Shown one piece after another: positions 1 to 64,000 of a stretch of DNA of 64,000 nucleotides. The notes below the pieces were generated by a model. That model saw only the letters and a program-made list of their open reading frames with translations, made no database searches and was not told the origin of the DNA. The position numbers were made by a program, and so were the translations under genes. Each line of letters begins with the position of its first letter. Position 1 is the stretch's first letter. The stretch covers positions 62,001-126,000 of the forward strand of contig JAGUYK010000014.1 in NCBI GenBank assembly GCA_020061355.1, given 5' to 3'. This stretch comes from Ignavibacteriales bacterium. GTDB lineage: Bacteria; Bacteroidota; Ignavibacteria; Ignavibacteriales; Melioribacteraceae.

Positions 1-347
1 TGAATCTGACTTATCGAAGAATTAGAACGGTCGTATATAACTTTTGAAGCGCGCTGACTTGCACCTGTCTCTAAAAAGTAAATGCCTATTCTTTCTCCGC
101 CGCGAACTATAAAATCAGTTTTTACTCCGTATCTTCTTAAATGATTTACTGCCGACTGCCCGATCTCATGCTTAGGGAGTTTCGTAACGAAATAACTTTC
201 CATTCCAAAATTTGAGAGAGAAGCTGCAACATTTGCTTCACCGCCGCCATACGTTACATCAAAACTTTGTGATTGAACAAATCTTTCAAAATTTGGAGTG
301 CTCAATCGCAACATAATCTCTCCGAATGTCACGATTTTATTCGACAT
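1..347 (-). CDS. kdgK: 2-keto-3-deoxygluconate kinase, PfkB family (partial, C-terminus outside window)
   Basis: Only the first 115 codons are present; the gene runs off the left edge. The start ATG at 347 is preceded by GGGAGA at good spacing. The visible N-terminus reads MSNKIVTFGEIMLRLSTP, followed by a YGGGEANVAASL segment, which is the PfkB/ribokinase substrate-binding N-terminus and typical of KDG kinases (FGEIM.R..P). Family knowledge: it phosphorylates 2-keto-3-deoxygluconate to KDPG in the cytoplasm, which then enters the Entner-Doudoroff route. It is last seen in a long minus-strand run of lyase and glycosidase genes, 60 bases after the previous stop. That fits, because lyases plus an unsaturated uronyl hydrolase end in KDG. 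The catalytic Asp region is not in the window, so another PfkB sugar kinase cannot be excluded. Confidence 0.8.
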   Translation of the reverse strand, partial: MSNKIVTFGEIMLRLSTPNFERFVQSQSFDVTYGGGEANVAASLSNFGMESYFVTKLPKHEIGQSAVNHLRRYGVKTDFIVRGGERIGIYFLETGASQRASKVIYDRSNSSISQI

Positions 348-407
348 AACTGATTTCTCCCTTTTTATTTTGCTTTTATTAAATCCTTAAAATCGGCTTA
401 GTATTTT

Positions 408-1655
408 TTATTTGGAAGCTGATGCAATCAGACTCATATTTAGCAGTATAATAAATGCTTCTGTTTCTTCTTTTCCGGAATTTGATTTATCCATTAATAA
501 TTTATAAATATTGATATATTCTGCTTTGTCTAAGTCCAGACCGGCCAATGCAAGAAATCTCCTTCCGGAAATTTCAAGCGTGGATATCTGTTGTTTCTCC
601 CATGACCCGGGATCTTTGAGATACGGAAGAACGTACTCTACAGATTGAATTACGCTCCCTCCTTTTTTATTTTGATAATTCCAGAGATTAATGCCGTTCA
701 TTTTAGCAAGACGGAGTATCATAGAATATGCATCAAGATTAAAAAATGAATATCCCAGAGAATTGGTTCTTGCCTCTTCTTTGGGCTGACTTCCATCAGC
801 TTCGATTTGTTTTTCGATCAAAACATTTTTTACATAATCAAAAGTCGTACTTAATATTTCAGTTTCATTTAGAAAATCTGCAATTGCACCGACCTGAACT
901 GACCACCAGGTTGAGTGATTATTACCGCCCTTCTTTTCATCCAGTCCGTTTTTGCTTTGGGTTAGCCATTCGAGATATTCTTTAAACCAGGATTTAATCT
1001 GCCTGTCTATAGTATCGTTCCAGTTATTAGAAGCTTTTAAGAAGTTTATTCCCTCCAGAACATAAACGAAAGAACGGGAATCAATAATTCCGACACCTCT
1101 TCCATCGCTTCTATTTCTTATCGCCTGAGCATACTGCATGTGCGGATTCATTCTGGTTGATTGATTAATGAACCAGGCTTTCATAAACCCGATTGCCCGG
1201 TCAGCGAATTTGGGTGAATCTAATAAATATGAAGAGATGCTAAGAGCAAGCACGCTTTGACTCATCCACTCAAGATCACGGCGGTGTTTATCGAAGCGGT
1301 CGGGATTTCTTTCCCCATCTTTTCTGATATAAGGTTTTTTCGGGTCAGATGGATCCGGCCACCAATATGAACCTTCTGAAAAATAATCGTTAGGATTTCC
1401 GCTTGCTGCCGGGGAAGGAGTAAACGTTACGCTCCAGGGACCTTTTTTCATTAATGATTTAGATATTATTTTTAATCGTTCAATAAAAGGAACAATCGCC
1501 GGATCCTCATTTGCCACAAGCTGTTTGACATTTTGAATCTCCGTTGTAGAAAAGAATAAAAAGTCCCGTACTCTTTCAGTCTGTGAAATTGATACACCCG
1601 AAGAAAAAAGTAGAATAGCAAACAACAAAAATTGTTTTATTGATTTTGTTTTCAT
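408..1655 (-). CDS. Secreted polysaccharide lyase, alginate_lyase (PF05426) domain, PL38-like
   Basis: A 415-residue protein with an N-terminal signal peptide (about 1-25, ending SISQ). The body looks like the (alpha/alpha) toroid alginate_lyase domain: WWPDP at 98-102 followed by PYIRKDGERNP, then the NNHSTWW motif at about 245-251 and a conserved Tyr near 302 in a YSFFN segment. In this fold the Asn-His pair and the Tyr are the expected beta-elimination residues. The WWPDP subfamily resembles proteins in PL38 (glucuronan lyases) more than classical PL5 alginate lyases, so substrate is open: alginate, glucuronan or another uronan. Its ATG overlaps the stop of the GH88-GH2 gene by one base (TAATG), so translation is probably coupled. 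A paralogue lies at 5196-6386. There is no T9SS tag, so it is probably periplasmic. Confidence 0.8.
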   Translation of the reverse strand: MKTKSIKQFLLFAILLFSSGVSISQTERVRDFLFFSTTEIQNVKQLVANEDPAIVPFIERLKIISKSLMKKGPWSVTFTPSPAASGNPNDYFSEGSYWWPDPSDPKKPYIRKDGERNPDRFDKHRRDLEWMSQSVLALSISSYLLDSPKFADRAIGFMKAWFINQSTRMNPHMQYAQAIRNRSDGRGVGIIDSRSFVYVLEGINFLKASNNWNDTIDRQIKSWFKEYLEWLTQSKNGLDEKKGGNNHSTWWSVQVGAIADFLNETEILSTTFDYVKNVLIEKQIEADGSQPKEEARTNSLGYSFFNLDAYSMILRLAKMNGINLWNYQNKKGGSVIQSVEYVLPYLKDPGSWEKQQISTLEISGRRFLALAGLDLDKAEYINIYKLLMDKSNSGKEETEAFIILLNMSLIASASK

Positions 1656-4600
1656 TAGTCTCCCGGAATTTTTAAATAGCTCCCTTTGAAATCCTGATTG
1701 CGGGCTTCAATCACTGCGTCTTCCGAGGGAACCGGTTTGAGTTCAATCTGTGCTTTGCCATTAGCCATTTCTAATACAGAACTGCCTGTAGGAGTCCCCA
1801 TATTCTGAATAAATTTACCGCTACTGAGTGAAGAGAAGTAAATTCTTTTATTATAGTCGAGAGCTCTGTTACCGTTTTGATCAACAGCGACTGCTGTTAT
1901 TAAATAATTTCCGTTTTTCATTTTATGATATGATAAGATAATTTTATCTGCCGAGCCGCCCTTTTCAAACTTATAATTCACTTCTATCAAATGCTCTGTG
2001 GTTTTACCAGCATCGTTATAACCTACAGCTTCGAGAATATTCTTACCTGAATTGAAATTTACATTCCAAGATAAACCTGAAGCAGGAAATTTTGTTATAT
2101 CCTTTTTTAACTTTCCCTGACTAACTTCATTTAGAAACAATTCTACTTCGGAACAATTGCTGAATACATTGACATCACGTTTAACATCTTTGGGTCCGCT
2201 CCGTTCGGTCCATGTTGGTGATTCTATATAACAGAATTTGTCTTTTGTATTCCAGTAGCTTTTGAAAACATAGTAAGCATCTTTAGGATTTCCATTTCGA
2301 TCCACAAGACCTTTCTGGTTCATGTAAGGAATCGGATTTTCAGGTCGTAACGGTGTTGGAAAATCTTTGAAAGCCCATTGAGCGCTGCCGCTGAATGATT
2401 CCGATTGTTCGGAAAATCTTAAATACCAGTCAAACAAATCCACCATATAGCTTTCGCTCCAATCGCCCATGTTTGCTATGTTAGAAATCTTAACCTGATT
2501 CACTTTTTCTTCCCATTCGTCAGGATTTGCAAATCCATCGCCTGTAACCGGTTGTTCGGAATGTTTACCTACGTGACTATCACCACCGTATTCAGCGTGG
2601 AAGAATCTTTTATATTTTTTTTGAGCATCAACAATTGCTTTTTCATATCCTTTATAAACGCCCGAATACCATCCAGACCAGATTGAAGGCGAGAAGAGAT
2701 CGACAATATCAGAACCTTCATAATACTTTCTAACCGCTGTATATCTGGAAGGATCTTTTTGATGAGCAATGTCGTTCAGCTCTTTAAGAAATGTACGAAG
2801 AGAATCATTATTATCTCCATCGGGAAATTCAGGAAGCCAGTAGACCTCATTTCCAAGCGACCAGATAATAATGCTTGGATGATTATAGTTCTGATCTATC
2901 ATTTCATTTAGAAAACTTTTCACGTTCCTTTTCCAAATATCTTTTCCCATTCCGCCGCGGCACCATGGAATTTCATCCCAGACAAGCAGACCAAGTTCAT
3001 CGCAAGCACGGTAAACCTCGGGGTCCTGAGGATAATGTGCCAGGCGGACAAAGTTTGCACCCATCTCCTTAATCATTCTAATATCCTTCCTGTGAAGACT
3101 GTCGGGTAATGCATTCCCAAGTCCTGCATAGTCTTCGTGCCTGTGGGTTCCGCGAAGCAGCACTCTTTTTCCATTTAGATAAAACGGGCCATTCTCTTTG
3201 AATTCAAACCAGCGATAGCCAATTTTTTCCGAATAAGTATCAACAACTTTCCTGTCAACAATAACAGAAAGATTCATTGTATATAAATATGGATCCTCTG
3301 TTGACCAAAGATGAGGTTTCTTTAAATCCGGTAAAGAGATATCGAATTGATAATTCCCATTAGCTAACTGATATTTTTTCTCTGCCGTTATAAGAGTTTT
3401 ATTATCCCCATCATTGAGATGAATCTTCAGAATAATATTTTTATTCCCGGATTGATTATTCAGTGATATTTTTAATTTGGTTTCAGCCGATCTCTCAGAA
3501 ACCTTTGGTGTGGAAATAAATAAATTATCGATGTAAACCGATGGAAGAATTTTTAGGTGGACATCACGGGTAATTCCTCCATAGATAACAAAGTCGGATG
3601 TTTGAGAAGGTGGAATGTTCGGATTATAAGAATTATCAGCTTTAACAAGTATCTCGTTAACAGCATTTTCTTTTATAAAAGGTGTAATATCAACATCAAA
3701 TTGAAGATAGCCGCCTGTATGTCCGCCGGCTTTCTTTCCGTTGACAAAAATTTCGGATTCAATATTCACACCCTCAAAGTTAATTTTAAGAGTTGTATGA
3801 TCATCCAGTTCCGGAATGAAAAGTTTTTTCATATACCAGGAAGCTGCCCTTCTGTATCCCGGCTCCTGATCTACTGCATCAAAACTATTCCAGGTATGAG
3901 GAAGGTTAATTTTTTTCCATTCCTTTGCCGATTGATAGATGTGGTCGATCTGTTTAATATCATCTTCAAGGTAGAACCAGTTTTTATTTATTATGAAAGA
4001 CTGACGTTTCCCGTTATCATTAATAAATTTCTCATTATTCTTTTCGGCAATTACTTTTCTTAACGATTCCATAAAATAAAAATCGCCGCACGGAAAAGAT
4101 TCATCTCTACCCCAGTCCTTTGCATAATTATAAACTGTATGAAGAAGAATTCCTTCTTCACTACTCCTTCTGCTCTTAGTAAACAGGTAATTATCAATCA
4201 ACGAATTAGAAATTTTAAATGCATATTCGTGATACTTCTCATAGTCATCTCTCATGTTGGTTAGTTCGGAAATTAACAAGAATCCAGTGGCAGCAATAGC
4301 AGCAGCAGATGCATCTCTGATTACATTTTCACCTTCAAGGTTTAAATCCCAATAAGGAACAAGATCTTCAGGAAGATGATTCAGAAAATAATCGGCCATT
4401 TTTTCTGAAGCATTTATAAATCTTTCATCTCCAGTATATTTGAATGCAATGGCAAACCCATAGATAGCCCATGCCTGGCCTCTCGCCCATGTCGTTTCAT
4501 CTCCAAATCCCTGATGAGTTCTCTTCTTAATTACTTTTCCGTTCGAAGGATCAAATTCAACAACATGATAAGTGGAGAAATCAGGTCTTACATGCTGGTT

Positions 4601-5206
4601 TAAGGTTGTAATTGCATGCTTATATGCAGCATTGTAGAAATCAACATTACCTGTTTCCTTAGATGCCCAGAAGAGAAGTTCCAGATTCATCATCGTATCA
4701 ATTATAACCCACCCTTCTCTATCCTTACTGTTCAATTTTCCCCATGCTCTAACATAATTGCCGTTCGGATTAAATCTTTTCAGAAGCATCTCTGCTGCTT
4801 TAATTGCGGCATCGCGGTATTTTGAATCACCAGTTTCTTTGTATGCCCTAACACATGTAGGGTAAAATATGAAACCCATATCATGAGTATTATCAATCTC
4901 GGCAAATTGAATCAGCCAATCCGCATGTTTAAGTGCTAAATCTTTTATTGAATCATCACCGGTTAATTCATAAAGATTCCAGAGTTCGCCTCCTAAAAAT
5001 CCTGATAGCCAGTTTACGTTTTCACTAAAACTCCATTTCCCGTTAATTGTATAAACCGGAAATTTCCCTTCACAAATTTTCTGTTTATTAATCAACTGTT
5101 CTTTAATCAGGGAAAGTATTTCATGCTGTGCAGTGCCTGGATTCGATAATCCGAAAAATATAAGAGCCGCAAAAAAGGTATTTCTTATTGAAATGTTATT
5201 TCTCAT
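1655..5206 (-). CDS. GH88-GH2 fusion: unsaturated glucuronyl hydrolase joined to a beta-glycosidase
   Basis: An 1183-residue secreted protein (signal peptide about 1-26) holding two complete enzymes in one frame. Residues about 30-395 look like GH88: HDMGFIFY near 108, IIDTMMNLELLFWAS with Asp170, and HQGFGDETTWARGQAW with Asp236 where the family has its catalytic Asp. From about 405 to 1183 follow a GH2 jelly-roll (NLPHTWN, FEGVNIESEIFVNG), the Ig-like domain, the TIM barrel with acid/base Glu787 in SLGNE and likely nucleophile Glu872 in HAEYGG, and C-terminal beta domains. GH88 removes 4,5-unsaturated uronyl ends left by lyases; GH2 would then cut the exposed beta-linked sugar. The start lies 11 bases inside the upstream stop, so it is co-translated with the lyase genes. 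The GH2 specificity (galactosidase, glucuronidase or other) cannot be read from sequence. Confidence 0.85.
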   Translation of the reverse strand: MRNNISIRNTFFAALIFFGLSNPGTAQHEILSLIKEQLINKQKICEGKFPVYTINGKWSFSENVNWLSGFLGGELWNLYELTGDDSIKDLALKHADWLIQFAEIDNTHDMGFIFYPTCVRAYKETGDSKYRDAAIKAAEMLLKRFNPNGNYVRAWGKLNSKDREGWVIIDTMMNLELLFWASKETGNVDFYNAAYKHAITTLNQHVRPDFSTYHVVEFDPSNGKVIKKRTHQGFGDETTWARGQAWAIYGFAIAFKYTGDERFINASEKMADYFLNHLPEDLVPYWDLNLEGENVIRDASAAAIAATGFLLISELTNMRDDYEKYHEYAFKISNSLIDNYLFTKSRRSSEEGILLHTVYNYAKDWGRDESFPCGDFYFMESLRKVIAEKNNEKFINDNGKRQSFIINKNWFYLEDDIKQIDHIYQSAKEWKKINLPHTWNSFDAVDQEPGYRRAASWYMKKLFIPELDDHTTLKINFEGVNIESEIFVNGKKAGGHTGGYLQFDVDITPFIKENAVNEILVKADNSYNPNIPPSQTSDFVIYGGITRDVHLKILPSVYIDNLFISTPKVSERSAETKLKISLNNQSGNKNIILKIHLNDGDNKTLITAEKKYQLANGNYQFDISLPDLKKPHLWSTEDPYLYTMNLSVIVDRKVVDTYSEKIGYRWFEFKENGPFYLNGKRVLLRGTHRHEDYAGLGNALPDSLHRKDIRMIKEMGANFVRLAHYPQDPEVYRACDELGLLVWDEIPWCRGGMGKDIWKRNVKSFLNEMIDQNYNHPSIIIWSLGNEVYWLPEFPDGDNNDSLRTFLKELNDIAHQKDPSRYTAVRKYYEGSDIVDLFSPSIWSGWYSGVYKGYEKAIVDAQKKYKRFFHAEYGGDSHVGKHSEQPVTGDGFANPDEWEEKVNQVKISNIANMGDWSESYMVDLFDWYLRFSEQSESFSGSAQWAFKDFPTPLRPENPIPYMNQKGLVDRNGNPKDAYYVFKSYWNTKDKFCYIESPTWTERSGPKDVKRDVNVFSNCSEVELFLNEVSQGKLKKDITKFPASGLSWNVNFNSGKNILEAVGYNDAGKTTEHLIEVNYKFEKGGSADKIILSYHKMKNGNYLITAVAVDQNGNRALDYNKRIYFSSLSSGKFIQNMGTPTGSSVLEMANGKAQIELKPVPSEDAVIEARNQDFKGSYLKIPGD

Positions 5207-6386
5207 TCTTCACCCACAGTATCGGCTGTCTGATTGGATAAGTTCTTATTAACTCTTCGTCGGAATAGTTAGTATTAAGATTTTCCCATATCTCAATGTA
5301 TTTTTTCTCTCCGTATGCCAAACCGGCAAAAAGAAGACTCTGCATTCTTACAGGGAGTTCGTCAAAGTGCATTACATCTTTTCTGTATTGCCAGGAAGAC
5401 TTGTCTGATATAAAGGGAAACATGAATTCAAAACCGAGTTTAATATTTTTATTAAGGGGAGAAGTAAAATTCCAGATAGTATCGTCCTCCAATATCTGAG
5501 CAATGGTTCCAATTGCTTCGATATTGAAGAGAGAATAATTGTAGGGCTTTGTTCTTGAAAGCTCTTCAGGAAAACTTCCGTTTTGCGCCATCTGTTTTTC
5601 AAGTATCTCCGACTTGAAAAAGGTTTTGCAGAAATCAATCTGCTTTGGGTTGTTGACGAGACGTGAATACATCGCAACCTGGGCAACCCACCATGTGCTG
5701 TGATTGTTTCCATTTTCCCTTTCATCTATTCCATACTGGTGAGTTGTCACCCAATTAAGAAAATCCGCAAACCACTTTTTTATTAGTATAAGATTTTCTT
5801 TATCAACGACATTGAGTTCTTCAAGGACTTCAACAGAACGTGCAACTTCAATTAGATGGATTGCATCAATTAAACCGATTCCTCTTCCGGTAACAATTCC
5901 TTTAATTGCCTGAGCAAATAAAAAGTGAGGATTCATTTTTGTTTCTTCATCAACAAACCAGGCATAAATATGTTTTAATGCATGACTGGAATATTTCTCT
6001 TGACCGGTTATTTTGAATGCTGCAGTCAAAGCTGCTGTATAAATAGAAAACCGAATCAGGAATTTAAGGTGTGCATCAAAATTTTCCGGATTATTAATAC
6101 CATCTCTTCTTATATAAGGCCCATCAGGATTAACGGGATCAGGCCACCAGTAAGTACCTTCTGAATAATAATCGTGAATTCCACCGGCACTTCGCTCAGA
6201 TTTAGCTGCCGTTACTGTAATTGGTTCCTCCGATAAATACTTATCAGCAGACAAAAGAACTCTTTCTTTTTCCAATGAAAGTAATTTATCATAGGTAAAA
6301 GTGGAATCGACAACCTGTCCCTGCAAGGAAGATATATAGGTTACTACTATTATTAGAATAAAAATATTATGTCTGGAAATAATCAC
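5196..6386 (-). CDS. Second secreted lyase of the alginate_lyase (PF05426), PL38-like family
   Basis: A 396-residue paralogue of the protein at 408-1655. It has a hydrophobic signal segment at 5-22, then GTYWWPDP near 78-85, PYIRRDGINNP, and the catalytic-type NNHSTWW at about 227-233 with a later Tyr in NYSLFN. It starts with GTG in a GTGA overlap with the stop of the beta-helix gene and itself overlaps the GH88-GH2 start by 11 bases, so it sits in the middle of a tightly coupled operon. No T9SS tag is present, so a periplasmic location is likely. The two paralogues differ in the segments between motifs, which could mean endo versus exo action or different uronate linkages. That is an inference. 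Confidence 0.8.
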   Translation of the reverse strand: MIISRHNIFILIIVVTYISSLQGQVVDSTFTYDKLLSLEKERVLLSADKYLSEEPITVTAAKSERSAGGIHDYYSEGTYWWPDPVNPDGPYIRRDGINNPENFDAHLKFLIRFSIYTAALTAAFKITGQEKYSSHALKHIYAWFVDEETKMNPHFLFAQAIKGIVTGRGIGLIDAIHLIEVARSVEVLEELNVVDKENLILIKKWFADFLNWVTTHQYGIDERENGNNHSTWWVAQVAMYSRLVNNPKQIDFCKTFFKSEILEKQMAQNGSFPEELSRTKPYNYSLFNIEAIGTIAQILEDDTIWNFTSPLNKNIKLGFEFMFPFISDKSSWQYRKDVMHFDELPVRMQSLLFAGLAYGEKKYIEIWENLNTNYSDEELIRTYPIRQPILWVKNEK

Positions 6387-8269
6387 TTTATAATTACCAT
6401 TTTTTTAGTAGAAGTATAATTACCGCTTCGAAGTGAATAAAAATAGACACCGCTCGGCAATTTCGAATCTGAAATAGTGAATTGTGAGTTATAAAAACCT
6501 GCTTCTTTGTACTCATCGATTAGTGTTGATATTTCATTTCCGAGAATGTCAAATATCTTCAATGTAACAAAGCCGGATTCCGGTATTCTAAAACTTATAT
6601 TGGTGGAAGGATTAAATGGATTAGGATAATTATCAAACAGTTGAAAAGAAGATTCAATTACTTCTGGTTCATCAGTCCTAATAGAGGTAATCAGCCGTTC
6701 TTCCAGTTGGGCAATGTAAAGCGAGACTGGATTTAATCCGCTAATATTAGTTCCTTCAATATAACCCTGAGGCTGATCGAACGGGGCTCCTAAAGATTTC
6801 AATCCGGTTATCCTTCCGGCAAAATTTCCAATTGAATAATTCTGAGCAGTCGGCGGCTTTTGAATAATTATGCTTTTTCCACCACCGATTTTACAATTCC
6901 ATATAACAGAATTTACTGCAGCCCAACCGTGGCTCGTTCCATAATCTCCGCGATTGTACAACGCAAGTACATAACCGGTATTCGGATTGTTAAATGAAAT
7001 ATTATCATACAGCATTCCCTGACTCCACCAGCGGTGTCCTTCGCTGGAGCTATAAGTATAATCACTAACATTATTATAAAACACAATTCCCGATACAGTA
7101 CTTGTTCCGTTTGACACATAATCGTGTCTGCCGTATTTCGTGTAGGAATTTTTAACAAGAATCTGCTGGGATGCGTGGTACATATTAAAATTATACCTTC
7201 TCTCACCATCTATCTTGCTTATCGGGTCGATTGCCTTACAGCTATCAATCGTTACACGAGAAGCCGTACTTGTCATTATGCCCGATTGACCGAAGTGACG
7301 CATCGTGCAATTTTTCACCCAGGAATCTTCAATCTGCTTTAATTCGATAGCATGCCAGGCATGATTTTCATCTCCGTTTGAATCCTGCGGTATACCGATA
7401 GCCTCAATATCAATTCTTAAATTTTCAATTCCGATATTAGTCTTTAAATTATTACGCGAGTATTTATAGATATATGATTGCGAAAGGCTTTTATCCAGGG
7501 TATAGAATAGAGGAACATCAACGGTTATAGTATTGCCGGAAATGTTTTTTATATAACGGTTGTAGATAATGTTTAATCCATCCTGAACAACCCATGAGGG
7601 ATCGGAAGCGGTGCCGCCGCCCTGAACTGAATTGATCCATGCATCAGTAATTGGATGATAGACAATTATATTATCGCCGGTATTAAATAATGAGGCATTT
7701 TCTACTGAAAAACTTTTTTCACCTGTAAATATTTTCGATGAAGTAATATTTGTTTTAGTACCCGGAACCTGTTCAGACCATCTTGTTAAACTGCCTCCAC
7801 CTGCAATTAATATTGTTCTCTGGTGAGGTGTGTTTCCTTTTCCAAAAATAATAGTATTCCCGGATGGATCCTCCCCATCTCCTTCGCCTCTAAGTACAAT
7901 CCCGCTTTGGTTGAGTCTTATTGTTCCGTTCACCTGATATGTTCCGGCTTTCAATAATATCGCTCCTCTGAATCCATTGCCGTCCGGGTTGAATCCTGCC
8001 ACTTCATTTATAGCGCTTTGAATATGTGATGTATTATCACCCTGAATAGCTTCAATTATTTTCACAACCGGGATTTCAGGAATATCAACTCCACCGCCTT
8101 TGTATCCGGCTCCGCTGAAATCCGGGATTCTGTTTCCATCAGAATCGGAGATATAGGTAAGCTTGCCGTCATTTCCATAAAAGACAATATTCGATTGCCA
8201 GGATTGAGCAGAAATCAATTCTGAAAATAAAACTGATGCTATGAAAAAATATCTTTTAAAATAGTCCAA
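6383..8269 (-). CDS. T9SS-secreted right-handed beta-helix protein, candidate polysaccharide lyase
   Basis: A 628-residue protein. The signal peptide (about 1-22) follows an apparent TTG start; no upstream ATG fits. Residues about 75-500 have pectate-lyase-superfamily beta-helix features: an N-terminal block with AIQSAI-like spacing (HIQSAINEV), LLKAGTYQVNGTIRL, GIVLRGEGDG, and many short Asn-rich strands. The C-terminus (about 545-628) is a T9SS sorting domain starting NYPNPFNPST and ending KKMVIIK, so the protein is probably exported to the cell surface. I cannot identify catalytic residues or a PL family. Its place between PL6 and alginate_lyase-family genes suggests action on the same uronic-acid polymer. 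It ends in a GTGA overlap with the next gene. Confidence 0.75.
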   Translation of the reverse strand: MDYFKRYFFIASVLFSELISAQSWQSNIVFYGNDGKLTYISDSDGNRIPDFSGAGYKGGGVDIPEIPVVKIIEAIQGDNTSHIQSAINEVAGFNPDGNGFRGAILLKAGTYQVNGTIRLNQSGIVLRGEGDGEDPSGNTIIFGKGNTPHQRTILIAGGGSLTRWSEQVPGTKTNITSSKIFTGEKSFSVENASLFNTGDNIIVYHPITDAWINSVQGGGTASDPSWVVQDGLNIIYNRYIKNISGNTITVDVPLFYTLDKSLSQSYIYKYSRNNLKTNIGIENLRIDIEAIGIPQDSNGDENHAWHAIELKQIEDSWVKNCTMRHFGQSGIMTSTASRVTIDSCKAIDPISKIDGERRYNFNMYHASQQILVKNSYTKYGRHDYVSNGTSTVSGIVFYNNVSDYTYSSSEGHRWWSQGMLYDNISFNNPNTGYVLALYNRGDYGTSHGWAAVNSVIWNCKIGGGKSIIIQKPPTAQNYSIGNFAGRITGLKSLGAPFDQPQGYIEGTNISGLNPVSLYIAQLEERLITSIRTDEPEVIESSFQLFDNYPNPFNPSTNISFRIPESGFVTLKIFDILGNEISTLIDEYKEAGFYNSQFTISDSKLPSGVYFYSLRSGNYTSTKKMVIIK

Positions 8270-8304
8270 AGATTTTTTGATTTATGAAATTAAAAACCTT
8301 GTAT

Positions 8305-10056
8305 TTATTTAAGCACAATCATTTTTTTTGTCTGCGAATAATTGCCTGTATTTATCTTATAAAAAAAAACTCCGCTTGTTAGTTTGAAGTCGTCGGTTGA
8401 TAACCGGATGGAATAAGCACCGGGTACTTTATATTCATCAACAAGCAGTGCAATTTCTTTACCGAGCACGTCGTAAATTCTCAATTGAACCTGTCCCGCT
8501 TTGAAAATGCTGAAATTAATCGTTGTTTCCGGATTGAAAGGATTCGGGTAATTTTGTTCTAACGCAAATCTATCCGGCACAGGATCTCCATCCGGTTTAA
8601 CAGATGAGAGAAGTCGAATGAATTCAGGCCCGGTATTATGCGGTCCAACAGGCCTTACCTTAATATCTTCAGTGGAATATTCATCAGCGCCAATATCATT
8701 TGCGTCTATTCTATTCTGACCATCAAAATCTTTTGTAACATATTTATAATTTGTATTGGAAGAATTTATTGCAGGACTGGTTGGTAAAAGTCTATAAATG
8801 TTATCTGCCGATTTAGAAAGCAAGGGATTAATATTTAAATTATCATTCGGAAGACTCATGCCAATCGATGTTCCATAAAAAATATTGCCCGCCCATGTCA
8901 TGTTGACAGGATTATCAGTTAAAGTCACAATCGGTGATTGTGTTGAATAAAAAATATTGTTCGCAATTATACAATCGAGTGGCGGGAGTGTAAGTTCAGA
9001 ATCCTTTCCGGCACCAATAACCAGTGAGGCCCGGCTGTTTACGACTGTATTAAATGCAACGATAGCTCTTTTTACCTGGAAGTACCGGTTCAATGGAGAA
9101 TCAGGTACTCCATTCATCAAAGTAATTCCGGATTTCAAACTTGTACCAGATGAGTTTTCGATATAATTATTAAATACTTTATGATCTTCGCCGATAATCC
9201 TGATTCCCCCGGAATTCGGTTTGTTGCCGCAGAAGAAAAAATTATTTTCAACAGTGCAGCGGTTTCCATGTCTTAGCGTTAATGTTCCTTCGCAATCCTT
9301 AAACGTATTAAATCTGTAAATATTCTCGCACGATTTGTTCGAAATGATTTCAGTTTCGCCGTTGCATTGTTCAAAATAATTATACTCTACAGTTGTGTAA
9401 GAATCCTGTAATGATGTACTGCTGTCGCCTATACGAATTGTTTCAGCTCCGTTTTCAGGGTAGGCCGGTCTGAATGCAAAATAATTATTATCGATAAGGT
9501 GATAATTTGGAGTTGATCCGAGCCATACGACGAGTGTTGTTCCTATATGGTCCTTTCCTTTCAGGTAGCAATGATCAACCCGGTTGTTTGTTCCATATAG
9601 TGAAATCCATTTATAATCCTTCTTTTTATCAGCCGGATTGTAATTCACTATTGCAGTATTTGTTAACCGGCAATAATTGCTCAGCAAACTTGAACCGTTT
9701 CTGAACTCAATAACCGCACCGGAAGGACTATAGCCGTCCTTAAAATAGAGCCCGCTTACCTCGAGATAATTTCCGGCGATACGCAAAGTAGAGGTTCCGG
9801 TCAGAATAACCTCGCCGTCTTTTTCGGCTATAAGATAAATCTTATTGGACAATGTTCCATTTGCCTGAAAAACAATCTGCTGATTATTCCAGATTCCTTT
9901 AGTCATAACAAGAGTATCTCCCGGCTGAATAGTTGAAAGCGCTGAGGAGATCTGCTGTGCTGATGACACAAAGATTTTTTTTGCCTCTAAATCTGAAAAA
10001 GCTAGGATGATGAGTATAATCAGGTATAAAAATTTCATAGAGTTTTTTAATGTCAT
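8305..10056 (-). CDS. PL6 lyase (alginate lyase / chondroitinase B family) with T9SS tag
   Basis: A 583-residue secreted beta-helix enzyme. Family signatures are clear: NGAETIRIG at about 202-210, then NGETEIISNKSC with Lys241, then TLTLRHGNR with Arg262, then GGIRIIGEDH. The Lys-Arg spacing of 21 equals that of the catalytic Lys250/Arg271 of chondroitinase B. The family eliminates at alginate M-M/M-G or dermatan sulfate linkages; the Ca-binding Asn/Glu cluster is in the NGETE segment. The C-terminus (about 500-583) carries NYPNPFNPET and ends in KKMIVLK, a T9SS signal. The first ATG at 10056 has no clear ribosome site, and the second Met at residue 7 (MKFLYLI) is an equally good signal-peptide start. 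The gene sits in the uronan operon after a G8-like secreted protein. Confidence 0.88.
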   Translation of the reverse strand: MTLKNSMKFLYLIILIILAFSDLEAKKIFVSSAQQISSALSTIQPGDTLVMTKGIWNNQQIVFQANGTLSNKIYLIAEKDGEVILTGTSTLRIAGNYLEVSGLYFKDGYSPSGAVIEFRNGSSLLSNYCRLTNTAIVNYNPADKKKDYKWISLYGTNNRVDHCYLKGKDHIGTTLVVWLGSTPNYHLIDNNYFAFRPAYPENGAETIRIGDSSTSLQDSYTTVEYNYFEQCNGETEIISNKSCENIYRFNTFKDCEGTLTLRHGNRCTVENNFFFCGNKPNSGGIRIIGEDHKVFNNYIENSSGTSLKSGITLMNGVPDSPLNRYFQVKRAIVAFNTVVNSRASLVIGAGKDSELTLPPLDCIIANNIFYSTQSPIVTLTDNPVNMTWAGNIFYGTSIGMSLPNDNLNINPLLSKSADNIYRLLPTSPAINSSNTNYKYVTKDFDGQNRIDANDIGADEYSTEDIKVRPVGPHNTGPEFIRLLSSVKPDGDPVPDRFALEQNYPNPFNPETTINFSIFKAGQVQLRIYDVLGKEIALLVDEYKVPGAYSIRLSTDDFKLTSGVFFYKINTGNYSQTKKMIVLK

Positions 10057-10073
10057 AGCCGAGGATTAAATGC

Positions 10074-10097
10074 GGGCCGGATATTAAAACCCGGCCC
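10074..10097 (-). terminator. GC-rich hairpin between the G8-like and PL6 genes (attenuator or processing site)
   Basis: GGGCCGG (10074-10080) and CCGGCCC (10091-10097) form a perfect 7-bp stem with a 10-base AT loop just after the stop at 10109. No T-run follows on the minus strand, so it is more likely an intra-operon mRNA-stabilising or attenuating hairpin than a full terminator. Confidence 0.5.
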
Positions 10098-10108
10098 TGA
10101 TTAAAATG

Positions 10109-11677
10109 TTATTTTACTAAAAGCATCTTTCTTGTCTGGGAGAATCCGTTCGATTTAATCTGATAGAAATAGATTCCGCTCGAATAATTCGCAGCATCGA
10201 AAGAGACTTTGTATGAACCGGTATTCATATATCCGTTTACAAGAGTTTCAATCTTTTGTCCGAGTGAGTTAAATACTTCAAGAATTACATTCCCGGAAAA
10301 GGGAATCGAAAAGTTAATATTTGTCGTTGGGTTAAAAGGATTCGGATAATTCTGCGACAGATTATAGGAAGTAGGAATTCCTTCTTCTTTTTCAACATCC
10401 GTACCGCCCGTTAAAGTATTTTCAGATGTTCCTGAAACACGCGCAAGTGCAACATAAATTGTTCCTCCTTCAGCTAATGGAATTGCGGGATTTATTACAT
10501 CACCGCCAACTGTGCTAGGATCAGTACCAAGTGCGGTTACAAAAGGAGTTGTTTGTGTAACTGCTTTCCATGTAGCTCTGTTATCAGTTGAGTATGCCAC
10601 TCGTAGATTAATATTACCGGCAGCTACTCCATCATCGGATGCATAACTTAATGCCAGAGAATCGATAGTTATTGCCGCAGTTGCAGTAGATACTCCGCTT
10701 CTTGTATAGGTTATAGCGTAATATCTAACCCCGGATACTTTGTCAATCCCACCCTGGAAAATGCTACTGTTAAATGCATTACCTGTAATACACTTAACTA
10801 CAAGTAAGTGTCCCGTTGCATTTCCCGGAGCCGGAGAACCGACAACAACCGTTCTGATTCCGCCATTGTCGCCAACATCAAATGTCCTTCTTGTGCTGCC
10901 GCCTCCATTCGAAAGGCCTCTACCCAGCCAGCCTTTCACATAACTGTCTTTGGATGCACCGGTCAAATTTGTTCCGCTTGTAGAGAGATAACCCCATATA
11001 GATGTACCTTCAGTTTCAATGATCCCTTTTGTAAATGTCATTAATGTGCCGCCGACAGAGGAATTGTTTGACATATAAAGATTGCCGCTCTTCAAAACAA
11101 CTTTTCCGGTGCCGGTTTTATTAACAACAATACTGTTAAATTCCTCGCCATAATTTGTACCCGATGTACTTGATTTATAAGTTGAATTTTGAAGCCGAAT
11201 ATTTGAATCATTGGAACCGGCAAAAGTTAAAAGAACTCCGTTAGCAGTGCCTGCTGAGTTTGAACCTCCGCGGAAATCTATTGTCCCGGTAGCTTCAACT
11301 GTAATATCTCCTTTAATTGTCATAAGATGCTCGACCCAGGAATTTGCAGCCCCTGCAGGAGTTCTAGTACCACACCTGAATACTCCCAGAGGATTTACTT
11401 TAACATTACCTTCAACACTAAGACCACTTACAGTTCCATCGAGCTGGAATTCAAGTCTTCCATCGATGGTTAAGTTTTTACAAGCTGCGGTTGTAGTATT
11501 AATAACAATATTATGACCTGTTGTAATTACAACATCATTCGCTGCACCCGGTACAACTCCGCCGGTCCATGTTGCTGTGTCATTCCAATTTCCGCTTGCT
11601 GCAGAGGTTATCTGCGAATAGGATGTTGCGGAGAAACTTACCAAAAGAGCAATAACAAGTATTAATGATTTTTTCAT
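10109..11677 (-). CDS. T9SS-secreted protein with G8-like beta domain
   Basis: A 522-residue protein with a clean signal peptide (about 1-21) and a GAGGTAAGT-ATG start. The N-terminal part begins ASGNWNDTATWTGG followed by VPGAANDVVI, the opening of G8-like and parallel-beta repeat domains found in secreted adhesins and polysaccharide-binding proteins. The middle (about 60-430) is rich in Gly, Thr, Asn and Ser with no catalytic motif that I recognise. Residues about 440-522 form the T9SS sorting domain (NYPNPFNPTT to TRKMLLVK). Its place between the barrels and PL6 suggests surface binding of the substrate. That is inference; no enzymatic role is visible. Confidence 0.7.
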   Translation of the reverse strand: MKKSLILVIALLVSFSATSYSQITSAASGNWNDTATWTGGVVPGAANDVVITTGHNIVINTTTAACKNLTIDGRLEFQLDGTVSGLSVEGNVKVNPLGVFRCGTRTPAGAANSWVEHLMTIKGDITVEATGTIDFRGGSNSAGTANGVLLTFAGSNDSNIRLQNSTYKSSTSGTNYGEEFNSIVVNKTGTGKVVLKSGNLYMSNNSSVGGTLMTFTKGIIETEGTSIWGYLSTSGTNLTGASKDSYVKGWLGRGLSNGGGSTRRTFDVGDNGGIRTVVVGSPAPGNATGHLLVVKCITGNAFNSSIFQGGIDKVSGVRYYAITYTRSGVSTATAAITIDSLALSYASDDGVAAGNINLRVAYSTDNRATWKAVTQTTPFVTALGTDPSTVGGDVINPAIPLAEGGTIYVALARVSGTSENTLTGGTDVEKEEGIPTSYNLSQNYPNPFNPTTNINFSIPFSGNVILEVFNSLGQKIETLVNGYMNTGSYKVSFDAANYSSGIYFYQIKSNGFSQTRKMLLVK

Positions 11678-11734
11678 ACTTACCTCTTTATTTTATGATA
11701 GGATTTAATTTATTATAGATTATTAATAAGAGAC

Positions 11735-13255
11735 TTATTTAATTAAGTACGTATAACCGATCATCAGGTTACCTGATTTTTCAAATGCATAGTTTGTATT
11801 GCTGAAATAGGAATCATAATATCTTAAAACTCTTAGCTCGTAAGCTAAATCAATCCTGCCGAAAAATAGATTCAGACTGACTCCCATGTTATAACTGTTT
11901 GCTTCCGGTCCTCTATCTGTAACTGCTGCGCCATCGGGAATATATACCTGGGGAATGCTTTGATACCCGGCGAGAATAGAGATGAAATCCAATGCTTTAT
12001 ACTCGATTCCAAACCTGATAATATTCCTATCGACCCATTTTCTAAAAGTAGGATCATTAGATTGCAGATTGTACTTTGCTTTAGAGTAGGGTGCATACTC
12101 ATAATCGAATGCAATTATAAATTTGTCGGCTGGATTAAAACTTATTCCGAATGAGAATAGAGCCGGGATTTCAAAATTATCTTCACCGCTTACATTTAAT
12201 GATGTGGTTGAAGTATCCGTTACTACCTGAGTGTAATTCCATTCCCTTTTTATTGTATATGGTAAAGTTGCTTTAGCACCAATGGTGAAACGGTTGAATT
12301 CATAAATGAAGCCAAGGTTAAAACTGGTCGAGGAATATTTGGATGCTCCGTTTTCTACAAATGACCCGTCCAAATATGAGAACATAAACCTCTGCTGATT
12401 GCTTAAAAGGAAATCACCAACTCTGGTAATTGATAAGCGGTCGTCACTTTCTCCCCACATTAAATTAAATCCAGCACCAACCATAAATTTGGGAAGCACT
12501 TCAACAGCAATTCCGCCGGTTATATTATTTAATTTTCCGATTCTTTCTCTAAGGTATCTGGACCATTTCATATTTAATGTTTTCTGACCATCAACACGTG
12601 AGATATCTCCGCCATAATCAAAATATCCAATATGGGGATCCAGGTAAGTATCATTACGGTCAAAATCATAGAAGCTGTTATCAACATTGTAAGAAAGAGC
12701 TGCAACAAAATTCATATCACCAAGCTGGAACGGAAAAGCACCTGCAAGATTTGTCAATCCGATATTATCTTTCTGTTCAGTCCAATCAGCAGCTTCTTCA
12801 CTATATGAATCTACGCCAAGTTTAGGTTCCTTAACTATATAATTATAATTGGTATCCTGTGCAAGCTGATAATCCCATTTACCGTTGTTGGCCGGATCCG
12901 GTATATAAAGTCCTTCAAGATAGAAAGGGAGAGTCACAAAATATCTGTCCGGTCTGTAATTCTGATTTTCTCTCCAATGCTTGCTGTAGCTGTTTGCAGC
13001 GGCGGAAACCTGAATCTGTTTTATGCGGGATAACCCGGCCGGATTAAAAAACAATGATGACAGATCACCGGATAATGCGGTAAAAGCCCCGCCCATTGCA
13101 GAGGATTTAACACTTAAGTTACTGTTATTCATTAATCCCTGGAACGAATGATTATCCCCTCTATGCTGTGCCGGTAAATTTGCATTAAGCAGAACAAAAA
13201 TTATTATCAGCATGCTGCTGATAAAAAACTTTTTATAAAAATTAGGCATTTCCAT
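11735..13255 (-). CDS. Outer-membrane beta-barrel, FadL/OmpP1-like
   Basis: A 506-residue protein with a signal anchor (about 8-30) and a GAGGAG ribosome site before the first ATG. Near the mature N-terminus it has SSAMGGAFTALSGD followed by FFNPAGL, the NPA signature shared by FadL/TodX and PorV-like barrels. The rest alternates aromatic-rich amphipathic strands, and the chain ends with a strand (MIGYTYLIK). A transport or T9SS-shuttle role is possible. It follows a shorter PorV-like barrel by 24 bases in the same operon, so this locus encodes two non-TonB barrels. The family assignment rests on motif and topology only. Confidence 0.65.
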   Translation of the reverse strand: MEMPNFYKKFFISSMLIIIFVLLNANLPAQHRGDNHSFQGLMNNSNLSVKSSAMGGAFTALSGDLSSLFFNPAGLSRIKQIQVSAAANSYSKHWRENQNYRPDRYFVTLPFYLEGLYIPDPANNGKWDYQLAQDTNYNYIVKEPKLGVDSYSEEAADWTEQKDNIGLTNLAGAFPFQLGDMNFVAALSYNVDNSFYDFDRNDTYLDPHIGYFDYGGDISRVDGQKTLNMKWSRYLRERIGKLNNITGGIAVEVLPKFMVGAGFNLMWGESDDRLSITRVGDFLLSNQQRFMFSYLDGSFVENGASKYSSTSFNLGFIYEFNRFTIGAKATLPYTIKREWNYTQVVTDTSTTSLNVSGEDNFEIPALFSFGISFNPADKFIIAFDYEYAPYSKAKYNLQSNDPTFRKWVDRNIIRFGIEYKALDFISILAGYQSIPQVYIPDGAAVTDRGPEANSYNMGVSLNLFFGRIDLAYELRVLRYYDSYFSNTNYAFEKSGNLMIGYTYLIK

Positions 13256-13279
13256 TTTGCTCCTCTGGAAAATATTTCT

Positions 13280-14257
13280 TTAGTTTATTTCATAACCGAT
13301 TGTAAAGCGGTGAACCGAATTCAAATACTGTCCATAATCATTATACGAGTAGTCAATCCTGTATCCTTTATAAAGGACTCCAATTCCCGCCGCGATTCCT
13401 TCCTGATCATTATTCAAAACATATCCGCCTCGTAAATAGATCATATCTTTAAAACCATATTCAAGACCTATGCTATGCATCTGATCATAATCTCTCGGCT
13501 GAATCATATCATAGGATAAAAGAAGTGAATGATCACCCGTATTAGAGATCAAAGGATCGTTGTTAGAAAAGAGATAGGATGAAATACCAATATTAAAAGT
13601 CTGGGGAAGAGGATAACTTTTATCTATGAATTTAACTTCCTGTCCAAAGTGTCTTACCGAAGCACCTATAATTATTGAACGGAATCCGGTATTGAAAGTG
13701 AGTCCTCCGTCAAAAACGAGAGCTCCGGCTTTTTCAAAAACCAAATTTTCGTGAACATATTTTACTGTAACTCCAAAAGCGAATTTGTCCGTAAGATTTC
13801 TTGCATATGAAACTCCAAGAACCAGAGAGCTTGGATTAATCACTTCGCCCGTTAATCCCGGATTATAAACTCCGTTAACAAATCCGAGCCGGTCAACCCG
13901 CGTAACCTCTATCTCCCCGACACTTGAAATGATTCCCATGATTCCCAGAGTGCCTACATCTTCGAAATTATAAGCAGCCGAGAAAGAGTAATGATTTACA
14001 TCCATAAACCAATCAACAAAACCGAATGAAAAATCAAAACCATTAATACGAGCTAATCCGGCAGGATTCCAGAAGACCGCTTCAGAGTTATTTACAATTG
14101 AAGAGAAGGCACCCGCCATACCGGTTGCTCTTGCACCTGGCCATACTTTTAAAAACTGAAATGACGTAGTACCAACTTTTTCGAATGCAAAAGAAGCAGC
14201 GCTTGAAAGCGAAATAATTAATAGAGCCAATAAAATTTTGTTTCTAATGATCTTCAT
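13280..14257 (-). CDS. PorV/PorQ-family outer-membrane barrel (UPF0164-like)
   Basis: A 325-residue protein with a signal peptide (about 1-24). It opens GTTSFQFLKVWPGARATGMAGAFSS followed by FWNPAGLARI; this FL.-GARA-GMGGA..A-NPAG pattern is the PorV/PorQ hallmark. The known PorV is an outer-membrane component that receives T9SS cargo and passes it to the sortase PorU. It is encoded directly downstream of a T9SS-type secreted protein and a TonB receptor, an arrangement repeated at 34606-42044, so it may be a locus-dedicated cargo shuttle. It starts with GAGGTATCATA-ATG, 23 bases after the preceding stop. It could instead be a transport barrel for oligosaccharide. Confidence 0.7.
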   Translation of the reverse strand: MKIIRNKILLALLIISLSSAASFAFEKVGTTSFQFLKVWPGARATGMAGAFSSIVNNSEAVFWNPAGLARINGFDFSFGFVDWFMDVNHYSFSAAYNFEDVGTLGIMGIISSVGEIEVTRVDRLGFVNGVYNPGLTGEVINPSSLVLGVSYARNLTDKFAFGVTVKYVHENLVFEKAGALVFDGGLTFNTGFRSIIIGASVRHFGQEVKFIDKSYPLPQTFNIGISSYLFSNNDPLISNTGDHSLLLSYDMIQPRDYDQMHSIGLEYGFKDMIYLRGGYVLNNDQEGIAAGIGVLYKGYRIDYSYNDYGQYLNSVHRFTIGYEIN

Positions 14258-14280
14258 TATGATACCTCATAACTATATCT

Positions 14281-16518
14281 TTATTTAATTACTATGAATT
14301 TTCCGTTTGTTTGTTCTCCATTAGGAGTGGTTACAACATAGAAATAAACACCCGATGCAATCTCCTGTCCGTTCCTAGTCATCTGAAACCATTCTGTAGA
14401 ATAGAGCGGTGTATCATGTTCTATTGTTTCAATTAATTGACCGGAATAGGAGAAAACTCTGATTGTACATTTCTCCGGTAAACCGTAAAAACCGATTTTA
14501 TCTGTAACGTCTCCTGTTCCCTGGAATCCTGATTTCTGAATAAATGGATTTGGAACAACATATACTTTTCCTAAAGTTTCAACAGAACCGATATTCTTAA
14601 CAAACTTAGTGATATTTGTTTTTCCGCTTTCGTTCCCGTTTATATCTACAGATGTAACAGCATAATACCGCGATTCACCAATCTTAAAATCCAGATCCGA
14701 ATCAACAAATTGATAAATGTTCTGACTAGTGACATTGCCCAGGTTAACCTCACCAATCATTTTCCATGGTCCCATGCCGGCTTTGGCTCTATAGACCTTA
14801 AATTTTGTAAGTTGTCCGGTCAATCTTGGATGAGAAAAATTTTCAACTGCGCGTCCCCATTCAATTTCCACATTACCAATTGCAGTGTTAGCAACTTTTA
14901 TTGCCGGAGAGGGGACAGGAACCGGAATTTTATAAATTCCTTTATCTGGGTTCTTTTCCGGCCACTGAGGAATCTCGGGTTCCTTTCCTAGATATGCGGT
15001 AAATGCTTTATGTGCAACCTGGGTTACATTCCTTACATTCGAGTTAACATAATCGGGATAGCCATAATCATCAAGGTAATGTTCGGTCATAACTTCATTG
15101 CCGATAACAATTTTTTTATTCCATGAAGGAGTTTCATTCCATTGTTTGGTAGTATTGCCGCCTTCAATTCGTTTTCCGGGTTCAGCTCCGTATCCGCAGA
15201 CTTCAGCAAGTGCAAATTTTAATTTATCACCTTTTCTAAGTGTATAAGGACCGGTAACAAAATTTTTCTGTCCGGCATCTGCACTTTGTCTATAAGGATA
15301 AGCACCCCTTCCATACCATTCAGGATCGTTACGTGGTACTTCCGGCCATGTTGTACTGTTAGCAGCATAGACGCCGCTATATCTATTATCCGGATTGAAG
15401 AACTGGTTCATCATTTTAACAGAGTTTGTATTGCCTGTGCTTACTTTGTTTGACCAAGGTTGTTTAAATCTGCTTTGAGAATCTATTTCATAATACTCGC
15501 CGTTAAGTGTTCGTAATATTGAAACTGCTTCTGTTTCATTTCTTGCAGGATCTAAAGGATCAACAATTGCAAGATGATTAAGATCATAAAAGAGCATTGC
15601 ATAACCGGGAGCCTGGGGACTTGCTATTCCACCGCCGTTCTCACCGGTGCTGGCAAATTGGCGAAAGAGTGTTTTGTTGGGTTCAGGTTTTCCAGCAAGA
15701 TCGGTAATCAGGTTTGTTTGAATATCCATATTAAAGCTTAGCCAGTAATCTGCATCCCAAAAACCTCTTTGATCTCCGCGGTAAATTCCGCCGTCGTATT
15801 TCCAGACTTGGTAATGTCGTTGATAGCCGTACATTGAAGGACCGAAGCCATAATTGAAGCAGATCATAACATCCTTCAATGTAGAGGTCTGTTCTATTGT
15901 TGCAGGATTACCATCTGTATCGCCGGTATATTCAAATTCATATTCATAGATTATCATATCATCATAATCGGGATAGCTCCATGCCCGTGAAATTCTTTTT
16001 ACTGTAATACCAACTGAAGTAGCCCACGAAGCTGTAATAACCTCTTCCGCTTCATCAGTTTTATAATTTGGATTTAATGTGCCGTCTTCGAGCACCGGAA
16101 AATTTTCTTCCCTATCTATATTTAAAGGGAAGACCCACCTGCCAAATGTAACCTCGGGTTCTGATGCACCAATGCCTCCGCAGAAAGCAAAAATTCGTTT
16201 GTCCTTTCCGGGTAAGCCGTCAAGGTTTGCTGCAATGTAAACACCGGCGCCAATTAAATTGTGCTGACCGCTATATTCAATCCCATCAACGACGGTTGCA
16301 GATCTTGATGGCCATTCAAAAAGAGGAACGCTGGTTTTATTTCCGGCTTCACCGGTCATCCAGGCCCTACCTATTTCTCCTGTATTAAATACAGTTTCAT
16401 GCAGCATACCGCGGTTGTGAATTCTATATTCTCTTATTTGTGCATTCACAAACCCGACATATATAAGACAGATTAGAAGTGAATTAAAAAATATTTTATT
16501 GACCTTTTTGAGATTCAT
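14281..16518 (-). CDS. Large secreted protein of the TonB-receptor module, VVPNP-type C-terminal signal
   Basis: I place the start at 16518 (745 residues), not at the ATG 24 bases upstream, because AAGGAG lies just before it and the signal peptide begins there (MNLKKVNKIFFN). The N-terminal half opens with FNTGEIGR and PLFEWPSRS, and matches the 1222-residue protein at 35664-39332, which has FNHAQAGR and PFEWP in the same order. An Fn3-like stretch lies around 535-640. The C-terminus has VVPNPFIQ, then LPEKCTIRVFSYSGQL, IEHDTPL and GKFIVIK, again shared with the paralogue. This differs from the usual NYPNPFNP tag but is likely a T9SS sorting domain. It sits 33 bases after the TonB receptor, where SusD would normally be. 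I recognise no enzyme domain; a surface glycan-binding partner of the receptor is an inference. Confidence 0.7.
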   Translation of the reverse strand: MNLKKVNKIFFNSLLICLIYVGFVNAQIREYRIHNRGMLHETVFNTGEIGRAWMTGEAGNKTSVPLFEWPSRSATVVDGIEYSGQHNLIGAGVYIAANLDGLPGKDKRIFAFCGGIGASEPEVTFGRWVFPLNIDREENFPVLEDGTLNPNYKTDEAEEVITASWATSVGITVKRISRAWSYPDYDDMIIYEYEFEYTGDTDGNPATIEQTSTLKDVMICFNYGFGPSMYGYQRHYQVWKYDGGIYRGDQRGFWDADYWLSFNMDIQTNLITDLAGKPEPNKTLFRQFASTGENGGGIASPQAPGYAMLFYDLNHLAIVDPLDPARNETEAVSILRTLNGEYYEIDSQSRFKQPWSNKVSTGNTNSVKMMNQFFNPDNRYSGVYAANSTTWPEVPRNDPEWYGRGAYPYRQSADAGQKNFVTGPYTLRKGDKLKFALAEVCGYGAEPGKRIEGGNTTKQWNETPSWNKKIVIGNEVMTEHYLDDYGYPDYVNSNVRNVTQVAHKAFTAYLGKEPEIPQWPEKNPDKGIYKIPVPVPSPAIKVANTAIGNVEIEWGRAVENFSHPRLTGQLTKFKVYRAKAGMGPWKMIGEVNLGNVTSQNIYQFVDSDLDFKIGESRYYAVTSVDINGNESGKTNITKFVKNIGSVETLGKVYVVPNPFIQKSGFQGTGDVTDKIGFYGLPEKCTIRVFSYSGQLIETIEHDTPLYSTEWFQMTRNGQEIASGVYFYVVTTPNGEQTNGKFIVIK

Positions 16519-16551
16519 AAAACTTCTCCTTTGAACGATCACTTTTACTTA

Positions 16552-19428
16552 TTAAAAATTTAGAATTATCCCAAGTCGGAAATAACGTGGCTGATTGCTA
16601 AGTAAATAAATTTCCTGACTTGTAACAAAAGGCGCAAATTCATCATAGGTTAATACATTGTCTTTATTCAGCTCCCACTTCGGAGTATTTCTTCCATGAT
16701 TAAACGTCCTGGAATAATTATATACCATTGTATTCAAAAGATTAAAACCTTCTCCATATATTGTAAAATTGGTTCTTCCTATTCTAATAGTTTTTTCAAT
16801 TCTCATACGTAAATCTGTTTCGGTAGGTGTTCTTTTGTTGTACTTCAAACCCTGTCCTGTTACATCCCAAGTATATGGTCTTCCTGTATACACTTTTAGA
16901 GTTAAACTAACACTAAGGTTTTCGAGAGGATATACATTTCCAATACTAAAACCTTCCTTGCCGGATGTCCTGTATCTTATATTAAGAATAGCTTTATGTG
17001 TTCTGTCATAATCGAGATAAACATCCTCCGGATCCGGTAGTTCAACAGGGTCCTGACCTTCAGCAGGTTTTTCGAAATATGATACCGGTGCATTCAGATC
17101 ATTACTACTCTTTCCCTTAGCGGCTTCGTAATTATATCTTATATAACCTCTTAACTGCCCTTCGGCCTTTTCCAGGCTTATATGAAAACCTTTAATATCT
17201 GCATAATCCCTGTTCCTATAGGTTTGATAAACCGATTGCTGTTCGTCGTAATAAAAAGCTGTTTCAACAAGATTAGTTACATCTTTATAATATGCGCTTA
17301 CGTCAAGCTTTAATCCGTACGGGAATGCATTAACAAGTCCCACATCATAAGCTTTGGTATTCTCGGGTTTAAGACGTGGATTACCAAGAATCTGAATTTC
17401 ATTAAAACTTGTCACCTGGTTATAAAATATCTGATTGAAAGTAGGTCTTTGAGTAAAGGTTCCATAATTCAGATGGAATACGGAGGTTTCCGAAACGGGG
17501 AATGATATTCCGATCCTTGGCTGTACTCTATTATATATTTTTGTTTTTTCTTTTGCAGCAAGGTCGGGATCATAATATAATCCCCTTTCGAGATAAGGTT
17601 TGGAAGGATCATAATATGGATTTCGAAGAGGTGAATACTCGTCAGCATAGTATTCAGCATTCATATTATAGAAATCATACCTTATTCCTATGTTTGCAAT
17701 AAATCCTTCGAATTCCAGTTTGTCCTGAATATAGACTGCACCTTCATATGGAAAAGCACGGAACTTAACTTTCCGGTAACTTCCTGCATCTACAATATTC
17801 ATATCCCTGTTAACATCTAGAGTGTAATAGGCAAATTGCAATCCGGCTTTTAATAAATTGTTTTTGTTGAATTGAGTAAGAACATTTCCCTGGAAATCAT
17901 ATGTAGTGACTTTCTGATCTCCGCGGTCATCATTTGGTCTTCCGACATAATAGTTAGCCGGACCCTGGTAATTTACCCAGTTGGTTTTATTAGTATATTG
18001 CTCGAGAAATTCACCCTCCCTGAGCAGTTCAATTCTTTCTTCATTTTTTACATTAAGAAGTCCAAGCTTAATCTCCATAATTGTCGATTGATCGAATGTA
18101 TGGTTCCAGTCAAATCCATACTGGGTTGTAACCTGCGAAGTTTGTGTTATTCCAAAAGTTCTGTCAAAAATCCATCTTAGCCAGTTGCTTGAAAGAACAT
18201 TTCTTGCATCCGAATCAAGAATAAAACGGAATTTAAATTTGTCATATTTACTGGCTTCGTAAGTAATGTTACTCATTATTTGCCTAGACTCATCAGGATT
18301 TGAGGTAGGCACCAAAGGATGGTTAATGTTCTGTCTTGCTGCTAAAAATAATTTCAGATCTTTTGCAATTGGTCCGCCTGTAGTAAAATCCAACCGATAG
18401 TCAAAAGTATTATTGTATTCAAGTCCGACATCTCTAATTGATGTAAGCCATGCAATCTGTCCAAGTCTTGCTATATAAAGAGAATCTTTTAATGTTGTCC
18501 GGGTAGGGAGAAGATATACACTGCCGAAAGAATATCCGAGATCGAAAAGCGGTCTGCCCGGTTGTGTTGGATTTTCAATTAACCAGGCATTAGTTTCTTT
18601 GAGTAGATTATAGAAATCCAAATTACTTGGTGAATAAACGCTGCCTGCAAAGGTTTTATAATATGGAGGTGTAGTTGACGCTTCTACTCTTGTTTCCCAT
18701 GTTTCCCCACCCTCTTTTGCAACCATATTTACAACGCCCGACTGTGCGTTCCCATACTCGGCACTGAATCCGCTCGTATAAACCTCAACCTGTTGCAGAC
18801 CTGTAACTATAGGGGAGAATGCCCTGTTATTGTTAAGAGGATTTACAATCGAACCGCCGCCGATCAGATACATCGATTCACCTACCCTACCTCCACGGAA
18901 GTGATCGTCAATTACATCAGCTTGAAGTTCAAGAATATCTGTAAGTGAAGCAACCCCTGCAATATTCTGAACATCAGCAATATTATAAACCTGCTTCGTT
19001 GCTGTAATATCGGCCTCAACTCTTTTAGGACTGAAGGCAGTTACAACAACTTCTTCGCTCTCAAATGATTTCTCGAGAAGTGAAAAATCAACATTTGTTG
19101 TTTTATCAACGCTCACCTGGGCATTTACAACTTTTTCTTCATTGTAACCGATGTAAGAAGCTTTAACACTATAAACACCCGGCGGAACATTGAGGATATA
19201 ATACCATCCTTCAAAATCAGTAGCAGAGCCAAGCATTTCTGAAAAAGGTTTTTCAACGCCGTTCTCCCATTTGCCGCTAATAATAATATTAGCTCCAATA
19301 AGCGGTTCGCCGGTGTTTTTGTCAATCACTTTACCAGCAATTTTCCCCGTCTCACCAGCGAACAAAGTGTTGATGTTTAAAAATAACAGGGCAATTATAA
19401 CGCCGAAAGTTTTAGAAGTTTTTCTCAT
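16552..19428 (-). CDS. TonB-dependent receptor with carboxypeptidase-regulatory-like N-terminus
   Basis: A 958-residue outer-membrane protein. After a signal peptide (about 1-25) comes a CarboxypepD_reg-like domain (about 28-112: GKIAGKVIDKNTGEPLIGANI, DFEGWYYILNVPPG), then a plug (about 125-240: QVYNIADVQNIAGVASLTDIL, YGNAQSGVVNMVAKEGG) and a 22-strand-type barrel to the terminal Phe. The family imports oligosaccharides or other large ligands across the outer membrane using TonB energy. It lacks SusD downstream. The next gene is the large secreted VVPNP protein. It leads the operon, with a promoter candidate about 35 bases upstream of its AGGAG site, and the GntR/FCD regulator lies just upstream on the same strand. 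The likely ligand is uronic-acid oligosaccharide, inferred from the enzyme genes. Confidence 0.85.
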   Translation of the reverse strand: MRKTSKTFGVIIALLFLNINTLFAGETGKIAGKVIDKNTGEPLIGANIIISGKWENGVEKPFSEMLGSATDFEGWYYILNVPPGVYSVKASYIGYNEEKVVNAQVSVDKTTNVDFSLLEKSFESEEVVVTAFSPKRVEADITATKQVYNIADVQNIAGVASLTDILELQADVIDDHFRGGRVGESMYLIGGGSIVNPLNNNRAFSPIVTGLQQVEVYTSGFSAEYGNAQSGVVNMVAKEGGETWETRVEASTTPPYYKTFAGSVYSPSNLDFYNLLKETNAWLIENPTQPGRPLFDLGYSFGSVYLLPTRTTLKDSLYIARLGQIAWLTSIRDVGLEYNNTFDYRLDFTTGGPIAKDLKLFLAARQNINHPLVPTSNPDESRQIMSNITYEASKYDKFKFRFILDSDARNVLSSNWLRWIFDRTFGITQTSQVTTQYGFDWNHTFDQSTIMEIKLGLLNVKNEERIELLREGEFLEQYTNKTNWVNYQGPANYYVGRPNDDRGDQKVTTYDFQGNVLTQFNKNNLLKAGLQFAYYTLDVNRDMNIVDAGSYRKVKFRAFPYEGAVYIQDKLEFEGFIANIGIRYDFYNMNAEYYADEYSPLRNPYYDPSKPYLERGLYYDPDLAAKEKTKIYNRVQPRIGISFPVSETSVFHLNYGTFTQRPTFNQIFYNQVTSFNEIQILGNPRLKPENTKAYDVGLVNAFPYGLKLDVSAYYKDVTNLVETAFYYDEQQSVYQTYRNRDYADIKGFHISLEKAEGQLRGYIRYNYEAAKGKSSNDLNAPVSYFEKPAEGQDPVELPDPEDVYLDYDRTHKAILNIRYRTSGKEGFSIGNVYPLENLSVSLTLKVYTGRPYTWDVTGQGLKYNKRTPTETDLRMRIEKTIRIGRTNFTIYGEGFNLLNTMVYNYSRTFNHGRNTPKWELNKDNVLTYDEFAPFVTSQEIYLLSNQPRYFRLGIILNF

Positions 19429-19462
19429 TATCTTCTTACTCCTATTCGTTCAAGAAAATTTA

Positions 19463-19491
19463 ACTATAGCACTTAATTTGATTTTTGAAAA
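19463..19491 (-). promoter_or_regulatory. Candidate promoter of the uronan operon
   Basis: On the minus strand TTTTCA (19491-19486) and TATAGT (19468-19463) are separated by 17 bases, upstream of the receptor's AGGAG site. The -10 is a good fit and the -35 is weak. The 242-base gap it lies in holds no other gene. Confidence 0.35.
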
Positions 19492-19670
19492 AACTCCATT
19501 TCTTGTTAACCTTAAAAACAGTTTACCGTTTGGAACATTTATGTACTTCTCGAATAATTGATATTTCTATAATTGCTGATTCATTCGCCTATTTAGTTTT
19601 ACGATCTGATTTTGATACAAGATATTCCAATTGATGCTTTATCATTTCGCGAATAGAATAATAAAAAAAA

Positions 19671-20408
19671 TTAACGGTTGACTTCCCCGTTTATTATACC
19701 CTCAACCTTCAGCATTGCTTTAGCATGTTCTAACGCAATGGCAAGGTGCTGTCTCATTTCTTCGTAAGCTGTAACAGGGTCATTTACTATAATGGCATCT
19801 AAAATTTTCGAATGCCATATTATCGCAGAGTTTCTTGCTTCAGGAACATCAGAAATAATCATTGATTTTATCTCTGGCATCAGTCTGAAAACCGGTTTCA
19901 GCATAAGCGGAAGAAGACGATTTTGTGTTGCATTGGCAATTGCCAGATGAAAATTCATATCAAACCGGGCTAGTTCTTCGGCAGGTCCTTCAAAAGTCTG
20001 CATCGAGTTAATTTCTTTACGCATTTGTTCAATATCAATGTTGGTTCTGTTCAATGCAGCTGAACGGGCAATCTCGGGTTCAATAATTCGGCGTGCTTCG
20101 ATAATTTCGAGAACATATGATGCACCCATTCTAGTCTTTAGATAGCTGTGCATAGGACCAGTTACACTATCGGAAGAAATCTTTTTAACGAATATTCCCC
20201 GACCCTTTTCAATAGAGATCAATCCTTTAGCGCTTAGCATCTGTAATGCTTCACGCAAGGCTGTTCTACTTACCCCAAATTGCTCACAAAGTTCAAACTC
20301 GGTTGGCAGTTTATCATTTACTTTTATTCTTTGGGAATTGATTGCAGATTCGATTTCCTGAGCGACTTTTTTACTTAGAGATTCTTTATTACCCACAGGT
20401 GTGAACAT
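19671..20408 (-). CDS. GntR-family transcriptional regulator, FadR subfamily (FCD domain)
   Basis: The N-terminal winged helix (about 8-75) contains KLPTEFELCEQFGVSRTALREAL and GRGIFV. The C-terminal FCD domain keeps the four metal ligands: Asp and His in DMNFH, His in WHSKI and His in RQHL. I place the start at 20408 (245 residues, MFTPVGNKES) rather than at upstream Mets, since a promoter and operator overlap those codons and TTTAGG precedes this ATG. FadR-type regulators of uronate pathways (UxuR/ExuR type) bind hexuronates or KDG-like acids. Here it is encoded just upstream of the uronan operon on the same strand, so it probably senses a breakdown product and controls the operon. The ligand is inferred. 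Confidence 0.85.
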   Translation of the reverse strand: MFTPVGNKESLSKKVAQEIESAINSQRIKVNDKLPTEFELCEQFGVSRTALREALQMLSAKGLISIEKGRGIFVKKISSDSVTGPMHSYLKTRMGASYVLEIIEARRIIEPEIARSAALNRTNIDIEQMRKEINSMQTFEGPAEELARFDMNFHLAIANATQNRLLPLMLKPVFRLMPEIKSMIISDVPEARNSAIIWHSKILDAIIVNDPVTAYEEMRQHLAIALEHAKAMLKVEGIINGEVNR

Positions 20409-20427
20409 TGATAACCTAAAGTTGTTA

Positions 20428-20440
20428 TATGTCATACATA
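20428..20440. promoter_or_regulatory. Candidate GntR/FCD autoregulatory operator
   Basis: TATGT-CAT-ACATA is a perfect 5-bp inverted repeat with a 3-base centre. Its core TGTnnnACA fits the nGTnnnACn operator of FadR-subfamily regulators. It abuts the -10 and lies about 20 bases before the chosen start, a typical autorepression position. Confidence 0.5.
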
Positions 20441-20469
20441 ATATAAGTTTCATCGGATACTTTTGTCAA
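20440..20469 (-). promoter_or_regulatory. Promoter of the GntR regulator gene
   Basis: A perfect TTGACA (20469-20464) and TATATT (20445-20440) with an 18-base spacer on the minus strand. The predicted start point falls inside the palindrome at 20428-20440, giving a leader of about 25 bases to the ATG at 20408. Confidence 0.5.
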
Positions 20470-20650
20470 GTTTATTTTCAATTTTTTTTTCATTACTGAA
20501 TATAACACGCATTTATTAGGAAGTGTTGTTAATAGAGGAAATTCAATCTGGCTAGTTTTTTAAAAAATTTTAAATTAAAATATCACTATCACTGGTAACC
20601 CAGCAGGCAATACTGCCCCACTAACAGACAACCCAGACCCCATATAAAAC
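20470..20650. other. Intergenic stretch without recognisable feature
   Basis: AT-rich spacer between the regulator promoter and the tRNA-Ser terminator. I see no ORF with a ribosome site, no long repeat and no RNA motif in it. Confidence 0.5.
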
Positions 20651-20694
20651 AAAAAACCTCGAAAACAGCATTCATTTGCTATAATCGAGGTTTT
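20651..20694 (-). terminator. Rho-independent terminator of tRNA-Ser
   Basis: On the minus strand AAAACCTCGA pairs with TCGAGGTTTT around an AT-rich loop, followed by a run of T. It lies 11 bases beyond the tRNA 3' end. Confidence 0.75.
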
Positions 20695-20705
20695 ATTTTT
20701 TGTTG

Positions 20706-20792
20706 CGGAGAGTCAGGGATTCGAACCCCGGATAGGCTTGCGCCTATAACGGTTTTCAAGACCGCCGCATTCAACCACTCTGCCAACTCTCC
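20706..20792 (-). tRNA. tRNA-Ser (anticodon TGA)
   Basis: An 87-base class II tRNA. The acceptor GGAGAGT pairs with ACTCTCC. The anticodon loop is CTTGAAA with anticodon TGA (codon UCA), the long variable arm is TAGGCGCAAGCCTA, and the T-loop is GGTTCGAATCC. CCA is not encoded. Confidence 0.95.
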
Positions 20793-20824
20793 AAAAAATT
20801 TTTATTGTAATCTTAACCGGTTTT

Positions 20825-20885
20825 CCCGCATAGCGGGATCTCACCTTGCGATGACAACCACGGCGTTTATCCCGCAACGCGGGAT
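20825..20885. repeat. Two copies of a short GC palindrome, CCCGCnnnGCGGGAT
   Basis: CCCGC-ATA-GCGGG at 20825-20837 and CCCGC-AAC-GCGGG at 20871-20883, the latter extended to ATCCCGC/GCGGGAT at 20869-20885. Both lie between tRNA-Ser and the GH13 gene. They are GC-rich islands in AT-rich DNA and look like dispersed REP-type units. Confidence 0.55.
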
Positions 20886-21034
20886 CAAACTCTCCATTGC
20901 TCTTTTTAACTTCAAAAAGCGGTTACAAGAATACAAAAAATCCTTAAAATTCTCCATTAAGAAAACTAATTTCCCGCTATGTTTCTATTCAATTAAATAT
21001 ATTTAGGGAGTTGTCATATTCATTTGAGGAGAGT

Positions 21035-22861
21035 ATGAAGAAATTCACTTCGATTTTAATATCGCTTTTAATTTTTTACAGTTGTTCATCCCAGCAAAAA
21101 ACTGGTCTTTATAGTGTTCCCGAATGGTCAAAAGAAGCAATCTGGTATCAGATATTCCCGGAACGTTTTTCAAACAGGGATACAAATAATGATCCCGGAC
21201 CAATAGACATGAAAGGTGCTTGGCCATATTTTACACCGGACGGCTGGCAGGTTCATCCCTGGGAATCCGACTGGTACAAACTTCAGCCGTGGGAGGCAAA
21301 GCTAAATAAAAATTTCTATGATATCGTAAATATCAGGCGGTATGGCGGAGATCTGCAAGGCGTAATTGATAAACTTGACTATCTCAAAGATCTGGGAATA
21401 ACTGCCATTTATCTGAACCCTATATTTGAATCTCCTTCCTTACATAAGTACGATGCAACCTTCTATCATCATATTGATAATAACTTCGGACCGGATCCTG
21501 CCGGAGACAGAGAGATTTGGTCGAATGAAAATCATGCTGATCCTTCAACATGGCAATGGACATCTGCAGATAAATTGTTTCTCAAGTTGATTGAAGAGGT
21601 TCATAAACGGAATATGAAAATAATTATTGACGGTGTTTTCAATCATACGGGTACACAGTTCTGGGCATTTAAGGATATTGTAAAAAATCAGCAGGAATCC
21701 AAATACAAAGATTGGTTCATAATAAATAAATGGGACGATCCGGCAACTCCCGAATCCGAGTTTCAATATGCAGGCTGGATGGGTGTGAGAGACCTTCCCG
21801 AAATCAAAGAGGATGAAAATGGATTGGTAACAGGACCGAGGGAACATGTACATGCTGTTGTTAAACGATGGATGGATCCCAATGGAGATGGAGATCCTTC
21901 GGATGGAATAGATGGCTGGCGCCTTGATGTTGCAGAAATGGTAAGTCATAATTTCTGGAGAGATTTTAGGAAATGGGTTAGAGAAATTAATTCTGAAGCA
22001 TACATTGTAGGTGAAGTCTGGTGGGAGGACTGGAATAATTACAAAATGTTTGATGCAAAGCCATGGCTTGGAGATCAGTTTGATGCGGTAATGAATTACC
22101 GGTTCACACGCGCTGTTAAAGATTTTGTTCTTGCGGATAAAGTTCAGATAGATGCAATTGCGTTTACCGATTCAATAAAAAATATAATGAGCAATTACGG
22201 CGGAAATTACTATGTGATGATGAATCTGCTCGGAAGTCATGATACCGAGCGTTTAGGTTCGCTGGCTGTAAATCCTGACGGGATGTACGACCACCAGGGA
22301 AACGCGAAAGACAATAAAGATTTTGATGTGCGGAAGCCAAATGAAGTAGAACTTAAAAGAATTAAGCTGGCATACGGATTACAGTTTACAATGCCCGGAG
22401 CGCCGCAGGTATACAACGGCGATGAAGCCGGAATGTGGGGCGGTGATGATCCCGACTGCCGTAAACCGATGGTATGGCAAGACATTTCTTACGAGACAGA
22501 AACTTCTCATCCATTCGGGATTAAACGAATTCCAGATGAAGTTAAATTCAACAGCGAACTATTTAATTGGATTAAAAAGTTAGCTGAGGTTAGAAATAGT
22601 AACAAAGTACTTTCATTAGGAGAAATAGAATTTAATGTAATCGATAATGATGAAAACATACTAAGTTACAGACGAATAATGGGAATGGATGAAATTATTG
22701 TAGTAGTAAATCGAAATCCGATTTCAATTGAAATCAATTCGATATCGGTAAATTTTCTGGCATCAAAAGCAACGTGGAATGATCTTATAACTGGGGATAA
22801 AATCTCCGGTGGCAATAATGTTGTAAAACTGGAACCTTACCAAATCTTAATTCTTAAATAG
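21035..22861 (+). CDS. GH13 alpha-amylase-family lipoprotein (cyclomaltodextrinase/neopullulanase-like)
   Basis: The start at 21035 (608 residues) is preceded by GAGGAG; an upstream TTG has no such site. The signal is lipoprotein-type, ending LIFYSC. The catalytic barrel opens AIWYQIFPERFSNRD. GH13 region I is DGVFNH, region II is GWRLDVAEM (nucleophile about Asp298), region III is VGEVW (acid/base about Glu327) and region IV is LGSHD (about Asp403). The IWYQIFPERF opening and the long inserts before region I resemble cyclodextrin- or pullulan-hydrolysing GH13 enzymes. It would act at the periplasmic face of a membrane or on the cell surface on alpha-1,4-glucan oligomers. It stands alone in its transcription unit; the starch-binding-like protein at 32657-34546 is the nearest related gene. 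Confidence 0.88.
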   Translation: MKKFTSILISLLIFYSCSSQQKTGLYSVPEWSKEAIWYQIFPERFSNRDTNNDPGPIDMKGAWPYFTPDGWQVHPWESDWYKLQPWEAKLNKNFYDIVNIRRYGGDLQGVIDKLDYLKDLGITAIYLNPIFESPSLHKYDATFYHHIDNNFGPDPAGDREIWSNENHADPSTWQWTSADKLFLKLIEEVHKRNMKIIIDGVFNHTGTQFWAFKDIVKNQQESKYKDWFIINKWDDPATPESEFQYAGWMGVRDLPEIKEDENGLVTGPREHVHAVVKRWMDPNGDGDPSDGIDGWRLDVAEMVSHNFWRDFRKWVREINSEAYIVGEVWWEDWNNYKMFDAKPWLGDQFDAVMNYRFTRAVKDFVLADKVQIDAIAFTDSIKNIMSNYGGNYYVMMNLLGSHDTERLGSLAVNPDGMYDHQGNAKDNKDFDVRKPNEVELKRIKLAYGLQFTMPGAPQVYNGDEAGMWGGDDPDCRKPMVWQDISYETETSHPFGIKRIPDEVKFNSELFNWIKKLAEVRNSNKVLSLGEIEFNVIDNDENILSYRRIMGMDEIIVVVNRNPISIEINSISVNFLASKATWNDLITGDKISGGNNVVKLEPYQILILK

Positions 22862-22867
22862 TAGTGA

Positions 22868-22898
22868 TTTTAAGACGGGAATAATTCCCGTCTTAAAA
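22868..22898. terminator. Bidirectional terminator between GH13 and DUF5989 genes
   Basis: A perfect 15-bp inverted repeat (TTTTAAGACGGGAAT and its complement) with a one-base centre, flanked by A/T runs on both sides. Its right arm overlaps the stop codon of the convergent small gene, so one hairpin probably ends both transcripts. Confidence 0.85.
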
Positions 22899-23051
22899 AA
22901 TTGCATATATAAACGGGGCGAGTGCGGATCCCTTCGTCAGAACTATCAATCCACCAAGAAGGATCAGGAAGAATATAATTGGCATAAGCCACCATTTCTT
23001 ATTTTTCATAAGGAATGACCAGAGCTGTGCAATTGTAGATAACTTACTCAT
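22893..23051 (-). CDS. DUF5989-family small membrane protein
   Basis: A 52-residue protein starting MSKLSTIAQLWSFLMKNKKWW, then a hydrophobic helix (about 22-39) and the tail LTKGSALAPFIYAIF. The LW.FL...KKWW..PI and GSA.APFIY pattern is the DUF5989 family, small inner-membrane proteins often found near exopolysaccharide or exosortase-type clusters. No function is known. No strong ribosome site is seen, but the whole protein fits the family end to end. It lies downstream of the GH-A gene's stop on the same strand and converges on the GH13 gene. Confidence 0.8.
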   Translation of the reverse strand: MSKLSTIAQLWSFLMKNKKWWLMPIIFFLILLGGLIVLTKGSALAPFIYAIF

Positions 23052-23127
23052 TTTAATTAAACCACCATTATTTACTTTGTGAAATTAATCATTTTTAAGA
23101 ATGATTCGAAAACAATAATTAAATAAC

Positions 23128-25692
23128 TTATTTAAGAAAGATTGATTCAATTTCAAAGCCGGTTTCCAACCCATTAGAATCATTATCGCATATTATTTGT
23201 AATAAATTGGATTCACTCAGCTTGAACTTTTCATCATTTTTATTAACACCGAACCAGGTTTTAGGTAAAAACTTAGGATATGAAAAGGGCATTATCAACG
23301 AAGAATTTTTCATGAATTGATCTAAATGAATTTCATTCTCCTGCCATTGATTGTTCAAACTATTTATTGCAGCATAGCTTTTACCGCAATTGGTTAGAAA
23401 TACCAATTTGATTTTCACCTCGCTATTTTCCGTTGAACGGGCTTTTATAACTAATTTAGAATATTTATTTAATTCCTCTCCAAATTCATTACCTAATTTT
23501 GAGAGCGGTTTCTGAATGGCGAAAGGAATTTTATTTTCAGATGTATAATTTATCTTAACAGACAAGGCTTCTTTCTCACTTGATGTTCCTAAAGTGTAGC
23601 GCAGATTATATCTCATTGTCTTTGTGAACTGCGGAAACGACAAATCAGTTTTATCTCTACTAATATCTAAAATTGCAATAGATGTCCCGGAGGAAAGTAT
23701 TTTTGTTTCCCAAAAATGATATGAAACAAAATCCCACTTTTCAGGACTGTTCAACACACCATCAGGAAAAGAAATAATCCCTTTTTCGGTCTCAACTACA
23801 ACACAAAATTCAATTTTCCCTGCCTCAAAAGTTTTCAGGGAATCAGCAAGCAGATATCGGAATCCCCCCGAGTTTTTTAGCGGATATTTTGCATATCCGC
23901 GCCAACCTGATCTTTTAATGAACAATTCCGCTTTTTTAATCTTTCTCTCCGAAGCAATATCAAATTCAAACTTTGCCGGTTTTTCTTCATACATATATTG
24001 TGGCGAACGATTAACTACATAAACATTTGCAGGTTCACCGGACGGCATGTAAATTCCTTTCAAAAATTTATTTAAACGTGATAAGTATTTATTAATTTCC
24101 TTTTCATTTTCCTGAGAAAGAATATAAACCCCGGGAGTAACCTTAAATGAAAAACTCTCTGCTCTTTTTTTAGCATTTCTATTTTCAAGCGGATAGACAG
24201 TAAAATTATTTTTGAGATCAGGAAGACTGATCTTCATTTCTCTTTCATTCCAGAATAAACGGGCTACCTGCCGGGAAAGGCTTGTCTGTTCAAAAGGATC
24301 GCGCAGCCATAATACATCGGGATAAACTTCCAGTTGCCATACCTTCTCGTCAATTTTATCCAGAAAATAAGCACCTGTTCCATCATACTTTATAAACGGT
24401 GAAGATCCGACTCCGGCAATTTGTTTCAGCGAAAAAATATTCTTGGGTTCACTTTTTGTGTTATTAGTATATATGAACAACGAATCATTATTTAGCTCGC
24501 TCAAATCCTCTTCATACCTAATACTGAAATCCTCAAATTGATTATTAGCAGGAAACTCACCAAAGGATTTCGATCTCGGTACTAATTGAAAAACTTTAGA
24601 AGCGAGCATAAGACCAATAGCTTTAGAAGGAGTGTAGAGTAGGTTGGCAAAATGAGTCGGATATTCTGTATTACTCCATGCAATCTGAACGGGGTCATAA
24701 CTGAACATAGTTGCAAACTGCATTCCCGCTTCGCGGAAACTTCTTGCCATTGCCGGATACATATATGAACGACCTATATCCGCCGCGTCAAATTCATAAA
24801 TCATTCTTGATTTAGTTTCGAAACCTTTAATATTTTCCGACGGGATCAAATATTTATTTACATTGATTAAATAATTTCCGTCAAGCATCTTATTGTGAAC
24901 CAATCCTGTCGGGTACCACTGAAAAGAAATTCCCTGAATATCAGCATTAACAACCGCCTGTGCCTGTTCATCATTCCAGTTTTCGCTAATATTATAAAAT
25001 ATCGGTTTCTCATAACCGGTACCGCGAATTACTTTTACCATTTCATTAATATAACCTGTTACCTGCTCTCTGTTTTCGGGGTGAAAAGGTTCGTTAATAA
25101 TTTCCATTGCAATTATGGACGGATCAGTTCCATAGGTAAATTTATTGTACTTATTTTTATGCAACATAAATTGTTTCAGATAATTTCTCTGAGCAGAGCG
25201 GGCAGTATCATTGGTTACAAGTTCAACCTTTGAGTATGATTGCGAAAATCCATCCGTATGCGGATCGGGTTCGGGCCATCCTGTCCCCCACCATGCAATT
25301 GGAGTTATTATAGTTTTTATTCCATTATCGGCAAGTTTAGTTAAAAGATAATCAAGTAATTCAAGATGTTCGTTCTGAATAATATTTCCGTCTTTATCCG
25401 TTATTTCTCTATCCCAAACATGAACTCTGAAAGCATTGAAACCAAGACGAACCATCTGCGCCACATCCAGATCAATCGCATCCTTTAGAGATAAGCCGAG
25501 TCTTTTATGAGCTCTGTATGAATAAGCAAATGGAGTTGTGTAATTAACTCCGAAAAGGTTTACTTCTTTTTGCGAATCTTTCCATCTCATTATTCCAGAA
25601 TCATCAGCATAGACCCCCGAATTATTATTATTCTGACTAAATATTATAGAGGTCAGAAAGAAAAAGTAAAGTAAGTATTTCCCGTTTTTCAT
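23128..25692 (-). CDS. Secreted clan GH-A glycoside hydrolase (GH5/GH2-like barrel) with C-terminal beta domains
   Basis: An 854-residue protein with a signal peptide (about 1-19). The TIM barrel (about 30-375) opens GVNYTTPFAYSYRAHKRLG and has RVHVWD, the acid/base Glu201 in MEIINEPFH and a likely nucleophile Glu300 in RMIYEFD. That Asn-Glu then later Glu arrangement is the clan GH-A signature. The exact family is unclear. The remaining 480 residues are beta-rich and look like accessory and carbohydrate-binding domains. It is the last gene of an operon with a GH53 galactanase, a DUF4249 lipoprotein and a TonB receptor, so the substrate is probably a beta-galactan, arabinogalactan or mannan-type side chain. 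There is no T9SS tag. Confidence 0.75.
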   Translation of the reverse strand: MKNGKYLLYFFFLTSIIFSQNNNNSGVYADDSGIMRWKDSQKEVNLFGVNYTTPFAYSYRAHKRLGLSLKDAIDLDVAQMVRLGFNAFRVHVWDREITDKDGNIIQNEHLELLDYLLTKLADNGIKTIITPIAWWGTGWPEPDPHTDGFSQSYSKVELVTNDTARSAQRNYLKQFMLHKNKYNKFTYGTDPSIIAMEIINEPFHPENREQVTGYINEMVKVIRGTGYEKPIFYNISENWNDEQAQAVVNADIQGISFQWYPTGLVHNKMLDGNYLINVNKYLIPSENIKGFETKSRMIYEFDAADIGRSYMYPAMARSFREAGMQFATMFSYDPVQIAWSNTEYPTHFANLLYTPSKAIGLMLASKVFQLVPRSKSFGEFPANNQFEDFSIRYEEDLSELNNDSLFIYTNNTKSEPKNIFSLKQIAGVGSSPFIKYDGTGAYFLDKIDEKVWQLEVYPDVLWLRDPFEQTSLSRQVARLFWNEREMKISLPDLKNNFTVYPLENRNAKKRAESFSFKVTPGVYILSQENEKEINKYLSRLNKFLKGIYMPSGEPANVYVVNRSPQYMYEEKPAKFEFDIASERKIKKAELFIKRSGWRGYAKYPLKNSGGFRYLLADSLKTFEAGKIEFCVVVETEKGIISFPDGVLNSPEKWDFVSYHFWETKILSSGTSIAILDISRDKTDLSFPQFTKTMRYNLRYTLGTSSEKEALSVKINYTSENKIPFAIQKPLSKLGNEFGEELNKYSKLVIKARSTENSEVKIKLVFLTNCGKSYAAINSLNNQWQENEIHLDQFMKNSSLIMPFSYPKFLPKTWFGVNKNDEKFKLSESNLLQIICDNDSNGLETGFEIESIFLK

Positions 25693-25731
25693 TTCGTTAT
25701 CTTCTTACTGATTTATTAAAATAAATATCAT

Positions 25732-27195
25732 TTACTTGATTAAAGTTAGTTTCTTCGTTGAAGTATAATTTCCTGCAGTCAACCTGTAAAAGTAGGTTCC
25801 GCTTGTTATCTGATTATATCTCATTACCTCATTAAAATTGAATTTTACACTGTACTTACCTGCAATTTGAAATTCTTCCACCAATGTTGCAATCTCCTGT
25901 CCGAGCAAATTATAAACCTTTAAGCTGACATTGCTGCTTTGCGGTATCTGGTATGATATAATGGTTTCCGGATTAAAGGGATTAGGATAGTTTTGATGCA
26001 ATAAGAATTGATCCGGCAGAGAGTAATAGTCTTCATTTTCCGGGATCAAATTACTCAGATCCCCGAACGCACTTAATGACTCCAGGGCTTCAGCTTCACC
26101 ACTGGAATTGCTGAAACCAAAAGTAGCAACATTCTCCCAATCTGAACCTCTTTTACCGGGTAATGAAATTAATGCCGGTTCCCAATAGAAAAATCCGGCT
26201 CCTTTATTATTGTTCGTTCCTTTAATAATCTCAGAAAGTTTCAGCAGGAAATCTTTTTGTCCTTTCGGGGTTGCAGGATAATCGGGAATTAATGTTGTGC
26301 CCGGACCGACAATATTATTAGTATTATCATTTTGATACCCGGTAGTCCAGGGATAAGCTGTCTCAACGATTATAATTTCTTTACCGTATCTATTGGTAAC
26401 AGTATTTAGCGTGCTTCTAAGCTGGGTTAAGTTGCCATGCCACCATGGATAATATGAAAGACCTATAATGTCGTACTCAACATTATTACTTCTTATAATA
26501 TCATAAAAGTAGGTAACATTGTTAACATTGCCGTTTAGAATTGGAATATGGATCATCGTTTTTATTTGTTGCGGTGAAAATTCTTTGACTGCTCTGATTC
26601 CTTCTTTCAAGAGAGATGTAAATTTTATCTTCTGCCCTTCAAAGTCAGGCACATCATATAACTTTCCATCGGGCCAGAGCATACCGCCGGAAATTTCGTT
26701 TCCGATCTGGACCATATCCGGCACCGCATTCTGAGCAGCTAAAAGATTTATCACCCTCTTCGTATATTCATAAACGCTGTCCTTCAGCTGGTCAAAAGTA
26801 AAACCAGTCCATGCGGCAGGTTTCGCTTGATGACCGGGATCTGCCCATGTATCGGAATAATGAAAGTTTAGTAGAAACTTCAGACCCTTTGCTTTAATTC
26901 TTTTTGCAATTAGGAGAGTCTGCTCTAAACCGCAATATCCGTTTGATGGAGAGTGCCATAATCTTAATCTTACATAATTAACACCGTTGCTTTTAAATAT
27001 ATCAACCGGATCCTTTACCTGTCCGGAAAGTTTATACTTCCCCCCGTTGGCTTCGATTTGAGGTAATGTTGAAATATCTACTCCACGGATAAATTCCTGA
27101 GGATAAATGGAACTCACGAAAAGAAAAAGCGGAAAAAAGAATTTCATACAATTCATAATGAGAATTCGTTTATTTGTTCTGCTTCCATAGAACAT
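25732..27195 (-). CDS. GH53 arabinogalactan endo-beta-1,4-galactanase with T9SS tag
   Basis: A 487-residue protein. GH53 features are RGVDISTLPQIE, YVRLRLWHSP, LNFHYSDTWADPG, acid/base Glu167 in QIGNE and nucleophile Glu278 in VETAYPW. The C-terminus (from about 405) carries NYPNPFNPET and ends KKLTLIK, a T9SS signal, so it should act at the cell surface. It cuts beta-1,4-galactan, such as pectin side chains, to oligomers. The first ATG lies 2 bases after the upstream stop. Met14 or Met17 would give a more typical signal peptide, but neither has a better ribosome site, so the start is uncertain. It is third in the galactan operon. Confidence 0.9.
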   Translation of the reverse strand: MFYGSRTNKRILIMNCMKFFFPLFLFVSSIYPQEFIRGVDISTLPQIEANGGKYKLSGQVKDPVDIFKSNGVNYVRLRLWHSPSNGYCGLEQTLLIAKRIKAKGLKFLLNFHYSDTWADPGHQAKPAAWTGFTFDQLKDSVYEYTKRVINLLAAQNAVPDMVQIGNEISGGMLWPDGKLYDVPDFEGQKIKFTSLLKEGIRAVKEFSPQQIKTMIHIPILNGNVNNVTYFYDIIRSNNVEYDIIGLSYYPWWHGNLTQLRSTLNTVTNRYGKEIIIVETAYPWTTGYQNDNTNNIVGPGTTLIPDYPATPKGQKDFLLKLSEIIKGTNNNKGAGFFYWEPALISLPGKRGSDWENVATFGFSNSSGEAEALESLSAFGDLSNLIPENEDYYSLPDQFLLHQNYPNPFNPETIISYQIPQSSNVSLKVYNLLGQEIATLVEEFQIAGKYSVKFNFNEVMRYNQITSGTYFYRLTAGNYTSTKKLTLIK

Positions 27196-27197
27196 AA

Positions 27198-28184
27198 TTA
27201 TTTTTCTCTTAGATAACCAAATCTATTCAACAAATACTGGTCTTCGAATCTAATCGGTAACCTTGAATAAGTATAAGAACCGAAAAACCCGAGCCCGCCA
27301 GTGATATTCGACATGCTTCCCGGGAAATTCCTGATTGTAAATCCAAAATCAAAAAATAATCCGGCTGAAAAATACCTTGTCAGGTTTTCGTCCAGTAAAT
27401 AGATATCGATTACAAGCGGTGCAATCGAAAATCTTCCTTTTGAATTGTTACCCTTAGAAATGTCTAAAAGCACTTGTTCTAAAAGACGCCTGCTGATTTT
27501 AAATTCATTCCGGAAACTGCTGCCTACATAATTATAAGTTGTATCTCCGTTTACAATTATTTTATCTGCCGGTATAATTACTTCATGCCGTGTTTTAGTA
27601 CCATCCGGTTCTCTGTAAAAATAGACGAGCTTTACTTTATACATTTTTAGCAATTCTGCCGGGGTATTATTCAAAGTAACATTAATATTAGCAGTATCCT
27701 GATTAAGGAAAGGACCTGGTATGAACGGGGTTGTATATTCACTATTGATCGTAAACATTTCGGGAATTCTTGTTTTTGAACTTAAATGCTTACCGTTTGG
27801 AGTTTTAACATTTAATTCCAGATCCTTCCCGTAACGGACATTAAAATTTTTCAGATATAAATATCTTGACGGTGTTCCGAAGCGCTGATTTATTTGATCG
27901 TTATCAACCGTATCCCTGTAGAAATATTCTTTTCCCGTATCCGGATATTTCAATGTCACTTTAGCACCTGATATTGCAGGATCGACATTTAATTCCGAAG
28001 GATTAAATCCTTCCACATCATAAGCTTTTGAAACCGACGCGGTCTGAAGCGTAGTGTCACTCCTCATAATCATATTTACGGAATAGATTTCCGGAAGTTC
28101 TCCTTTTGGAGAAACATTCTCTTCACACGAAGAAATAACGACTGCACAGAGCAAAAGTGATGTTATCTTAATCCATTTTTTCAT
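27198..28184 (-). CDS. DUF4249 lipoprotein, partner of the TonB receptor
   Basis: A 328-residue protein with a lipoprotein signal (CAVVISSC, Cys20). The beta-rich body contains a VSKAYDVEGFNPSE segment, ISGAKVTLKYPDTGKEYFYRD and a YLKNFNVRYGKDLELNVKTPNGK stretch, in line with DUF4249 proteins. Those are regularly encoded next to TonB-dependent receptors and are thought to be periplasmic or surface accessory lipoproteins. Its start overlaps the receptor stop by four bases (ATGA), which supports coupled translation. It stands in the position of SusD but has no SusD/TPR features. Confidence 0.75.
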   Translation of the reverse strand: MKKWIKITSLLLCAVVISSCEENVSPKGELPEIYSVNMIMRSDTTLQTASVSKAYDVEGFNPSELNVDPAISGAKVTLKYPDTGKEYFYRDTVDNDQINQRFGTPSRYLYLKNFNVRYGKDLELNVKTPNGKHLSSKTRIPEMFTINSEYTTPFIPGPFLNQDTANINVTLNNTPAELLKMYKVKLVYFYREPDGTKTRHEVIIPADKIIVNGDTTYNYVGSSFRNEFKISRRLLEQVLLDISKGNNSKGRFSIAPLVIDIYLLDENLTRYFSAGLFFDFGFTIRNFPGSMSNITGGLGFFGSYTYSRLPIRFEDQYLLNRFGYLREK

Positions 28185-30409
28185 AGTTCAATTTTTATTG
28201 TAAAGGTCAGCAGGAATGGAAGCATATTAATCCTTTTACCATTCTTGCTTTCAAAGTAGAATATATTTTTCCGGTCATAAACATTAATTGCACTAATGTC
28301 CAGATTCAGTTTCATAAAATTGAGATCGATCTTTTTTGCAATCATAATATCGAGACGGTGATAATCGGGTAGCATTGCAGAATTTTTATCGGAAAATAAA
28401 AGAATTGGCGAAAGTGTTCCATAAATATTGTAGTTAGAAAAAATATTATTTAATGAATACTGATCATAAAAACCGGCAATTTGAGTGAATGGATTGCCTG
28501 AGTGATAATTCCAGGATGTGCTTATCTGCCATCCGTAAGGGAGCGCATAAGAAGCTGTTAAATTAATATTATGCCTCGAATCATAGCGGGGTTTATACTT
28601 CAACCCGTTTACTTCTTTGAATGCCCAGCTTAATGTATATGCAATTGTAAAATCTAAAGGTGCACCGCTGTAATTTATTGAAAGTTCACCCCCATACGAT
28701 TCGCCAATACTTTTTATCAAATCGGGTTCACTAAAGAGTGTTTTATTCTCATTGAGTGTGGGCGAGTTAAATATTTTCCTGTAATACCCTTCTATATCGA
28801 GAATCATTGAATTGGAAAGTCTTGATGAGAAACCGAAAACATAATGTGCCGCTTTGGCTTTGCTTAAGTATTCAGGTATAATAACTACAGGATCGAATAA
28901 TGAGAGAACTTCCCTTTCATCATAAATAGTTGTTAACTCCTGCTGATAAATTCCATAAGCACCTTTTATGGAGATGTTTTTAGTTATCAAGTAAGTCAGA
29001 TTAATTCTCGGTTCAAAAAAGTCACCTCCGGCATCAAGACTTTTGAGATTCAATCGAATTCCTAAATCAGCACCCAGGTTTTCAAATCTCAGAAACTTAT
29101 AGTTAGCATATGCATTTGAACTGAGTCCCTCAGAACCAGCATCCGCACGGAAATTAAACCTGTTAAGCAGAAACATTTTCGACTGTATATATTTAACATC
29201 TGCACCTATTCCAAATTCATCTTTGTTGTCAAGCACATAGAGAAAGTCAGTTGAAATAGTAAAATCGTTCAATTCATTACGCTTCGGTTTGATATCACTC
29301 TTTTTCTGAAATATTTCATTACTGAATGAACTGAAATTAACTCCAAAATCAAGAAAGAATGGAATACTCCCAACGGTAAAAACCTTAAATCCAATAAGAC
29401 TATTCTTCCAGTTGTAATCCGGGCTGGTTGGATCATCATATTTTAAATTATCGGAGCTGAATAAACTATGAACAGTAAACTTAGCACCGGAGAAAAAGTC
29501 CGGACTGGAATAATTTATTTTGAATGCTGCGTCGTAAAAATCGACAGGTAATTCATTGCTTAAAAAACGATTCAGAATTTTATTAGAAACACTTTTTCTT
29601 CCGGTAAAATAAAATGAGCCGTTAGGTATAGGACCCTCAACCAATCCCTTAACCGAAAGTAAACTTATACTACCCTTGCCGCTGAAATTATTTTTGTTAC
29701 CATCCTTCGTATTTACCTTCATAACAGAAGAAATTGCTCTTCCAATGTATGATGGAAATCCCCCGCGGTAAAACTCGAGATTATTGATCAGATCGTAATC
29801 GATAACACTGAAAAGTCCGATTGCGTGATATGGATAATAAAGCGGCACACCATCAACCAAAACTAGATTTTGATTCGGCTCGCCCCCGCGGACACTGAAT
29901 TTTGCAGAGACATCCCCTGACGATTTAACTCCAGGAACACCGGCAAGAGCTCTTAGCAAATCAGTTTCAACACCCTTTGGAATTACTTCAAGCCTCTTGA
30001 CAGTTAAAATAGTTTTACCGAGATCTGGAATGTTTTCTTCCGGAGTTAAATACTCAATTTTTTCAACGACTCCGATTTCAACTGTTGATGGAGTTAGAAA
30101 AATTTCGAGTTCGGTTATTTTCTGAGCATCAACCTTTACATCAACCGATTTGGTTTTATATCCGATGTAGGATACAACCACATTATACTTATTAGAAACC
30201 GGAAGTGAGGGGATTATAAAATATCCCCGGTTATTAGTTGAAGCTCCGGTGCTTAATTCCCTTATAATTACATTAGCAAACGGCAGGGATTCAGAATTAA
30301 GAGAATCTTTAACAATACCCCGGATAGTGCCTTTCTCTTGGGCGGAAAGTGGTGCGCTTATCAAGAAAAAAAGAATGACTGAGGTTATATATTTTTTTAT
30401 CTGCAACAA
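28181..30409 (-). CDS. TonB-dependent receptor of the galactan operon
   Basis: A 742-residue protein with a signal peptide (about 1-23), a CarboxypepD_reg-like domain (about 27-110: GTIRGIVKDSLNSESLPFANV, SYIGYKTKSV), a plug (about 130-235: LLRALAGVPGVKSSGDVS, FSVRGGEPNQNLVLVDGVP) and a barrel. The start appears to be TTG. The chain ends in Leu rather than the usual aromatic residue. It heads an operon with DUF4249, GH53 and a GH-A hydrolase, so galacto-oligosaccharide uptake is inferred. It is transcribed away from the SGNH gene across a 65-base intergenic region that holds a perfect palindrome. Confidence 0.85.
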   Translation of the reverse strand: MLQIKKYITSVILFFLISAPLSAQEKGTIRGIVKDSLNSESLPFANVIIRELSTGASTNNRGYFIIPSLPVSNKYNVVVSYIGYKTKSVDVKVDAQKITELEIFLTPSTVEIGVVEKIEYLTPEENIPDLGKTILTVKRLEVIPKGVETDLLRALAGVPGVKSSGDVSAKFSVRGGEPNQNLVLVDGVPLYYPYHAIGLFSVIDYDLINNLEFYRGGFPSYIGRAISSVMKVNTKDGNKNNFSGKGSISLLSVKGLVEGPIPNGSFYFTGRKSVSNKILNRFLSNELPVDFYDAAFKINYSSPDFFSGAKFTVHSLFSSDNLKYDDPTSPDYNWKNSLIGFKVFTVGSIPFFLDFGVNFSSFSNEIFQKKSDIKPKRNELNDFTISTDFLYVLDNKDEFGIGADVKYIQSKMFLLNRFNFRADAGSEGLSSNAYANYKFLRFENLGADLGIRLNLKSLDAGGDFFEPRINLTYLITKNISIKGAYGIYQQELTTIYDEREVLSLFDPVVIIPEYLSKAKAAHYVFGFSSRLSNSMILDIEGYYRKIFNSPTLNENKTLFSEPDLIKSIGESYGGELSINYSGAPLDFTIAYTLSWAFKEVNGLKYKPRYDSRHNINLTASYALPYGWQISTSWNYHSGNPFTQIAGFYDQYSLNNIFSNYNIYGTLSPILLFSDKNSAMLPDYHRLDIMIAKKIDLNFMKLNLDISAINVYDRKNIFYFESKNGKRINMLPFLLTFTIKIEL

Positions 30410-30426
30410 TCCGATTTCACTAATCT

Positions 30427-30440
30427 ATTCATATATGAAT
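30427..30440. promoter_or_regulatory. Candidate operator: 14-bp perfect palindrome in a divergent promoter region
   Basis: ATTCATATATGAAT is a perfect palindrome centred in the 65 bases between the divergently transcribed TonB receptor and the SGNH-hydrolase gene. This is the expected place for a shared regulator site. The cognate protein is unknown, and AT-rich chance is possible. Confidence 0.35.
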
Positions 30441-30474
30441 CATTAATTATTTTGAATGTAAAATAAGGTTATTA

Positions 30475-32544
30475 ATGATTACGATGCCAGAACAGGGACA
30501 GTCATTTTTCCCGCTCCTTTTTTATTATTTTAGGGAAAACAATTTATCGGGAATTGAAGTGGGACTTTCAATAAAACAGATAAAATACATAGAGAAAAAC
30601 CGTTCTAAATTGTCAGTCTCCAAACTGGCAGAAAATTTAAATCTAAATCCGGAAGAAGTGAAAAAATATCTGGATGAAAATCCTTCTGCTAAAACCCCTC
30701 ATTATTTTTATTTGATAATGATTCTTATTCCTATTCTATTTTTTGTTTTACTTGAATTCTCTTTAAGAATCTTCAACTACGGGTATGATCTTTCCATGTG
30801 GGGAAATGTTATTGAAGGAAAGTTGATTCTGAATCCTGACGCACCGCGTCGTTATTTTACAACCGTAAAGAGCACTCCTTCTTCTATTGAAGATATTTTT
30901 GATGAAGAAAAATCGCCGAATTCATTCCGGGTTTTTGTACTGGGAGGAAGCAGTGCAGCAGGCTATCCGTATATGCCGATGGGTCCATTTTCCAGATACA
31001 TAAGAAAGCGGCTCGAGTTGAATTACCCGGATAAAAAAATTGAGGTTGTGAATATTGCCTTATCGGCAATCAGTACTTTTACAGTAAGAGATTTTATTCC
31101 TGAAGTACTTGAGCAGAAGCCGGACCTCATTTTAATATACGCCGGACATAATGAATATTACGGTGCGTTGGGAGTGGGTTCACAGGAATCGGTCGGCAGT
31201 TCACGTGAATTGATTAACATTCTTCTATATTTGAATAAATATAAAACAACACAGCTTGTTAAAGATTTTCTGCAATGGTTGTTTGGAATGGTGGATACTG
31301 AAGGCTCTGTATCTGCAACCGGAACCCTGATGTCCCGAATGGCCAAAGAGAAAGAGATAGAAATTAATTCAGGGAAATATCAGAGTGGAATCGATCAATT
31401 TGAAGGGAACATGAACGACATCATTCAGATGATCAAAGAGAAGAATGTACCTCTTATTATTTCCACTCTTGCAAGCAACCTTAAAGACCAGCCCCCATTT
31501 ATATCAATCAGTAATGGAAGTTATCCTCCGGCAGATAAAATATTTGAAGAAGCTGAGAAAGAATACGCTTCGGGCAAATACATAAAAGCGGATTCACTCT
31601 ATCGGTTTGCAAAGGATCTTGATGGATTAAGATTCCGTGCACCTGAAAAAATTAACGGGATTATTAAGAATCTCGGCAAACTGAATAGCGTGCCTGTAAT
31701 TGATGCCGATTCGCTTTTCGCATCTTTAAGCATTAACGGGATAACCGGTAACAACCTGATGACAGACCATCTTCATCCTACCCTTGATGGATTTAAAGAA
31801 TTGGGCCGGTTGTTTTATGAGGAAATGGATCGCCGGAATTATGTTCCAGCCGATTCGAAACCGGCTATTGAATTTGCCAGACAGGATGAAATTACAAAAC
31901 AGAATTTTGTCTTTTCAGAATTTGATTCGGTGGTTGCAGAATACAGAATTAAACTTTTAAGAAATGATTGGCCATTCATAGATCCAAAATTGAAAAAAAG
32001 TTACTGGGAAGTCTGCAAACCGGAGAATTTTAAAGATTCTGCCGCTGTTCATTTTTTACTTGGTAACGAGAGCTGGGGGAAGTCGATCGAAAAGGTCGCG
32101 GATAATTATTTTAGAAATAGAAGCCTCAACGGATTTCTTGAACACATGAAAGCGCTTATTTATCAGTATCCGATAGTGATTGAATATTATAAAAAACTAG
32201 AAAATGTGGCACTTCTTTTTCTGAAAAATCAGGAATATCAGCTTGCTCAAAGAGTGCTGCATCTCGAATATGAATTAGAGCAAAATGCATTTAACACAAA
32301 ATGGCTGGGACAGATTGAACTTCAGGAAGGTAATACCAACAAAGCGATTAACTTTCTTGAAAAATCCCTGATGTTTAATTCAAATGATGAACAGGTCATG
32401 TATAATCTTGCAGGCGCTTATTCAATGAATGAGGATTATCAAAAATCATATGACCTGACAATGAAACTAATAACCAGAAATCCAGGTCATCAAGGGGCGC
32501 AGAATTTACTTATTCAATTAAAAAACATAATCGATAAAAAATAG
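30475..32544 (+). CDS. Membrane-anchored SGNH-hydrolase-like protein with N-terminal helical domain and TPR tail
   Basis: A 689-residue protein starting after AAGG. Residues about 25-70 form a helical region (LSVSKLAENLNLNPEEVKKYL) that resembles a small helix-turn-helix. A single transmembrane segment lies at about 77-97. The SGNH domain (about 150-430) has the Ser block VLGGSSAAG (the GDS Asp replaced by Gly, likely nucleophile Ser159), a block III-like YAGHNEYYG, and the catalytic Asp/His pair in DHLHPTLDGF. The C-terminus (about 550-689) has TPR-like repeats (LEKSLMFNSNDEQVMYNLAGAY). SGNH enzymes deacetylate or hydrolyse esters, often on polysaccharides. It diverges from the galactan operon, so acetyl-ester removal from glycan is a reasonable guess. 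A rho-independent terminator follows. Confidence 0.7.
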   Translation: MITMPEQGQSFFPLLFYYFRENNLSGIEVGLSIKQIKYIEKNRSKLSVSKLAENLNLNPEEVKKYLDENPSAKTPHYFYLIMILIPILFFVLLEFSLRIFNYGYDLSMWGNVIEGKLILNPDAPRRYFTTVKSTPSSIEDIFDEEKSPNSFRVFVLGGSSAAGYPYMPMGPFSRYIRKRLELNYPDKKIEVVNIALSAISTFTVRDFIPEVLEQKPDLILIYAGHNEYYGALGVGSQESVGSSRELINILLYLNKYKTTQLVKDFLQWLFGMVDTEGSVSATGTLMSRMAKEKEIEINSGKYQSGIDQFEGNMNDIIQMIKEKNVPLIISTLASNLKDQPPFISISNGSYPPADKIFEEAEKEYASGKYIKADSLYRFAKDLDGLRFRAPEKINGIIKNLGKLNSVPVIDADSLFASLSINGITGNNLMTDHLHPTLDGFKELGRLFYEEMDRRNYVPADSKPAIEFARQDEITKQNFVFSEFDSVVAEYRIKLLRNDWPFIDPKLKKSYWEVCKPENFKDSAAVHFLLGNESWGKSIEKVADNYFRNRSLNGFLEHMKALIYQYPIVIEYYKKLENVALLFLKNQEYQLAQRVLHLEYELEQNAFNTKWLGQIELQEGNTNKAINFLEKSLMFNSNDEQVMYNLAGAYSMNEDYQKSYDLTMKLITRNPGHQGAQNLLIQLKNIIDKK

Positions 32545-32603
32545 AAGTGCTTCTATAGATCTACATAATTAGTAAAAAATATTTTCGTTACTGATGGGAA
32601 ATA

Positions 32604-32633
32604 AAAAAACCCCGCTTGCTCAGCGGGGTTTTT
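32604..32633. terminator. Bidirectional rho-independent terminator
   Basis: CCCCGCT-TGCTC-AGCGGGG stem-loop flanked by an A run on the left and a T run on the right. It lies between the convergent SGNH and starch-binding-like genes and would stop both. Confidence 0.9.
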
Positions 32634-32656
32634 AATTACATACTACTTAACTCAAA

Positions 32657-34546
32657 TTACTTTATAAGAAGCATTTTCTTTGTTGAATTGAAACTTCCGG
32701 CATTAATTGTATAGAAATAGACGCCGCTGCTTAACTTAGCGCCGCTGAACATATACTCGTAAGTTCCGGCTTTCATATTCTCATTAACAAGAGATGCAAC
32801 TTCCTGACCAAGAACATTAAATACCTTAAGAGATACTTTATTCTCCTGAGGAATTGTAAATCTTATCAATGTAGAAGGATTGAAAGGATTAGGATAATTC
32901 TGCTGCAATGTGTACTCAGAAGGCAATCCTAAATCAAGATCACGAACAGAAGTTGGTAAACCGACAGGCCATGTTTCGAACTGGGAGGATTTGTCTGCAT
33001 CGGTCAACCATGAATCGAGCGGAGCAGTATACGGCTGTGTGAAAGTTCTTGCCTTAGTTTGAGGAATAAATCTTACTCTACCCGATTTTGTAGTACCCAA
33101 AGCAGTGGGCTCTCTCTGCCAGCTTTGATCTGATGCTTTCTTATATCCATATCTGTACTGGAATGCATTAAATGCCGGACCGTTAACGGTTAATGTACCT
33201 TCATAAATCTTGTCACCATCAGGATCTGTTAATTCAAATTGTTCAACAGCATCTTCTTCTCCAGTCCATCCCATTATAGTTTTGAAGAGAGGCTGACGCG
33301 GGAGCCAGTATAATTTATCACTGGTTTCCATAGGTACTGCAACTTTATTAGCATCATACGCATCTTTCATATCAACACGGAATTTAATCTGAACAAATGA
33401 ACCGTTTGGAATTACAAATGCCGGATAGACATCGTCATAATACATTTTCTTAACTTCCTGATTTGCTTTTCCTTCGAATGGAGTTGAACGATCACCACCG
33501 CCTGTTGAAAGCGGTCTTTCCCAAGTGTCTGTCCAGATGCCGGGATTAGCAATAATTGCATAGTACTTATAAGTCTGGTCTTTACCAACTTCCTGATTAA
33601 CAAACGGAATCGATAAGAACCATTCTTCAGGGAAGAGCGGATTTTGATTCATGTTCGATTTGGCTGCGTCGGTATTGCTCCAACCATTAAATCCACCTCT
33701 TATTTCAAGTTTGTCAACTACCGGGTTAAATTTGCCGATCTCTTCTAGAACGCTCATGTCAACTGTGAAGTCCATATTACCGCTTGCAAGCTGAACGTTA
33801 GGATCGGCATTATTCCAGAATCTCTCAATGGTATTGGTTCCGTCAACAACGCCGTAAATTCTATTTCCGCCTCCTAAGACATCATTCATTGAAGGAGTAT
33901 TGGCTGGACCTTCCCAGGAACCATTACCTGCAGTGTTAGGACTATGAATAAACTTATACTCTAAAACACTGCCTGATGTTAGGCTAACAGTAGCTGTAAA
34001 TTTTTTATCACCGTCTGTATCTTTCATCTCTACTGCACCCGTCGCCCAATCTGTAAAGTTACCAGCAACATATACTTTACCTGTTGCAGGATTAAATCCT
34101 TGATTAATTGGAAGAGTCATGTCAACACTGAATGTAACATCGGTTGCTACTTTAGTGTATGGTGTTCTGTTGTACATAAATCTTGTTATGGTAACGTCCT
34201 CGGTTCCAACAGTAACTTTACTGTTATCTCCGGGTTCATCTTTACCATCCCAACCAAGACCGATGTTGAACTTATAATCATAGGTCCCGGGATCTAATTC
34301 ATACATCAGTTCATAAATTTTATCATTATCAGTATCGGTCAGAACTTTTGTTGAATTAGCCGGCGGTTCATTAAGCCAGTTATTCATTCCGCCGGGAACC
34401 GTTACTACATCCGTAGCCGGATTGAATGTACCCTTGCTAATTTCAATTCTCATATCGGCTTTAAAGGTAACTTTCTTCTTTTGAGCATCGATATTAGAGA
34501 ATGCTGCAATAAGTAGTATTAAAGATAGTACTACTAGTTTTTTCAT
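32657..34546 (-). CDS. T9SS-secreted protein with tandem starch-binding-like (CBM20/SusE-type) domains
   Basis: A 629-residue protein with an AGGAGG ribosome site and a signal peptide (about 1-21). It has three or four similar beta modules (about 22-125, 130-250, 260-385 and 390-510). Each opens with V.F.vDM or K.rvDM and carries PGGMNNWL, VAGNFTDW or IRGGFNGWS, then a TDTDNDKIYE or KDTDGDKKFT segment and a YKF or YKYY strand. The N-W pair in a G.F..W motif is typical of starch-binding and glycogen-binding modules. The C-terminus (about 545-629) has NYPNPFNPST and ends KKMLLIK. No catalytic domain is visible, so it is probably a surface alpha-glucan binding protein. It is last in the operon led by the PPIase and TonB receptor. 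Confidence 0.75.
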   Translation of the reverse strand: MKKLVVLSLILLIAAFSNIDAQKKKVTFKADMRIEISKGTFNPATDVVTVPGGMNNWLNEPPANSTKVLTDTDNDKIYELMYELDPGTYDYKFNIGLGWDGKDEPGDNSKVTVGTEDVTITRFMYNRTPYTKVATDVTFSVDMTLPINQGFNPATGKVYVAGNFTDWATGAVEMKDTDGDKKFTATVSLTSGSVLEYKFIHSPNTAGNGSWEGPANTPSMNDVLGGGNRIYGVVDGTNTIERFWNNADPNVQLASGNMDFTVDMSVLEEIGKFNPVVDKLEIRGGFNGWSNTDAAKSNMNQNPLFPEEWFLSIPFVNQEVGKDQTYKYYAIIANPGIWTDTWERPLSTGGGDRSTPFEGKANQEVKKMYYDDVYPAFVIPNGSFVQIKFRVDMKDAYDANKVAVPMETSDKLYWLPRQPLFKTIMGWTGEEDAVEQFELTDPDGDKIYEGTLTVNGPAFNAFQYRYGYKKASDQSWQREPTALGTTKSGRVRFIPQTKARTFTQPYTAPLDSWLTDADKSSQFETWPVGLPTSVRDLDLGLPSEYTLQQNYPNPFNPSTLIRFTIPQENKVSLKVFNVLGQEVASLVNENMKAGTYEYMFSGAKLSSGVYFYTINAGSFNSTKKMLLIK

Positions 34547-34605
34547 GGTGCCTCCTATTTGTTGAATAGATAATTATTTAACAGAGTAATTGATAATTCA
34601 GTTAA

Positions 34606-35628
34606 TTAAAAACTTAATACCACTCCGAAACTATGTAAGTGGTTCAAATATTTCATTTGCTGATAAGAATAATCGACAGAGATTTTAATAACACCTAAAC
34701 CGCCGTAATGAATACCGGCGCCTAAGGTTAAACCTTCCTGCGTATCATCCAGAAAAAGTCCTTTGTAGCCGCCTCTTATGGAAAGGAGATTATCAAACAG
34801 AGAAATTTCTCCTCCAACATTCACCCATTGGTTATTGTCGTTTGGATGAATAGCATCAACTGCTAAGGTTAATCGGTGTTCGTTTAAAATAACAAAATCT
34901 CTTGAAAGTCCAACCTGAAGCCGTAATGGTAATTCGAATTGATCAGTTGTATAATTGGCATCAATAGTTTGATTGTTACCCGCTCTGTTCGGATCCGGGT
35001 CATGACGTATGAGCAAATCATCGCCACTCATCTGCAACTTAGATCCGTAATTGGAAATGCTTGATGCAAATTTTACACCATAGAACGGAGTAGTAAAAAC
35101 GGTACCGACATCAATTCCAAATCCTTCAGCACTCGAATTGTAGATTCCCTCACGGATATATTTTAAAGTAACACCCACAGCGAAATCCTGGGTAATATAC
35201 TTTGCGTATGTCAAACCGAAAGCATAACTGGCGGCAGAGAATCTTTCGCCTGTCCCTTCAGGATAATATTCCGTTGTTACCTCCATTTCGCCAACATTTA
35301 AAGAGGTTACACTTAATCCAAATACGCCAATATCGCCTGCCGGAATTACTGCTCCCAGGTAATTTACATTAATATCCGCAAACATTTTTGTATAAGTGAA
35401 TATAGTTTGATATTCTGAAATATGTGCAATACCGGAAGGATTCCAGTACATTGCAGAAGCATCATCTGCAACTGCACTATATGCCGAACCCATTGCATTT
35501 GCTCTTGGACCAATACCGATGCTAAGAAATTTTGCAGCAGTTGTTCCTGTCTTAGTTACCTGTTGAGCTAACAGGGGCTGAAGTAAGACAGATAGTACAA
35601 TCATTATTAAAATTCTTTTACTAAACAT
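34606..35628 (-). CDS. PorV/PorQ-family outer-membrane barrel of module B
   Basis: A 340-residue protein with an AAGGAG site and a signal peptide (about 1-21). After GTTAAKFLSIGIGPRANAMGSAYSAVADDASAMYWNPSG it continues as a barrel ending SFGVVLSF. The FL.IG.GPRA.AMG.AY.A.ADD..A.YWNP.G signature is a close match to PorV. It matches the region-1 barrel at 13280-14257 in position and pattern. PorV family members shuttle T9SS cargo to the surface. Its upstream neighbour has a VVPNP-type C-terminus and its downstream neighbour an NYPNPFNP tag, so both may be its cargo. Confidence 0.8.
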   Translation of the reverse strand: MFSKRILIMIVLSVLLQPLLAQQVTKTGTTAAKFLSIGIGPRANAMGSAYSAVADDASAMYWNPSGIAHISEYQTIFTYTKMFADINVNYLGAVIPAGDIGVFGLSVTSLNVGEMEVTTEYYPEGTGERFSAASYAFGLTYAKYITQDFAVGVTLKYIREGIYNSSAEGFGIDVGTVFTTPFYGVKFASSISNYGSKLQMSGDDLLIRHDPDPNRAGNNQTIDANYTTDQFELPLRLQVGLSRDFVILNEHRLTLAVDAIHPNDNNQWVNVGGEISLFDNLLSIRGGYKGLFLDDTQEGLTLGAGIHYGGLGVIKISVDYSYQQMKYLNHLHSFGVVLSF

Positions 35629-35663
35629 GATTAAACTCCTTAAAATTATAAGCCCATTTTTAA

Positions 35664-38600
35664 TTATTTAATCACCGCAAACTTGCCGATTTTGGTACCT
35701 ATGTTTGGAGCATCAACCTGAAAGACGTAGACACCATAAGCGATATTCAAATTATCTTTTGTAAGCATATTCCACTTTGCAGTACCATCATTAAATGGAC
35801 TATCATGCTCTATAACATCAACTAACTCGCCATTAATAGTAAATATTCTAATTGTACATTTATTAGGTAAATGAGTAAAATGAAGTGACCTTGGTCCTCT
35901 TCCGCTTGCATAAGGATTTTTAATTTCCCATTGAGCCGAAGCTACATAAGGATTAGGAACAACTTTAATTCTATCAAGTTCTTCTCTCGCTTTATCCAGA
36001 TCGATCTTACCGGCAGTCGCAACAAATCTGAAGAGATCACTTGAGAGAAATGGTTTCTTCAACTTGATTTCGAGTTTCTCACCGGTATTCGGAAAGCGTG
36101 TACCGAGAGTTGGACTAGGAGTATCGATTAAATAGAACCACCACGTATAAACAAGATTTCCTGCTTTATCTGGTTCAAGAAAAACAATTCTGTCGCGTCT
36201 TGCTCCATTGGTAGTTAATTTACCATCTGTACCATCAACTTCTATAAATCCGAATTCGATATACTTATTTGTACTAATATTAAAGACCTTAACATTTACC
36301 GGTTTTGAAGGAAATGTATTTGCACCAAGTTTAATCTGAGATGATGCTCCAAAACCAACATCACCAAATTCTATTCGATAATCATTTGGTCTTTCTTCCC
36401 CGCCAATTCCACCTGGCCAGACAAATTTTTCGAACTGGTAATTAACTATACTAAGATTTGGCCAGACTGAAATTGCCCGGTCAAGTTCCACACGTCGTTC
36501 GTTAACAAAGCTTAAACGGAAACCATCAACGAGCGGTTGTTCAAACGCAGGATTCAGGTTTTTAAAATTGCTGAGAAGTGTAACACCGGCAGTACTATCA
36601 CGCAGCGTATAACTCTTAGTAGTAAGTGTATCCGGCTGCCCTGCTCTCTGTGATACTTTAACTGTATCCTGAAATGTAAGATGATAAACATGATTATCTT
36701 TAATCTTATTTATATCAACAATTTCATAAGATACTTTTCCAGAGGTGGTTCCTTGAACAAGAGCAACGCTGCCAAGGGTTGGTGGAACATATCCTGCAAC
36801 AGGTGCTTCGGGAGTTACACGGGCAACATTGGATCCGAGTTTAACACTTCCATCCGACCGTAGCGAAACACGAATTGGCGACTCTGATGGAATTATATCG
36901 CCGGCTGGAAAACCAAAATCATATGCAACAACCGCATAGTAGTATGTAAATCCATTGAAAACTGTTGTATCCACAAAAGAGTGTTTTAAACCCGTATCAC
37001 TACCTAAGAAATATCTTATACCATCTATTCCAATCGGATCAAAACCTTTTATTCCATTAACAAGATCGAATTGGGCAATTGGAAGTCTGAACTGTCTTCC
37101 ACCAAATCCATTTGTTATTTGTTCTGCATCCTGAAAAGCCGGATCGGATGCTCGGTAAATTTTATATCCTTCAAAGTCTTTTCCAATACCACCGATTGCA
37201 TCAATGTAGGCATCGAAAGAACTTTCTGCAAGATCATCCCAATACAAAGTAACTCTATTATTACCCGGGATAGCTGTTAATGTTGGGGTAAGCGGTGCAT
37301 TAGCAAAACGATAATCGTTATTATATGTTTCCTGTGCTCTAACTCGTTTTCTTAAAATCTCACTCTTTCTAAACTGACCGCCCGGATCAGGTATCGGTCC
37401 ATTAGCTAAAAGAACAACAAGAGAGATCGGTTCGGTTTGACCCGATCTTAACGGGAAGAAACTTGAAGAAACAAAAAGATCATATTCGCCGGCAACTACT
37501 TCTTGAGGATCATAAAATTTTCCGGGGATCATAAAATCGAACCACATTTGAGCATCACTGTTAATATTTAATCCACCGGCAGGAACGTAATCTGCATTCG
37601 TGATACCAATCTGGTCTGTTTCCGAAACATCAGTCACATCAACACTGGGTTCACCGGGCAATCCGAAACGTGCGCCTGATGTCGGTTTACCATCATTCTC
37701 TCCTTCATCACCGGTATCGGCAACACCATCGAGTCCAACGTCATCTCTAAACGGATTCCAATCATAATCATTATCAATACCGTCATCTCTTGCTTCATCA
37801 ATCATAACATCAATTCCGTCATCAATACCTTCATCAATAGCACCGTCATTATCATTGTCAATTCCATCTGCATATTTTTTACCGAGTTTTGAAGCTACAA
37901 CATTGTAAAGAATAATTTTATTATTCACGCGATATCGATAATATGGAGCATCAGAAGCAGCCTGGGTTATCATGGCTTGTGTAATAACAGGGCTATTTTC
38001 TTCACCATCATCATCATTATCGATTCCATCTTTAAAGGGTAAGCCAATTTTATCCTGTGTTACCATGATTAAATGAACGATGCCATTTTGAAATTGATCT
38101 GGCGGAGGCCAGAGTTTCCATTTATTGCCTGACGGATTTGAATTAGCTAAATCAATCATCTGTTGAGTAACTACAGGACTGTTCTGTTCAACTTTAAATC
38201 TTGGACGACCAGCAGCCCACCCCGGATTAACCGGTTGAGCAATTCCATCAGCGTATGTAACACCTCTTTGCACTCCGAAGGGAATGTGAGTCTGATTTTC
38301 ATCAATCAGTCCATTTCCATTATCATCAATTAAGTTATCCGGGATTTCACCTTCGAGCATTTCGGCTGTTATTAAATTATTCAGCTCGGGGCTGTCGCCA
38401 TCATTATCAATACGATCGATAGCATTGCCTGGCGTTTCAAGAAATGCAACGGCGACAATACCAACGGGATCCGAACCGAACGTAGGTGCTCTATGGTCAT
38501 TATCACGTGTCCATGCAATATCCTCAATTAAATCAAATTCCGAAATATCATCCTGAGAGTCCCCGTCACCACCAACAAAATCAGCATACCAGACGGTAAC

Positions 38601-39332
38601 ACCTACTTTCTTCATGTTAGTAGTGCCATCATTTTTTATACTGTGCAAAATGTATATTGCATCTTCAACAAGAACCTGCGACCATGCAAGAACTCTTACT
38701 TCAATTACCAATCCTAATCCTTTTCTCGTTAAATCGGTTGAGTCTGGAAAGAAATTTGCATATCGGTCATAATTATCATCGGTAGCTCTATAAAAAATCT
38801 CCTGGTCGGCATTAAAAATATTTTTCCCGAAATATCCATTCCAGGAGCCCCTCCATCCCGGATCGACCTCATCAGTCAAACGGTCAGGCCAATAGGAAGG
38901 CCAGGTATCGGGTTCGACGCTTGTTGCAATTATGTTTGTCTGTTCGTTCAGATATCCCGGCACCGGTTCAAAATTCCATGATTTACCTGTTGGGGACGAA
39001 CGGTAATTTGGAACTTCAATAATTCTTTGATTTGTACCTGTATTATCTCTAACTTCTGCACCAGCCATAACACCTAATAAAGCAAGATAAACCTGCCCGG
39101 TATTTTTAGGCCATTCAAAAGGTGTCTGTTCATTGATTGGAAAAGAACCGCTTGTTCTACCGGCTTGAGCATGGTTAAAAAATGTAGCACGAACACGGTT
39201 ACCTTCCATCTGCGCTTTTGTTCTCTTAGCCGCATTGCCCCTTTCTTTGCTCGGAACGTATTGAGCAAAAGTATGAGCGGTAGTCATCAAAGTGATCGCG
39301 ATAATCAGTAATATTTTTAACGATCTTTGCAT
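35664..39332 (-). CDS. Large secreted protein of module B with Asp-rich calcium-type repeats and VVPNP signal
   Basis: A 1222-residue protein with a signal peptide (about 1-23). The N-terminus (RATFFNHAQAGR, EQTPFEWP) and C-terminus (VVPNPYV, LPNKCTIRIFTINGEL, IEHDSPF, GKFAVIK) match the 745-residue protein at 14281-16518, so both belong to one family. Between them lie Asp/Asn-rich loops at about 305-347, 435-447 and 489-550 (for example DRIDNDGDS, DGIDNDDDGEE, DGIDNDNDGAIDEG), which look like thrombospondin-3 or EF-hand-type calcium ligands. The middle part has Fn3-like stretches (about 680-830). It lies immediately downstream of a TonB receptor, in the SusD position. I see no catalytic motif. 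A surface glycan-binding subunit or receptor lid is the main hypothesis. Confidence 0.7.
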   Translation of the reverse strand: MQRSLKILLIIAITLMTTAHTFAQYVPSKERGNAAKRTKAQMEGNRVRATFFNHAQAGRTSGSFPINEQTPFEWPKNTGQVYLALLGVMAGAEVRDNTGTNQRIIEVPNYRSSPTGKSWNFEPVPGYLNEQTNIIATSVEPDTWPSYWPDRLTDEVDPGWRGSWNGYFGKNIFNADQEIFYRATDDNYDRYANFFPDSTDLTRKGLGLVIEVRVLAWSQVLVEDAIYILHSIKNDGTTNMKKVGVTVWYADFVGGDGDSQDDISEFDLIEDIAWTRDNDHRAPTFGSDPVGIVAVAFLETPGNAIDRIDNDGDSPELNNLITAEMLEGEIPDNLIDDNGNGLIDENQTHIPFGVQRGVTYADGIAQPVNPGWAAGRPRFKVEQNSPVVTQQMIDLANSNPSGNKWKLWPPPDQFQNGIVHLIMVTQDKIGLPFKDGIDNDDDGEENSPVITQAMITQAASDAPYYRYRVNNKIILYNVVASKLGKKYADGIDNDNDGAIDEGIDDGIDVMIDEARDDGIDNDYDWNPFRDDVGLDGVADTGDEGENDGKPTSGARFGLPGEPSVDVTDVSETDQIGITNADYVPAGGLNINSDAQMWFDFMIPGKFYDPQEVVAGEYDLFVSSSFFPLRSGQTEPISLVVLLANGPIPDPGGQFRKSEILRKRVRAQETYNNDYRFANAPLTPTLTAIPGNNRVTLYWDDLAESSFDAYIDAIGGIGKDFEGYKIYRASDPAFQDAEQITNGFGGRQFRLPIAQFDLVNGIKGFDPIGIDGIRYFLGSDTGLKHSFVDTTVFNGFTYYYAVVAYDFGFPAGDIIPSESPIRVSLRSDGSVKLGSNVARVTPEAPVAGYVPPTLGSVALVQGTTSGKVSYEIVDINKIKDNHVYHLTFQDTVKVSQRAGQPDTLTTKSYTLRDSTAGVTLLSNFKNLNPAFEQPLVDGFRLSFVNERRVELDRAISVWPNLSIVNYQFEKFVWPGGIGGEERPNDYRIEFGDVGFGASSQIKLGANTFPSKPVNVKVFNISTNKYIEFGFIEVDGTDGKLTTNGARRDRIVFLEPDKAGNLVYTWWFYLIDTPSPTLGTRFPNTGEKLEIKLKKPFLSSDLFRFVATAGKIDLDKAREELDRIKVVPNPYVASAQWEIKNPYASGRGPRSLHFTHLPNKCTIRIFTINGELVDVIEHDSPFNDGTAKWNMLTKDNLNIAYGVYVFQVDAPNIGTKIGKFAVIK

Positions 39333-39362
39333 TTATTTAATCTCCCGTTTCTATTTTCAACT

Positions 39363-42044
39363 TTAGAATGAAAACTCAAAACCAAATTCAATTCTTCTTG
39401 GTTCTCCATAATTCCATGGGTACTTTAAATACTCTTCAACAGTATTCGGTCTATTCGGATCAACTCCGATATTTCTTCCTTCGGTTGTATAATCCGGTTT
39501 GCCGGTGTCACCAAAAACGTTGACAACAACTTTATTATCAAGCAGATTAAAGACGCGCAGGAATGATGTAACCTCCAGACCGGCAATGTTAAATGTCTTA
39601 TGCATTCTTAAATCGAGCTGAAATTGAGTTGGTCTTCTTCTGCTGTTTCTTTGCAGTCCGGATGTAATACCACGATCGGCTGTATATTGTGTAATTGAAG
39701 GTGTGTAAGGAAGACCCGATCCATATCTAACTATTGTTGAAACACCCCAGTCAGCTTGTCCAACAAATAGCGACATATTCAGGATATGGTTTTGATCCCA
39801 ATCGAGCGGAATAAGGAACAAAGTTGGTTCATTATTTCCGAGCTGTGCATTAAATTCATCTTCGGGGGAAGAATTGCTTCCCTCAGCTACCTGGTAAGTA
39901 TAATTAAGATTCAACGAATAGAAGTTGGAAAATCTTTTTGAAATGTTCAGAGTAACACCTTTTACATTCGAGTAATCCTTATTAATATATGACGAATACG
40001 TAACCAGATTTCTCGTTGCAGTTAAAGGACCGGCTGTAATCCAATGTCTTATATCCCTGTAAAAGCCGGTAAATTCCATCGAGAAGTCCTCAAAGAATTC
40101 CTGTTTGAATCCTATTTCATACATGATAGTTTTTTGCGGTTCTAAATCCGGGTTGCCGTATACGCCATAACCGTTCCCTGTATTCGGCACGTAATAAGGT
40201 CCGCGGTTAAATAAATATTGGAAGGTCGGTATCTGTAAAAATTGACCGTATGAGAAATGAAGAACACCCTGATCACTTATCGGGTATGCAATTCCAAAGC
40301 GAGGACCTAACGACCATTTGGCTGTTGCATTCTTATAAAAATAAGGCTCTCTTTCTTCCAGCGATAAGTTTACCAATTCAGATCTAAGAGGTAAATTTAT
40401 ATTAGGATCGGTCGGATCGACCAGAACTTTTCCCCGCGAGTCGAAATAATCCAACCTTAATCCGATGTTAATAATAACACTTTCAAACTCAATTTTATCC
40501 TGAATATAGGCAGCAAGCTCAATTGGTTCACTGCTGTATTTAGTTCTGTTGGGAGTATTTTCCGCAGGGATTGAAGGAATGAACGGTTCAACCTCAATAT
40601 TATCTACACGAAGCGGCTCAAGATTATAATCATCAAAACTAAGATCATGAACCCTTCCTTCAACACCGAATTTTAATAAGTGATTTTCGCTAACCTGACT
40701 CGTGTAATCCAGCTTTCCAATTAATGTTTCGGTCTTCCGATAAAATCTGTGAAGATTGGTTCCCTGTGTTACAAATGAATATGATACTGTATTCAAAGAA
40801 TTAGGATGCATATAACGTGAATCGAAAGGATCCTCATAAAGAAACTCTTCAAAATCTTTTTGGAATTTTGAAAGTTTCAGAGTATAAAATGAAGTATTGG
40901 AAAATGTGTGAGTCATTGTGAAAGTAGCATTGTAGCTATCAGCGAATTTATTTATATCTCCGTAAGGATTCCATTTATAGAAGTGACTGTAATCCCTGTA
41001 GTTTTCTTTTGAGTAAAGTAATTCGGCATTAAACTTAAAATTGGATGAAGCAAAGTAGCTCAAGTTTATCTGTCCAATATATCTTTTGGACCAATTCATT
41101 GCTGTAAGTGCACCATCACCTGCAGAAGAATCAATATTAAATTTATTATACCCATAAAGATAACCATCATCATAGACATAACGGCCATTAGCAAATATTG
41201 TTACTTTATTGTCTGTAAATGGAATCGGTCCGCTGATGCTTGCCTGCAGGTTATAATTGGCAACCGGATTTATTTTATCAATTCCTACAAAGTAATCAGT
41301 AAAATTGCTTATATAATCGCTCGAATAAACTTTCACATCGGTTTTATATGCTCTTCCGCCTTCTTTTGTAACCGTGTTAACAATCCCGGATAATGCCTGA
41401 CCATATTCAGCGTTGAATGTTCCGCTTATTACCTGAAGCTCCTGAACACTCGAATTATCAATTTCAATTCCACGGCTGTTGTCAAAAGCATCTGTAATTG
41501 AAATACCATTTACCCAGTAAGCTATTTCCGATGAACGTCCGCCTCGAATATGAAAATCGCCACCGGCTCCTCTAGTTACGCCGGCTTGAAGCTGTAATAT
41601 GTCATTAATTTCCGCAACAGGCAGGTTTTTAATTTCTTCCGAAGTTACACGCGCCTGACTTGAAGTAACATCTTTTTGAATTCTTTCCATTCCGCCCTGT
41701 ACCACAATGGTCCCTAATTCGACGGATGTTTCTTCCAGAGCAACCTCCTGTACTGTTGTCAAGTCAATTGATATCTGAACATTCTCAACAACAACAGTCT
41801 GAAAACCAATGTACTGGAACTTTAAGTTATACCTGCCGGGAGGAATATTAAGTATAACATATTTTCCGTCAAGATCTGTTGCCGCTCCAATTGTTGTCCC
41901 TTCAAGAGTAATATTAACAAAAGGCAGTGCCTCCCCGGTTTTTTTGTCGGTTACTTTTCCGGTTAGTTTTCCTGTTGTGCCCGCAAAAACCAGGCTAAAA
42001 CAGAAAGAAACCAATAAAAAGAAGATAGTGTAGAACTTCTTCAT
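39363..42044 (-). CDS. TonB-dependent receptor of module B
   Basis: The start at 42044 (893 residues, MKKFYTIFF) has GGAG at good spacing; an ATG 12 bases upstream does not. Signal peptide about 1-22, CarboxypepD_reg-like domain about 25-110 (GKLTGKVTDKKTGEALPFVNI, IPPGRYNLKFQYIGFQ), plug about 125-235 (DILQLQAGVTRGAGGDFHIRGG, YGQALSGIVNTVTKEGG) and a barrel ending in Phe. It is clearly related to the receptor at 16552-19428. The operon also encodes starch-binding-like domains and diverges from a LacI regulator, so alpha-glucan or maltodextrin uptake is plausible but inferred. Confidence 0.85.
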   Translation of the reverse strand: MKKFYTIFFLLVSFCFSLVFAGTTGKLTGKVTDKKTGEALPFVNITLEGTTIGAATDLDGKYVILNIPPGRYNLKFQYIGFQTVVVENVQISIDLTTVQEVALEETSVELGTIVVQGGMERIQKDVTSSQARVTSEEIKNLPVAEINDILQLQAGVTRGAGGDFHIRGGRSSEIAYWVNGISITDAFDNSRGIEIDNSSVQELQVISGTFNAEYGQALSGIVNTVTKEGGRAYKTDVKVYSSDYISNFTDYFVGIDKINPVANYNLQASISGPIPFTDNKVTIFANGRYVYDDGYLYGYNKFNIDSSAGDGALTAMNWSKRYIGQINLSYFASSNFKFNAELLYSKENYRDYSHFYKWNPYGDINKFADSYNATFTMTHTFSNTSFYTLKLSKFQKDFEEFLYEDPFDSRYMHPNSLNTVSYSFVTQGTNLHRFYRKTETLIGKLDYTSQVSENHLLKFGVEGRVHDLSFDDYNLEPLRVDNIEVEPFIPSIPAENTPNRTKYSSEPIELAAYIQDKIEFESVIINIGLRLDYFDSRGKVLVDPTDPNINLPLRSELVNLSLEEREPYFYKNATAKWSLGPRFGIAYPISDQGVLHFSYGQFLQIPTFQYLFNRGPYYVPNTGNGYGVYGNPDLEPQKTIMYEIGFKQEFFEDFSMEFTGFYRDIRHWITAGPLTATRNLVTYSSYINKDYSNVKGVTLNISKRFSNFYSLNLNYTYQVAEGSNSSPEDEFNAQLGNNEPTLFLIPLDWDQNHILNMSLFVGQADWGVSTIVRYGSGLPYTPSITQYTADRGITSGLQRNSRRRPTQFQLDLRMHKTFNIAGLEVTSFLRVFNLLDNKVVVNVFGDTGKPDYTTEGRNIGVDPNRPNTVEEYLKYPWNYGEPRRIEFGFEFSF

Positions 42045-42083
42045 AATGTACTCCATTTTAAAAATATTATAAAAACAACAGCA

Positions 42084-43763
42084 TTAAATTCCGGTCCTGA
42101 TTTCTGCTGTGCTTAATAATTTCTCATTAACTTCGATCTTTAATTTGCTTGTTAATCTATTTAAGTAAGACGCCATTATATCACGCGACTTTTCTTTTTT
42201 AAGTAATCTTAAAGCATCATTTTTAACAATTGAGAATTCCCTTGGAGAACTTTCCAACTTTTCTATTATCTTAAAGATTCCGTAATAATCCTGGATCTTT
42301 ATTGGGCCAACAATTTTATCAATTGATGCATTCCATAACGTATCTTTTAATATTCCAAATTTATCGAGTTCCGATATACCTAATATACCTTTATTTTTTG
42401 CAGACCATTCTCTAATTGAAAATTTCTCTGCAAGCATTCCGAAATCAGATCCCTGTCCAATTTGAACAACAATACTATCAGCTAATTGTTTATCGCGAAT
42501 GATAATTTCCTGAACATTTATCCGGCGAGGTGACATAAAATATATCAGATTATCATCATAAAATTTTCTGATAACACTATCGGGAAAATCTGAATTATCA
42601 CTAATCTCCTTGCGCTTGTACTTAAGAAACAGATTGGTTTTATATTTTTGAATTTTAGAAAGGACTTCGGGATGATTGTGATATTTTTTCGTCTTTGCCA
42701 TATCGAATAACAAATCCTGAATCACTATTCCTTTCAGAACGGTTTTTAAATTTTCGGTAGAATTAATTCTTTCAAGATGATATAAAGGGATTTCAGTTAT
42801 TCTTTTTTCTATTTCTCCCCGGGTGTAATCCCTTTTATCATATCTTAAACAAATGGAAGAAAGTGCTTGAATGTTTTGTTTTTCAAGATAAATACCAGTT
42901 GAATATCTAAAATTATCGTAAATATTTCCAACTATTTTTTCATCAAACCATATTTTATTCTGATCATAAAGTCGATTAATAAAATCGATTTCAGAAGGTT
43001 TCTTTTTTCTAATTTTTACAACACGCTCCATATGCGATTTTCTTTTCAAAAATTCATCATCGGTTAACAATGGATTCGGAAAACGATCTTCCAGTTTTAT
43101 AACACTATAACCGTACCTGGTTTTTACCGGTTTGGATATTTCGCCAACCGAAAGTGAATAAGCGACATCCTCAAAATTGGGGTCCATATCACCCCATGAA
43201 AAATATCCAAGGTACCCGCCGTTGCTGGCAAGCGTAGAATCAGTAAAAACCTGTTCGGCAAGTTCGTCAAAACTTGCACCCGTCTGTAATAACTGATACA
43301 GATTATTTGCTTCTTCTTCCGCTTCTGCGAATAAATGTCGGGCTGCAATCTTCTCATTTGATTTATAAAATGCATCCCGGATTTCCTCTTCACTTACATT
43401 TATTTTGGCAAATATTTCTCTATCTTTAAGAAAAGCAAGAATAGTTTGCTTTTCTGACCAGTTGATTTCCTTCTGGAATTCCGGATCGGATTCAATCCTG
43501 GAATTAGCATCAAAATTTTTCAAGACTAATTCACTTATCATATTGTTGAGAATTGCCCTGCGGGTTACAATATTATCCTTAATACTGGTAGAGGCAAGAT
43601 AATCACCGTACCGATCCACAAACTCTTCCTGGGAAATACTATACTTATCAACAGATGCAATAATCTGCATAGGTAGCGCTAACTTTTGAGATTTTATTGG
43701 TTGGTTGGAAATTAGAAAGGTAAGAAAAATAAAAACGAATACAGTGCTGAACTGTTTTGTCAT
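42084..43763 (-). CDS. Secreted SurA/PpiC-like peptidyl-prolyl isomerase
   Basis: I set the start at 43763 (559 residues), where the signal peptide MTKQFSTVFVFIFLTFLIS begins; the upstream part of the frame is not protein-like. The N-terminal helical SurA-type region is followed by one good parvulin domain (about 130-240: ARHLFAEAEEEANNL, LASNGGYLGYFSWGDM, GYSVIKLED) and a degenerate second one (about 415-510: INVQEIIIRDKQLAD, YYGIFKIIEK). Such proteins are periplasmic chaperones for outer-membrane barrels. It lies 39 bases upstream of the TonB receptor on the same strand, so it may be co-transcribed and serve folding of the receptor and PorV barrels in this locus. Confidence 0.8.
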   Translation of the reverse strand: MTKQFSTVFVFIFLTFLISNQPIKSQKLALPMQIIASVDKYSISQEEFVDRYGDYLASTSIKDNIVTRRAILNNMISELVLKNFDANSRIESDPEFQKEINWSEKQTILAFLKDREIFAKINVSEEEIRDAFYKSNEKIAARHLFAEAEEEANNLYQLLQTGASFDELAEQVFTDSTLASNGGYLGYFSWGDMDPNFEDVAYSLSVGEISKPVKTRYGYSVIKLEDRFPNPLLTDDEFLKRKSHMERVVKIRKKKPSEIDFINRLYDQNKIWFDEKIVGNIYDNFRYSTGIYLEKQNIQALSSICLRYDKRDYTRGEIEKRITEIPLYHLERINSTENLKTVLKGIVIQDLLFDMAKTKKYHNHPEVLSKIQKYKTNLFLKYKRKEISDNSDFPDSVIRKFYDDNLIYFMSPRRINVQEIIIRDKQLADSIVVQIGQGSDFGMLAEKFSIREWSAKNKGILGISELDKFGILKDTLWNASIDKIVGPIKIQDYYGIFKIIEKLESSPREFSIVKNDALRLLKKEKSRDIMASYLNRLTSKLKIEVNEKLLSTAEIRTGI

Positions 43764-43891
43764 ATACAATTTTTCAAAATGAAAACAACACCGGATCGCA
43801 GAAATTGATCCGTAATAATAAAAACTTAACTGGGGATTTTTACCACGGTTCAAAGTTACAAAATCCCAAAGCAAAAAATCAAATCTAATCG

Positions 43892-43906
43892 TCCTATTTA
43901 ATAGGA
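43892..43906. promoter_or_regulatory. Candidate operator palindrome in the PPIase/LacI divergent region
   Basis: TCCTATT-T-AATAGGA is a perfect 7-bp inverted repeat about midway between the divergent start codons (43763 minus, 44027 plus). A LacI-family regulator encoded next to it is the obvious candidate to bind. LacI operators usually have an even, CG-centred palindrome, so the match is not typical. Confidence 0.35.
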
Positions 43907-43988
43907 ATTTATAGTCCCCTACTTTGATCCCCGGATAAAGAAATATTCATATTATTAAGCGATATTTACATACATATTCTCATACTTT

Positions 43989-44018
43989 TTTACATAAATT
44001 AATTTTATCAATTAGAAT
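43989..44018 (+). promoter_or_regulatory. Candidate promoter of the LacI gene, giving a near-leaderless mRNA
   Basis: TTTACA (43989-43994) and TAGAAT (44013-44018) with an 18-base spacer. The predicted start point lies within a few bases of the ATG at 44027, which also has no Shine-Dalgarno sequence. Confidence 0.3.
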
Positions 44019-44026
44019 ATATCTTA

Positions 44027-45058
44027 ATGCGTCCACGACAAGTAACACTTAATGATATTGCAAAGAAACTGGGTGTTTCGATAATCACAGTTTCAAAAGC
44101 GCTGCGTGGACATCCGGATATATCACAAACCACTGCAGAACTGGTTAAGAAAACAGCAGATGAGCTTGGGTACTCTCCAAATTTCATGGCAAGAAATCTT
44201 GCATCAAGGAAATCTAATTCTATTGGTGTAGTGCTGCCGCAAATCGCCCATCATTTCTTCAGCAGTGTAATGGATTATATTTATGATTATGCTACGCTGC
44301 ACAATTTTCAGATCTTTCTAACTGTTTCTCAAGAAAATTCTGAGATGCAGAAAAAACAGATTCGGACACTTCTATCAATGAGAGTGGACGGATTAATCAT
44401 ATCAATTTCGCAGGATACTAATGATTTCGAAATATTTGCTAATGCGATTAATCGTCAAATCCCACTTGTTTTTATGGATCGCATACCCGACCTAACAAAT
44501 TGCAATACTGTTACTGTTGATGACAGAGGCGGAGCTTATAAAGCAATTGAACATGCTATAAGACTCGGTTATAGAAAGATCGCTCACTTTGCAGGATATT
44601 CTAATATCAATATCGGTCGCGAAAGAATGATTGGTTTTAAAAAAGCTATGACGGATCATGGTATTGAAGTAAATAACGATTGGATTATAGAAGGCGATTA
44701 CGAAGAAAAACATGGGTACGATTCATTTATGAAATTGTATCATGAAAAGAATATGCCCGATTTAATTCTAGCCGTTACATTCCCCGTTGCTATTGGAATA
44801 TATACTGCAGCCAAGGAAGTGGGAGTGAATATTCCGGAAGATATTGATTTGATCTGCTTCGGTAACTCACCTGTACAGGAATTTTTATCTCCACCGCTAA
44901 GTTGTATTAACCAGCCGACGGATCAGCTTGCAAAAAAATCATTTGATCTGCTGATGGAGAATATCGATAACCCGGATGGATTTAAACACAAGCAACTTGT
45001 AATTGATACTGAATTAATATTACGAGGAACTTGCACCAAATACAATAATGGTAAATAA
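44027..45058 (+). CDS. LacI-family transcriptional regulator
   Basis: A 343-residue protein. The N-terminal LacI helix-turn-helix is textbook: VTLNDIAKKLGVSIITVSKAL, then a hinge helix SPNFMARNLASRKSNSIGVV. The remainder is a periplasmic-binding-protein-like sugar-sensing domain. It diverges from the module-B operon, so it probably represses or activates that operon in response to a sugar. The ATG has no Shine-Dalgarno upstream. RNase HIII follows 9 bases after the stop and may be co-transcribed. Confidence 0.88.
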   Translation: MRPRQVTLNDIAKKLGVSIITVSKALRGHPDISQTTAELVKKTADELGYSPNFMARNLASRKSNSIGVVLPQIAHHFFSSVMDYIYDYATLHNFQIFLTVSQENSEMQKKQIRTLLSMRVDGLIISISQDTNDFEIFANAINRQIPLVFMDRIPDLTNCNTVTVDDRGGAYKAIEHAIRLGYRKIAHFAGYSNINIGRERMIGFKKAMTDHGIEVNNDWIIEGDYEEKHGYDSFMKLYHEKNMPDLILAVTFPVAIGIYTAAKEVGVNIPEDIDLICFGNSPVQEFLSPPLSCINQPTDQLAKKSFDLLMENIDNPDGFKHKQLVIDTELILRGTCTKYNNGK

Positions 45059-45067
45059 ATCGTTTCT

Positions 45068-45976
45068 ATGAACCTAAAAGACAAAGCATTATTACATTTA
45101 AAAACTTACCGGGAGTTATTAACTAAGTCGGGAATCGTTGTAGATAATATTCTTGCGAAAGAATTTAATTATGAGTTTAATGCAACAAAGGGAAGCAATC
45201 GTGTAAAGGTTTTAGTTTATTTTGGCAAAAAGGGGATAAAAGTAATTTTACAGGGTGATCTTGAATCCAAATTGCATAAGACAATCGACAACATAATTAA
45301 CGATCAGCAATCATTGGATCTTGGCAACTCAAATTTTATGGAACCTGCAGAGTATATCGGCTCCGACGAGGTTGGTAAAGGCGATTTCTTTGGACCGCTT
45401 GTTATAGCTGCTGTTTTTGTTAATCAGAAATCAAAAAAGGAGTTGTCGAAAATTGGGGTTCGTGATAGTAAGGATATTAGCGATTATCAAATAAAGGATA
45501 TAGCCCGGGAAATTCAATCAATTGTTAAAGAAAACATAGAAATTGTAAGAATTAATCCTGCAAAGTATAATGAGCTTTATGCTAAGTTCAAGAATTTGAA
45601 TAAACTTCTAAATTGGGGACACTCTAAAGCAATCGATAATTTACTCGATAATACTAAATGTAAGTATGTTATTACAGATAAATTCAGTAAAAAGAATCTG
45701 GACGTAGTAACACTTGCAAAACATTCGGATGTCGATTTTGTTCAGGAAACTAAAGCAGAAAAATATATTGGAGTTGCGGCGGCTTCAATTCTGGCAAGAG
45801 CTGCTTTCTTAGAATGGTTTGATTTTCAGGAAAGAAAAGGATTAAAAATACCTCGGGGATCTTCAGAACAAGTTGAAATTTATGCAAGGCAGCTTGTTAA
45901 AAAAATTGGAGAGGATAAACTTAGCGAGTTAGTTAAAATCCATTTCAAAACATTTAATAAAATTAAGCTGGGATAA
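45068..45976 (+). CDS. rnhC: Ribonuclease HIII
   Basis: A 302-residue protein. The N-terminal TBP-like domain (about 1-85) is followed by the catalytic core EYIGSDEVGKGDFFGPLV with Asp100 and Glu101, then VRDSKDIS, and an AAASILARAAFLEW segment later. RNase HIII removes the RNA strand of RNA-DNA hybrids, for example R-loops and primers, in the cytoplasm. The TBP-like N-terminus separates it from RNase HII. It lies 9 bases after lacI-type and 16 bases before pfkA, so the three may form one transcript by position only. Confidence 0.92.
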   Translation: MNLKDKALLHLKTYRELLTKSGIVVDNILAKEFNYEFNATKGSNRVKVLVYFGKKGIKVILQGDLESKLHKTIDNIINDQQSLDLGNSNFMEPAEYIGSDEVGKGDFFGPLVIAAVFVNQKSKKELSKIGVRDSKDISDYQIKDIAREIQSIVKENIEIVRINPAKYNELYAKFKNLNKLLNWGHSKAIDNLLDNTKCKYVITDKFSKKNLDVVTLAKHSDVDFVQETKAEKYIGVAAASILARAAFLEWFDFQERKGLKIPRGSSEQVEIYARQLVKKIGEDKLSELVKIHFKTFNKIKLG

Positions 45977-45992
45977 AAAGTATTCTTAATAA

Positions 45993-47111
45993 ATGCAGGA
46001 TCAGAAAGTGACAAAATCAAAAATTAAACGGATCGGAATTTTAACGGGCGGCGGGGATTGCCCCGGACTAAATGCAGTTATACGCGGAGTTGCAAAACCG
46101 GCTCATGATAATGGACTGAGTGTACTTGGCATTCTCGATGGATTCGAAGGATTGGTAGAAGGCAAAGCAATCGAATTATACAATAGAGATGTTTCCGGAA
46201 TCTTAGCAAAGGGAGGAACGATTTTAGGATCATCGAACAAAGGCGACCCGTTTCACTGGCCCGAAGAAATTAATGGCAAAATCAAAATTGTTGATCGCTC
46301 GAAGGATGCTCTTAAAAATTATCAGGCATGGGATTTAGATGCAGTCGTTGCCATTGGAGGCGACGGAACAATGCACATCGCTAATTATCTGAGCGAAATG
46401 GGAATGAACATCGTGGGTGTTCCAAAAACAATTGATAATGACCTTGAAGCAACTGATCAAACATTTGGACACGATTCAGCAGTATATGTAGTAACCGAAG
46501 CATTGGACAGGCTTCACACTACTGCTTCTGCTCATCACCGAATAATGGTTTGCGAAGTAATGGGAAGGTACGCTGGATGGATTGCGCTCAACGGAGGTTT
46601 AGCCGGAGGAGCTGATATAATCTTAATTCCGGAAATTCCATTTGAATGGAATGTTATTTATGATCACGTTCTTCGTAGGAACATGAAAGGCAAACGATTC
46701 AGCATAGTATGTGTTGCAGAAGGTGCTAAACCGAAAAATGGAGAATTTGTTATTAAAAGTAAGGACATAAAACGTACTGATCCAATTCAGCTTGGCGGAA
46801 TTGGTGAACTGGTTGCAAAAAAAATTAGTGATAATACCAAACTGGAAACACGCTACACTGTTTTAGGTCACCTACAACGTGGCGGAAGCCCTACTCCATT
46901 CGATCGAATTCTTGCAACAAAATTTGGTACTAATGCTATTCAATTGGTTATAAAGAAACAATTTGGGAGAATGGTTGCTTTGAAAGGATCTGAAATTAAA
47001 AGCGTTAGAATTTTAGATGCAATATCTCATCAAAAATTAGTAAAACTCAATGATCAGGCTGTCTTAGCAGCAAGCGCAGTAGGAGTAAGTTTCGGTACCA
47101 AAAAATTATAA
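45993..47111 (+). CDS. pfkA: 6-phosphofructokinase, PfkA family
   Basis: A 372-residue cytoplasmic enzyme phosphorylating fructose 6-phosphate. Motifs: GILTGGGDCPGLNAVIRG (nucleotide loop), GGDGT at 122-126, PKTIDND at 144-150 with catalytic Asp148, MGRYAGWIA, and HLQRGGSPT. Gly125 is the ATP-type residue (E. coli Gly104; PPi enzymes have Asp), but Lys145 is the residue of the PPi-type and actinobacterial-type enzymes (E. coli Gly124). This combination is known in ATP-dependent PFKs of the mixed group, so ATP is more likely. It carries sugars from the nearby glucan and galactan systems into glycolysis. tRNA-Asp follows. Confidence 0.92.
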   Translation: MQDQKVTKSKIKRIGILTGGGDCPGLNAVIRGVAKPAHDNGLSVLGILDGFEGLVEGKAIELYNRDVSGILAKGGTILGSSNKGDPFHWPEEINGKIKIVDRSKDALKNYQAWDLDAVVAIGGDGTMHIANYLSEMGMNIVGVPKTIDNDLEATDQTFGHDSAVYVVTEALDRLHTTASAHHRIMVCEVMGRYAGWIALNGGLAGGADIILIPEIPFEWNVIYDHVLRRNMKGKRFSIVCVAEGAKPKNGEFVIKSKDIKRTDPIQLGGIGELVAKKISDNTKLETRYTVLGHLQRGGSPTPFDRILATKFGTNAIQLVIKKQFGRMVALKGSEIKSVRILDAISHQKLVKLNDQAVLAASAVGVSFGTKKL

Positions 47112-47206
47112 GGCGGCTTGTTTGAATTCGGTTTTATTGCTATTTTGGTGCGCCTATTTAACAGTTGTTTCTTTGTTCTTGTTATTTGGTATTTAATAGA
47201 GGGGGT

Positions 47207-47227
47207 TCCCGATAAAAGAGATCGGGA
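47207..47227. repeat. Short dispersed palindrome upstream of tRNA-Asp
   Basis: TCCCGAT-AAAAGAG-ATCGGGA, a 7-bp stem, in the noncoding stretch between pfkA and tRNA-Asp. Its arms match those of the hairpin at 47474-47499 downstream of the tRNA. Confidence 0.45.
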
Positions 47228-47322
47228 TAAACTCCGTTCAGATTTGTTAGAACGCCTTAAAAAGATTGATATACATATTCGTTATTTGGTGTTTGATTAT
47301 TGTTTCTTGGAATTTATTAATT

Positions 47323-47396
47323 GGGGTCGTAGTTCAGTTGGTTAGAACGCCTGCCTGTCACGCAGGAGGTCGCGAGTTCGAGTCTCGTCGGCCCCG
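47323..47396 (+). tRNA. tRNA-Asp (anticodon GTC)
   Basis: The acceptor GGGGTCG pairs with CGGCCCC; D-arm, anticodon stem-loop CTGCCTGTCACGCAG with anticodon GTC, and T-arm GCGAGTTCGAGTCTCGT are all intact. CCA is not encoded. Confidence 0.95.
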
Positions 47397-47402
47397 CAAA
47401 AC

Positions 47403-47439
47403 AAAAAAACCTTACGGTCAAAGACTGTGAGGTTTTTTT
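47403..47439 (+). terminator. Rho-independent terminator of tRNA-Asp
   Basis: AACCTTACGGTC pairs with GACTGTGAGGTT around AAA and is followed by seven T. It lies 7 bases after the tRNA. Confidence 0.88.
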
Positions 47440-47473
47440 GTTTGCAATAGGTTAAGTGATTTTGTCTCGCCTG

Positions 47474-47499
47474 CCCCGATGAGTGAAGCGAAATCGGGA
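47474..47499. repeat. Short dispersed palindrome downstream of tRNA-Asp
   Basis: CCCCGAT, a 12-base loop, then ATCGGG. The same arms flank the other side of the tRNA at 47207-47227. The remaining bases to the Yip1 stop at 47612 hold nothing I recognise. Confidence 0.45.
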
Positions 47500-47611
47500 T
47501 CAGCTTTTTCCGGCAAGGCTATTTTTTAAAAGTAACACTGAAGCAGTTAAATTATTTAACAGAATAAAAAAACCAGTAATTTGTATTCGGCTTCTATCTT
47601 CAAATTACTTT

Positions 47612-48193
47612 TTAATAATATATATTCCCGACAATTATTGATGCCAGAATTGCTGTAAGAACCACAAACACAAATACCATAGCAATCAGACTGACAATAA
47701 AGTAGCTCAATGTTTTCTCAATAGGTGTCTGCATTAATGGTTGAATTCCCAGATAGAGTAAATAGAGTCCGTATATTCCGGCCAATGTCGAAATAATTGA
47801 AATTGACGGGACGATTAGAAAAATGCCCGCGATCATTGTTGGTGTATAAGAATAAACTACTAATTGAAAAGCCTTATTGAAATTTTTAACGGCTCCGAAG
47901 TTAGGAGCAAGAAGATCAATTATATAAGCTGATATCAAAGCACCGCCAATAGTTGATAATAATGAAATTACAGCTTGTTTAATTCCCCAGCTAACCGATG
48001 AATAAGTTCCTGCAAAGGGGATACTGATTCCAACCAATCCGAAACCAATAAAAGATGCAACTGCCGGTATTAAAGATAGCGGGATTAAATATGTTAAAAT
48101 TAATTGAGACTGACCAATCTCTTCCTGATTAATAATCAGCCATTCATTCTTAGGTTCAATTATGATTTTCTTTGCTCTTTCAATAATGTTCAT
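47612..48193 (-). CDS. Yip1-family inner-membrane protein
   Basis: A 193-residue protein. It opens MNIIERAKKIIIEPKNEW, which is the conserved lead-in of bacterial Yip1-domain (PF04893) proteins (ER.k.il..Pk.eW), followed by about five hydrophobic segments separated by short loops. The function of bacterial members is not established; membrane-associated roles are suggested by homology to eukaryotic Yip1. An AGGAGG ribosome site precedes the ATG. It is a single-gene unit, divergent from the protease gene at 48545. Confidence 0.8.
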   Translation of the reverse strand: MNIIERAKKIIIEPKNEWLIINQEEIGQSQLILTYLIPLSLIPAVASFIGFGLVGISIPFAGTYSSVSWGIKQAVISLLSTIGGALISAYIIDLLAPNFGAVKNFNKAFQLVVYSYTPTMIAGIFLIVPSISIISTLAGIYGLYLLYLGIQPLMQTPIEKTLSYFIVSLIAMVFVFVVLTAILASIIVGNIYY

Positions 48194-48544
48194 TTGTACC
48201 TCCTGATTAGGTTGAAGATGCTCCGGTTAGCAGTAGAAAAAGGATTTTAATGAAACAATATCATTTCATTCGATTAAACTTATTTCAATCTAACAATCGC
48301 TTGAGCCCGGTGATCTCAAGCAAACAATAATTGTATCTCACCTTTATTATTGGAAAGTATGATTTCTTAAAATATATACTCAATCGAACACTTCCTTAAT
48401 GAGTAATTACAACATAAGAGAATTACTTTTTTATATCAATAAATCTTCCTTTTGCTTTCTAGTTATATGACCTTATTAATATTTTTTGATATAATTATAC
48501 ATCATTTTTTGCTTAATATGTATCAAATAGCCTTATTATAAAGA
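48194..48544. other. Divergent intergenic region of Yip1 and protease genes
   Basis: A 351-base AT-rich stretch without a plausible ORF. It holds the promoter of the downstream protease and presumably the Yip1 promoter. I see no other structure. Confidence 0.5.
48467..48495 (+). promoter_or_regulatory. Candidate promoter of the metzincin-like protease gene
   Basis: A perfect TATAAT at 48490-48495 with an extended -10 TGA just before it, and ATGACC at 48467-48472 as a weak -35 with a 17-base spacer. It lies 49 bases upstream of the start codon. Confidence 0.4.
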
Positions 48545-51301
48545 TTGAAAAATATTTTCGTCATATTAACCTTTCTTCTGAGTCTTGTAATTTCTGGACA
48601 GGTAGTAGTTAATAACAGTCTTCAGAAAACTATCCGGGATTCAGATCTGATAATAAGAGCAAAAGTTACCAGCTTAAACCCCAGATGGATAATAAAAAAT
48701 AACCATAAGCATATCTATACTTTTACTGAATTTGAAATTAATGAAGTAATAAAAGGAGATTACTCAAATAATAAATTACTTCTAAAAGTTATTGGCGGAA
48801 CTGTAGGCGATACTACCGAATATGTTAAGCCATCATTCAGATTTAACGACAAAGAAGAGATGATTTTATTCTTAAATAATCTGAATTACTCACCGGAATT
48901 ACAAATTCTTGACAAAATCAGAATTGTTGAAAATAAAGTAGCAGTAAACTCGAAATTTTACAAAGCCGATAATTTCACAGCCATTATAAAGAAAAATCTG
49001 AAGGGGGAAATAACATTAACCGATGACCCGGCGGAATTACAGAAAATTATCGAATCGATAGAGATAAAAAGAGAAAGTATTGATGTGATTGATGCTAAAA
49101 CACATTTACTAAAGAGCACATCACTCCAATCCTCCTTCAATTTAGCTCCTTATAAACCGCCAAACTGGTCGTCAGCAATTGTTGTATCAACAATATCCGG
49201 AGATAATCTTGATGCCGTTACAATAAAGGAAACAGATAAATTATACATTGACTGGGCTGTAGCTAATTATGGACCTGATAATGTTTCAACTTCCTTTTTG
49301 GTTAGTCTCTATATTGATAATTCTTTTCAGGCTCAATGGACAGTCGATGAATTATCTGCAAATTACTACATTTATTTAAGTGATTATCAACTTGACCCTT
49401 TATCAAGCGGACTTCATCAAATTAAAATTATTGTCGATCCAACAAACAGAATACTTGAGACTAATGAGACTGATAATGAATTTATTAAAACGATATCTGT
49501 TGATGCTGTTCAGGGTCTGCCTTCAATTACCAATATCTCGCCGTCGTCAGCTTCTGCCGGAACTAATTCCACTGTAAGAATCGCCGGTAGTAATTTCGGG
49601 GTTGTTCGCGGTTCAAGCAAGGTGATGTTCTTTTATAAGAGTGGAGAGCCAAAAATTGAATCGACGAATTATTTATCGTGGTCGGATACACAAATCGAAT
49701 GCGAAGTTCCAATTGGAATTATAAATGATTACCCGGCTTCTGCATCAAGCGGCCCGGTTACTGTTTCAACAGCATCAGGAACGAGCACCGGTTATAATTA
49801 TGATATCACTTTCAGTTACGGCGGTGTCAAATGGAGCGGTGCTTCACCATTAATACCTCTGCGGATTAATGAGAATACAAATGACATTACCGGCGAAGGG
49901 AACGAGGTGATATCAGCTTCAAGTACATGGACAAATGCCGGAGCTAATTTTGGATTCTATTATGACGGGACCACAACAGTTACTGACGCAACTTCAGACG
50001 GGAAAAATCAAATTCTCTGGGGTACTACTTCCGGCTCTCTTGCTACTGCATACTATTGGTATGTCGGCAATAATATGATTGAGGCGGATATTGTCTTTAA
50101 CGACAACTACAACTGGAGTAAAGACGGATCTCAATATGATGTTCAATCAATTGCACTCCATGAATTAGGACACTGGTTAAATCTCAGGGATTTATATGGA
50201 GGATTAGATTCAGATAAAATTATGTATGGAATTAGTTATTCTGGTGCCATTAAACGAACACTAACGAATTCTGAAACTGATGGGATCAAATACATTTATG
50301 GAACCGGCAGTTCTACATTATCTCCTCCACAGCTCTCTTCTCCCGAAAACCTTTCAACCGGTATTTCACTAAATCCATTATTGCAATGGAATCCGGTTGT
50401 GGGCTCAGGAATATTTTATAGGGTGCAGGTTTCCTTAAATAATAATTTTACTAATATACTCATCGATGTAAATAATCTTTCCAATAATCAACACCAGTTG
50501 AATAACCTATCATATAATACGAAGTATTACTGGCGTGTCAACGCTTCAAATTCGTTAAATGTGACGAGCAACTGGTCTGAAGTATGGAATTTTACAACTC
50601 TTCAGCAAACTTATTCGGTTACTTGCACCTCGAATCCGGTTAGTGGAGGAACAACAACGGGAAGCGGAACCTACATATCAGGAACTCAAGTAACAATCAA
50701 CGCGATTTCAAATCAGGGTTATAATTTTTTGAACTGGACGGAAGGTGAGAACATTTTATCAACCAACCCGACTTACAGTTTCATTTTAACATCTGATAGA
50801 ATAATAATTGCAAATTTTGAATTGGGCAGTCAATTATCATTAACTCAACCCAATGGGGGCGAATCCTGGCTGGTCGGAACAACAAACTCAATTACATGGA
50901 CAAGTGAAAATATATCTTCTATAAAAATTGAATACACAGTAAATGACGGAAATAGTTGGAACGTAATCACTAATTCAACTCCCGCTTCAGATGGAGTTTT
51001 TAATTGGGCAATACCCAAAATTAATTCCGGCAGTGCAAAAATCAGGATAAGTGATCCTTCAAGCCAGCTTCAGGATATCAGTAATAACCCGTTTAATATT
51101 GTGGGAGTTACACGCGGTGATGTAAACGATGATGGAATTGTTAATGCATCCGATGCTGCTATGGTACTTAAATATATTGTTGGCACCGGAGTTTTGACCA
51201 TTCGTCAGCAATATGCCGCCGATGCAAGCCTGGATCATTTAATACAGGCGCACGATTCATATTTCATACTATACTATGTTGTTAATGGAATGTGGCCATA
51301 G
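48545..51301 (+). CDS. Secreted multidomain metalloprotease, metzincin (matrixin/snapalysin-like), with dockerin-like end
   Basis: A 918-residue protein with a signal peptide (about 1-19) from a TTG start; no ATG is available. The N-terminal domain (about 20-180) is a common matrixin-associated module (SDLIIRAKV, FEINEVIKGD). Then CARDB-like (about 205-320), IPT/TIG (about 325-420) and a catalytic domain (about 430-590) with HELGHWLNLRD at 539-549 (His539, Glu540, His543, third ligand Asp549, as in HExxHxxxxxD families) and a Met-turn-like IMYG at 559-562. Fn3 (about 595-690), a YSVTCTSNPVSGG-type bacterial repeat (about 695-770) and a PNGGESWLVG Ig-like domain (about 773-855) follow. The last 60 residues (GDVNDDGIVNASDAAM, then DASLDHLIQAHDS) are dockerin-like calcium loops. 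It probably degrades protein outside the cell. Confidence 0.75.
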   Translation: MKNIFVILTFLLSLVISGQVVVNNSLQKTIRDSDLIIRAKVTSLNPRWIIKNNHKHIYTFTEFEINEVIKGDYSNNKLLLKVIGGTVGDTTEYVKPSFRFNDKEEMILFLNNLNYSPELQILDKIRIVENKVAVNSKFYKADNFTAIIKKNLKGEITLTDDPAELQKIIESIEIKRESIDVIDAKTHLLKSTSLQSSFNLAPYKPPNWSSAIVVSTISGDNLDAVTIKETDKLYIDWAVANYGPDNVSTSFLVSLYIDNSFQAQWTVDELSANYYIYLSDYQLDPLSSGLHQIKIIVDPTNRILETNETDNEFIKTISVDAVQGLPSITNISPSSASAGTNSTVRIAGSNFGVVRGSSKVMFFYKSGEPKIESTNYLSWSDTQIECEVPIGIINDYPASASSGPVTVSTASGTSTGYNYDITFSYGGVKWSGASPLIPLRINENTNDITGEGNEVISASSTWTNAGANFGFYYDGTTTVTDATSDGKNQILWGTTSGSLATAYYWYVGNNMIEADIVFNDNYNWSKDGSQYDVQSIALHELGHWLNLRDLYGGLDSDKIMYGISYSGAIKRTLTNSETDGIKYIYGTGSSTLSPPQLSSPENLSTGISLNPLLQWNPVVGSGIFYRVQVSLNNNFTNILIDVNNLSNNQHQLNNLSYNTKYYWRVNASNSLNVTSNWSEVWNFTTLQQTYSVTCTSNPVSGGTTTGSGTYISGTQVTINAISNQGYNFLNWTEGENILSTNPTYSFILTSDRIIIANFELGSQLSLTQPNGGESWLVGTTNSITWTSENISSIKIEYTVNDGNSWNVITNSTPASDGVFNWAIPKINSGSAKIRISDPSSQLQDISNNPFNIVGVTRGDVNDDGIVNASDAAMVLKYIVGTGVLTIRQQYAADASLDHLIQAHDSYFILYYVVNGMWP

Positions 51302-51460
51302 TATAACTTCCAGAAAAAAACAATTGATAATTTCTATATGATAACACATATTGCACATTAAATAAAGACTTCAACATCTTTATTGAAGCCTTCATTAAGT
51401 TCATAATAAGATTGTTTTTTGAATTTCAATTAACGATTCCCTATTATAAATGGAGTTGCC

Positions 51461-53527
51461 ATGATAACTCTATTTCAGAAAAGAATTATGTTAGCAATAA
51501 TTTTATTGCTCACATTGAATGCATGCAAAAAAGAAGATAGTCCTACAGAACCTGAAACTAATAATCCGAGTAATTCTGATGTAATTAAAGTTGGTACACT
51601 TGTAAATGTAACATCTCAACCCGTTGGGAGTAGCGGAGGGACAATCAATATTTTGACTGCAGGAAATCCATTACGTGGAATGCAGATAACCGTTCCTCCG
51701 AACTCGTATTCAGCAACCAAGACATTCGAGATTTCGTATGCTCAGATAGAGAACCATAAACTTGGGTCGAATTTCAATCCTCTCTCTCCTTTAATTAAAA
51801 TATCGAATGGCGGTGGTTATGCTGAGAATCCTATCAATATTAAAATACCTATTAAGAAGACTAAAGACGATTTTGCAATAGGATTTCTGTATGATGCATC
51901 AACAGGTAAATTAGAAGCACTTCCATTGTTAGATGTTAACGACTCTTCTGTTACGGTAAACACAAGACATTTTTCTTCCACCAGATCTACTCTTGGGAAA
52001 GGTTTGATTAATGATCAGAGTTTTACGAATCTTGTTGTAAGTTCTATCAAAGAAAGTGTTCTATTGGGTCAGACAGTAATAAGCTCTGGATTTACACCGG
52101 GAGTTGACGACTGGGAATTTATAAATTATGGATCCTTTATTACAGAAGGACATTGTGCCGGTCAAAGTATGACGGCAATGTGGTACTTTTATGAGAAAAA
52201 ATTAAATGGAGCCCCTCAACTTTTTCATAGATATGACACAATAAATAAATCGGAAGACCCTTCATTTGTATGGTATGACAATCCCCTTGGTTATAGGTTT
52301 GCATCGACTATACAGGAAGATTTTAACTGGCAAGGCTGGATAAGGAATGTAAATATACAATCCTACCTTGAACCAATAACCTGGAAGACTTTTATAGCCG
52401 CAATGTTAATTACCGGGCAACCTCAGTTAATTATTATTAAGAATAGGGCTACTAATGATGGTCATGCAATGATTGTATATAAAATTGGAGTGACAGAGGG
52501 GATACTTTACATCGCTGATCCCAATTATCCAAATAATAGACATACCACCGGTGCAAGTTCAGTAAGAAATATTAAATATATAAACGGGAAATTTCAACCA
52601 TATGATTCATTTCTTAAAGCAGGTGAGCCCGGAATTACTTTTGACCAATTTGCATTCTTTGGTAAAACGGCAAATATTGATTGGACCAAAATCTCCAAAA
52701 GATTTTCTGAACTCGAGAATAAAACTATTGGAAATGATCGATTTCCCACTTACAAACTCAAATACAAACTTAATACTGAAAGAATTGAACTAAAAGATAC
52801 ACTAACTACAAGTCTAGAATTATTAGATGTCAGCATTGAATATTCTGATGCTATAAAAGGCACACGTTCAATAGTTATTAACGAAAACGGCGAAAAGTAT
52901 AAGGACCCATTAAAAATTAATCTTGAGCTTGGGAAAAAAAAATATGGATTTTATCTTGAAGGACGATCACCTGATAAATTTGTCAATAGCTTTATTAATT
53001 TCAGATGGATAACGATAGAAAGAAAAGCACCTCCATATTCTCATGCTGTTATTTCATTAGATGCCCGTGATATTAACAAAAACTTTATCGTTCTTAAATC
53101 AGGGGAAAATATTACCAATGTGAGCTTTGCCAACAAACCACCCAGAGAGCCGGTTAAACAATCTCTCGTATGGACCGGTAATAAGTTTTTTGTAAATTAT
53201 GATTATACATATGATATCGGAATATTCGGACCATACCCTATACAGCATATTGGGAGCATTACCGGAGAACTGGATTCTGATGCCAAAAAAATAAAAAAAC
53301 TCGATGCTAACGTAAAAATAATTTCAAACTTTGGTTCCTCCACTTCAACTCAATCAATATCATTTTCAGATATACCCGTAGTTATTACTAATAATCAAAT
53401 AATTTCTCAAACAACCGACGGTGATATTAAAAAATACATAATTAGTCTTGAGGTTAATTATTTCGGTGAAATAATTAATTATGTCGATTGGACAAACGGA
53501 AAGTTAGCGATAACATTTCTGAAATAG
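51461..53527 (+). CDS. Lipoprotein with papain-like cysteine peptidase signature and ZU5-like N-terminus
   Basis: A 688-residue protein with a GGAG site and a lipoprotein signal (LLTLNAC, Cys22). Residues about 45-170 are ZU5-like: SSGGTINILTAGNPLRGM, then VPPNSYSATKTFEISY. A predicted catalytic segment follows: EGHCAGQSMTAMWYF with Cys232, DGHAMIVYKI with His335 and YIADPNYP with Asp353. Cys then His then Asp or Asn in this order, with the His after a hydrophobic strand, is the C1/C39/papain-fold arrangement. The rest (about 430-688) is beta-rich without known motif. I did not recognise a named family, so the peptidase role is a prediction. It lies 159 bases after the metalloprotease gene on the same strand. 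Confidence 0.6.
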   Translation: MITLFQKRIMLAIILLLTLNACKKEDSPTEPETNNPSNSDVIKVGTLVNVTSQPVGSSGGTINILTAGNPLRGMQITVPPNSYSATKTFEISYAQIENHKLGSNFNPLSPLIKISNGGGYAENPINIKIPIKKTKDDFAIGFLYDASTGKLEALPLLDVNDSSVTVNTRHFSSTRSTLGKGLINDQSFTNLVVSSIKESVLLGQTVISSGFTPGVDDWEFINYGSFITEGHCAGQSMTAMWYFYEKKLNGAPQLFHRYDTINKSEDPSFVWYDNPLGYRFASTIQEDFNWQGWIRNVNIQSYLEPITWKTFIAAMLITGQPQLIIIKNRATNDGHAMIVYKIGVTEGILYIADPNYPNNRHTTGASSVRNIKYINGKFQPYDSFLKAGEPGITFDQFAFFGKTANIDWTKISKRFSELENKTIGNDRFPTYKLKYKLNTERIELKDTLTTSLELLDVSIEYSDAIKGTRSIVINENGEKYKDPLKINLELGKKKYGFYLEGRSPDKFVNSFINFRWITIERKAPPYSHAVISLDARDINKNFIVLKSGENITNVSFANKPPREPVKQSLVWTGNKFFVNYDYTYDIGIFGPYPIQHIGSITGELDSDAKKIKKLDANVKIISNFGSSTSTQSISFSDIPVVITNNQIISQTTDGDIKKYIISLEVNYFGEIINYVDWTNGKLAITFLK

Positions 53528-53711
53528 GAAAATCTAATTTCCTTTTCTTTTGCTGAACAGAGTTACTATTGCAATAAAACCAGTATTATAAGTATATTAA
53601 ATTCTGCAGCTATAGTATGTAATTCAAAAGAATATCAAGGACAAGGAGTTATAATCCACAAAAACTTATTTTTAGAACACTGTAATAATTGATACAGAAT
53701 TAATAAGCCAT

Positions 53712-54566
53712 TTATTTCCTAACTTTTTTTAGAATCTCTGTTATTTCTTTATGCCCATTCTGTTTAGCTAGATCCAGAGCTGTTTCTTTCCAGGTATTTT
53801 TAAAATTTGTCTTAGCTCCATGTTCAAGAAGAATCAGCACTACATCTTTATAACCACCTTTTGCAGCTCTCATAAGTGCGGTTTCTTTATCCTTAGGAAT
53901 AATATTAGGATCTGCACCGGATTTAAGAAGAAAATCAACAATTTGAAAATAACCCATACCGGAAGCTTTGATCAGAGGTGTTTCACCCCCGTCATCGGCG
54001 AAATTTGGATTAGCATTACACTCAATAAAATACTTTAGCAAATCTAAATCCCGGCCGTATACTGCCAGGATTAAGACTGTTGTACCACTGCTTCCCTGGA
54101 TATTTACATCAGCTTTATTATCAATCATAAATCTTATTAAGTCGGGAAACGAATTCGACTTAGGCCAATTATATTTACCCGTAACTGCCATAAGTAAAGG
54201 AGGTGGGATGGTTCCTTTATTCTTATAATTCAAATCTGCGCCCTTCTTAATTAATTTAATCGCCTGTTCTGAATTAAATCTAGACATTGAAACTGAAAGC
54301 AATGAATTTCCATATTTATCTATTGAATTTGGATTAGCTCCATATTCGAGCAGCAAATCAAAAACCCCTTGTCCATTCACACCATCCGACCGGGCTGCAT
54401 AGCATATTGCAGGCTCTCCTTCAACAAGTATATCTGGTGAAGAACCGCTTTTTAAGTATTCACTTACTTTTCCGCTATGATAGAATCTAACTGCGTCTGA
54501 CAGGTTCGTAATATTTTGTGCAAATGCCAGAGTTGTGACAAATAAATAAAGAAGACACTTTTTCAT
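53712..54566 (-). CDS. Secreted ankyrin-repeat protein
   Basis: A 284-residue protein with a signal peptide (about 1-16). It has about six ankyrin repeats with the usual LL..GA(D/N)PN and G.TPL-type motifs (LLEYGANPNSIDKYGNSLL, FLLKSGADPNII, KETALMRAAKGG, KETALDLAKQNGHKEI). Ankyrin arrays bind other proteins, here probably in the periplasm. No additional domain is visible, and the neighbours give no functional hint. It converges on the lipoprotein gene at 51461-53527 across 184 bases in which I see no terminator. Confidence 0.85.
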   Translation of the reverse strand: MKKCLLYLFVTTLAFAQNITNLSDAVRFYHSGKVSEYLKSGSSPDILVEGEPAICYAARSDGVNGQGVFDLLLEYGANPNSIDKYGNSLLSVSMSRFNSEQAIKLIKKGADLNYKNKGTIPPPLLMAVTGKYNWPKSNSFPDLIRFMIDNKADVNIQGSSGTTVLILAVYGRDLDLLKYFIECNANPNFADDGGETPLIKASGMGYFQIVDFLLKSGADPNIIPKDKETALMRAAKGGYKDVVLILLEHGAKTNFKNTWKETALDLAKQNGHKEITEILKKVRK

Positions 54567-54927
54567 AATTATGCCTCACTTTTTTATAATCTGTGAAAAT
54601 ACTTAAATGAAACAAAGACCTTGTGGAATATATTTTAGGAATTAAACTAATTCAACAATTATTAATCAAGACGGATAGTATTAATATCATCAGGTCTTAT
54701 AGTTAAAACTGGACTTTTTGTATTAACTCAAAGATTAGTATATTACCACAGGCAATTTTTTATAACGGCTCCTAATTAGATAAATAGCACCTTATTTCTT
54801 TACTATTCTATTTATCGAATAGTCCTCTGCCTAATTTAAGCTCGTGATTTTGATACACACTTGTTGATGCAGTCAGTTTACCATTTTTCTTTTAATTATA
54901 ATTTCATTTAAATCAATAGGAGCAGCA
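54567..54927. other. Divergent intergenic region of ankyrin and RRM genes
   Basis: A 361-base stretch with no ORF that has a ribosome site. A TATAAT at 54897-54902 close to the RRM start is a possible -10 for that gene. Nothing else is recognised. Confidence 0.45.
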
Positions 54928-55275
54928 ATGAATATTTTTGTAGGAAACCTCGCAAAAGAAGCCGACGAATTAGAACTCGAAAATCTTTTCAAAAAATATG
55001 GTGATGTGAGAACAGTTAAAATCATTCGTGATATGTTCAGCAGCGAATCTAAAGGATTTGCATTTGTTGAAATGAAAGATAAAACTGCGGCTCAAACAGC
55101 AATTAATGAGCTGAACACTTATGACTTGAAAGGTAAGAAATTAGTTGTTAATGAAGCCCGACCCAAGACAGACAGCAGACGCGGAGGCGGTGGTGGTGGA
55201 AGAGGAGGACATGGAGGCGGTAATAGAGGCGGTGGCGGATTCGGTGGTAACAGAGGCGGCGGCAAACGCTATTAA
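54928..55275 (+). CDS. Glycine-rich RRM RNA-binding protein
   Basis: A 115-residue protein starting after AGGAGCAGCA. One RNA recognition motif (about 2-80) holds RNP2 (IFVGNL) and RNP1 (KGFAFVEM). The tail (about 88-115) is Gly/Arg-rich (GGGGGGRGG, GGGFGGNRGG). Bacterial RRM-Gly-tail proteins of this type are found in cyanobacteria and Bacteroidota, where several respond to cold. They bind single-stranded RNA in the cytoplasm. It is monocistronic, with an inverted-repeat terminator downstream. Regulation by cold is suggested by family, not seen here. Confidence 0.93.
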   Translation: MNIFVGNLAKEADELELENLFKKYGDVRTVKIIRDMFSSESKGFAFVEMKDKTAAQTAINELNTYDLKGKKLVVNEARPKTDSRRGGGGGGRGGHGGGNRGGGGFGGNRGGGKRY

Positions 55276-55362
55276 TATTTCTATTTGTCGGTAAGAATTT
55301 TATATTACAAGTGCCTTTATGGCGCTTTTATAAACATTAAAGGATTTTTCCACACTACTTGC

Positions 55363-55402
55363 GAGGCTGTTTCAATTGAATAATTACTTTTGAGACAGCC
55401 TC
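55363..55402. terminator. Terminator-like hairpin with GAGGCTGTyTCAA arms
   Basis: GAGGCTGTTTCAA (55363-55375) pairs with TTGAGACAGCCTC (55390-55402), 13 bp with one G-T, loop AT-rich, TTT after. It likely ends the RRM transcript. Its right half, ACTTTTGAGACAGC, recurs at 58808-58821, so it may derive from a small mobile element. Confidence 0.55.
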
Positions 55403-55414
55403 TTTCAATTCGGC

Positions 55415-55885
55415 ATGATTAAAAGAGAAATAAAAATCACTCTTATTTTTTTAATCCTACTATTTCTAATATCAGAAAAACACTTCACTCAGGGAAAAAA
55501 CAATTACAATCCCGGCACATATGAATCAGAGTTTGACTCTTTATTAATAGCAAAAAAGCAAAATGATTTTTCAAAACAAAACCTGATTGATGAGATTACT
55601 GAGCTTAAAAAAATCTCCTCCGACCTTTCTGAAAAAATAAGATTAGCTACATTAGAAATAGAAAAACTCTATACAGATAGATTTGGAAAAGATACCGGTG
55701 TTAGAATCTATAACAAGCAGATCTGGAAAGGGATGACCGAAAAAATGCTTCAAGCTAGCTGGGGCAAACCGGATAAAATCGATAAGAACATTGAAAAGTG
55801 GGGTTCTTTTACTCAGTGGTATTACGGTAAGATTACTTTCTTTTTCCGTGATAACAAATTAACCGACTGGGAAGAAAAAAAGTAA
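55415..55885 (+). CDS. Signal-anchored coiled-coil protein with BamE/DUF2845-like C-terminus
   Basis: A 156-residue protein. The N-terminal hydrophobic segment (about 8-23) is a signal or anchor. A charged helical stretch (about 38-95: LTELKKISSDLSEKIRL-like region) looks coiled-coil. The C-terminal part, IWKGMTEKMLQASWGKPDKI then WYYGKITFFFRDNKLTDWE, has the I..GMT..M....WG.P motif of BamE/SmpA-type and DUF2845-like modules, which are usually periplasmic. The exact role is unknown. It is followed by another small exported protein. Confidence 0.65.
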   Translation: MIKREIKITLIFLILLFLISEKHFTQGKNNYNPGTYESEFDSLLIAKKQNDFSKQNLIDEITELKKISSDLSEKIRLATLEIEKLYTDRFGKDTGVRIYNKQIWKGMTEKMLQASWGKPDKIDKNIEKWGSFTQWYYGKITFFFRDNKLTDWEEKK

Positions 55886-55960
55886 CCTATTAATTGCAAT
55901 TAAGTCCATTTTCTTTTTGAATTTTCTATTGTATCTTAGGTACAAACATCAGGACTGATT

Positions 55961-56359
55961 ATGAAAAATTTTCTTTTGATCTGCTTTTTAGCAGTTCCGT
56001 TATTTGCTCAGGATTTCCAGCTCAACGATCCATATAGCGGGAACACCATCTCATTAGAAATCAATATGCGTGTTAACAATTACTACCCAATTTTCGGATT
56101 AAGCGAAAAACCATACTCATACGAAAAAATTATTAGGTTGAAAGATCGGAGTGATGTATATACCACATATCTTCATTTTAATGATCAATATACTTCACCC
56201 AAATATGACAGAAGGACCAAAGTCCTGCGGCTCTATTTCCCTCATGCATACTACGATTACATAATACAAAGATTAGAGAAAACTGACTCATACATTGTTT
56301 ATCGTGAATATAAAGACGGACACACATGGGGTGAAATTTATTTTGACAAATATCCGTAA
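55961..56359 (+). CDS. Small exported protein of unknown function
   Basis: A 132-residue protein with a signal peptide (MKNFLLICFLAVPLFAQ) and AGGA before the start. The mature part is beta-rich and Tyr-rich (NDPYSGNTISLEINMRVNNYYP, YRRTK-like basic stretch, YIIQRLE). I recognise no family. Its stop shares one base with the start of the methyltransferase gene, so the two are co-translated, though a secreted protein and a cytoplasmic enzyme are an odd pair. Confidence 0.6.
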   Translation: MKNFLLICFLAVPLFAQDFQLNDPYSGNTISLEINMRVNNYYPIFGLSEKPYSYEKIIRLKDRSDVYTTYLHFNDQYTSPKYDRRTKVLRLYFPHAYYDYIIQRLEKTDSYIVYREYKDGHTWGEIYFDKYP

Positions 56360-57135
56360 TGATTAATTCTGTAAACTACAACGAAATATCCCCTGTATAT
56401 AATACCCGCTATAAAGAAAGTCCCTTAGAAGGTGTGCTAAAATATTTAACCGAACTTGTCGATACTTACGCACCCAAAAATATATTAGAATTGGGATGCG
56501 GAACTGCTTACTGGTTGAATAAACTTTCAAAATGTGATTGTGCATTATTCGGGGGCGATTATTCAATCGGGATGTTAAAACAGGCTGCCGCTAATACTGA
56601 AACAACCCTTAACCTTTTTAATGCTGACGCAAACTCACTTCCGCTAAAGAAAAATAATTTTGATCTGATAATCTGCATCAATGCTATTCATCATTTTAAG
56701 AAGGGAAAGAAATTTGTTGAAGATGCTATTTCGCTCCTCAAAAAAAATGGAATTATAACAATTATTGGATTGGAGCCGCGGGAAAGTGAAAACGATTGGT
56801 ATCTCTACAAATATTTTGATAGAACTTACAGAATCGATTTAGAACGATTCCCTGCATTTGAAAACATTAGGCTCTGGATGCAGGAAAATAAACTTGTTAA
56901 TATTGAACATAAGTTAGTTCACAGTGTAATAAGTTCGAAAAGCGGAAGAGAAGTTTTAAGCGACCATTTCCTGGATAAGAAAGGGGCATCACAACTTGCA
57001 TTACTTACCGACAGGGAATACTATAAAGGGTTATCAAAAATAGAATCTGATATTGAATTAGCCGAAAAAGAAAATCGCAAAATTGAATTCGTAGTTAAAT
57101 TGAATTTTTATGCAATTACAGGATTCAATCTCTAA
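56359..57135 (+). CDS. Class I SAM-dependent methyltransferase
   Basis: A 258-residue protein. Motif I (NILELGCGTAYWLNKL) and the acidic motif II region (FGGDYSIGML) give the SAM pocket, followed by NADANSLPLKKNNFDLIICINAIHHF, which is the usual Methyltransf_11 core. It methylates a substrate that cannot be named from sequence. The start ATG overlaps the stop of the previous gene by one base (TAATG). A small membrane protein with a strong ribosome site follows. Confidence 0.8.
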   Translation: MINSVNYNEISPVYNTRYKESPLEGVLKYLTELVDTYAPKNILELGCGTAYWLNKLSKCDCALFGGDYSIGMLKQAAANTETTLNLFNADANSLPLKKNNFDLIICINAIHHFKKGKKFVEDAISLLKKNGIITIIGLEPRESENDWYLYKYFDRTYRIDLERFPAFENIRLWMQENKLVNIEHKLVHSVISSKSGREVLSDHFLDKKGASQLALLTDREYYKGLSKIESDIELAEKENRKIEFVVKLNFYAITGFNL

Positions 57136-57235
57136 AAGACATTTCAAACTTTTTTGGTAAAACCGTTCAATTACCAACTCCGAATAAAACTTATCTTTAT
57201 TTTAGTTCGTCTAAAATTTCAAAACGGAGGAGATT

Positions 57236-57427
57236 ATGACAAAGTTTCTTTTATGGCTTCTATTATTATTGATCTGCTGGCCCCTGGCAATTACTGCATT
57301 AATCTTCTATCCATTTATCTGGTTGATTTTACTCCCATTCAGATTAATCGGTATAGCTGTAGATGGAGTTTTTGATCTGATCAAAGCACTATTCAAACTA
57401 CCATCAAAAATTCTAGGCGGTGCTTAA
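57236..57427 (+). CDS. Small hydrophobic membrane protein
   Basis: A 63-residue protein with a strong GGAGGAG site 3 bases before the ATG. Two hydrophobic helices fill most of it (LLWLLLLLICWPLAITALIF and WLILLPFRLIGIAVDGVF), with a short basic tail. No family was recognised. The strong ribosome site and clean hydrophobic pattern support a real gene. Confidence 0.65.
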   Translation: MTKFLLWLLLLLICWPLAITALIFYPFIWLILLPFRLIGIAVDGVFDLIKALFKLPSKILGGA

Positions 57428-57509
57428 GTAAAGTGTAAGCTGATATGAGCTTATTGTTTCATTAAATATTTATATATTGATACTGAATAAATCATTGAAA
57501 CAATTATAA

Positions 57510-58334
57510 ATGAGCGGCAAGACCAAACTTCAATATCTGCTCGAACTTATTGATGACGATACTCCGGAAGTTCGAAACGAAATTCTAAAGGAATTGAGCA
57601 CCTATGGTATGTCGCTTGAAGAAGACATTTTAGAATACTCCGATATCCTCACCGAGCAGCGACTTCATTTAATAAAACCTCTTATTGATTCGAACAGAAG
57701 AAGATGGCTTATAGAGGAATGGAATACTTGGTTTGATCTTGAAGAAGAGAACGAGAAAATAGAGAAAGCACTGACTTTTATTTCAGGCTTTCATTACGGA
57801 TATTCTGATTTATATGAGTTCTCCAATATGATTGATGAACTATCCGAAGAGTTTCTATTGAAAAGACGATACGGCGACGAGCTCGACCTGGCAAATTTTC
57901 TCTTTCAGGAAAAAGGGATTAAGGGAGCTAAGGAAAATTATTATAATCCTTTTCATAGTAATCCCCTCTATGCAATTAAAGAAAAAAAGGGATTACCGAT
58001 TACACTTTCATTAATTTACATTTTAGTAGGTGGCCGCCTCGGCTATGAAATTAAGGGATGCAATTTCCCGGGTCATTTTCTCGCTAAGTTTCAAAGTGAT
58101 AATGATATAATTCTGGTCGACTGTTTTAACGGCGGTAAGTTTTTTTATGAAAATGATCTTGAATTTTCAATCGCCGAATCGAAGGAAACAATATCGAGAG
58201 TGATACGCGAGGATCCTTCTGCGTTTACTATTATAAGACGGGTTTTAAATAATCTGATCGGTGCATATTCTTTCATAAACGATAACGAGAATCATAAATT
58301 CTTCAACGGGCTGCTAAAAGAGACGCCTCATTAA
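57510..58334 (+). CDS. SirB1-like transglutaminase-fold protein (Transglut_core2)
   Basis: A 274-residue cytoplasmic protein. The core NPLYAIKEKKGLPITLSLIYILVGGRLGYEIKGCNFPGHFLAKF matches the RGNPITLSLIYLEVARRLGL...GVNFPGHFL signature of SirB1_N/Transglut_core2 proteins; only the first few motifs are quoted from one strand of it. The typical catalytic Cys of transglutaminases is not obvious, which is common in this family. Bacterial members often lie next to kdsA-type or other genes and their role is poorly known. The neighbours here give no clear function. Confidence 0.75.
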   Translation: MSGKTKLQYLLELIDDDTPEVRNEILKELSTYGMSLEEDILEYSDILTEQRLHLIKPLIDSNRRRWLIEEWNTWFDLEEENEKIEKALTFISGFHYGYSDLYEFSNMIDELSEEFLLKRRYGDELDLANFLFQEKGIKGAKENYYNPFHSNPLYAIKEKKGLPITLSLIYILVGGRLGYEIKGCNFPGHFLAKFQSDNDIILVDCFNGGKFFYENDLEFSIAESKETISRVIREDPSAFTIIRRVLNNLIGAYSFINDNENHKFFNGLLKETPH

Positions 58335-58394
58335 ACTTCCAACTTGATCTTTTTTTTATTAGTTTCAACCAAGTAAAAACATCTTGAAGGTAAT

Positions 58395-58682
58395 ATGTCT
58401 ATAGGTGAATTTTTATTTCTATTGGTTGTTGCGGCGATATGCGGAGGAATAGGACAGAGTATAGCAGGTTATTCTCTCGGAGGTTGTTTCGTTTCGATTA
58501 TAGTCGGATTTGTTGGCGCATGGATCGGACCGATGATAGCAGATGAGCTTGATTTACCTCGATTTTTTACAATGACAATCGGCAATAGAGAATTTCCCGT
58601 TGTATGGTCGATAATCGGGTCGGCTGTTTTCTCGCTGGTGATCGGGTGGATTTCTAAAGGTGTACAAAGAGAAAAAGATTAA
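58395..58682 (+). CDS. GlsB/YeaQ/YmgE-family small membrane protein
   Basis: A 95-residue protein with three hydrophobic segments. The Gly-rich pattern AAICGGIGQSIAGYSLGG then FVGAWIGPMIA and the C-terminal IIGSAVFSLVIGWI fit the GlsB/YeaQ/YmgE (transglycosylase-associated) family. Such inner-membrane proteins are often stress-induced, with unknown mechanism. It starts 60 bases after the SirB1-like stop on the same strand. Confidence 0.75.
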   Translation: MSIGEFLFLLVVAAICGGIGQSIAGYSLGGCFVSIIVGFVGAWIGPMIADELDLPRFFTMTIGNREFPVVWSIIGSAVFSLVIGWISKGVQREKD

Positions 58683-58702
58683 AAAGCCCATCTCCCAGAG
58701 GA

Positions 58703-58819
58703 TGTCTCAAAAGTAAATTATTTTTAAAAATAGTCCGCAGATGAACGCGGATTCAACTGATCCTCCAGAGGCGGACAAGTTTTCGCAGATTTATAAATTG
58801 AATATTAACTTTTGAGACA
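58703..58819. mobile_element. MITE-like inverted-repeat element (about 117 bp)
   Basis: TGTCTCAAAAGTAA (58703-58716) is the near-complement of TTAACTTTTGAGACA (58805-58819), enclosing a noncoding core with CCGCAGATGAACGCGGA. The size, terminal repeats and absence of a gene suit a non-autonomous element. The same terminal sequence occurs in the hairpin at 55363-55402. No target-site duplication was established. Confidence 0.5.
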
Positions 58820-58860
58820 GCATTTATTTTCTTAATACTTATATAGAAATGTGAATCAAT

Positions 58861-60927
58861 ATGCAGAAATCCAATCGTTTGATAAACGAAAAGAGTCCTT
58901 ATTTACTTCAGCACGCACACAATCCGGTTGACTGGTTCCCCTGGTGCAATGAAGCATTTGAAAAAGCTGCATCGGAAGATAAACCGATCTTTCTCTCAAT
59001 CGGTTACTCTACATGCCATTGGTGTCATGTAATGGAGAAAGAATCGTTCGAAGATGAAGAAGTTGCCGGACTGATGAACCGTGTTTTCGTTTCAATAAAA
59101 GTTGACAGGGAAGAACGTCCTGATATTGATAACATTTATATGATGGTCTGTCAATTGATGAACGGAAACGGCGGCTGGCCCCTCTCAATTATAATGACAC
59201 CTGATAGAAAACCATTTTTTGCCGGGACTTATTTTCCTAAAGAGAATCGTTATGGCAGAATCGGTTTTAAGGAATTAATTAAGAATATTGAAGAGGCGTG
59301 GAGATCAAAAAGAAACGAAATATTTGAGAGCTCTGAACAGATCACAGGTTATCTGAAAAATATTTATAAGAAAGAATCATCAGTTAAAATTGATGAAAAG
59401 ATTTTAGAAAGAGCATTTGAGAACTTTTCAAATAGATTTGATGAGACGTCTGGCGGTTTTGGTGTTTCACCAAAGTTCCCTTCTCCCCATAATTTGATGT
59501 TTCTACTTCGTTACTGGAAAAAAAGCGGAGATCAAAAAGCCCTTAATATGGTAACTAAAACATTAACTCAAATGCGGATGGGAGGGATCTATGATCATAT
59601 AGGTCTTGGATTTCACAGGTACTCAACCGATAAAGAATGGCTAGTTCCCCACTTTGAAAAGATGTTGTACGACCAGGCGCTATTAATTATCGCTTACTCG
59701 GAAGCATACCAGGCAACAAAAAATGAGTTATTCAAAATAACTGTAGAAGAGATTATAGAATATTTAATCAGGGACATGCAATCGGAGGAAGGTGGATTTT
59801 ATTCTGCGGAAGATGCCGATAGCGAAGGTGAAGAAGGTAAGTTTTATGTCTGGAAACATGATGATATAATCGAGGCGATAGGAGAAGAAGATGCCGAATT
59901 TATTATCAGTGTGTTCAATATTAAGAAAGAAGGAAATTTCTTAGAGGAGTCAACTAAGAAATTAACCGGCGCCAACATACTACATCTTACAAAATCATAT
60001 GATGAATTAGCTGAAAAATTTAATTTACCTACCGTACAATTTGTACAGCGAGTTAATTCCTTACGGCAAAAACTATTCGAATACCGGAAAAAACAGATCC
60101 ATCCTTTCAAGGATGATAAGATTTTAACCGACTGGAATTCTCTTTTAATTGCAGCATTGTCTATTGCAGGAAGGTCATTTAACAACGCGGCATACATTAC
60201 TCGCGCTGCAAAATGTGCTGAATTTATATTGAATAAATTAACTGTGGATAAAAATGGACTGTTGCACATGTATAGAAATGGTAAGTCGGGGATTGCCGGT
60301 AATCTTGATGATTATGCATTTTTCATTTATGGATTGATTGAACTATACCAATCGACTTTTGAAGCCAGGTATATTTTAGAAGCGCTAAGATACTGCGACA
60401 CTGCAATCGAAAAATTATGGGATGAAGTAAGCGGTGGTTTTTTCTTTGCATCGGAGAGTGACATATCGCTGCTTGTAAGGACTAAGGAGATTTACGACGG
60501 AGCAATCCCCTCCGGAAATTCTGTAATGTTCAATAACCTTTTGCGTTTGTCGAGGATAACATCCGATCACAAATACGAAAATTACGCGCAGAAACTTCTA
60601 GACGCGTTCTCCGATAATATTAACCGTGCACCATCCGGTTCAGCATTTCTACTTGCCTCGCTCGATTTTACTTTAGGTAACTCGTATGAAATAATAATAC
60701 AGAATAAAAAGAACAATAAAGATCTTGAAGCTGTAATCTCAGAATTCAATAATCATTTTATACCGAATAAAGTTGTTATTACAAAAACAGATACAACCCG
60801 CCTGCCTTTTGAATATCTAAATAATTACTTATCAGATTCTTACCAACCGGTAATCTATGTCTGCAAAAACTTCCAGTGCAGTTTACCAACAACAGATATT
60901 GAGGAAGCGATTTCGATGATAACCTAA
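58861..60927 (+). CDS. DUF255 thioredoxin-fold protein (YyaL/SPATA20-like)
   Basis: A 688-residue protein with a DUF255 N-terminal domain. [21 protein letters not shown], then [16 protein letters not shown] with the Cys52-His-Trp-Cys55 redox motif, and [10 protein letters not shown] are the conserved blocks. A long (alpha/alpha)6-type C-terminal domain follows (about 180-600; for example [16 protein letters not shown]). This is the YyaL/spermatogenesis-associated-protein-20 family, whose function is unsettled; a thiol-redox or cellobiose-epimerase-like fold role has been proposed. The last codon is followed at once by the first REP palindrome. Confidence 0.9.
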
Positions 60928-61243
60928 AACCTTGAAGGTCGGCGAAATTAGTTACCAATGACCTTCAGGCCTTCCTGTCGGCAGACAGGGTTGAAAAGAA
61001 TACATAACCTTCAAGGTTTAGTAATGCTCAATTAGCAGCATTCAACCTTGAAGGATTTATAAGGCGGAAAAACCTTGAAGGTCCGCGAATTGTTTTGCTG
61101 AGACCTTCAAGGTTGAAGATTAACGAATTAGTTACCAATGATCTTCACGGTTGAAAAGAACACATAACCTTCAAGGTTTAGTCATACTTAATTAGCGGTG
61201 TTCAACCTTGAAGGATTTACAAGGCGGAAAAACCTTGAAGGTT
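60928..61243. repeat. REP cluster A: eight AACCTTnAAGGTT palindromes with a tandem duplication
   Basis: The 13-base palindrome AACCTT-G/C-AAGGTT (some copies trimmed) occurs at about 60928, 61006, 61044, 61071, 61103, 61166, 61204 and 61231, with the centre alternating between G and C. The stretch 60944-61082 is repeated, diverged, at 61125-61241 (both begin GAAATTAGTTACCAATG or a close variant). It fills the whole gap between the DUF255 gene and the transposase. Direct flanks to a Y1 transposase are the classic REP/BIME arrangement. Confidence 0.85.
60974..60989. repeat. Inserted hairpin CCTGTC-GGCA-GACAGG inside REP copy 1
   Basis: A 6-bp stem with a GGCA loop. About 20 bases around it are absent from the equivalent place of REP copy 2 near 61146, which reads straight through, so it looks like an insertion. 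The same structure with a compensatory base change is at 62232-62247. Confidence 0.6.
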
Positions 61244-61244
61244 A

Positions 61245-61823
61245 TTAATCGGTTTCAAGATTCACTGTAGTGTCATCCAAGTAGTATTTCATATCAAGTC
61301 CATTTATAAGCTTTTTAAAATTACTTAACGAGCCATAGATTCTAATCAGTTCATCATGAGATGTTATATTAATCTTGTTCGGATTCATCATCTCAAAGGC
61401 TGATGAATATTCCCATTTTTTAGCATGATCAACCAGATTAGCTTTAACGGGGTTTAATAAAATATATTCAACAACGCACTTATGGTATTCTGTCTCTCGA
61501 ATAAATTTTGTTTTAGCAGGACCTTCAAATAGAACTCCTGTTCTTTTATATTTTTTGTTAATGAATTTTGTGTGGGCATTTTGAAGATCTGAAATGAACT
61601 TCCCGATTGTAAGTTTATCATTCGTTTGCCTGACAAATAAGTGAAAATGATTATTAAGCAGGCAATATGTGATGATTTTTATTTCATATTTGTCTTTGAA
61701 CTTTTGAAGGCGGTTAAGAAAGTAATTAAAATCTTCCTCATCAAAACAAATATTTGATTTTAATGTACCTCTATTGTAAATGTGGTGAAATGTATCGGCA
61801 TAATAAAGTTTATCCCCCATCAT
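61245..61823 (-). CDS. REP-associated tyrosine transposase (RAYT, Y1/IS200-like HUH)
   Basis: A 192-residue protein. The HUH motif is NHFHLF at about 58-63 (His-Phe-His), preceded by YCLLNNHFHLFV. The likely catalytic Tyr is in NKKYKRTG, and KFIRETEYHKCVVEYILLNPVKA is the typical helix of Transposase 17 (Y1_Tnp) RAYTs. RAYTs cut and rejoin single strands at REP sequences. It lies inside a field of AACCTTnAAGGTT palindromes on both sides, with cluster A ending one base before its stop, which fits a domesticated RAYT and its own REPs. The first two Mets are adjacent, so the start is uncertain by one codon. Confidence 0.9.
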   Translation of the reverse strand: MMGDKLYYADTFHHIYNRGTLKSNICFDEEDFNYFLNRLQKFKDKYEIKIITYCLLNNHFHLFVRQTNDKLTIGKFISDLQNAHTKFINKKYKRTGVLFEGPAKTKFIRETEYHKCVVEYILLNPVKANLVDHAKKWEYSSAFEMMNPNKINITSHDELIRIYGSLSNFKKLINGLDMKYYLDDTTVNLETD

Positions 61824-61894
61824 CCCTTCCCGAAGTTACAAATCAAAATTATTTATTTAAGTTAAAAGATACAATGGATTTATAAAAAACCTAC

Positions 61895-62063
61895 AACCTT
61901 GAAGGTCGACACCGAATCTGGCACAAGACCTTCAAGGTTTAGTTATGCTCAATTAACCGCCTTCAGCCTTGTTCTTCAATGATCCCTTCGGGAAAGGATT
62001 TATTAAAAACACAACCTTGAAGGTTTAATTAAGTATAAGCATACGCACACAACCTTCAAGGTT
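61895..62063. repeat. REP cluster B: four AACCTTnAAGGTT palindromes downstream of RAYT start
   Basis: Copies at about 61895, 61928, 62013 and 62051 of the same 13-base palindrome as cluster A. With the transposase they make a REPtron-like unit of roughly 1.1 kb. The rest of the 318-base gap has a small CCCTTCGGG-like hairpin and the terminator at 62082. Confidence 0.8.
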
Positions 62064-62081
62064 TTCATTCATTTTAAAAAC

Positions 62082-62109
62082 AAAAGCCCCAATCGCAATT
62101 CGGGGCTTT
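62082..62109 (-). terminator. Rho-independent terminator of the kelch-like gene
   Basis: On the minus strand AAAGCCCC pairs with GGGGCTTTT around an 11-base loop, then T-rich sequence. It lies 33 bases after the stop at 62142. Confidence 0.85.
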
Positions 62110-62141
62110 CTAATTTCAAAATTTATTTATGGTTAAAAAGG

Positions 62142-63422
62142 TTATTTCATCAGCACCATTTTTCTCACTTGAACAAAATTCCCTGCTTTCAAAATGTAAA
62201 TATAAACACCGGAAGCAAATTGAGAACCTTGCCTGCCGGCAGGCAGGTTTAGAATGGAGAATTTAGAATTATAAATACCGGGTTGTTTGTATTCATTTAC
62301 CAATGTTGCAACTTCGCGTCCTAAAAGATCAAAAACTTTTAATGATACATACCCTGCAACAGGTATACTGTAATTAATATTAGTTGTAGGATTAAAGGGA
62401 TTTGGATAATTCTGAAAAAGCGAATATTCTGACGGTAAAATATCTTCATCAATATCGTTGGGATCAATCAGGATTTCAACACTTGAAACAACTTTATTGT
62501 TCTCATCAAATCCGCCTAACAGCATAATTGTATTACCGTAGTTGACCGCCATCGGATTTCTTCTCTCTGTATTAATAGGACTAGTAGAGGAAATCAAAAA
62601 CGTGCCATTCGGATAAAACAAAATCTGCTCAACGGATTTGATTGCACTCTTAATTTCATTTCGTCCTGCAATTATAAAACCTTTACCAAGCCGTGAATTA
62701 TAAATTGAAACACCGCCGGCTCTCGGTTCAAGAATTGTACTGGTTAAATTTTCTAATTGATTTTTTGAAATTGAAAATCTCTTTATCCAGGATTTAACAC
62801 CGTTAAAATACCCGCCATAGATATAAATAAAATCACCAAGGAATATTGTCATATGCTGCTCGGGGTTCTCATTGGTCTGCAAAACATAAGAAAAGAATTC
62901 CGAGCGAATCGAAAGATTATAACCAAGTATGTAAGCTAATCCGGTCTGTGCCTGCTGTGAAGTGCCACCTATTATATAAAGATTATCACCTGATATATGA
63001 CCTGTCACATAACTGCGTTCAAAATTTTTATTACTGTCAATAACAACCGGTTCTGTCTGCAACGACATATCCCATGATTCCATATGAGAGTAATGGGGTG
63101 AAGTGGATGAAGTTCCTCCGAAGTAAATTATTTTATTGTTCCATCTGCGGGCAACAAAATAATTCCGTCTGGCTTTCATGTTACCGACTATCTTCCACTG
63201 ATTCGACAGGATATCATATTCCTGAATCCAGTCAACGGCGCTTTGAAGTGAGTCGGAGTATCCACCTAATATAAAGAGTTTCGGGTTCGATGTAGATTCG
63301 TTATAAACTGCCGAACCGCCGGCAACAGGCCACCGCATCTCGGCGACTTTATACCAAACTGTTTGGCTATTAATTTGGTTTACAAGAAAAAATAACAATA
63401 TGAATAGTAGGTTTCTCAACAT
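62142..63422 (-). CDS. T9SS-secreted kelch-like beta-propeller protein
   Basis: A 426-residue protein with a signal peptide (about 1-18). Kelch-type repeats with GG and Tyr/Trp blades (KLFILGGYSD, IIYFGGTSS, LYIIGGTSQ, FIYIYGGYF, IMLLGGFDE) run to about 325. The T9SS tag (NYPNPFNPTT to VRKMVLMK) ends the chain. Within it, SILN is followed by LPAGRQGS before QFASGVYIY; that insert is encoded by the palindrome at 62232-62247 and is absent from other T9SS domains in this window. Kelch propellers mostly bind other proteins or sugars; some are lyases or oxidases. No catalytic residue is evident. The gene is followed by a good terminator. Confidence 0.78.
   Translation of the reverse strand: MLRNLLFILLFFLVNQINSQTVWYKVAEMRWPVAGGSAVYNESTSNPKLFILGGYSDSLQSAVDWIQEYDILSNQWKIVGNMKARRNYFVARRWNNKIIYFGGTSSTSPHYSHMESWDMSLQTEPVVIDSNKNFERSYVTGHISGDNLYIIGGTSQQAQTGLAYILGYNLSIRSEFFSYVLQTNENPEQHMTIFLGDFIYIYGGYFNGVKSWIKRFSISKNQLENLTSTILEPRAGGVSIYNSRLGKGFIIAGRNEIKSAIKSVEQILFYPNGTFLISSTSPINTERRNPMAVNYGNTIMLLGGFDENNKVVSSVEILIDPNDIDEDILPSEYSLFQNYPNPFNPTTNINYSIPVAGYVSLKVFDLLGREVATLVNEYKQPGIYNSKFSILNLPAGRQGSQFASGVYIYILKAGNFVQVRKMVLMK
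62232..62247. repeat. In-frame palindromic insertion CCTGCC-GGCA-GGCAGG in a coding region
   Basis: A 6-bp stem with a GGCA loop, part of a 14-base perfect palindrome (62231-62244). It encodes the LPAGRQGS segment of the kelch-like T9SS protein without breaking the frame. The copy at 60974 differs by a C to T and a matching G to A, so the hairpin is preserved. Confidence 0.65.
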
Positions 63423-63475
63423 AATCTGAATTGTACTTCAATTAAAATCATCAATAAAATATCAACAAAAAAATC

Positions 63476-64000
63476 TTACCTTAAATAGAGCATTTTTCTT
63501 ACAGATGTAAAACTATTACTCACCAGTTTATAAAAATAGATCCCGCTCTGCAGATCTTTTGCATCGAATTGAACACGATATGTACCGGGACTTTTCTGAC
63601 TATTAACCAGTGTAGCTATTTCTTCACCAAGCATACTGTAAACCTTAATGCTTACAAATGCATCTTCTGGAATTGAGTATTCAATTGTCGTTTCCGGATT
63701 AAATGGATTAGGATAATTCTGTGCCAGGTTAAACTTGGATGGTAATTGATCTTTATCCTCTACCGAAACCAGAGGTGATGTTGTAATATTACAGCTGGTT
63801 GTTGCGCTTAAATTTCCATCGCTAACCTGAACCGTTAGTAGATACATCATACTTGCCTGGTTGGCTGCCGGAGACCATTTGAATAATCCTGCTGAATTAA
63901 TTGTTGCGCCTGCCGGACCGGTTACTATTGTATATGTTAATGCATCCTCGTCGGGATCCATCGCCTGATACTGGAATGAAAATTCAACCGGAACATTATG
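63476..64000 (-). CDS. T9SS-secreted protein with Ig/cadherin-like domain (partial, N-terminus outside window)
   Basis: The frame stays open through the window edge (…HNVPVEFSFQYQAMDPDEDAL), so the Met near 63961 is internal, not a start. Visible are a putative cadherin/Ig-like domain (DPDEDALTYTIVTGPAGA, then VSDGNLSATTSC) and a T9SS sorting domain (NYPNPFNPET to KMLYLR). It is the last part of a larger exported protein. The nature of the rest is unknown. Confidence 0.75.
   Translation of the reverse strand, partial: HNVPVEFSFQYQAMDPDEDALTYTIVTGPAGATINSAGLFKWSPAANQASMMYLLTVQVSDGNLSATTSCNITTSPLVSVEDKDQLPSKFNLAQNYPNPFNPETTIEYSIPEDAFVSIKVYSMLGEEIATLVNSQKSPGTYRVQFDAKDLQSGIYFYKLVSNSFTSVRKMLYLR

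Follow-up and report, generated by a model that had tools for sequence, protein, structure and literature searches.

A recurrent triad of TonB-dependent receptor, T9SS-type secreted protein and PorV-family barrel that looks like an alternative to the SusC–SusD pair

The locus described here lies in a 64,000-nucleotide stretch of a contig from an Ignavibacteriales bacterium (the window, to which all coordinates refer). It holds a three-gene unit of fixed order on the minus strand: a TonB-dependent receptor (T), a secreted protein that ends in a VVPNP C-terminal domain (CTD; V) and a barrel of the PorV/PorQ family (P). In the copy that we call w1, the receptor (16552–19428) has 958 residues and an N-terminal CarboxypepD_reg domain (PF00593, 77.5 bits; PF13715; PF13620). 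The secreted partner (14281–16542) has 753 residues from a GTG start or 745 from an in-frame ATG, and carries at about residues 654–753 a PorZ-like CTD, which matches the NCBIfam PorZ CTD region at E 3.3e-8; 79 related loci were found. The barrel (13280–14257) has 325 residues and scores 190.4 bits on NF033709 (cut-off 90). Directly downstream, also on the minus strand, is a gene for a FadL-family barrel (11735–13255; Toluene_X 49.1 bits, cut-off 29.7; BamG model 61 bits, below its cut-off of 250). Further downstream on the same strand, genes identified with Pfam at 408–11677 encode two alginate lyases, a GH88/GH2 protein, a Por-tail protein, a chondroitinase-B-family lyase and a G8-domain protein. 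Upstream, again on the minus strand, lies a GntR-FCD regulator gene (19671–20453; PF00392, PF07729), and such a gene likewise precedes the orthologous triad of a related genome (L057).

The same gene order recurs on the minus strand at 34606–42056, as the initial annotation had observed. This copy, w2, consists of an 897-residue receptor (39363–42056; PF00593 109.9 bits, PF07715 42.5 bits, TIGR04056 80 bits against a cut-off of 368.25), a 1222-residue secreted partner with the same type of CTD (35664–39332; matched only by the PorZ CTD region, E 0.0012, and by nothing in Pfam) and a 340-residue PorV/PorQ-family barrel (34606–35628; NF033709, 194.7 bits). Downstream on the same strand is a starch-binding-type CBM protein with a type A T9SS tail (32657–34546; AMPK1_CBM, X25_BaPul_like, CBM_20 and Por_Secre_tail); a CBM_20/48 protein with such a tail also follows a triad related to w2 (L256). 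The two receptors align at 38% identity over 258 positions and 28% over 502, and the barrels at 29% over 351. The earlier claim of clear homologues in all three slots thus holds for these two and overstates the middle slot, where direct alignment is confined to the C-terminal ~125 residues (34%). The middle protein of a third triad in this genome (L009) bridges the pair, with 25% over 347 positions to w1 and 27% over 95 to w2, and, when stripped of the CTD, 135 triad ectodomains fall into a single BLAST cluster (E 1e-5, coverage at least 50%). The w2 middle protein scores 149.6 bits on the CTD profile, which itself includes the w2 sequence.

There are six triads in this genome, with paralogous receptors that align, and the unit also recurs in relatives. 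Two overlapping samples of related loci were read at the level of frames: 77 of 79 V-type proteins in the first and 73 of 75 in the second lie between an upstream receptor and a downstream PorV-family barrel, and three of the four exceptions are contig ends. By comparison, type A T9SS proteins (A) from the same loci have such neighbours in 1 of 133 and 1 of 136 cases (2/269), both being T-A-V-P arrangements; under strict ORF calling, the counts are 67/79 and 68/75 for V-type proteins versus 0/133 and 0/136 for type A. Given the six copies and a recurrence seen against a matched control, the triad is not a chance arrangement. Receptor, VVPNP-CTD protein and PorV-family barrel form a nearly invariant, co-inherited unit, often near carbohydrate enzymes. 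The concern that the secreted family might occur mostly without receptors is answered in the opposite sense, as receptor adjacency is near-universal. In 46 of the 75 contexts of the second sample, the triad barrel gene is followed by another P gene. By record titles, the signature is present in MAGs of Ignavibacteria, Rhodothermales, Calditrichota, KSB1 and Marinimicrobia. Judged by titles and abstract openings, the open-licence literature yielded no description of the triad.

The initial annotation held that the partner slot is filled by a T9SS-type secreted protein in place of SusD, and both parts of this are borne out within the triads. A SusD profile that we built from 19 sequences matched one ORF of 1096 in one set, none of 901 in another, and none of the middle proteins; the single match adjoins its own receptor fragment. 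A lipobox-like motif, defined by a simple pattern, occurs in 5 of 135 middle proteins (and is thus absent in 130) versus 15 of 19 SusDs, against a background of 12/126 receptors and 6/135 barrels. Judged by its sequence, then, the middle protein is not a SusD. In Pfam, the ectodomains of this genome's six middle proteins match no family; the sole matches, to the tails of w1 and L012, are weak.

The CTD offers more. Searched against the PDB, the V-type CTD profile gives full-length matches to PorZ (5m11, 1.9e-6) and, weakly, PorU (6za2, 0.042), the top-ranked rows being repeat proteins matched by many 3–4 bit pieces. The NPFNP-type profile built from type A proteins of this genome instead matches cargo CTDs (8glj_D, 8glk_D, ice-binding 5uyt, gingipain 5hfs and 7pq4), with no PorZ at E≤1. 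The organism's own PorZ CTD scores 33.6 bits on the V profile and 17.2 on the A profile. PorU does not discriminate (41.9 and 46.0 bits for the organism's own, with both profiles matching PorU in the PDB), and the two profiles are themselves related (hhalign 97%). Among NCBIfam models, PorZ scores best for five of the six middle proteins, with at most 39.9 bits on the full-length model NF052228 (cut-off 260) and only in the CTD region; the genome's own PorZ (on C13) reaches 411.7 bits. On the type A model TIGR04183 (cut-off 23), w1 and L012 lie barely above threshold at 24.7 and 25.5 bits, and w2, L009, L010 and L011 are not among the matches listed. The type B model TIGR04131 (cut-off 35) gives w1 13 bits and does not match w2 at E≤0.1. 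An alignment of full-length middle proteins matches PorZ alone in the PDB, at E 1, which is not significant by itself. At the level of profiles, these comparisons place the CTD nearer to PorZ, its closest relative of solved structure, than to type A.

As a statement of family membership, the earlier description of the receptor as SusC-type does not stand. By the SusC/RagA criteria (TIGR04056 above 368.25 bits plus the TIGR04057 signature), all six triad receptors of this genome fail, with 0–83 bits on TIGR04056 and TIGR04057 in none. Five have partial N-terminal matches to TIGR04056 (58–83 bits); the w1 receptor has none at E≤0.1. Searched against the PDB, the receptor matches PhuR alone (5.6e-5). 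Four more triad receptors (three from G188 and one from L091) score 0–87 bits, and positive controls that carry TIGR04057 reach 391.2 (L228), 401.7 (L257) and 731.9 bits (L253). All 24 receptors seen in this genome were scanned and one passes, L228; it lies outside the triads and is followed by a SusD-like lipoprotein gene, the only pair in the genome with a PF07980 match, itself sub-threshold. Two partner types thus coexist in the genome, and the triad is not a simple replacement of SusCD. The published isolate Melioribacter roseus, which is in culture, also appears to carry both systems, with L057, L100 and L255 as its triads if the inferred identity of the genome is right. Its published 'SusC-SusD-SusE' operon was considered as a disguised triad and rejected, a true SusC (731.9 bits) and SusD being present there (G188).

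All six triad barrels pass the PorV_fam model NF033709 (above 90 bits) at 171.8–218.7 bits, and all six fail the equivalog models for PorV (NF033710, above 250), PorQ (NF033711, above 220) and PorV2 (NF052325, above 325), with at most 94.3 bits; the w1 barrel scores 83 on PorQ, 68.7 on PorV and 66.6 on PorV2. PorV, PorQ, PorU and PorZ are encoded elsewhere in the genome, outside the triads, and this PorV and PorQ pass their own models (268.3 and 260.9 bits). The only PDB match of the w1 barrel at E≤0.1 is PorV (6h3i_F, 9.5e-5), and the PorP barrel model TIGR03519 (cut-off 90.55) gives it 17.5 bits, w1 being the only triad barrel listed for that model. In the genome as a whole there are 18 PorV_fam match rows at E≤0.001, weak and split ones included. 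The third gene is thus distinct from the general PorV, every triad encoding a PorV-family paralogue of its own. Together with the PorZ-like CTD, this points to dedicated anchoring, which the initial annotation had not raised. A barrel tree was rejected as proof of an origin separate from PorV and PorQ, as its branches are long and weakly supported.

It is informative to compare the triad with known systems. In PorZ–PorQ and PorU–PorV of the Porphyromonas gingivalis attachment complex, as described in PMC5562754 and PMC10202324, a T9SS-exported protein also sits on a PorV/PorQ-family barrel and keeps its CTD, as the triad protein may. The triad differs in that it adjoins a TonB-dependent receptor, its barrels score below the PorV and PorQ cut-offs, and its middle protein lacks the PorZ propellers by model. 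The type B pairs SprB–SprF and PG1035–PorP, in the account of PMC9143113, likewise combine a secreted CTD protein with its own barrel gene, the barrel being the proposed surface anchor; the triad CTD is not type B, its barrel is of the PorV family rather than PorP, and it has a receptor, whereas the pairs described there have none. SusC–SusD and RagAB resemble the triad in pairing a TonB-dependent receptor with a neighbouring extracellular partner, frequently within carbohydrate loci, but the triad receptor is not a SusC, its partner is neither SusD nor a lipoprotein, and there is an extra barrel gene. BtuB–BtuG, as presented in PMC10404256, is a pedal-bin complex in which the receptor is not a SusC and the surface lid not a SusD; the triad receptor is likewise no SusC, and its non-SusD partner may be such a lid. 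BtuG is however a lipoprotein, and BtuBG by that account has neither T9SS nor barrel anchor.

The triad has the look of an alternative, so far uncharacterised, to the SusC–SusD pair. We propose, with a probability of about one half, that it is a receptor module built by the T9SS, analogous to SusCD and BtuBG, in which the T9SS exports a ligand-binding partner that its own PorV-type barrel then retains through an uncleaved CTD. By virtue of its C-terminal CTD, the middle protein would likely use the T9SS translocon to cross the outer membrane. For the steps beyond, we infer retention, complex formation and lid function: the PorZ-like CTD would be neither cut nor passed to LPS and would stay bound to the co-encoded barrel, replacing the lipid anchor of SusD, and the ectodomain may lie over or beside the receptor as a substrate-capturing partner or lid for TonB-driven import. 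Retention has precedents in PorZ on PorQ, PorU on PorV and type B proteins on PorP/SprF, as reported in PMC5562754, PMC10202324 and PMC9143113. The ligand at w1 would probably be uronate-rich oligosaccharides.

Other readings deserve weight. The barrel could be a dedicated shuttle that collects its cargo at the translocon, with PorU then cutting the CTD and the partner becoming LPS-anchored. Shuttling is the role given for PorV in PMC5562754, the genome has the full set of PorU, PorV, PorQ and PorZ, and two of the six CTDs narrowly exceed the type A cut-off; yet the type A proteins of these loci, 269 in all, do without such an adjacent barrel, and the triad CTD is PorZ-like, so we regard a shuttle as rather unlikely. 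Somewhat less probable still is that the middle protein, anchored as PorZ is by PorQ, shares an operon with the receptor but no function, and works at the surface as an enzyme, an adhesin or a glycan-handling factor. The absence of a Pfam match for the ectodomain would allow this, and kinship to PorZ could mean surface-glycan handling, but V-type proteins without a receptor are found only at contig ends, and receptor and ectodomain distances correlate at 0.89. The receptor–barrel correlation is likewise 0.89. Covariation was rejected as proof of contact between CTD and barrel: that pair has the lowest correlation of the six (0.75; partial r given the receptor 0.10) and is not singled out.

PorV, FadL and BamG share one barrel superfamily, and two triad barrels match Toluene_X weakly (25.0 and 18.4 bits, cut-off 29.7), so that one may ask whether the barrel is itself a channel of the FadL type, taking a hydrophobic substrate, beside an ordinary receptor and secreted binding protein. 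Against this stand the PorV_fam scores of all six barrels, the separate FadL-like protein already encoded after w1 and the strict linkage to one CTD type, and we find it very improbable. A literal SusCD reading of the triads is ruled out by both the receptor and the partner models. A diverged canonical SusC–SusD, to which the partial N-terminal TIGR04056 matches might be ascribed, is scarcely credible when every receptor fails the SusC model, no middle protein matches the SusD profile and the lipobox is lacking.

Enzymes, adhesins and virulence factors are the familiar products of the T9SS; if the T9SS-built receptor module is real, this secretion system also assembles nutrient-uptake complexes. 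We would extend the proposal, with confidence a little short of even, to several FCB lineages: there, in place of a lipoprotein lid, the T9SS would export a ligand-binding subunit whose PorZ-like CTD, left uncleaved, would sit in a PorV/PorQ-type barrel reserved for it beside the receptor, giving a two-barrel, one-lid uptake complex and a widespread third type of partner beside TonB receptors. Such CTDs would form a class, which we suggest calling 'type V', defined by their staying on a barrel encoded alongside. Many PorV-family barrels in these bacteria would then be anchors for receptor partners, which would explain their multiplicity. Receptor loci without SusD often escape PUL finders that rely on SusC/SusD; the signature of receptor, VVPNP-CTD and PorV-family barrel would make them predictable across the five MAG lineages named above.

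A further receptor–partner pair lies in the window at 27198–30409, where a TonB-dependent receptor adjoins a DUF4249 lipoprotein. Unlike in the triad, this partner is short and lipoprotein-like, with no PorV-family gene beside it. Three such pairs were seen in the genome; two pass PF14054, and one scores 27.7 bits against 28.5.

Both three-gene runs claimed in the initial annotation are present in the window (w1, 13280-19428; w2, 34606-42056), each reading on the minus strand from a receptor through a secreted middle protein with a VVPNP-type C-terminal domain (CTD) to a PorV/PorQ-family barrel. The accompanying claim of homologues in all three slots needs qualification: in BLAST, the w1 and w2 middle proteins match each other directly in the CTD only, and the kinship of their ectodomains (middle protein minus CTD) is transitive. 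Matches to the PorV-family model NF033709 and to the CTD revealed four extra triads in the same genome (L009, L010, L011 and L012). Triads hold six of the 24 TonB-dependent receptors located in it, of which 19 were found via PF00593 and five came from examined regions, all being run against NCBIfam. Only the receptor at L228 passes the SusC model TIGR04056 (cut-off 368.25 bits); this true SusC is followed by a SusD-like protein of 401 aa, and a DUF4249 or near-DUF4249 protein comes after three of the 24. Across 135 triads the median intergenic gaps are 10–19 bases, and we regard it as virtually certain that the triad is a real unit with a fixed order. Among nearby genes, a peptidyl-prolyl isomerase of the PpiC type, carrying two rotamase domains, lies upstream of the w2 receptor (42084-43874; Rotamase_2 in 9 of 89 scanned triad neighbours), a 408-aa TIG-domain protein follows the L009 triad (L009:9426-10652; TIG in 6 of 89), and a second FadL/BamG-like barrel follows w1 (11735-13255; 61 bits, BamG cut-off 250).

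The w1 middle protein was matched at E 1e-12 in at least 78 of 296 phylum genomes (about three candidates scored per genome), and 80 of the matched places were examined. Set 1 comprised 95 regions (the window, 14 from the same genome, 80 others), and set 2 comprised 79 loci, drawn from the top 80 among 158 relatives that had been confirmed in named genomes. Profiles built from the six own triads assigned T9SS-tail proteins to the triad type (V) or to a control class (type A) by the higher CTD score; V genes were picked by CTD likeness to the own triads and not by their neighbours, with some own regions picked via PorV-family matches. By ORF calling, the exact receptor-V-barrel order was found for 67/79 V genes in set 1 and 68/75 in set 2, and the equivalent order for 0/133 and 0/136 type A genes; no V gene was called in four set 2 loci (L159, L178, L191, L192). 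Because longest-ORF calling misses genes in GC-rich contigs, flanks were re-read by frame, placing a receptor upstream and a barrel downstream of 77/79 and 73/75 V genes, the exceptions being L097, L129 and L198, where the contig ends, and L150, where the barrel is missing. The same lax rule admitted one type A gene in each set (1/133 and 1/136), both within receptor-A-V-barrel runs. These counts ignore kinship, and the sets have 12 identical proteins in common and 142 distinct overall. By the initial annotation, its reading would be refuted if the family occurred mostly apart from receptors; an adjoining receptor is instead close to universal in both sets. A CTD profile (A3) matches 117 of 119 class genomes at E 1e-8, although where a genome has just one to four matches these may all be CTDs of the PorZ or PorU kind. 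At L093:6990-10580, a tandem pair of V-type proteins lies between a single receptor and a single barrel.

SusD (PF07980) is present in 155 of 296 phylum genomes, including 3 of 17 from the bacterium's own family and 0 of 11 from the order's other families. A profile built from 19 SusDs of PF07980-bearing genomes matched 0 of 901 set 2 ORFs and, besides the known L228 pair, 1 of 1096 set 1 ORFs. The latter (L091:14064-15656; PF07980, 98.2 bits) adjoins a triad but stands outside it, preceded by the apparent C-terminal end of another receptor. Triads thus coexist with SusC-SusD systems and contain no SusD. The genome we take as Melioribacter roseus has a true SusC-SusD pair (731.9 bits on the SusC model; PF07980, 124 bits), fitting the sus operon reported for this species in PMC3534657, and at least three triads: L057, a w1 ortholog with a GntR-FCD regulator upstream; L100, with GH43 and GH28 nearby; and L255, with GH53 nearby. 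The SusC model gives the receptors of these three 0, 67 and 87 bits. A single described isolate therefore seems to carry both partner systems. A GH53 protein there adjoins triad L255 rather than a receptor-DUF4249 pair; in the window, a receptor and DUF4249 lipoprotein lie next to a GH53 protein (25732-30409). In other settings, TIGR01782-type (Xanthomonas-Caulobacter) receptors above the model cut-off occur at L218:7205-9997, L220:5007-7847 and L222:6360-9176, the first two adjoining type A proteins without a PorV-family gene.

The genome encodes PorU (963.2 bits), PorV (268.3) and PorZ (411.7) on contig C13 and PorQ (260.9) on contig C47, all outside triads. All six own triad barrels pass the PorV-family model but stay below the equivalog cut-offs for PorV, PorQ and PorV2. 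A 74-row tree unites the barrels of w1-type triads in a single supported clade (23 rows, 100/99) and puts PorV and PorQ on long branches amid triad barrels, a placement with weak support. Against the PDB, the V-type CTD profile matched 17 sequences at E 1, of which PorZ (5m11, across the entire CTD, 1.9e-6) and PorU (6za2, 0.042) look credible; FlgD is at 0.6, and there is no gingipain or translocon-bound cargo CTD; the top rows, WD40-like repeat proteins, were discounted, each being pieced from many 3-4 bit segments. The own-genome type A profile found 8glj_D (5.4e-6), 8glk_D, ice-binding 5uyt, 9x1i, FlgD, PorU (0.41) and the gingipain CTDs 5hfs and 7pq4, but not PorZ. On the V and A profiles respectively, the genome's PorZ CTD reaches 33.6 and 17.2, its M6-like protein 29.6 and 51.9, and its PorU 41.9 and 46.0; PorU therefore fails to tell the two classes apart. 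Five own middle proteins (w1, w2, L009, L011, L012) have PorZ as their top NCBIfam model, and the one of L010 matches PorU only (0.0005). Judged by these profiles, the V and A CTDs are related families.

According to PMC5562754 and PMC10202324, PorQ holds PorZ and PorV holds PorU with their CTDs kept, and PMC9143113 has PorP-like barrels carrying type B proteins. The middle protein is very probably exported via the T9SS; its CTD is probably kept on the cognate barrel, and slightly less firmly, the protein may serve as the receptor's partner or lid. For the mechanism as a whole, a T9SS-exported, barrel-held receptor partner, we put the probability at about 0.5. Over 65 complete triads, distance matrices correlate with that of the receptor at 0.89 (ectodomain), 0.89 (barrel) and 0.81 (CTD), and otherwise at 0.84 (ectodomain-barrel), 0.82 (ectodomain-CTD) and 0.75 (CTD-barrel), against permutation maxima of 0.09-0.15; this shows co-inheritance of triad members and does not single out a CTD-barrel contact. 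At L019:5978-9472, a 524-aa CTD protein (39.8 on V, 41.2 on A) precedes two PorV-family genes with no receptor, possibly a CTD-barrel pair of another kind.

A GntR-FCD regulator stands in front of w1. Downstream on the same strand, an 1183-aa protein that joins GH88 and GH2 domains (1655-5206) sits between two members of the alginate lyase family, and a chondroitinase-B-family lyase and a G8 protein lie there too. The 69 proteins that follow related triads include Por tails (45), DUF5123 (23), beta-helix (17), chondroitinase B (11), alginate lyase (5) and heparinase II/III (5). A uronate-rich polysaccharide is the likely substrate. A protein with a starch-binding-type CBM follows w2, as in L256; an alpha-glucan would be our guess for w2.
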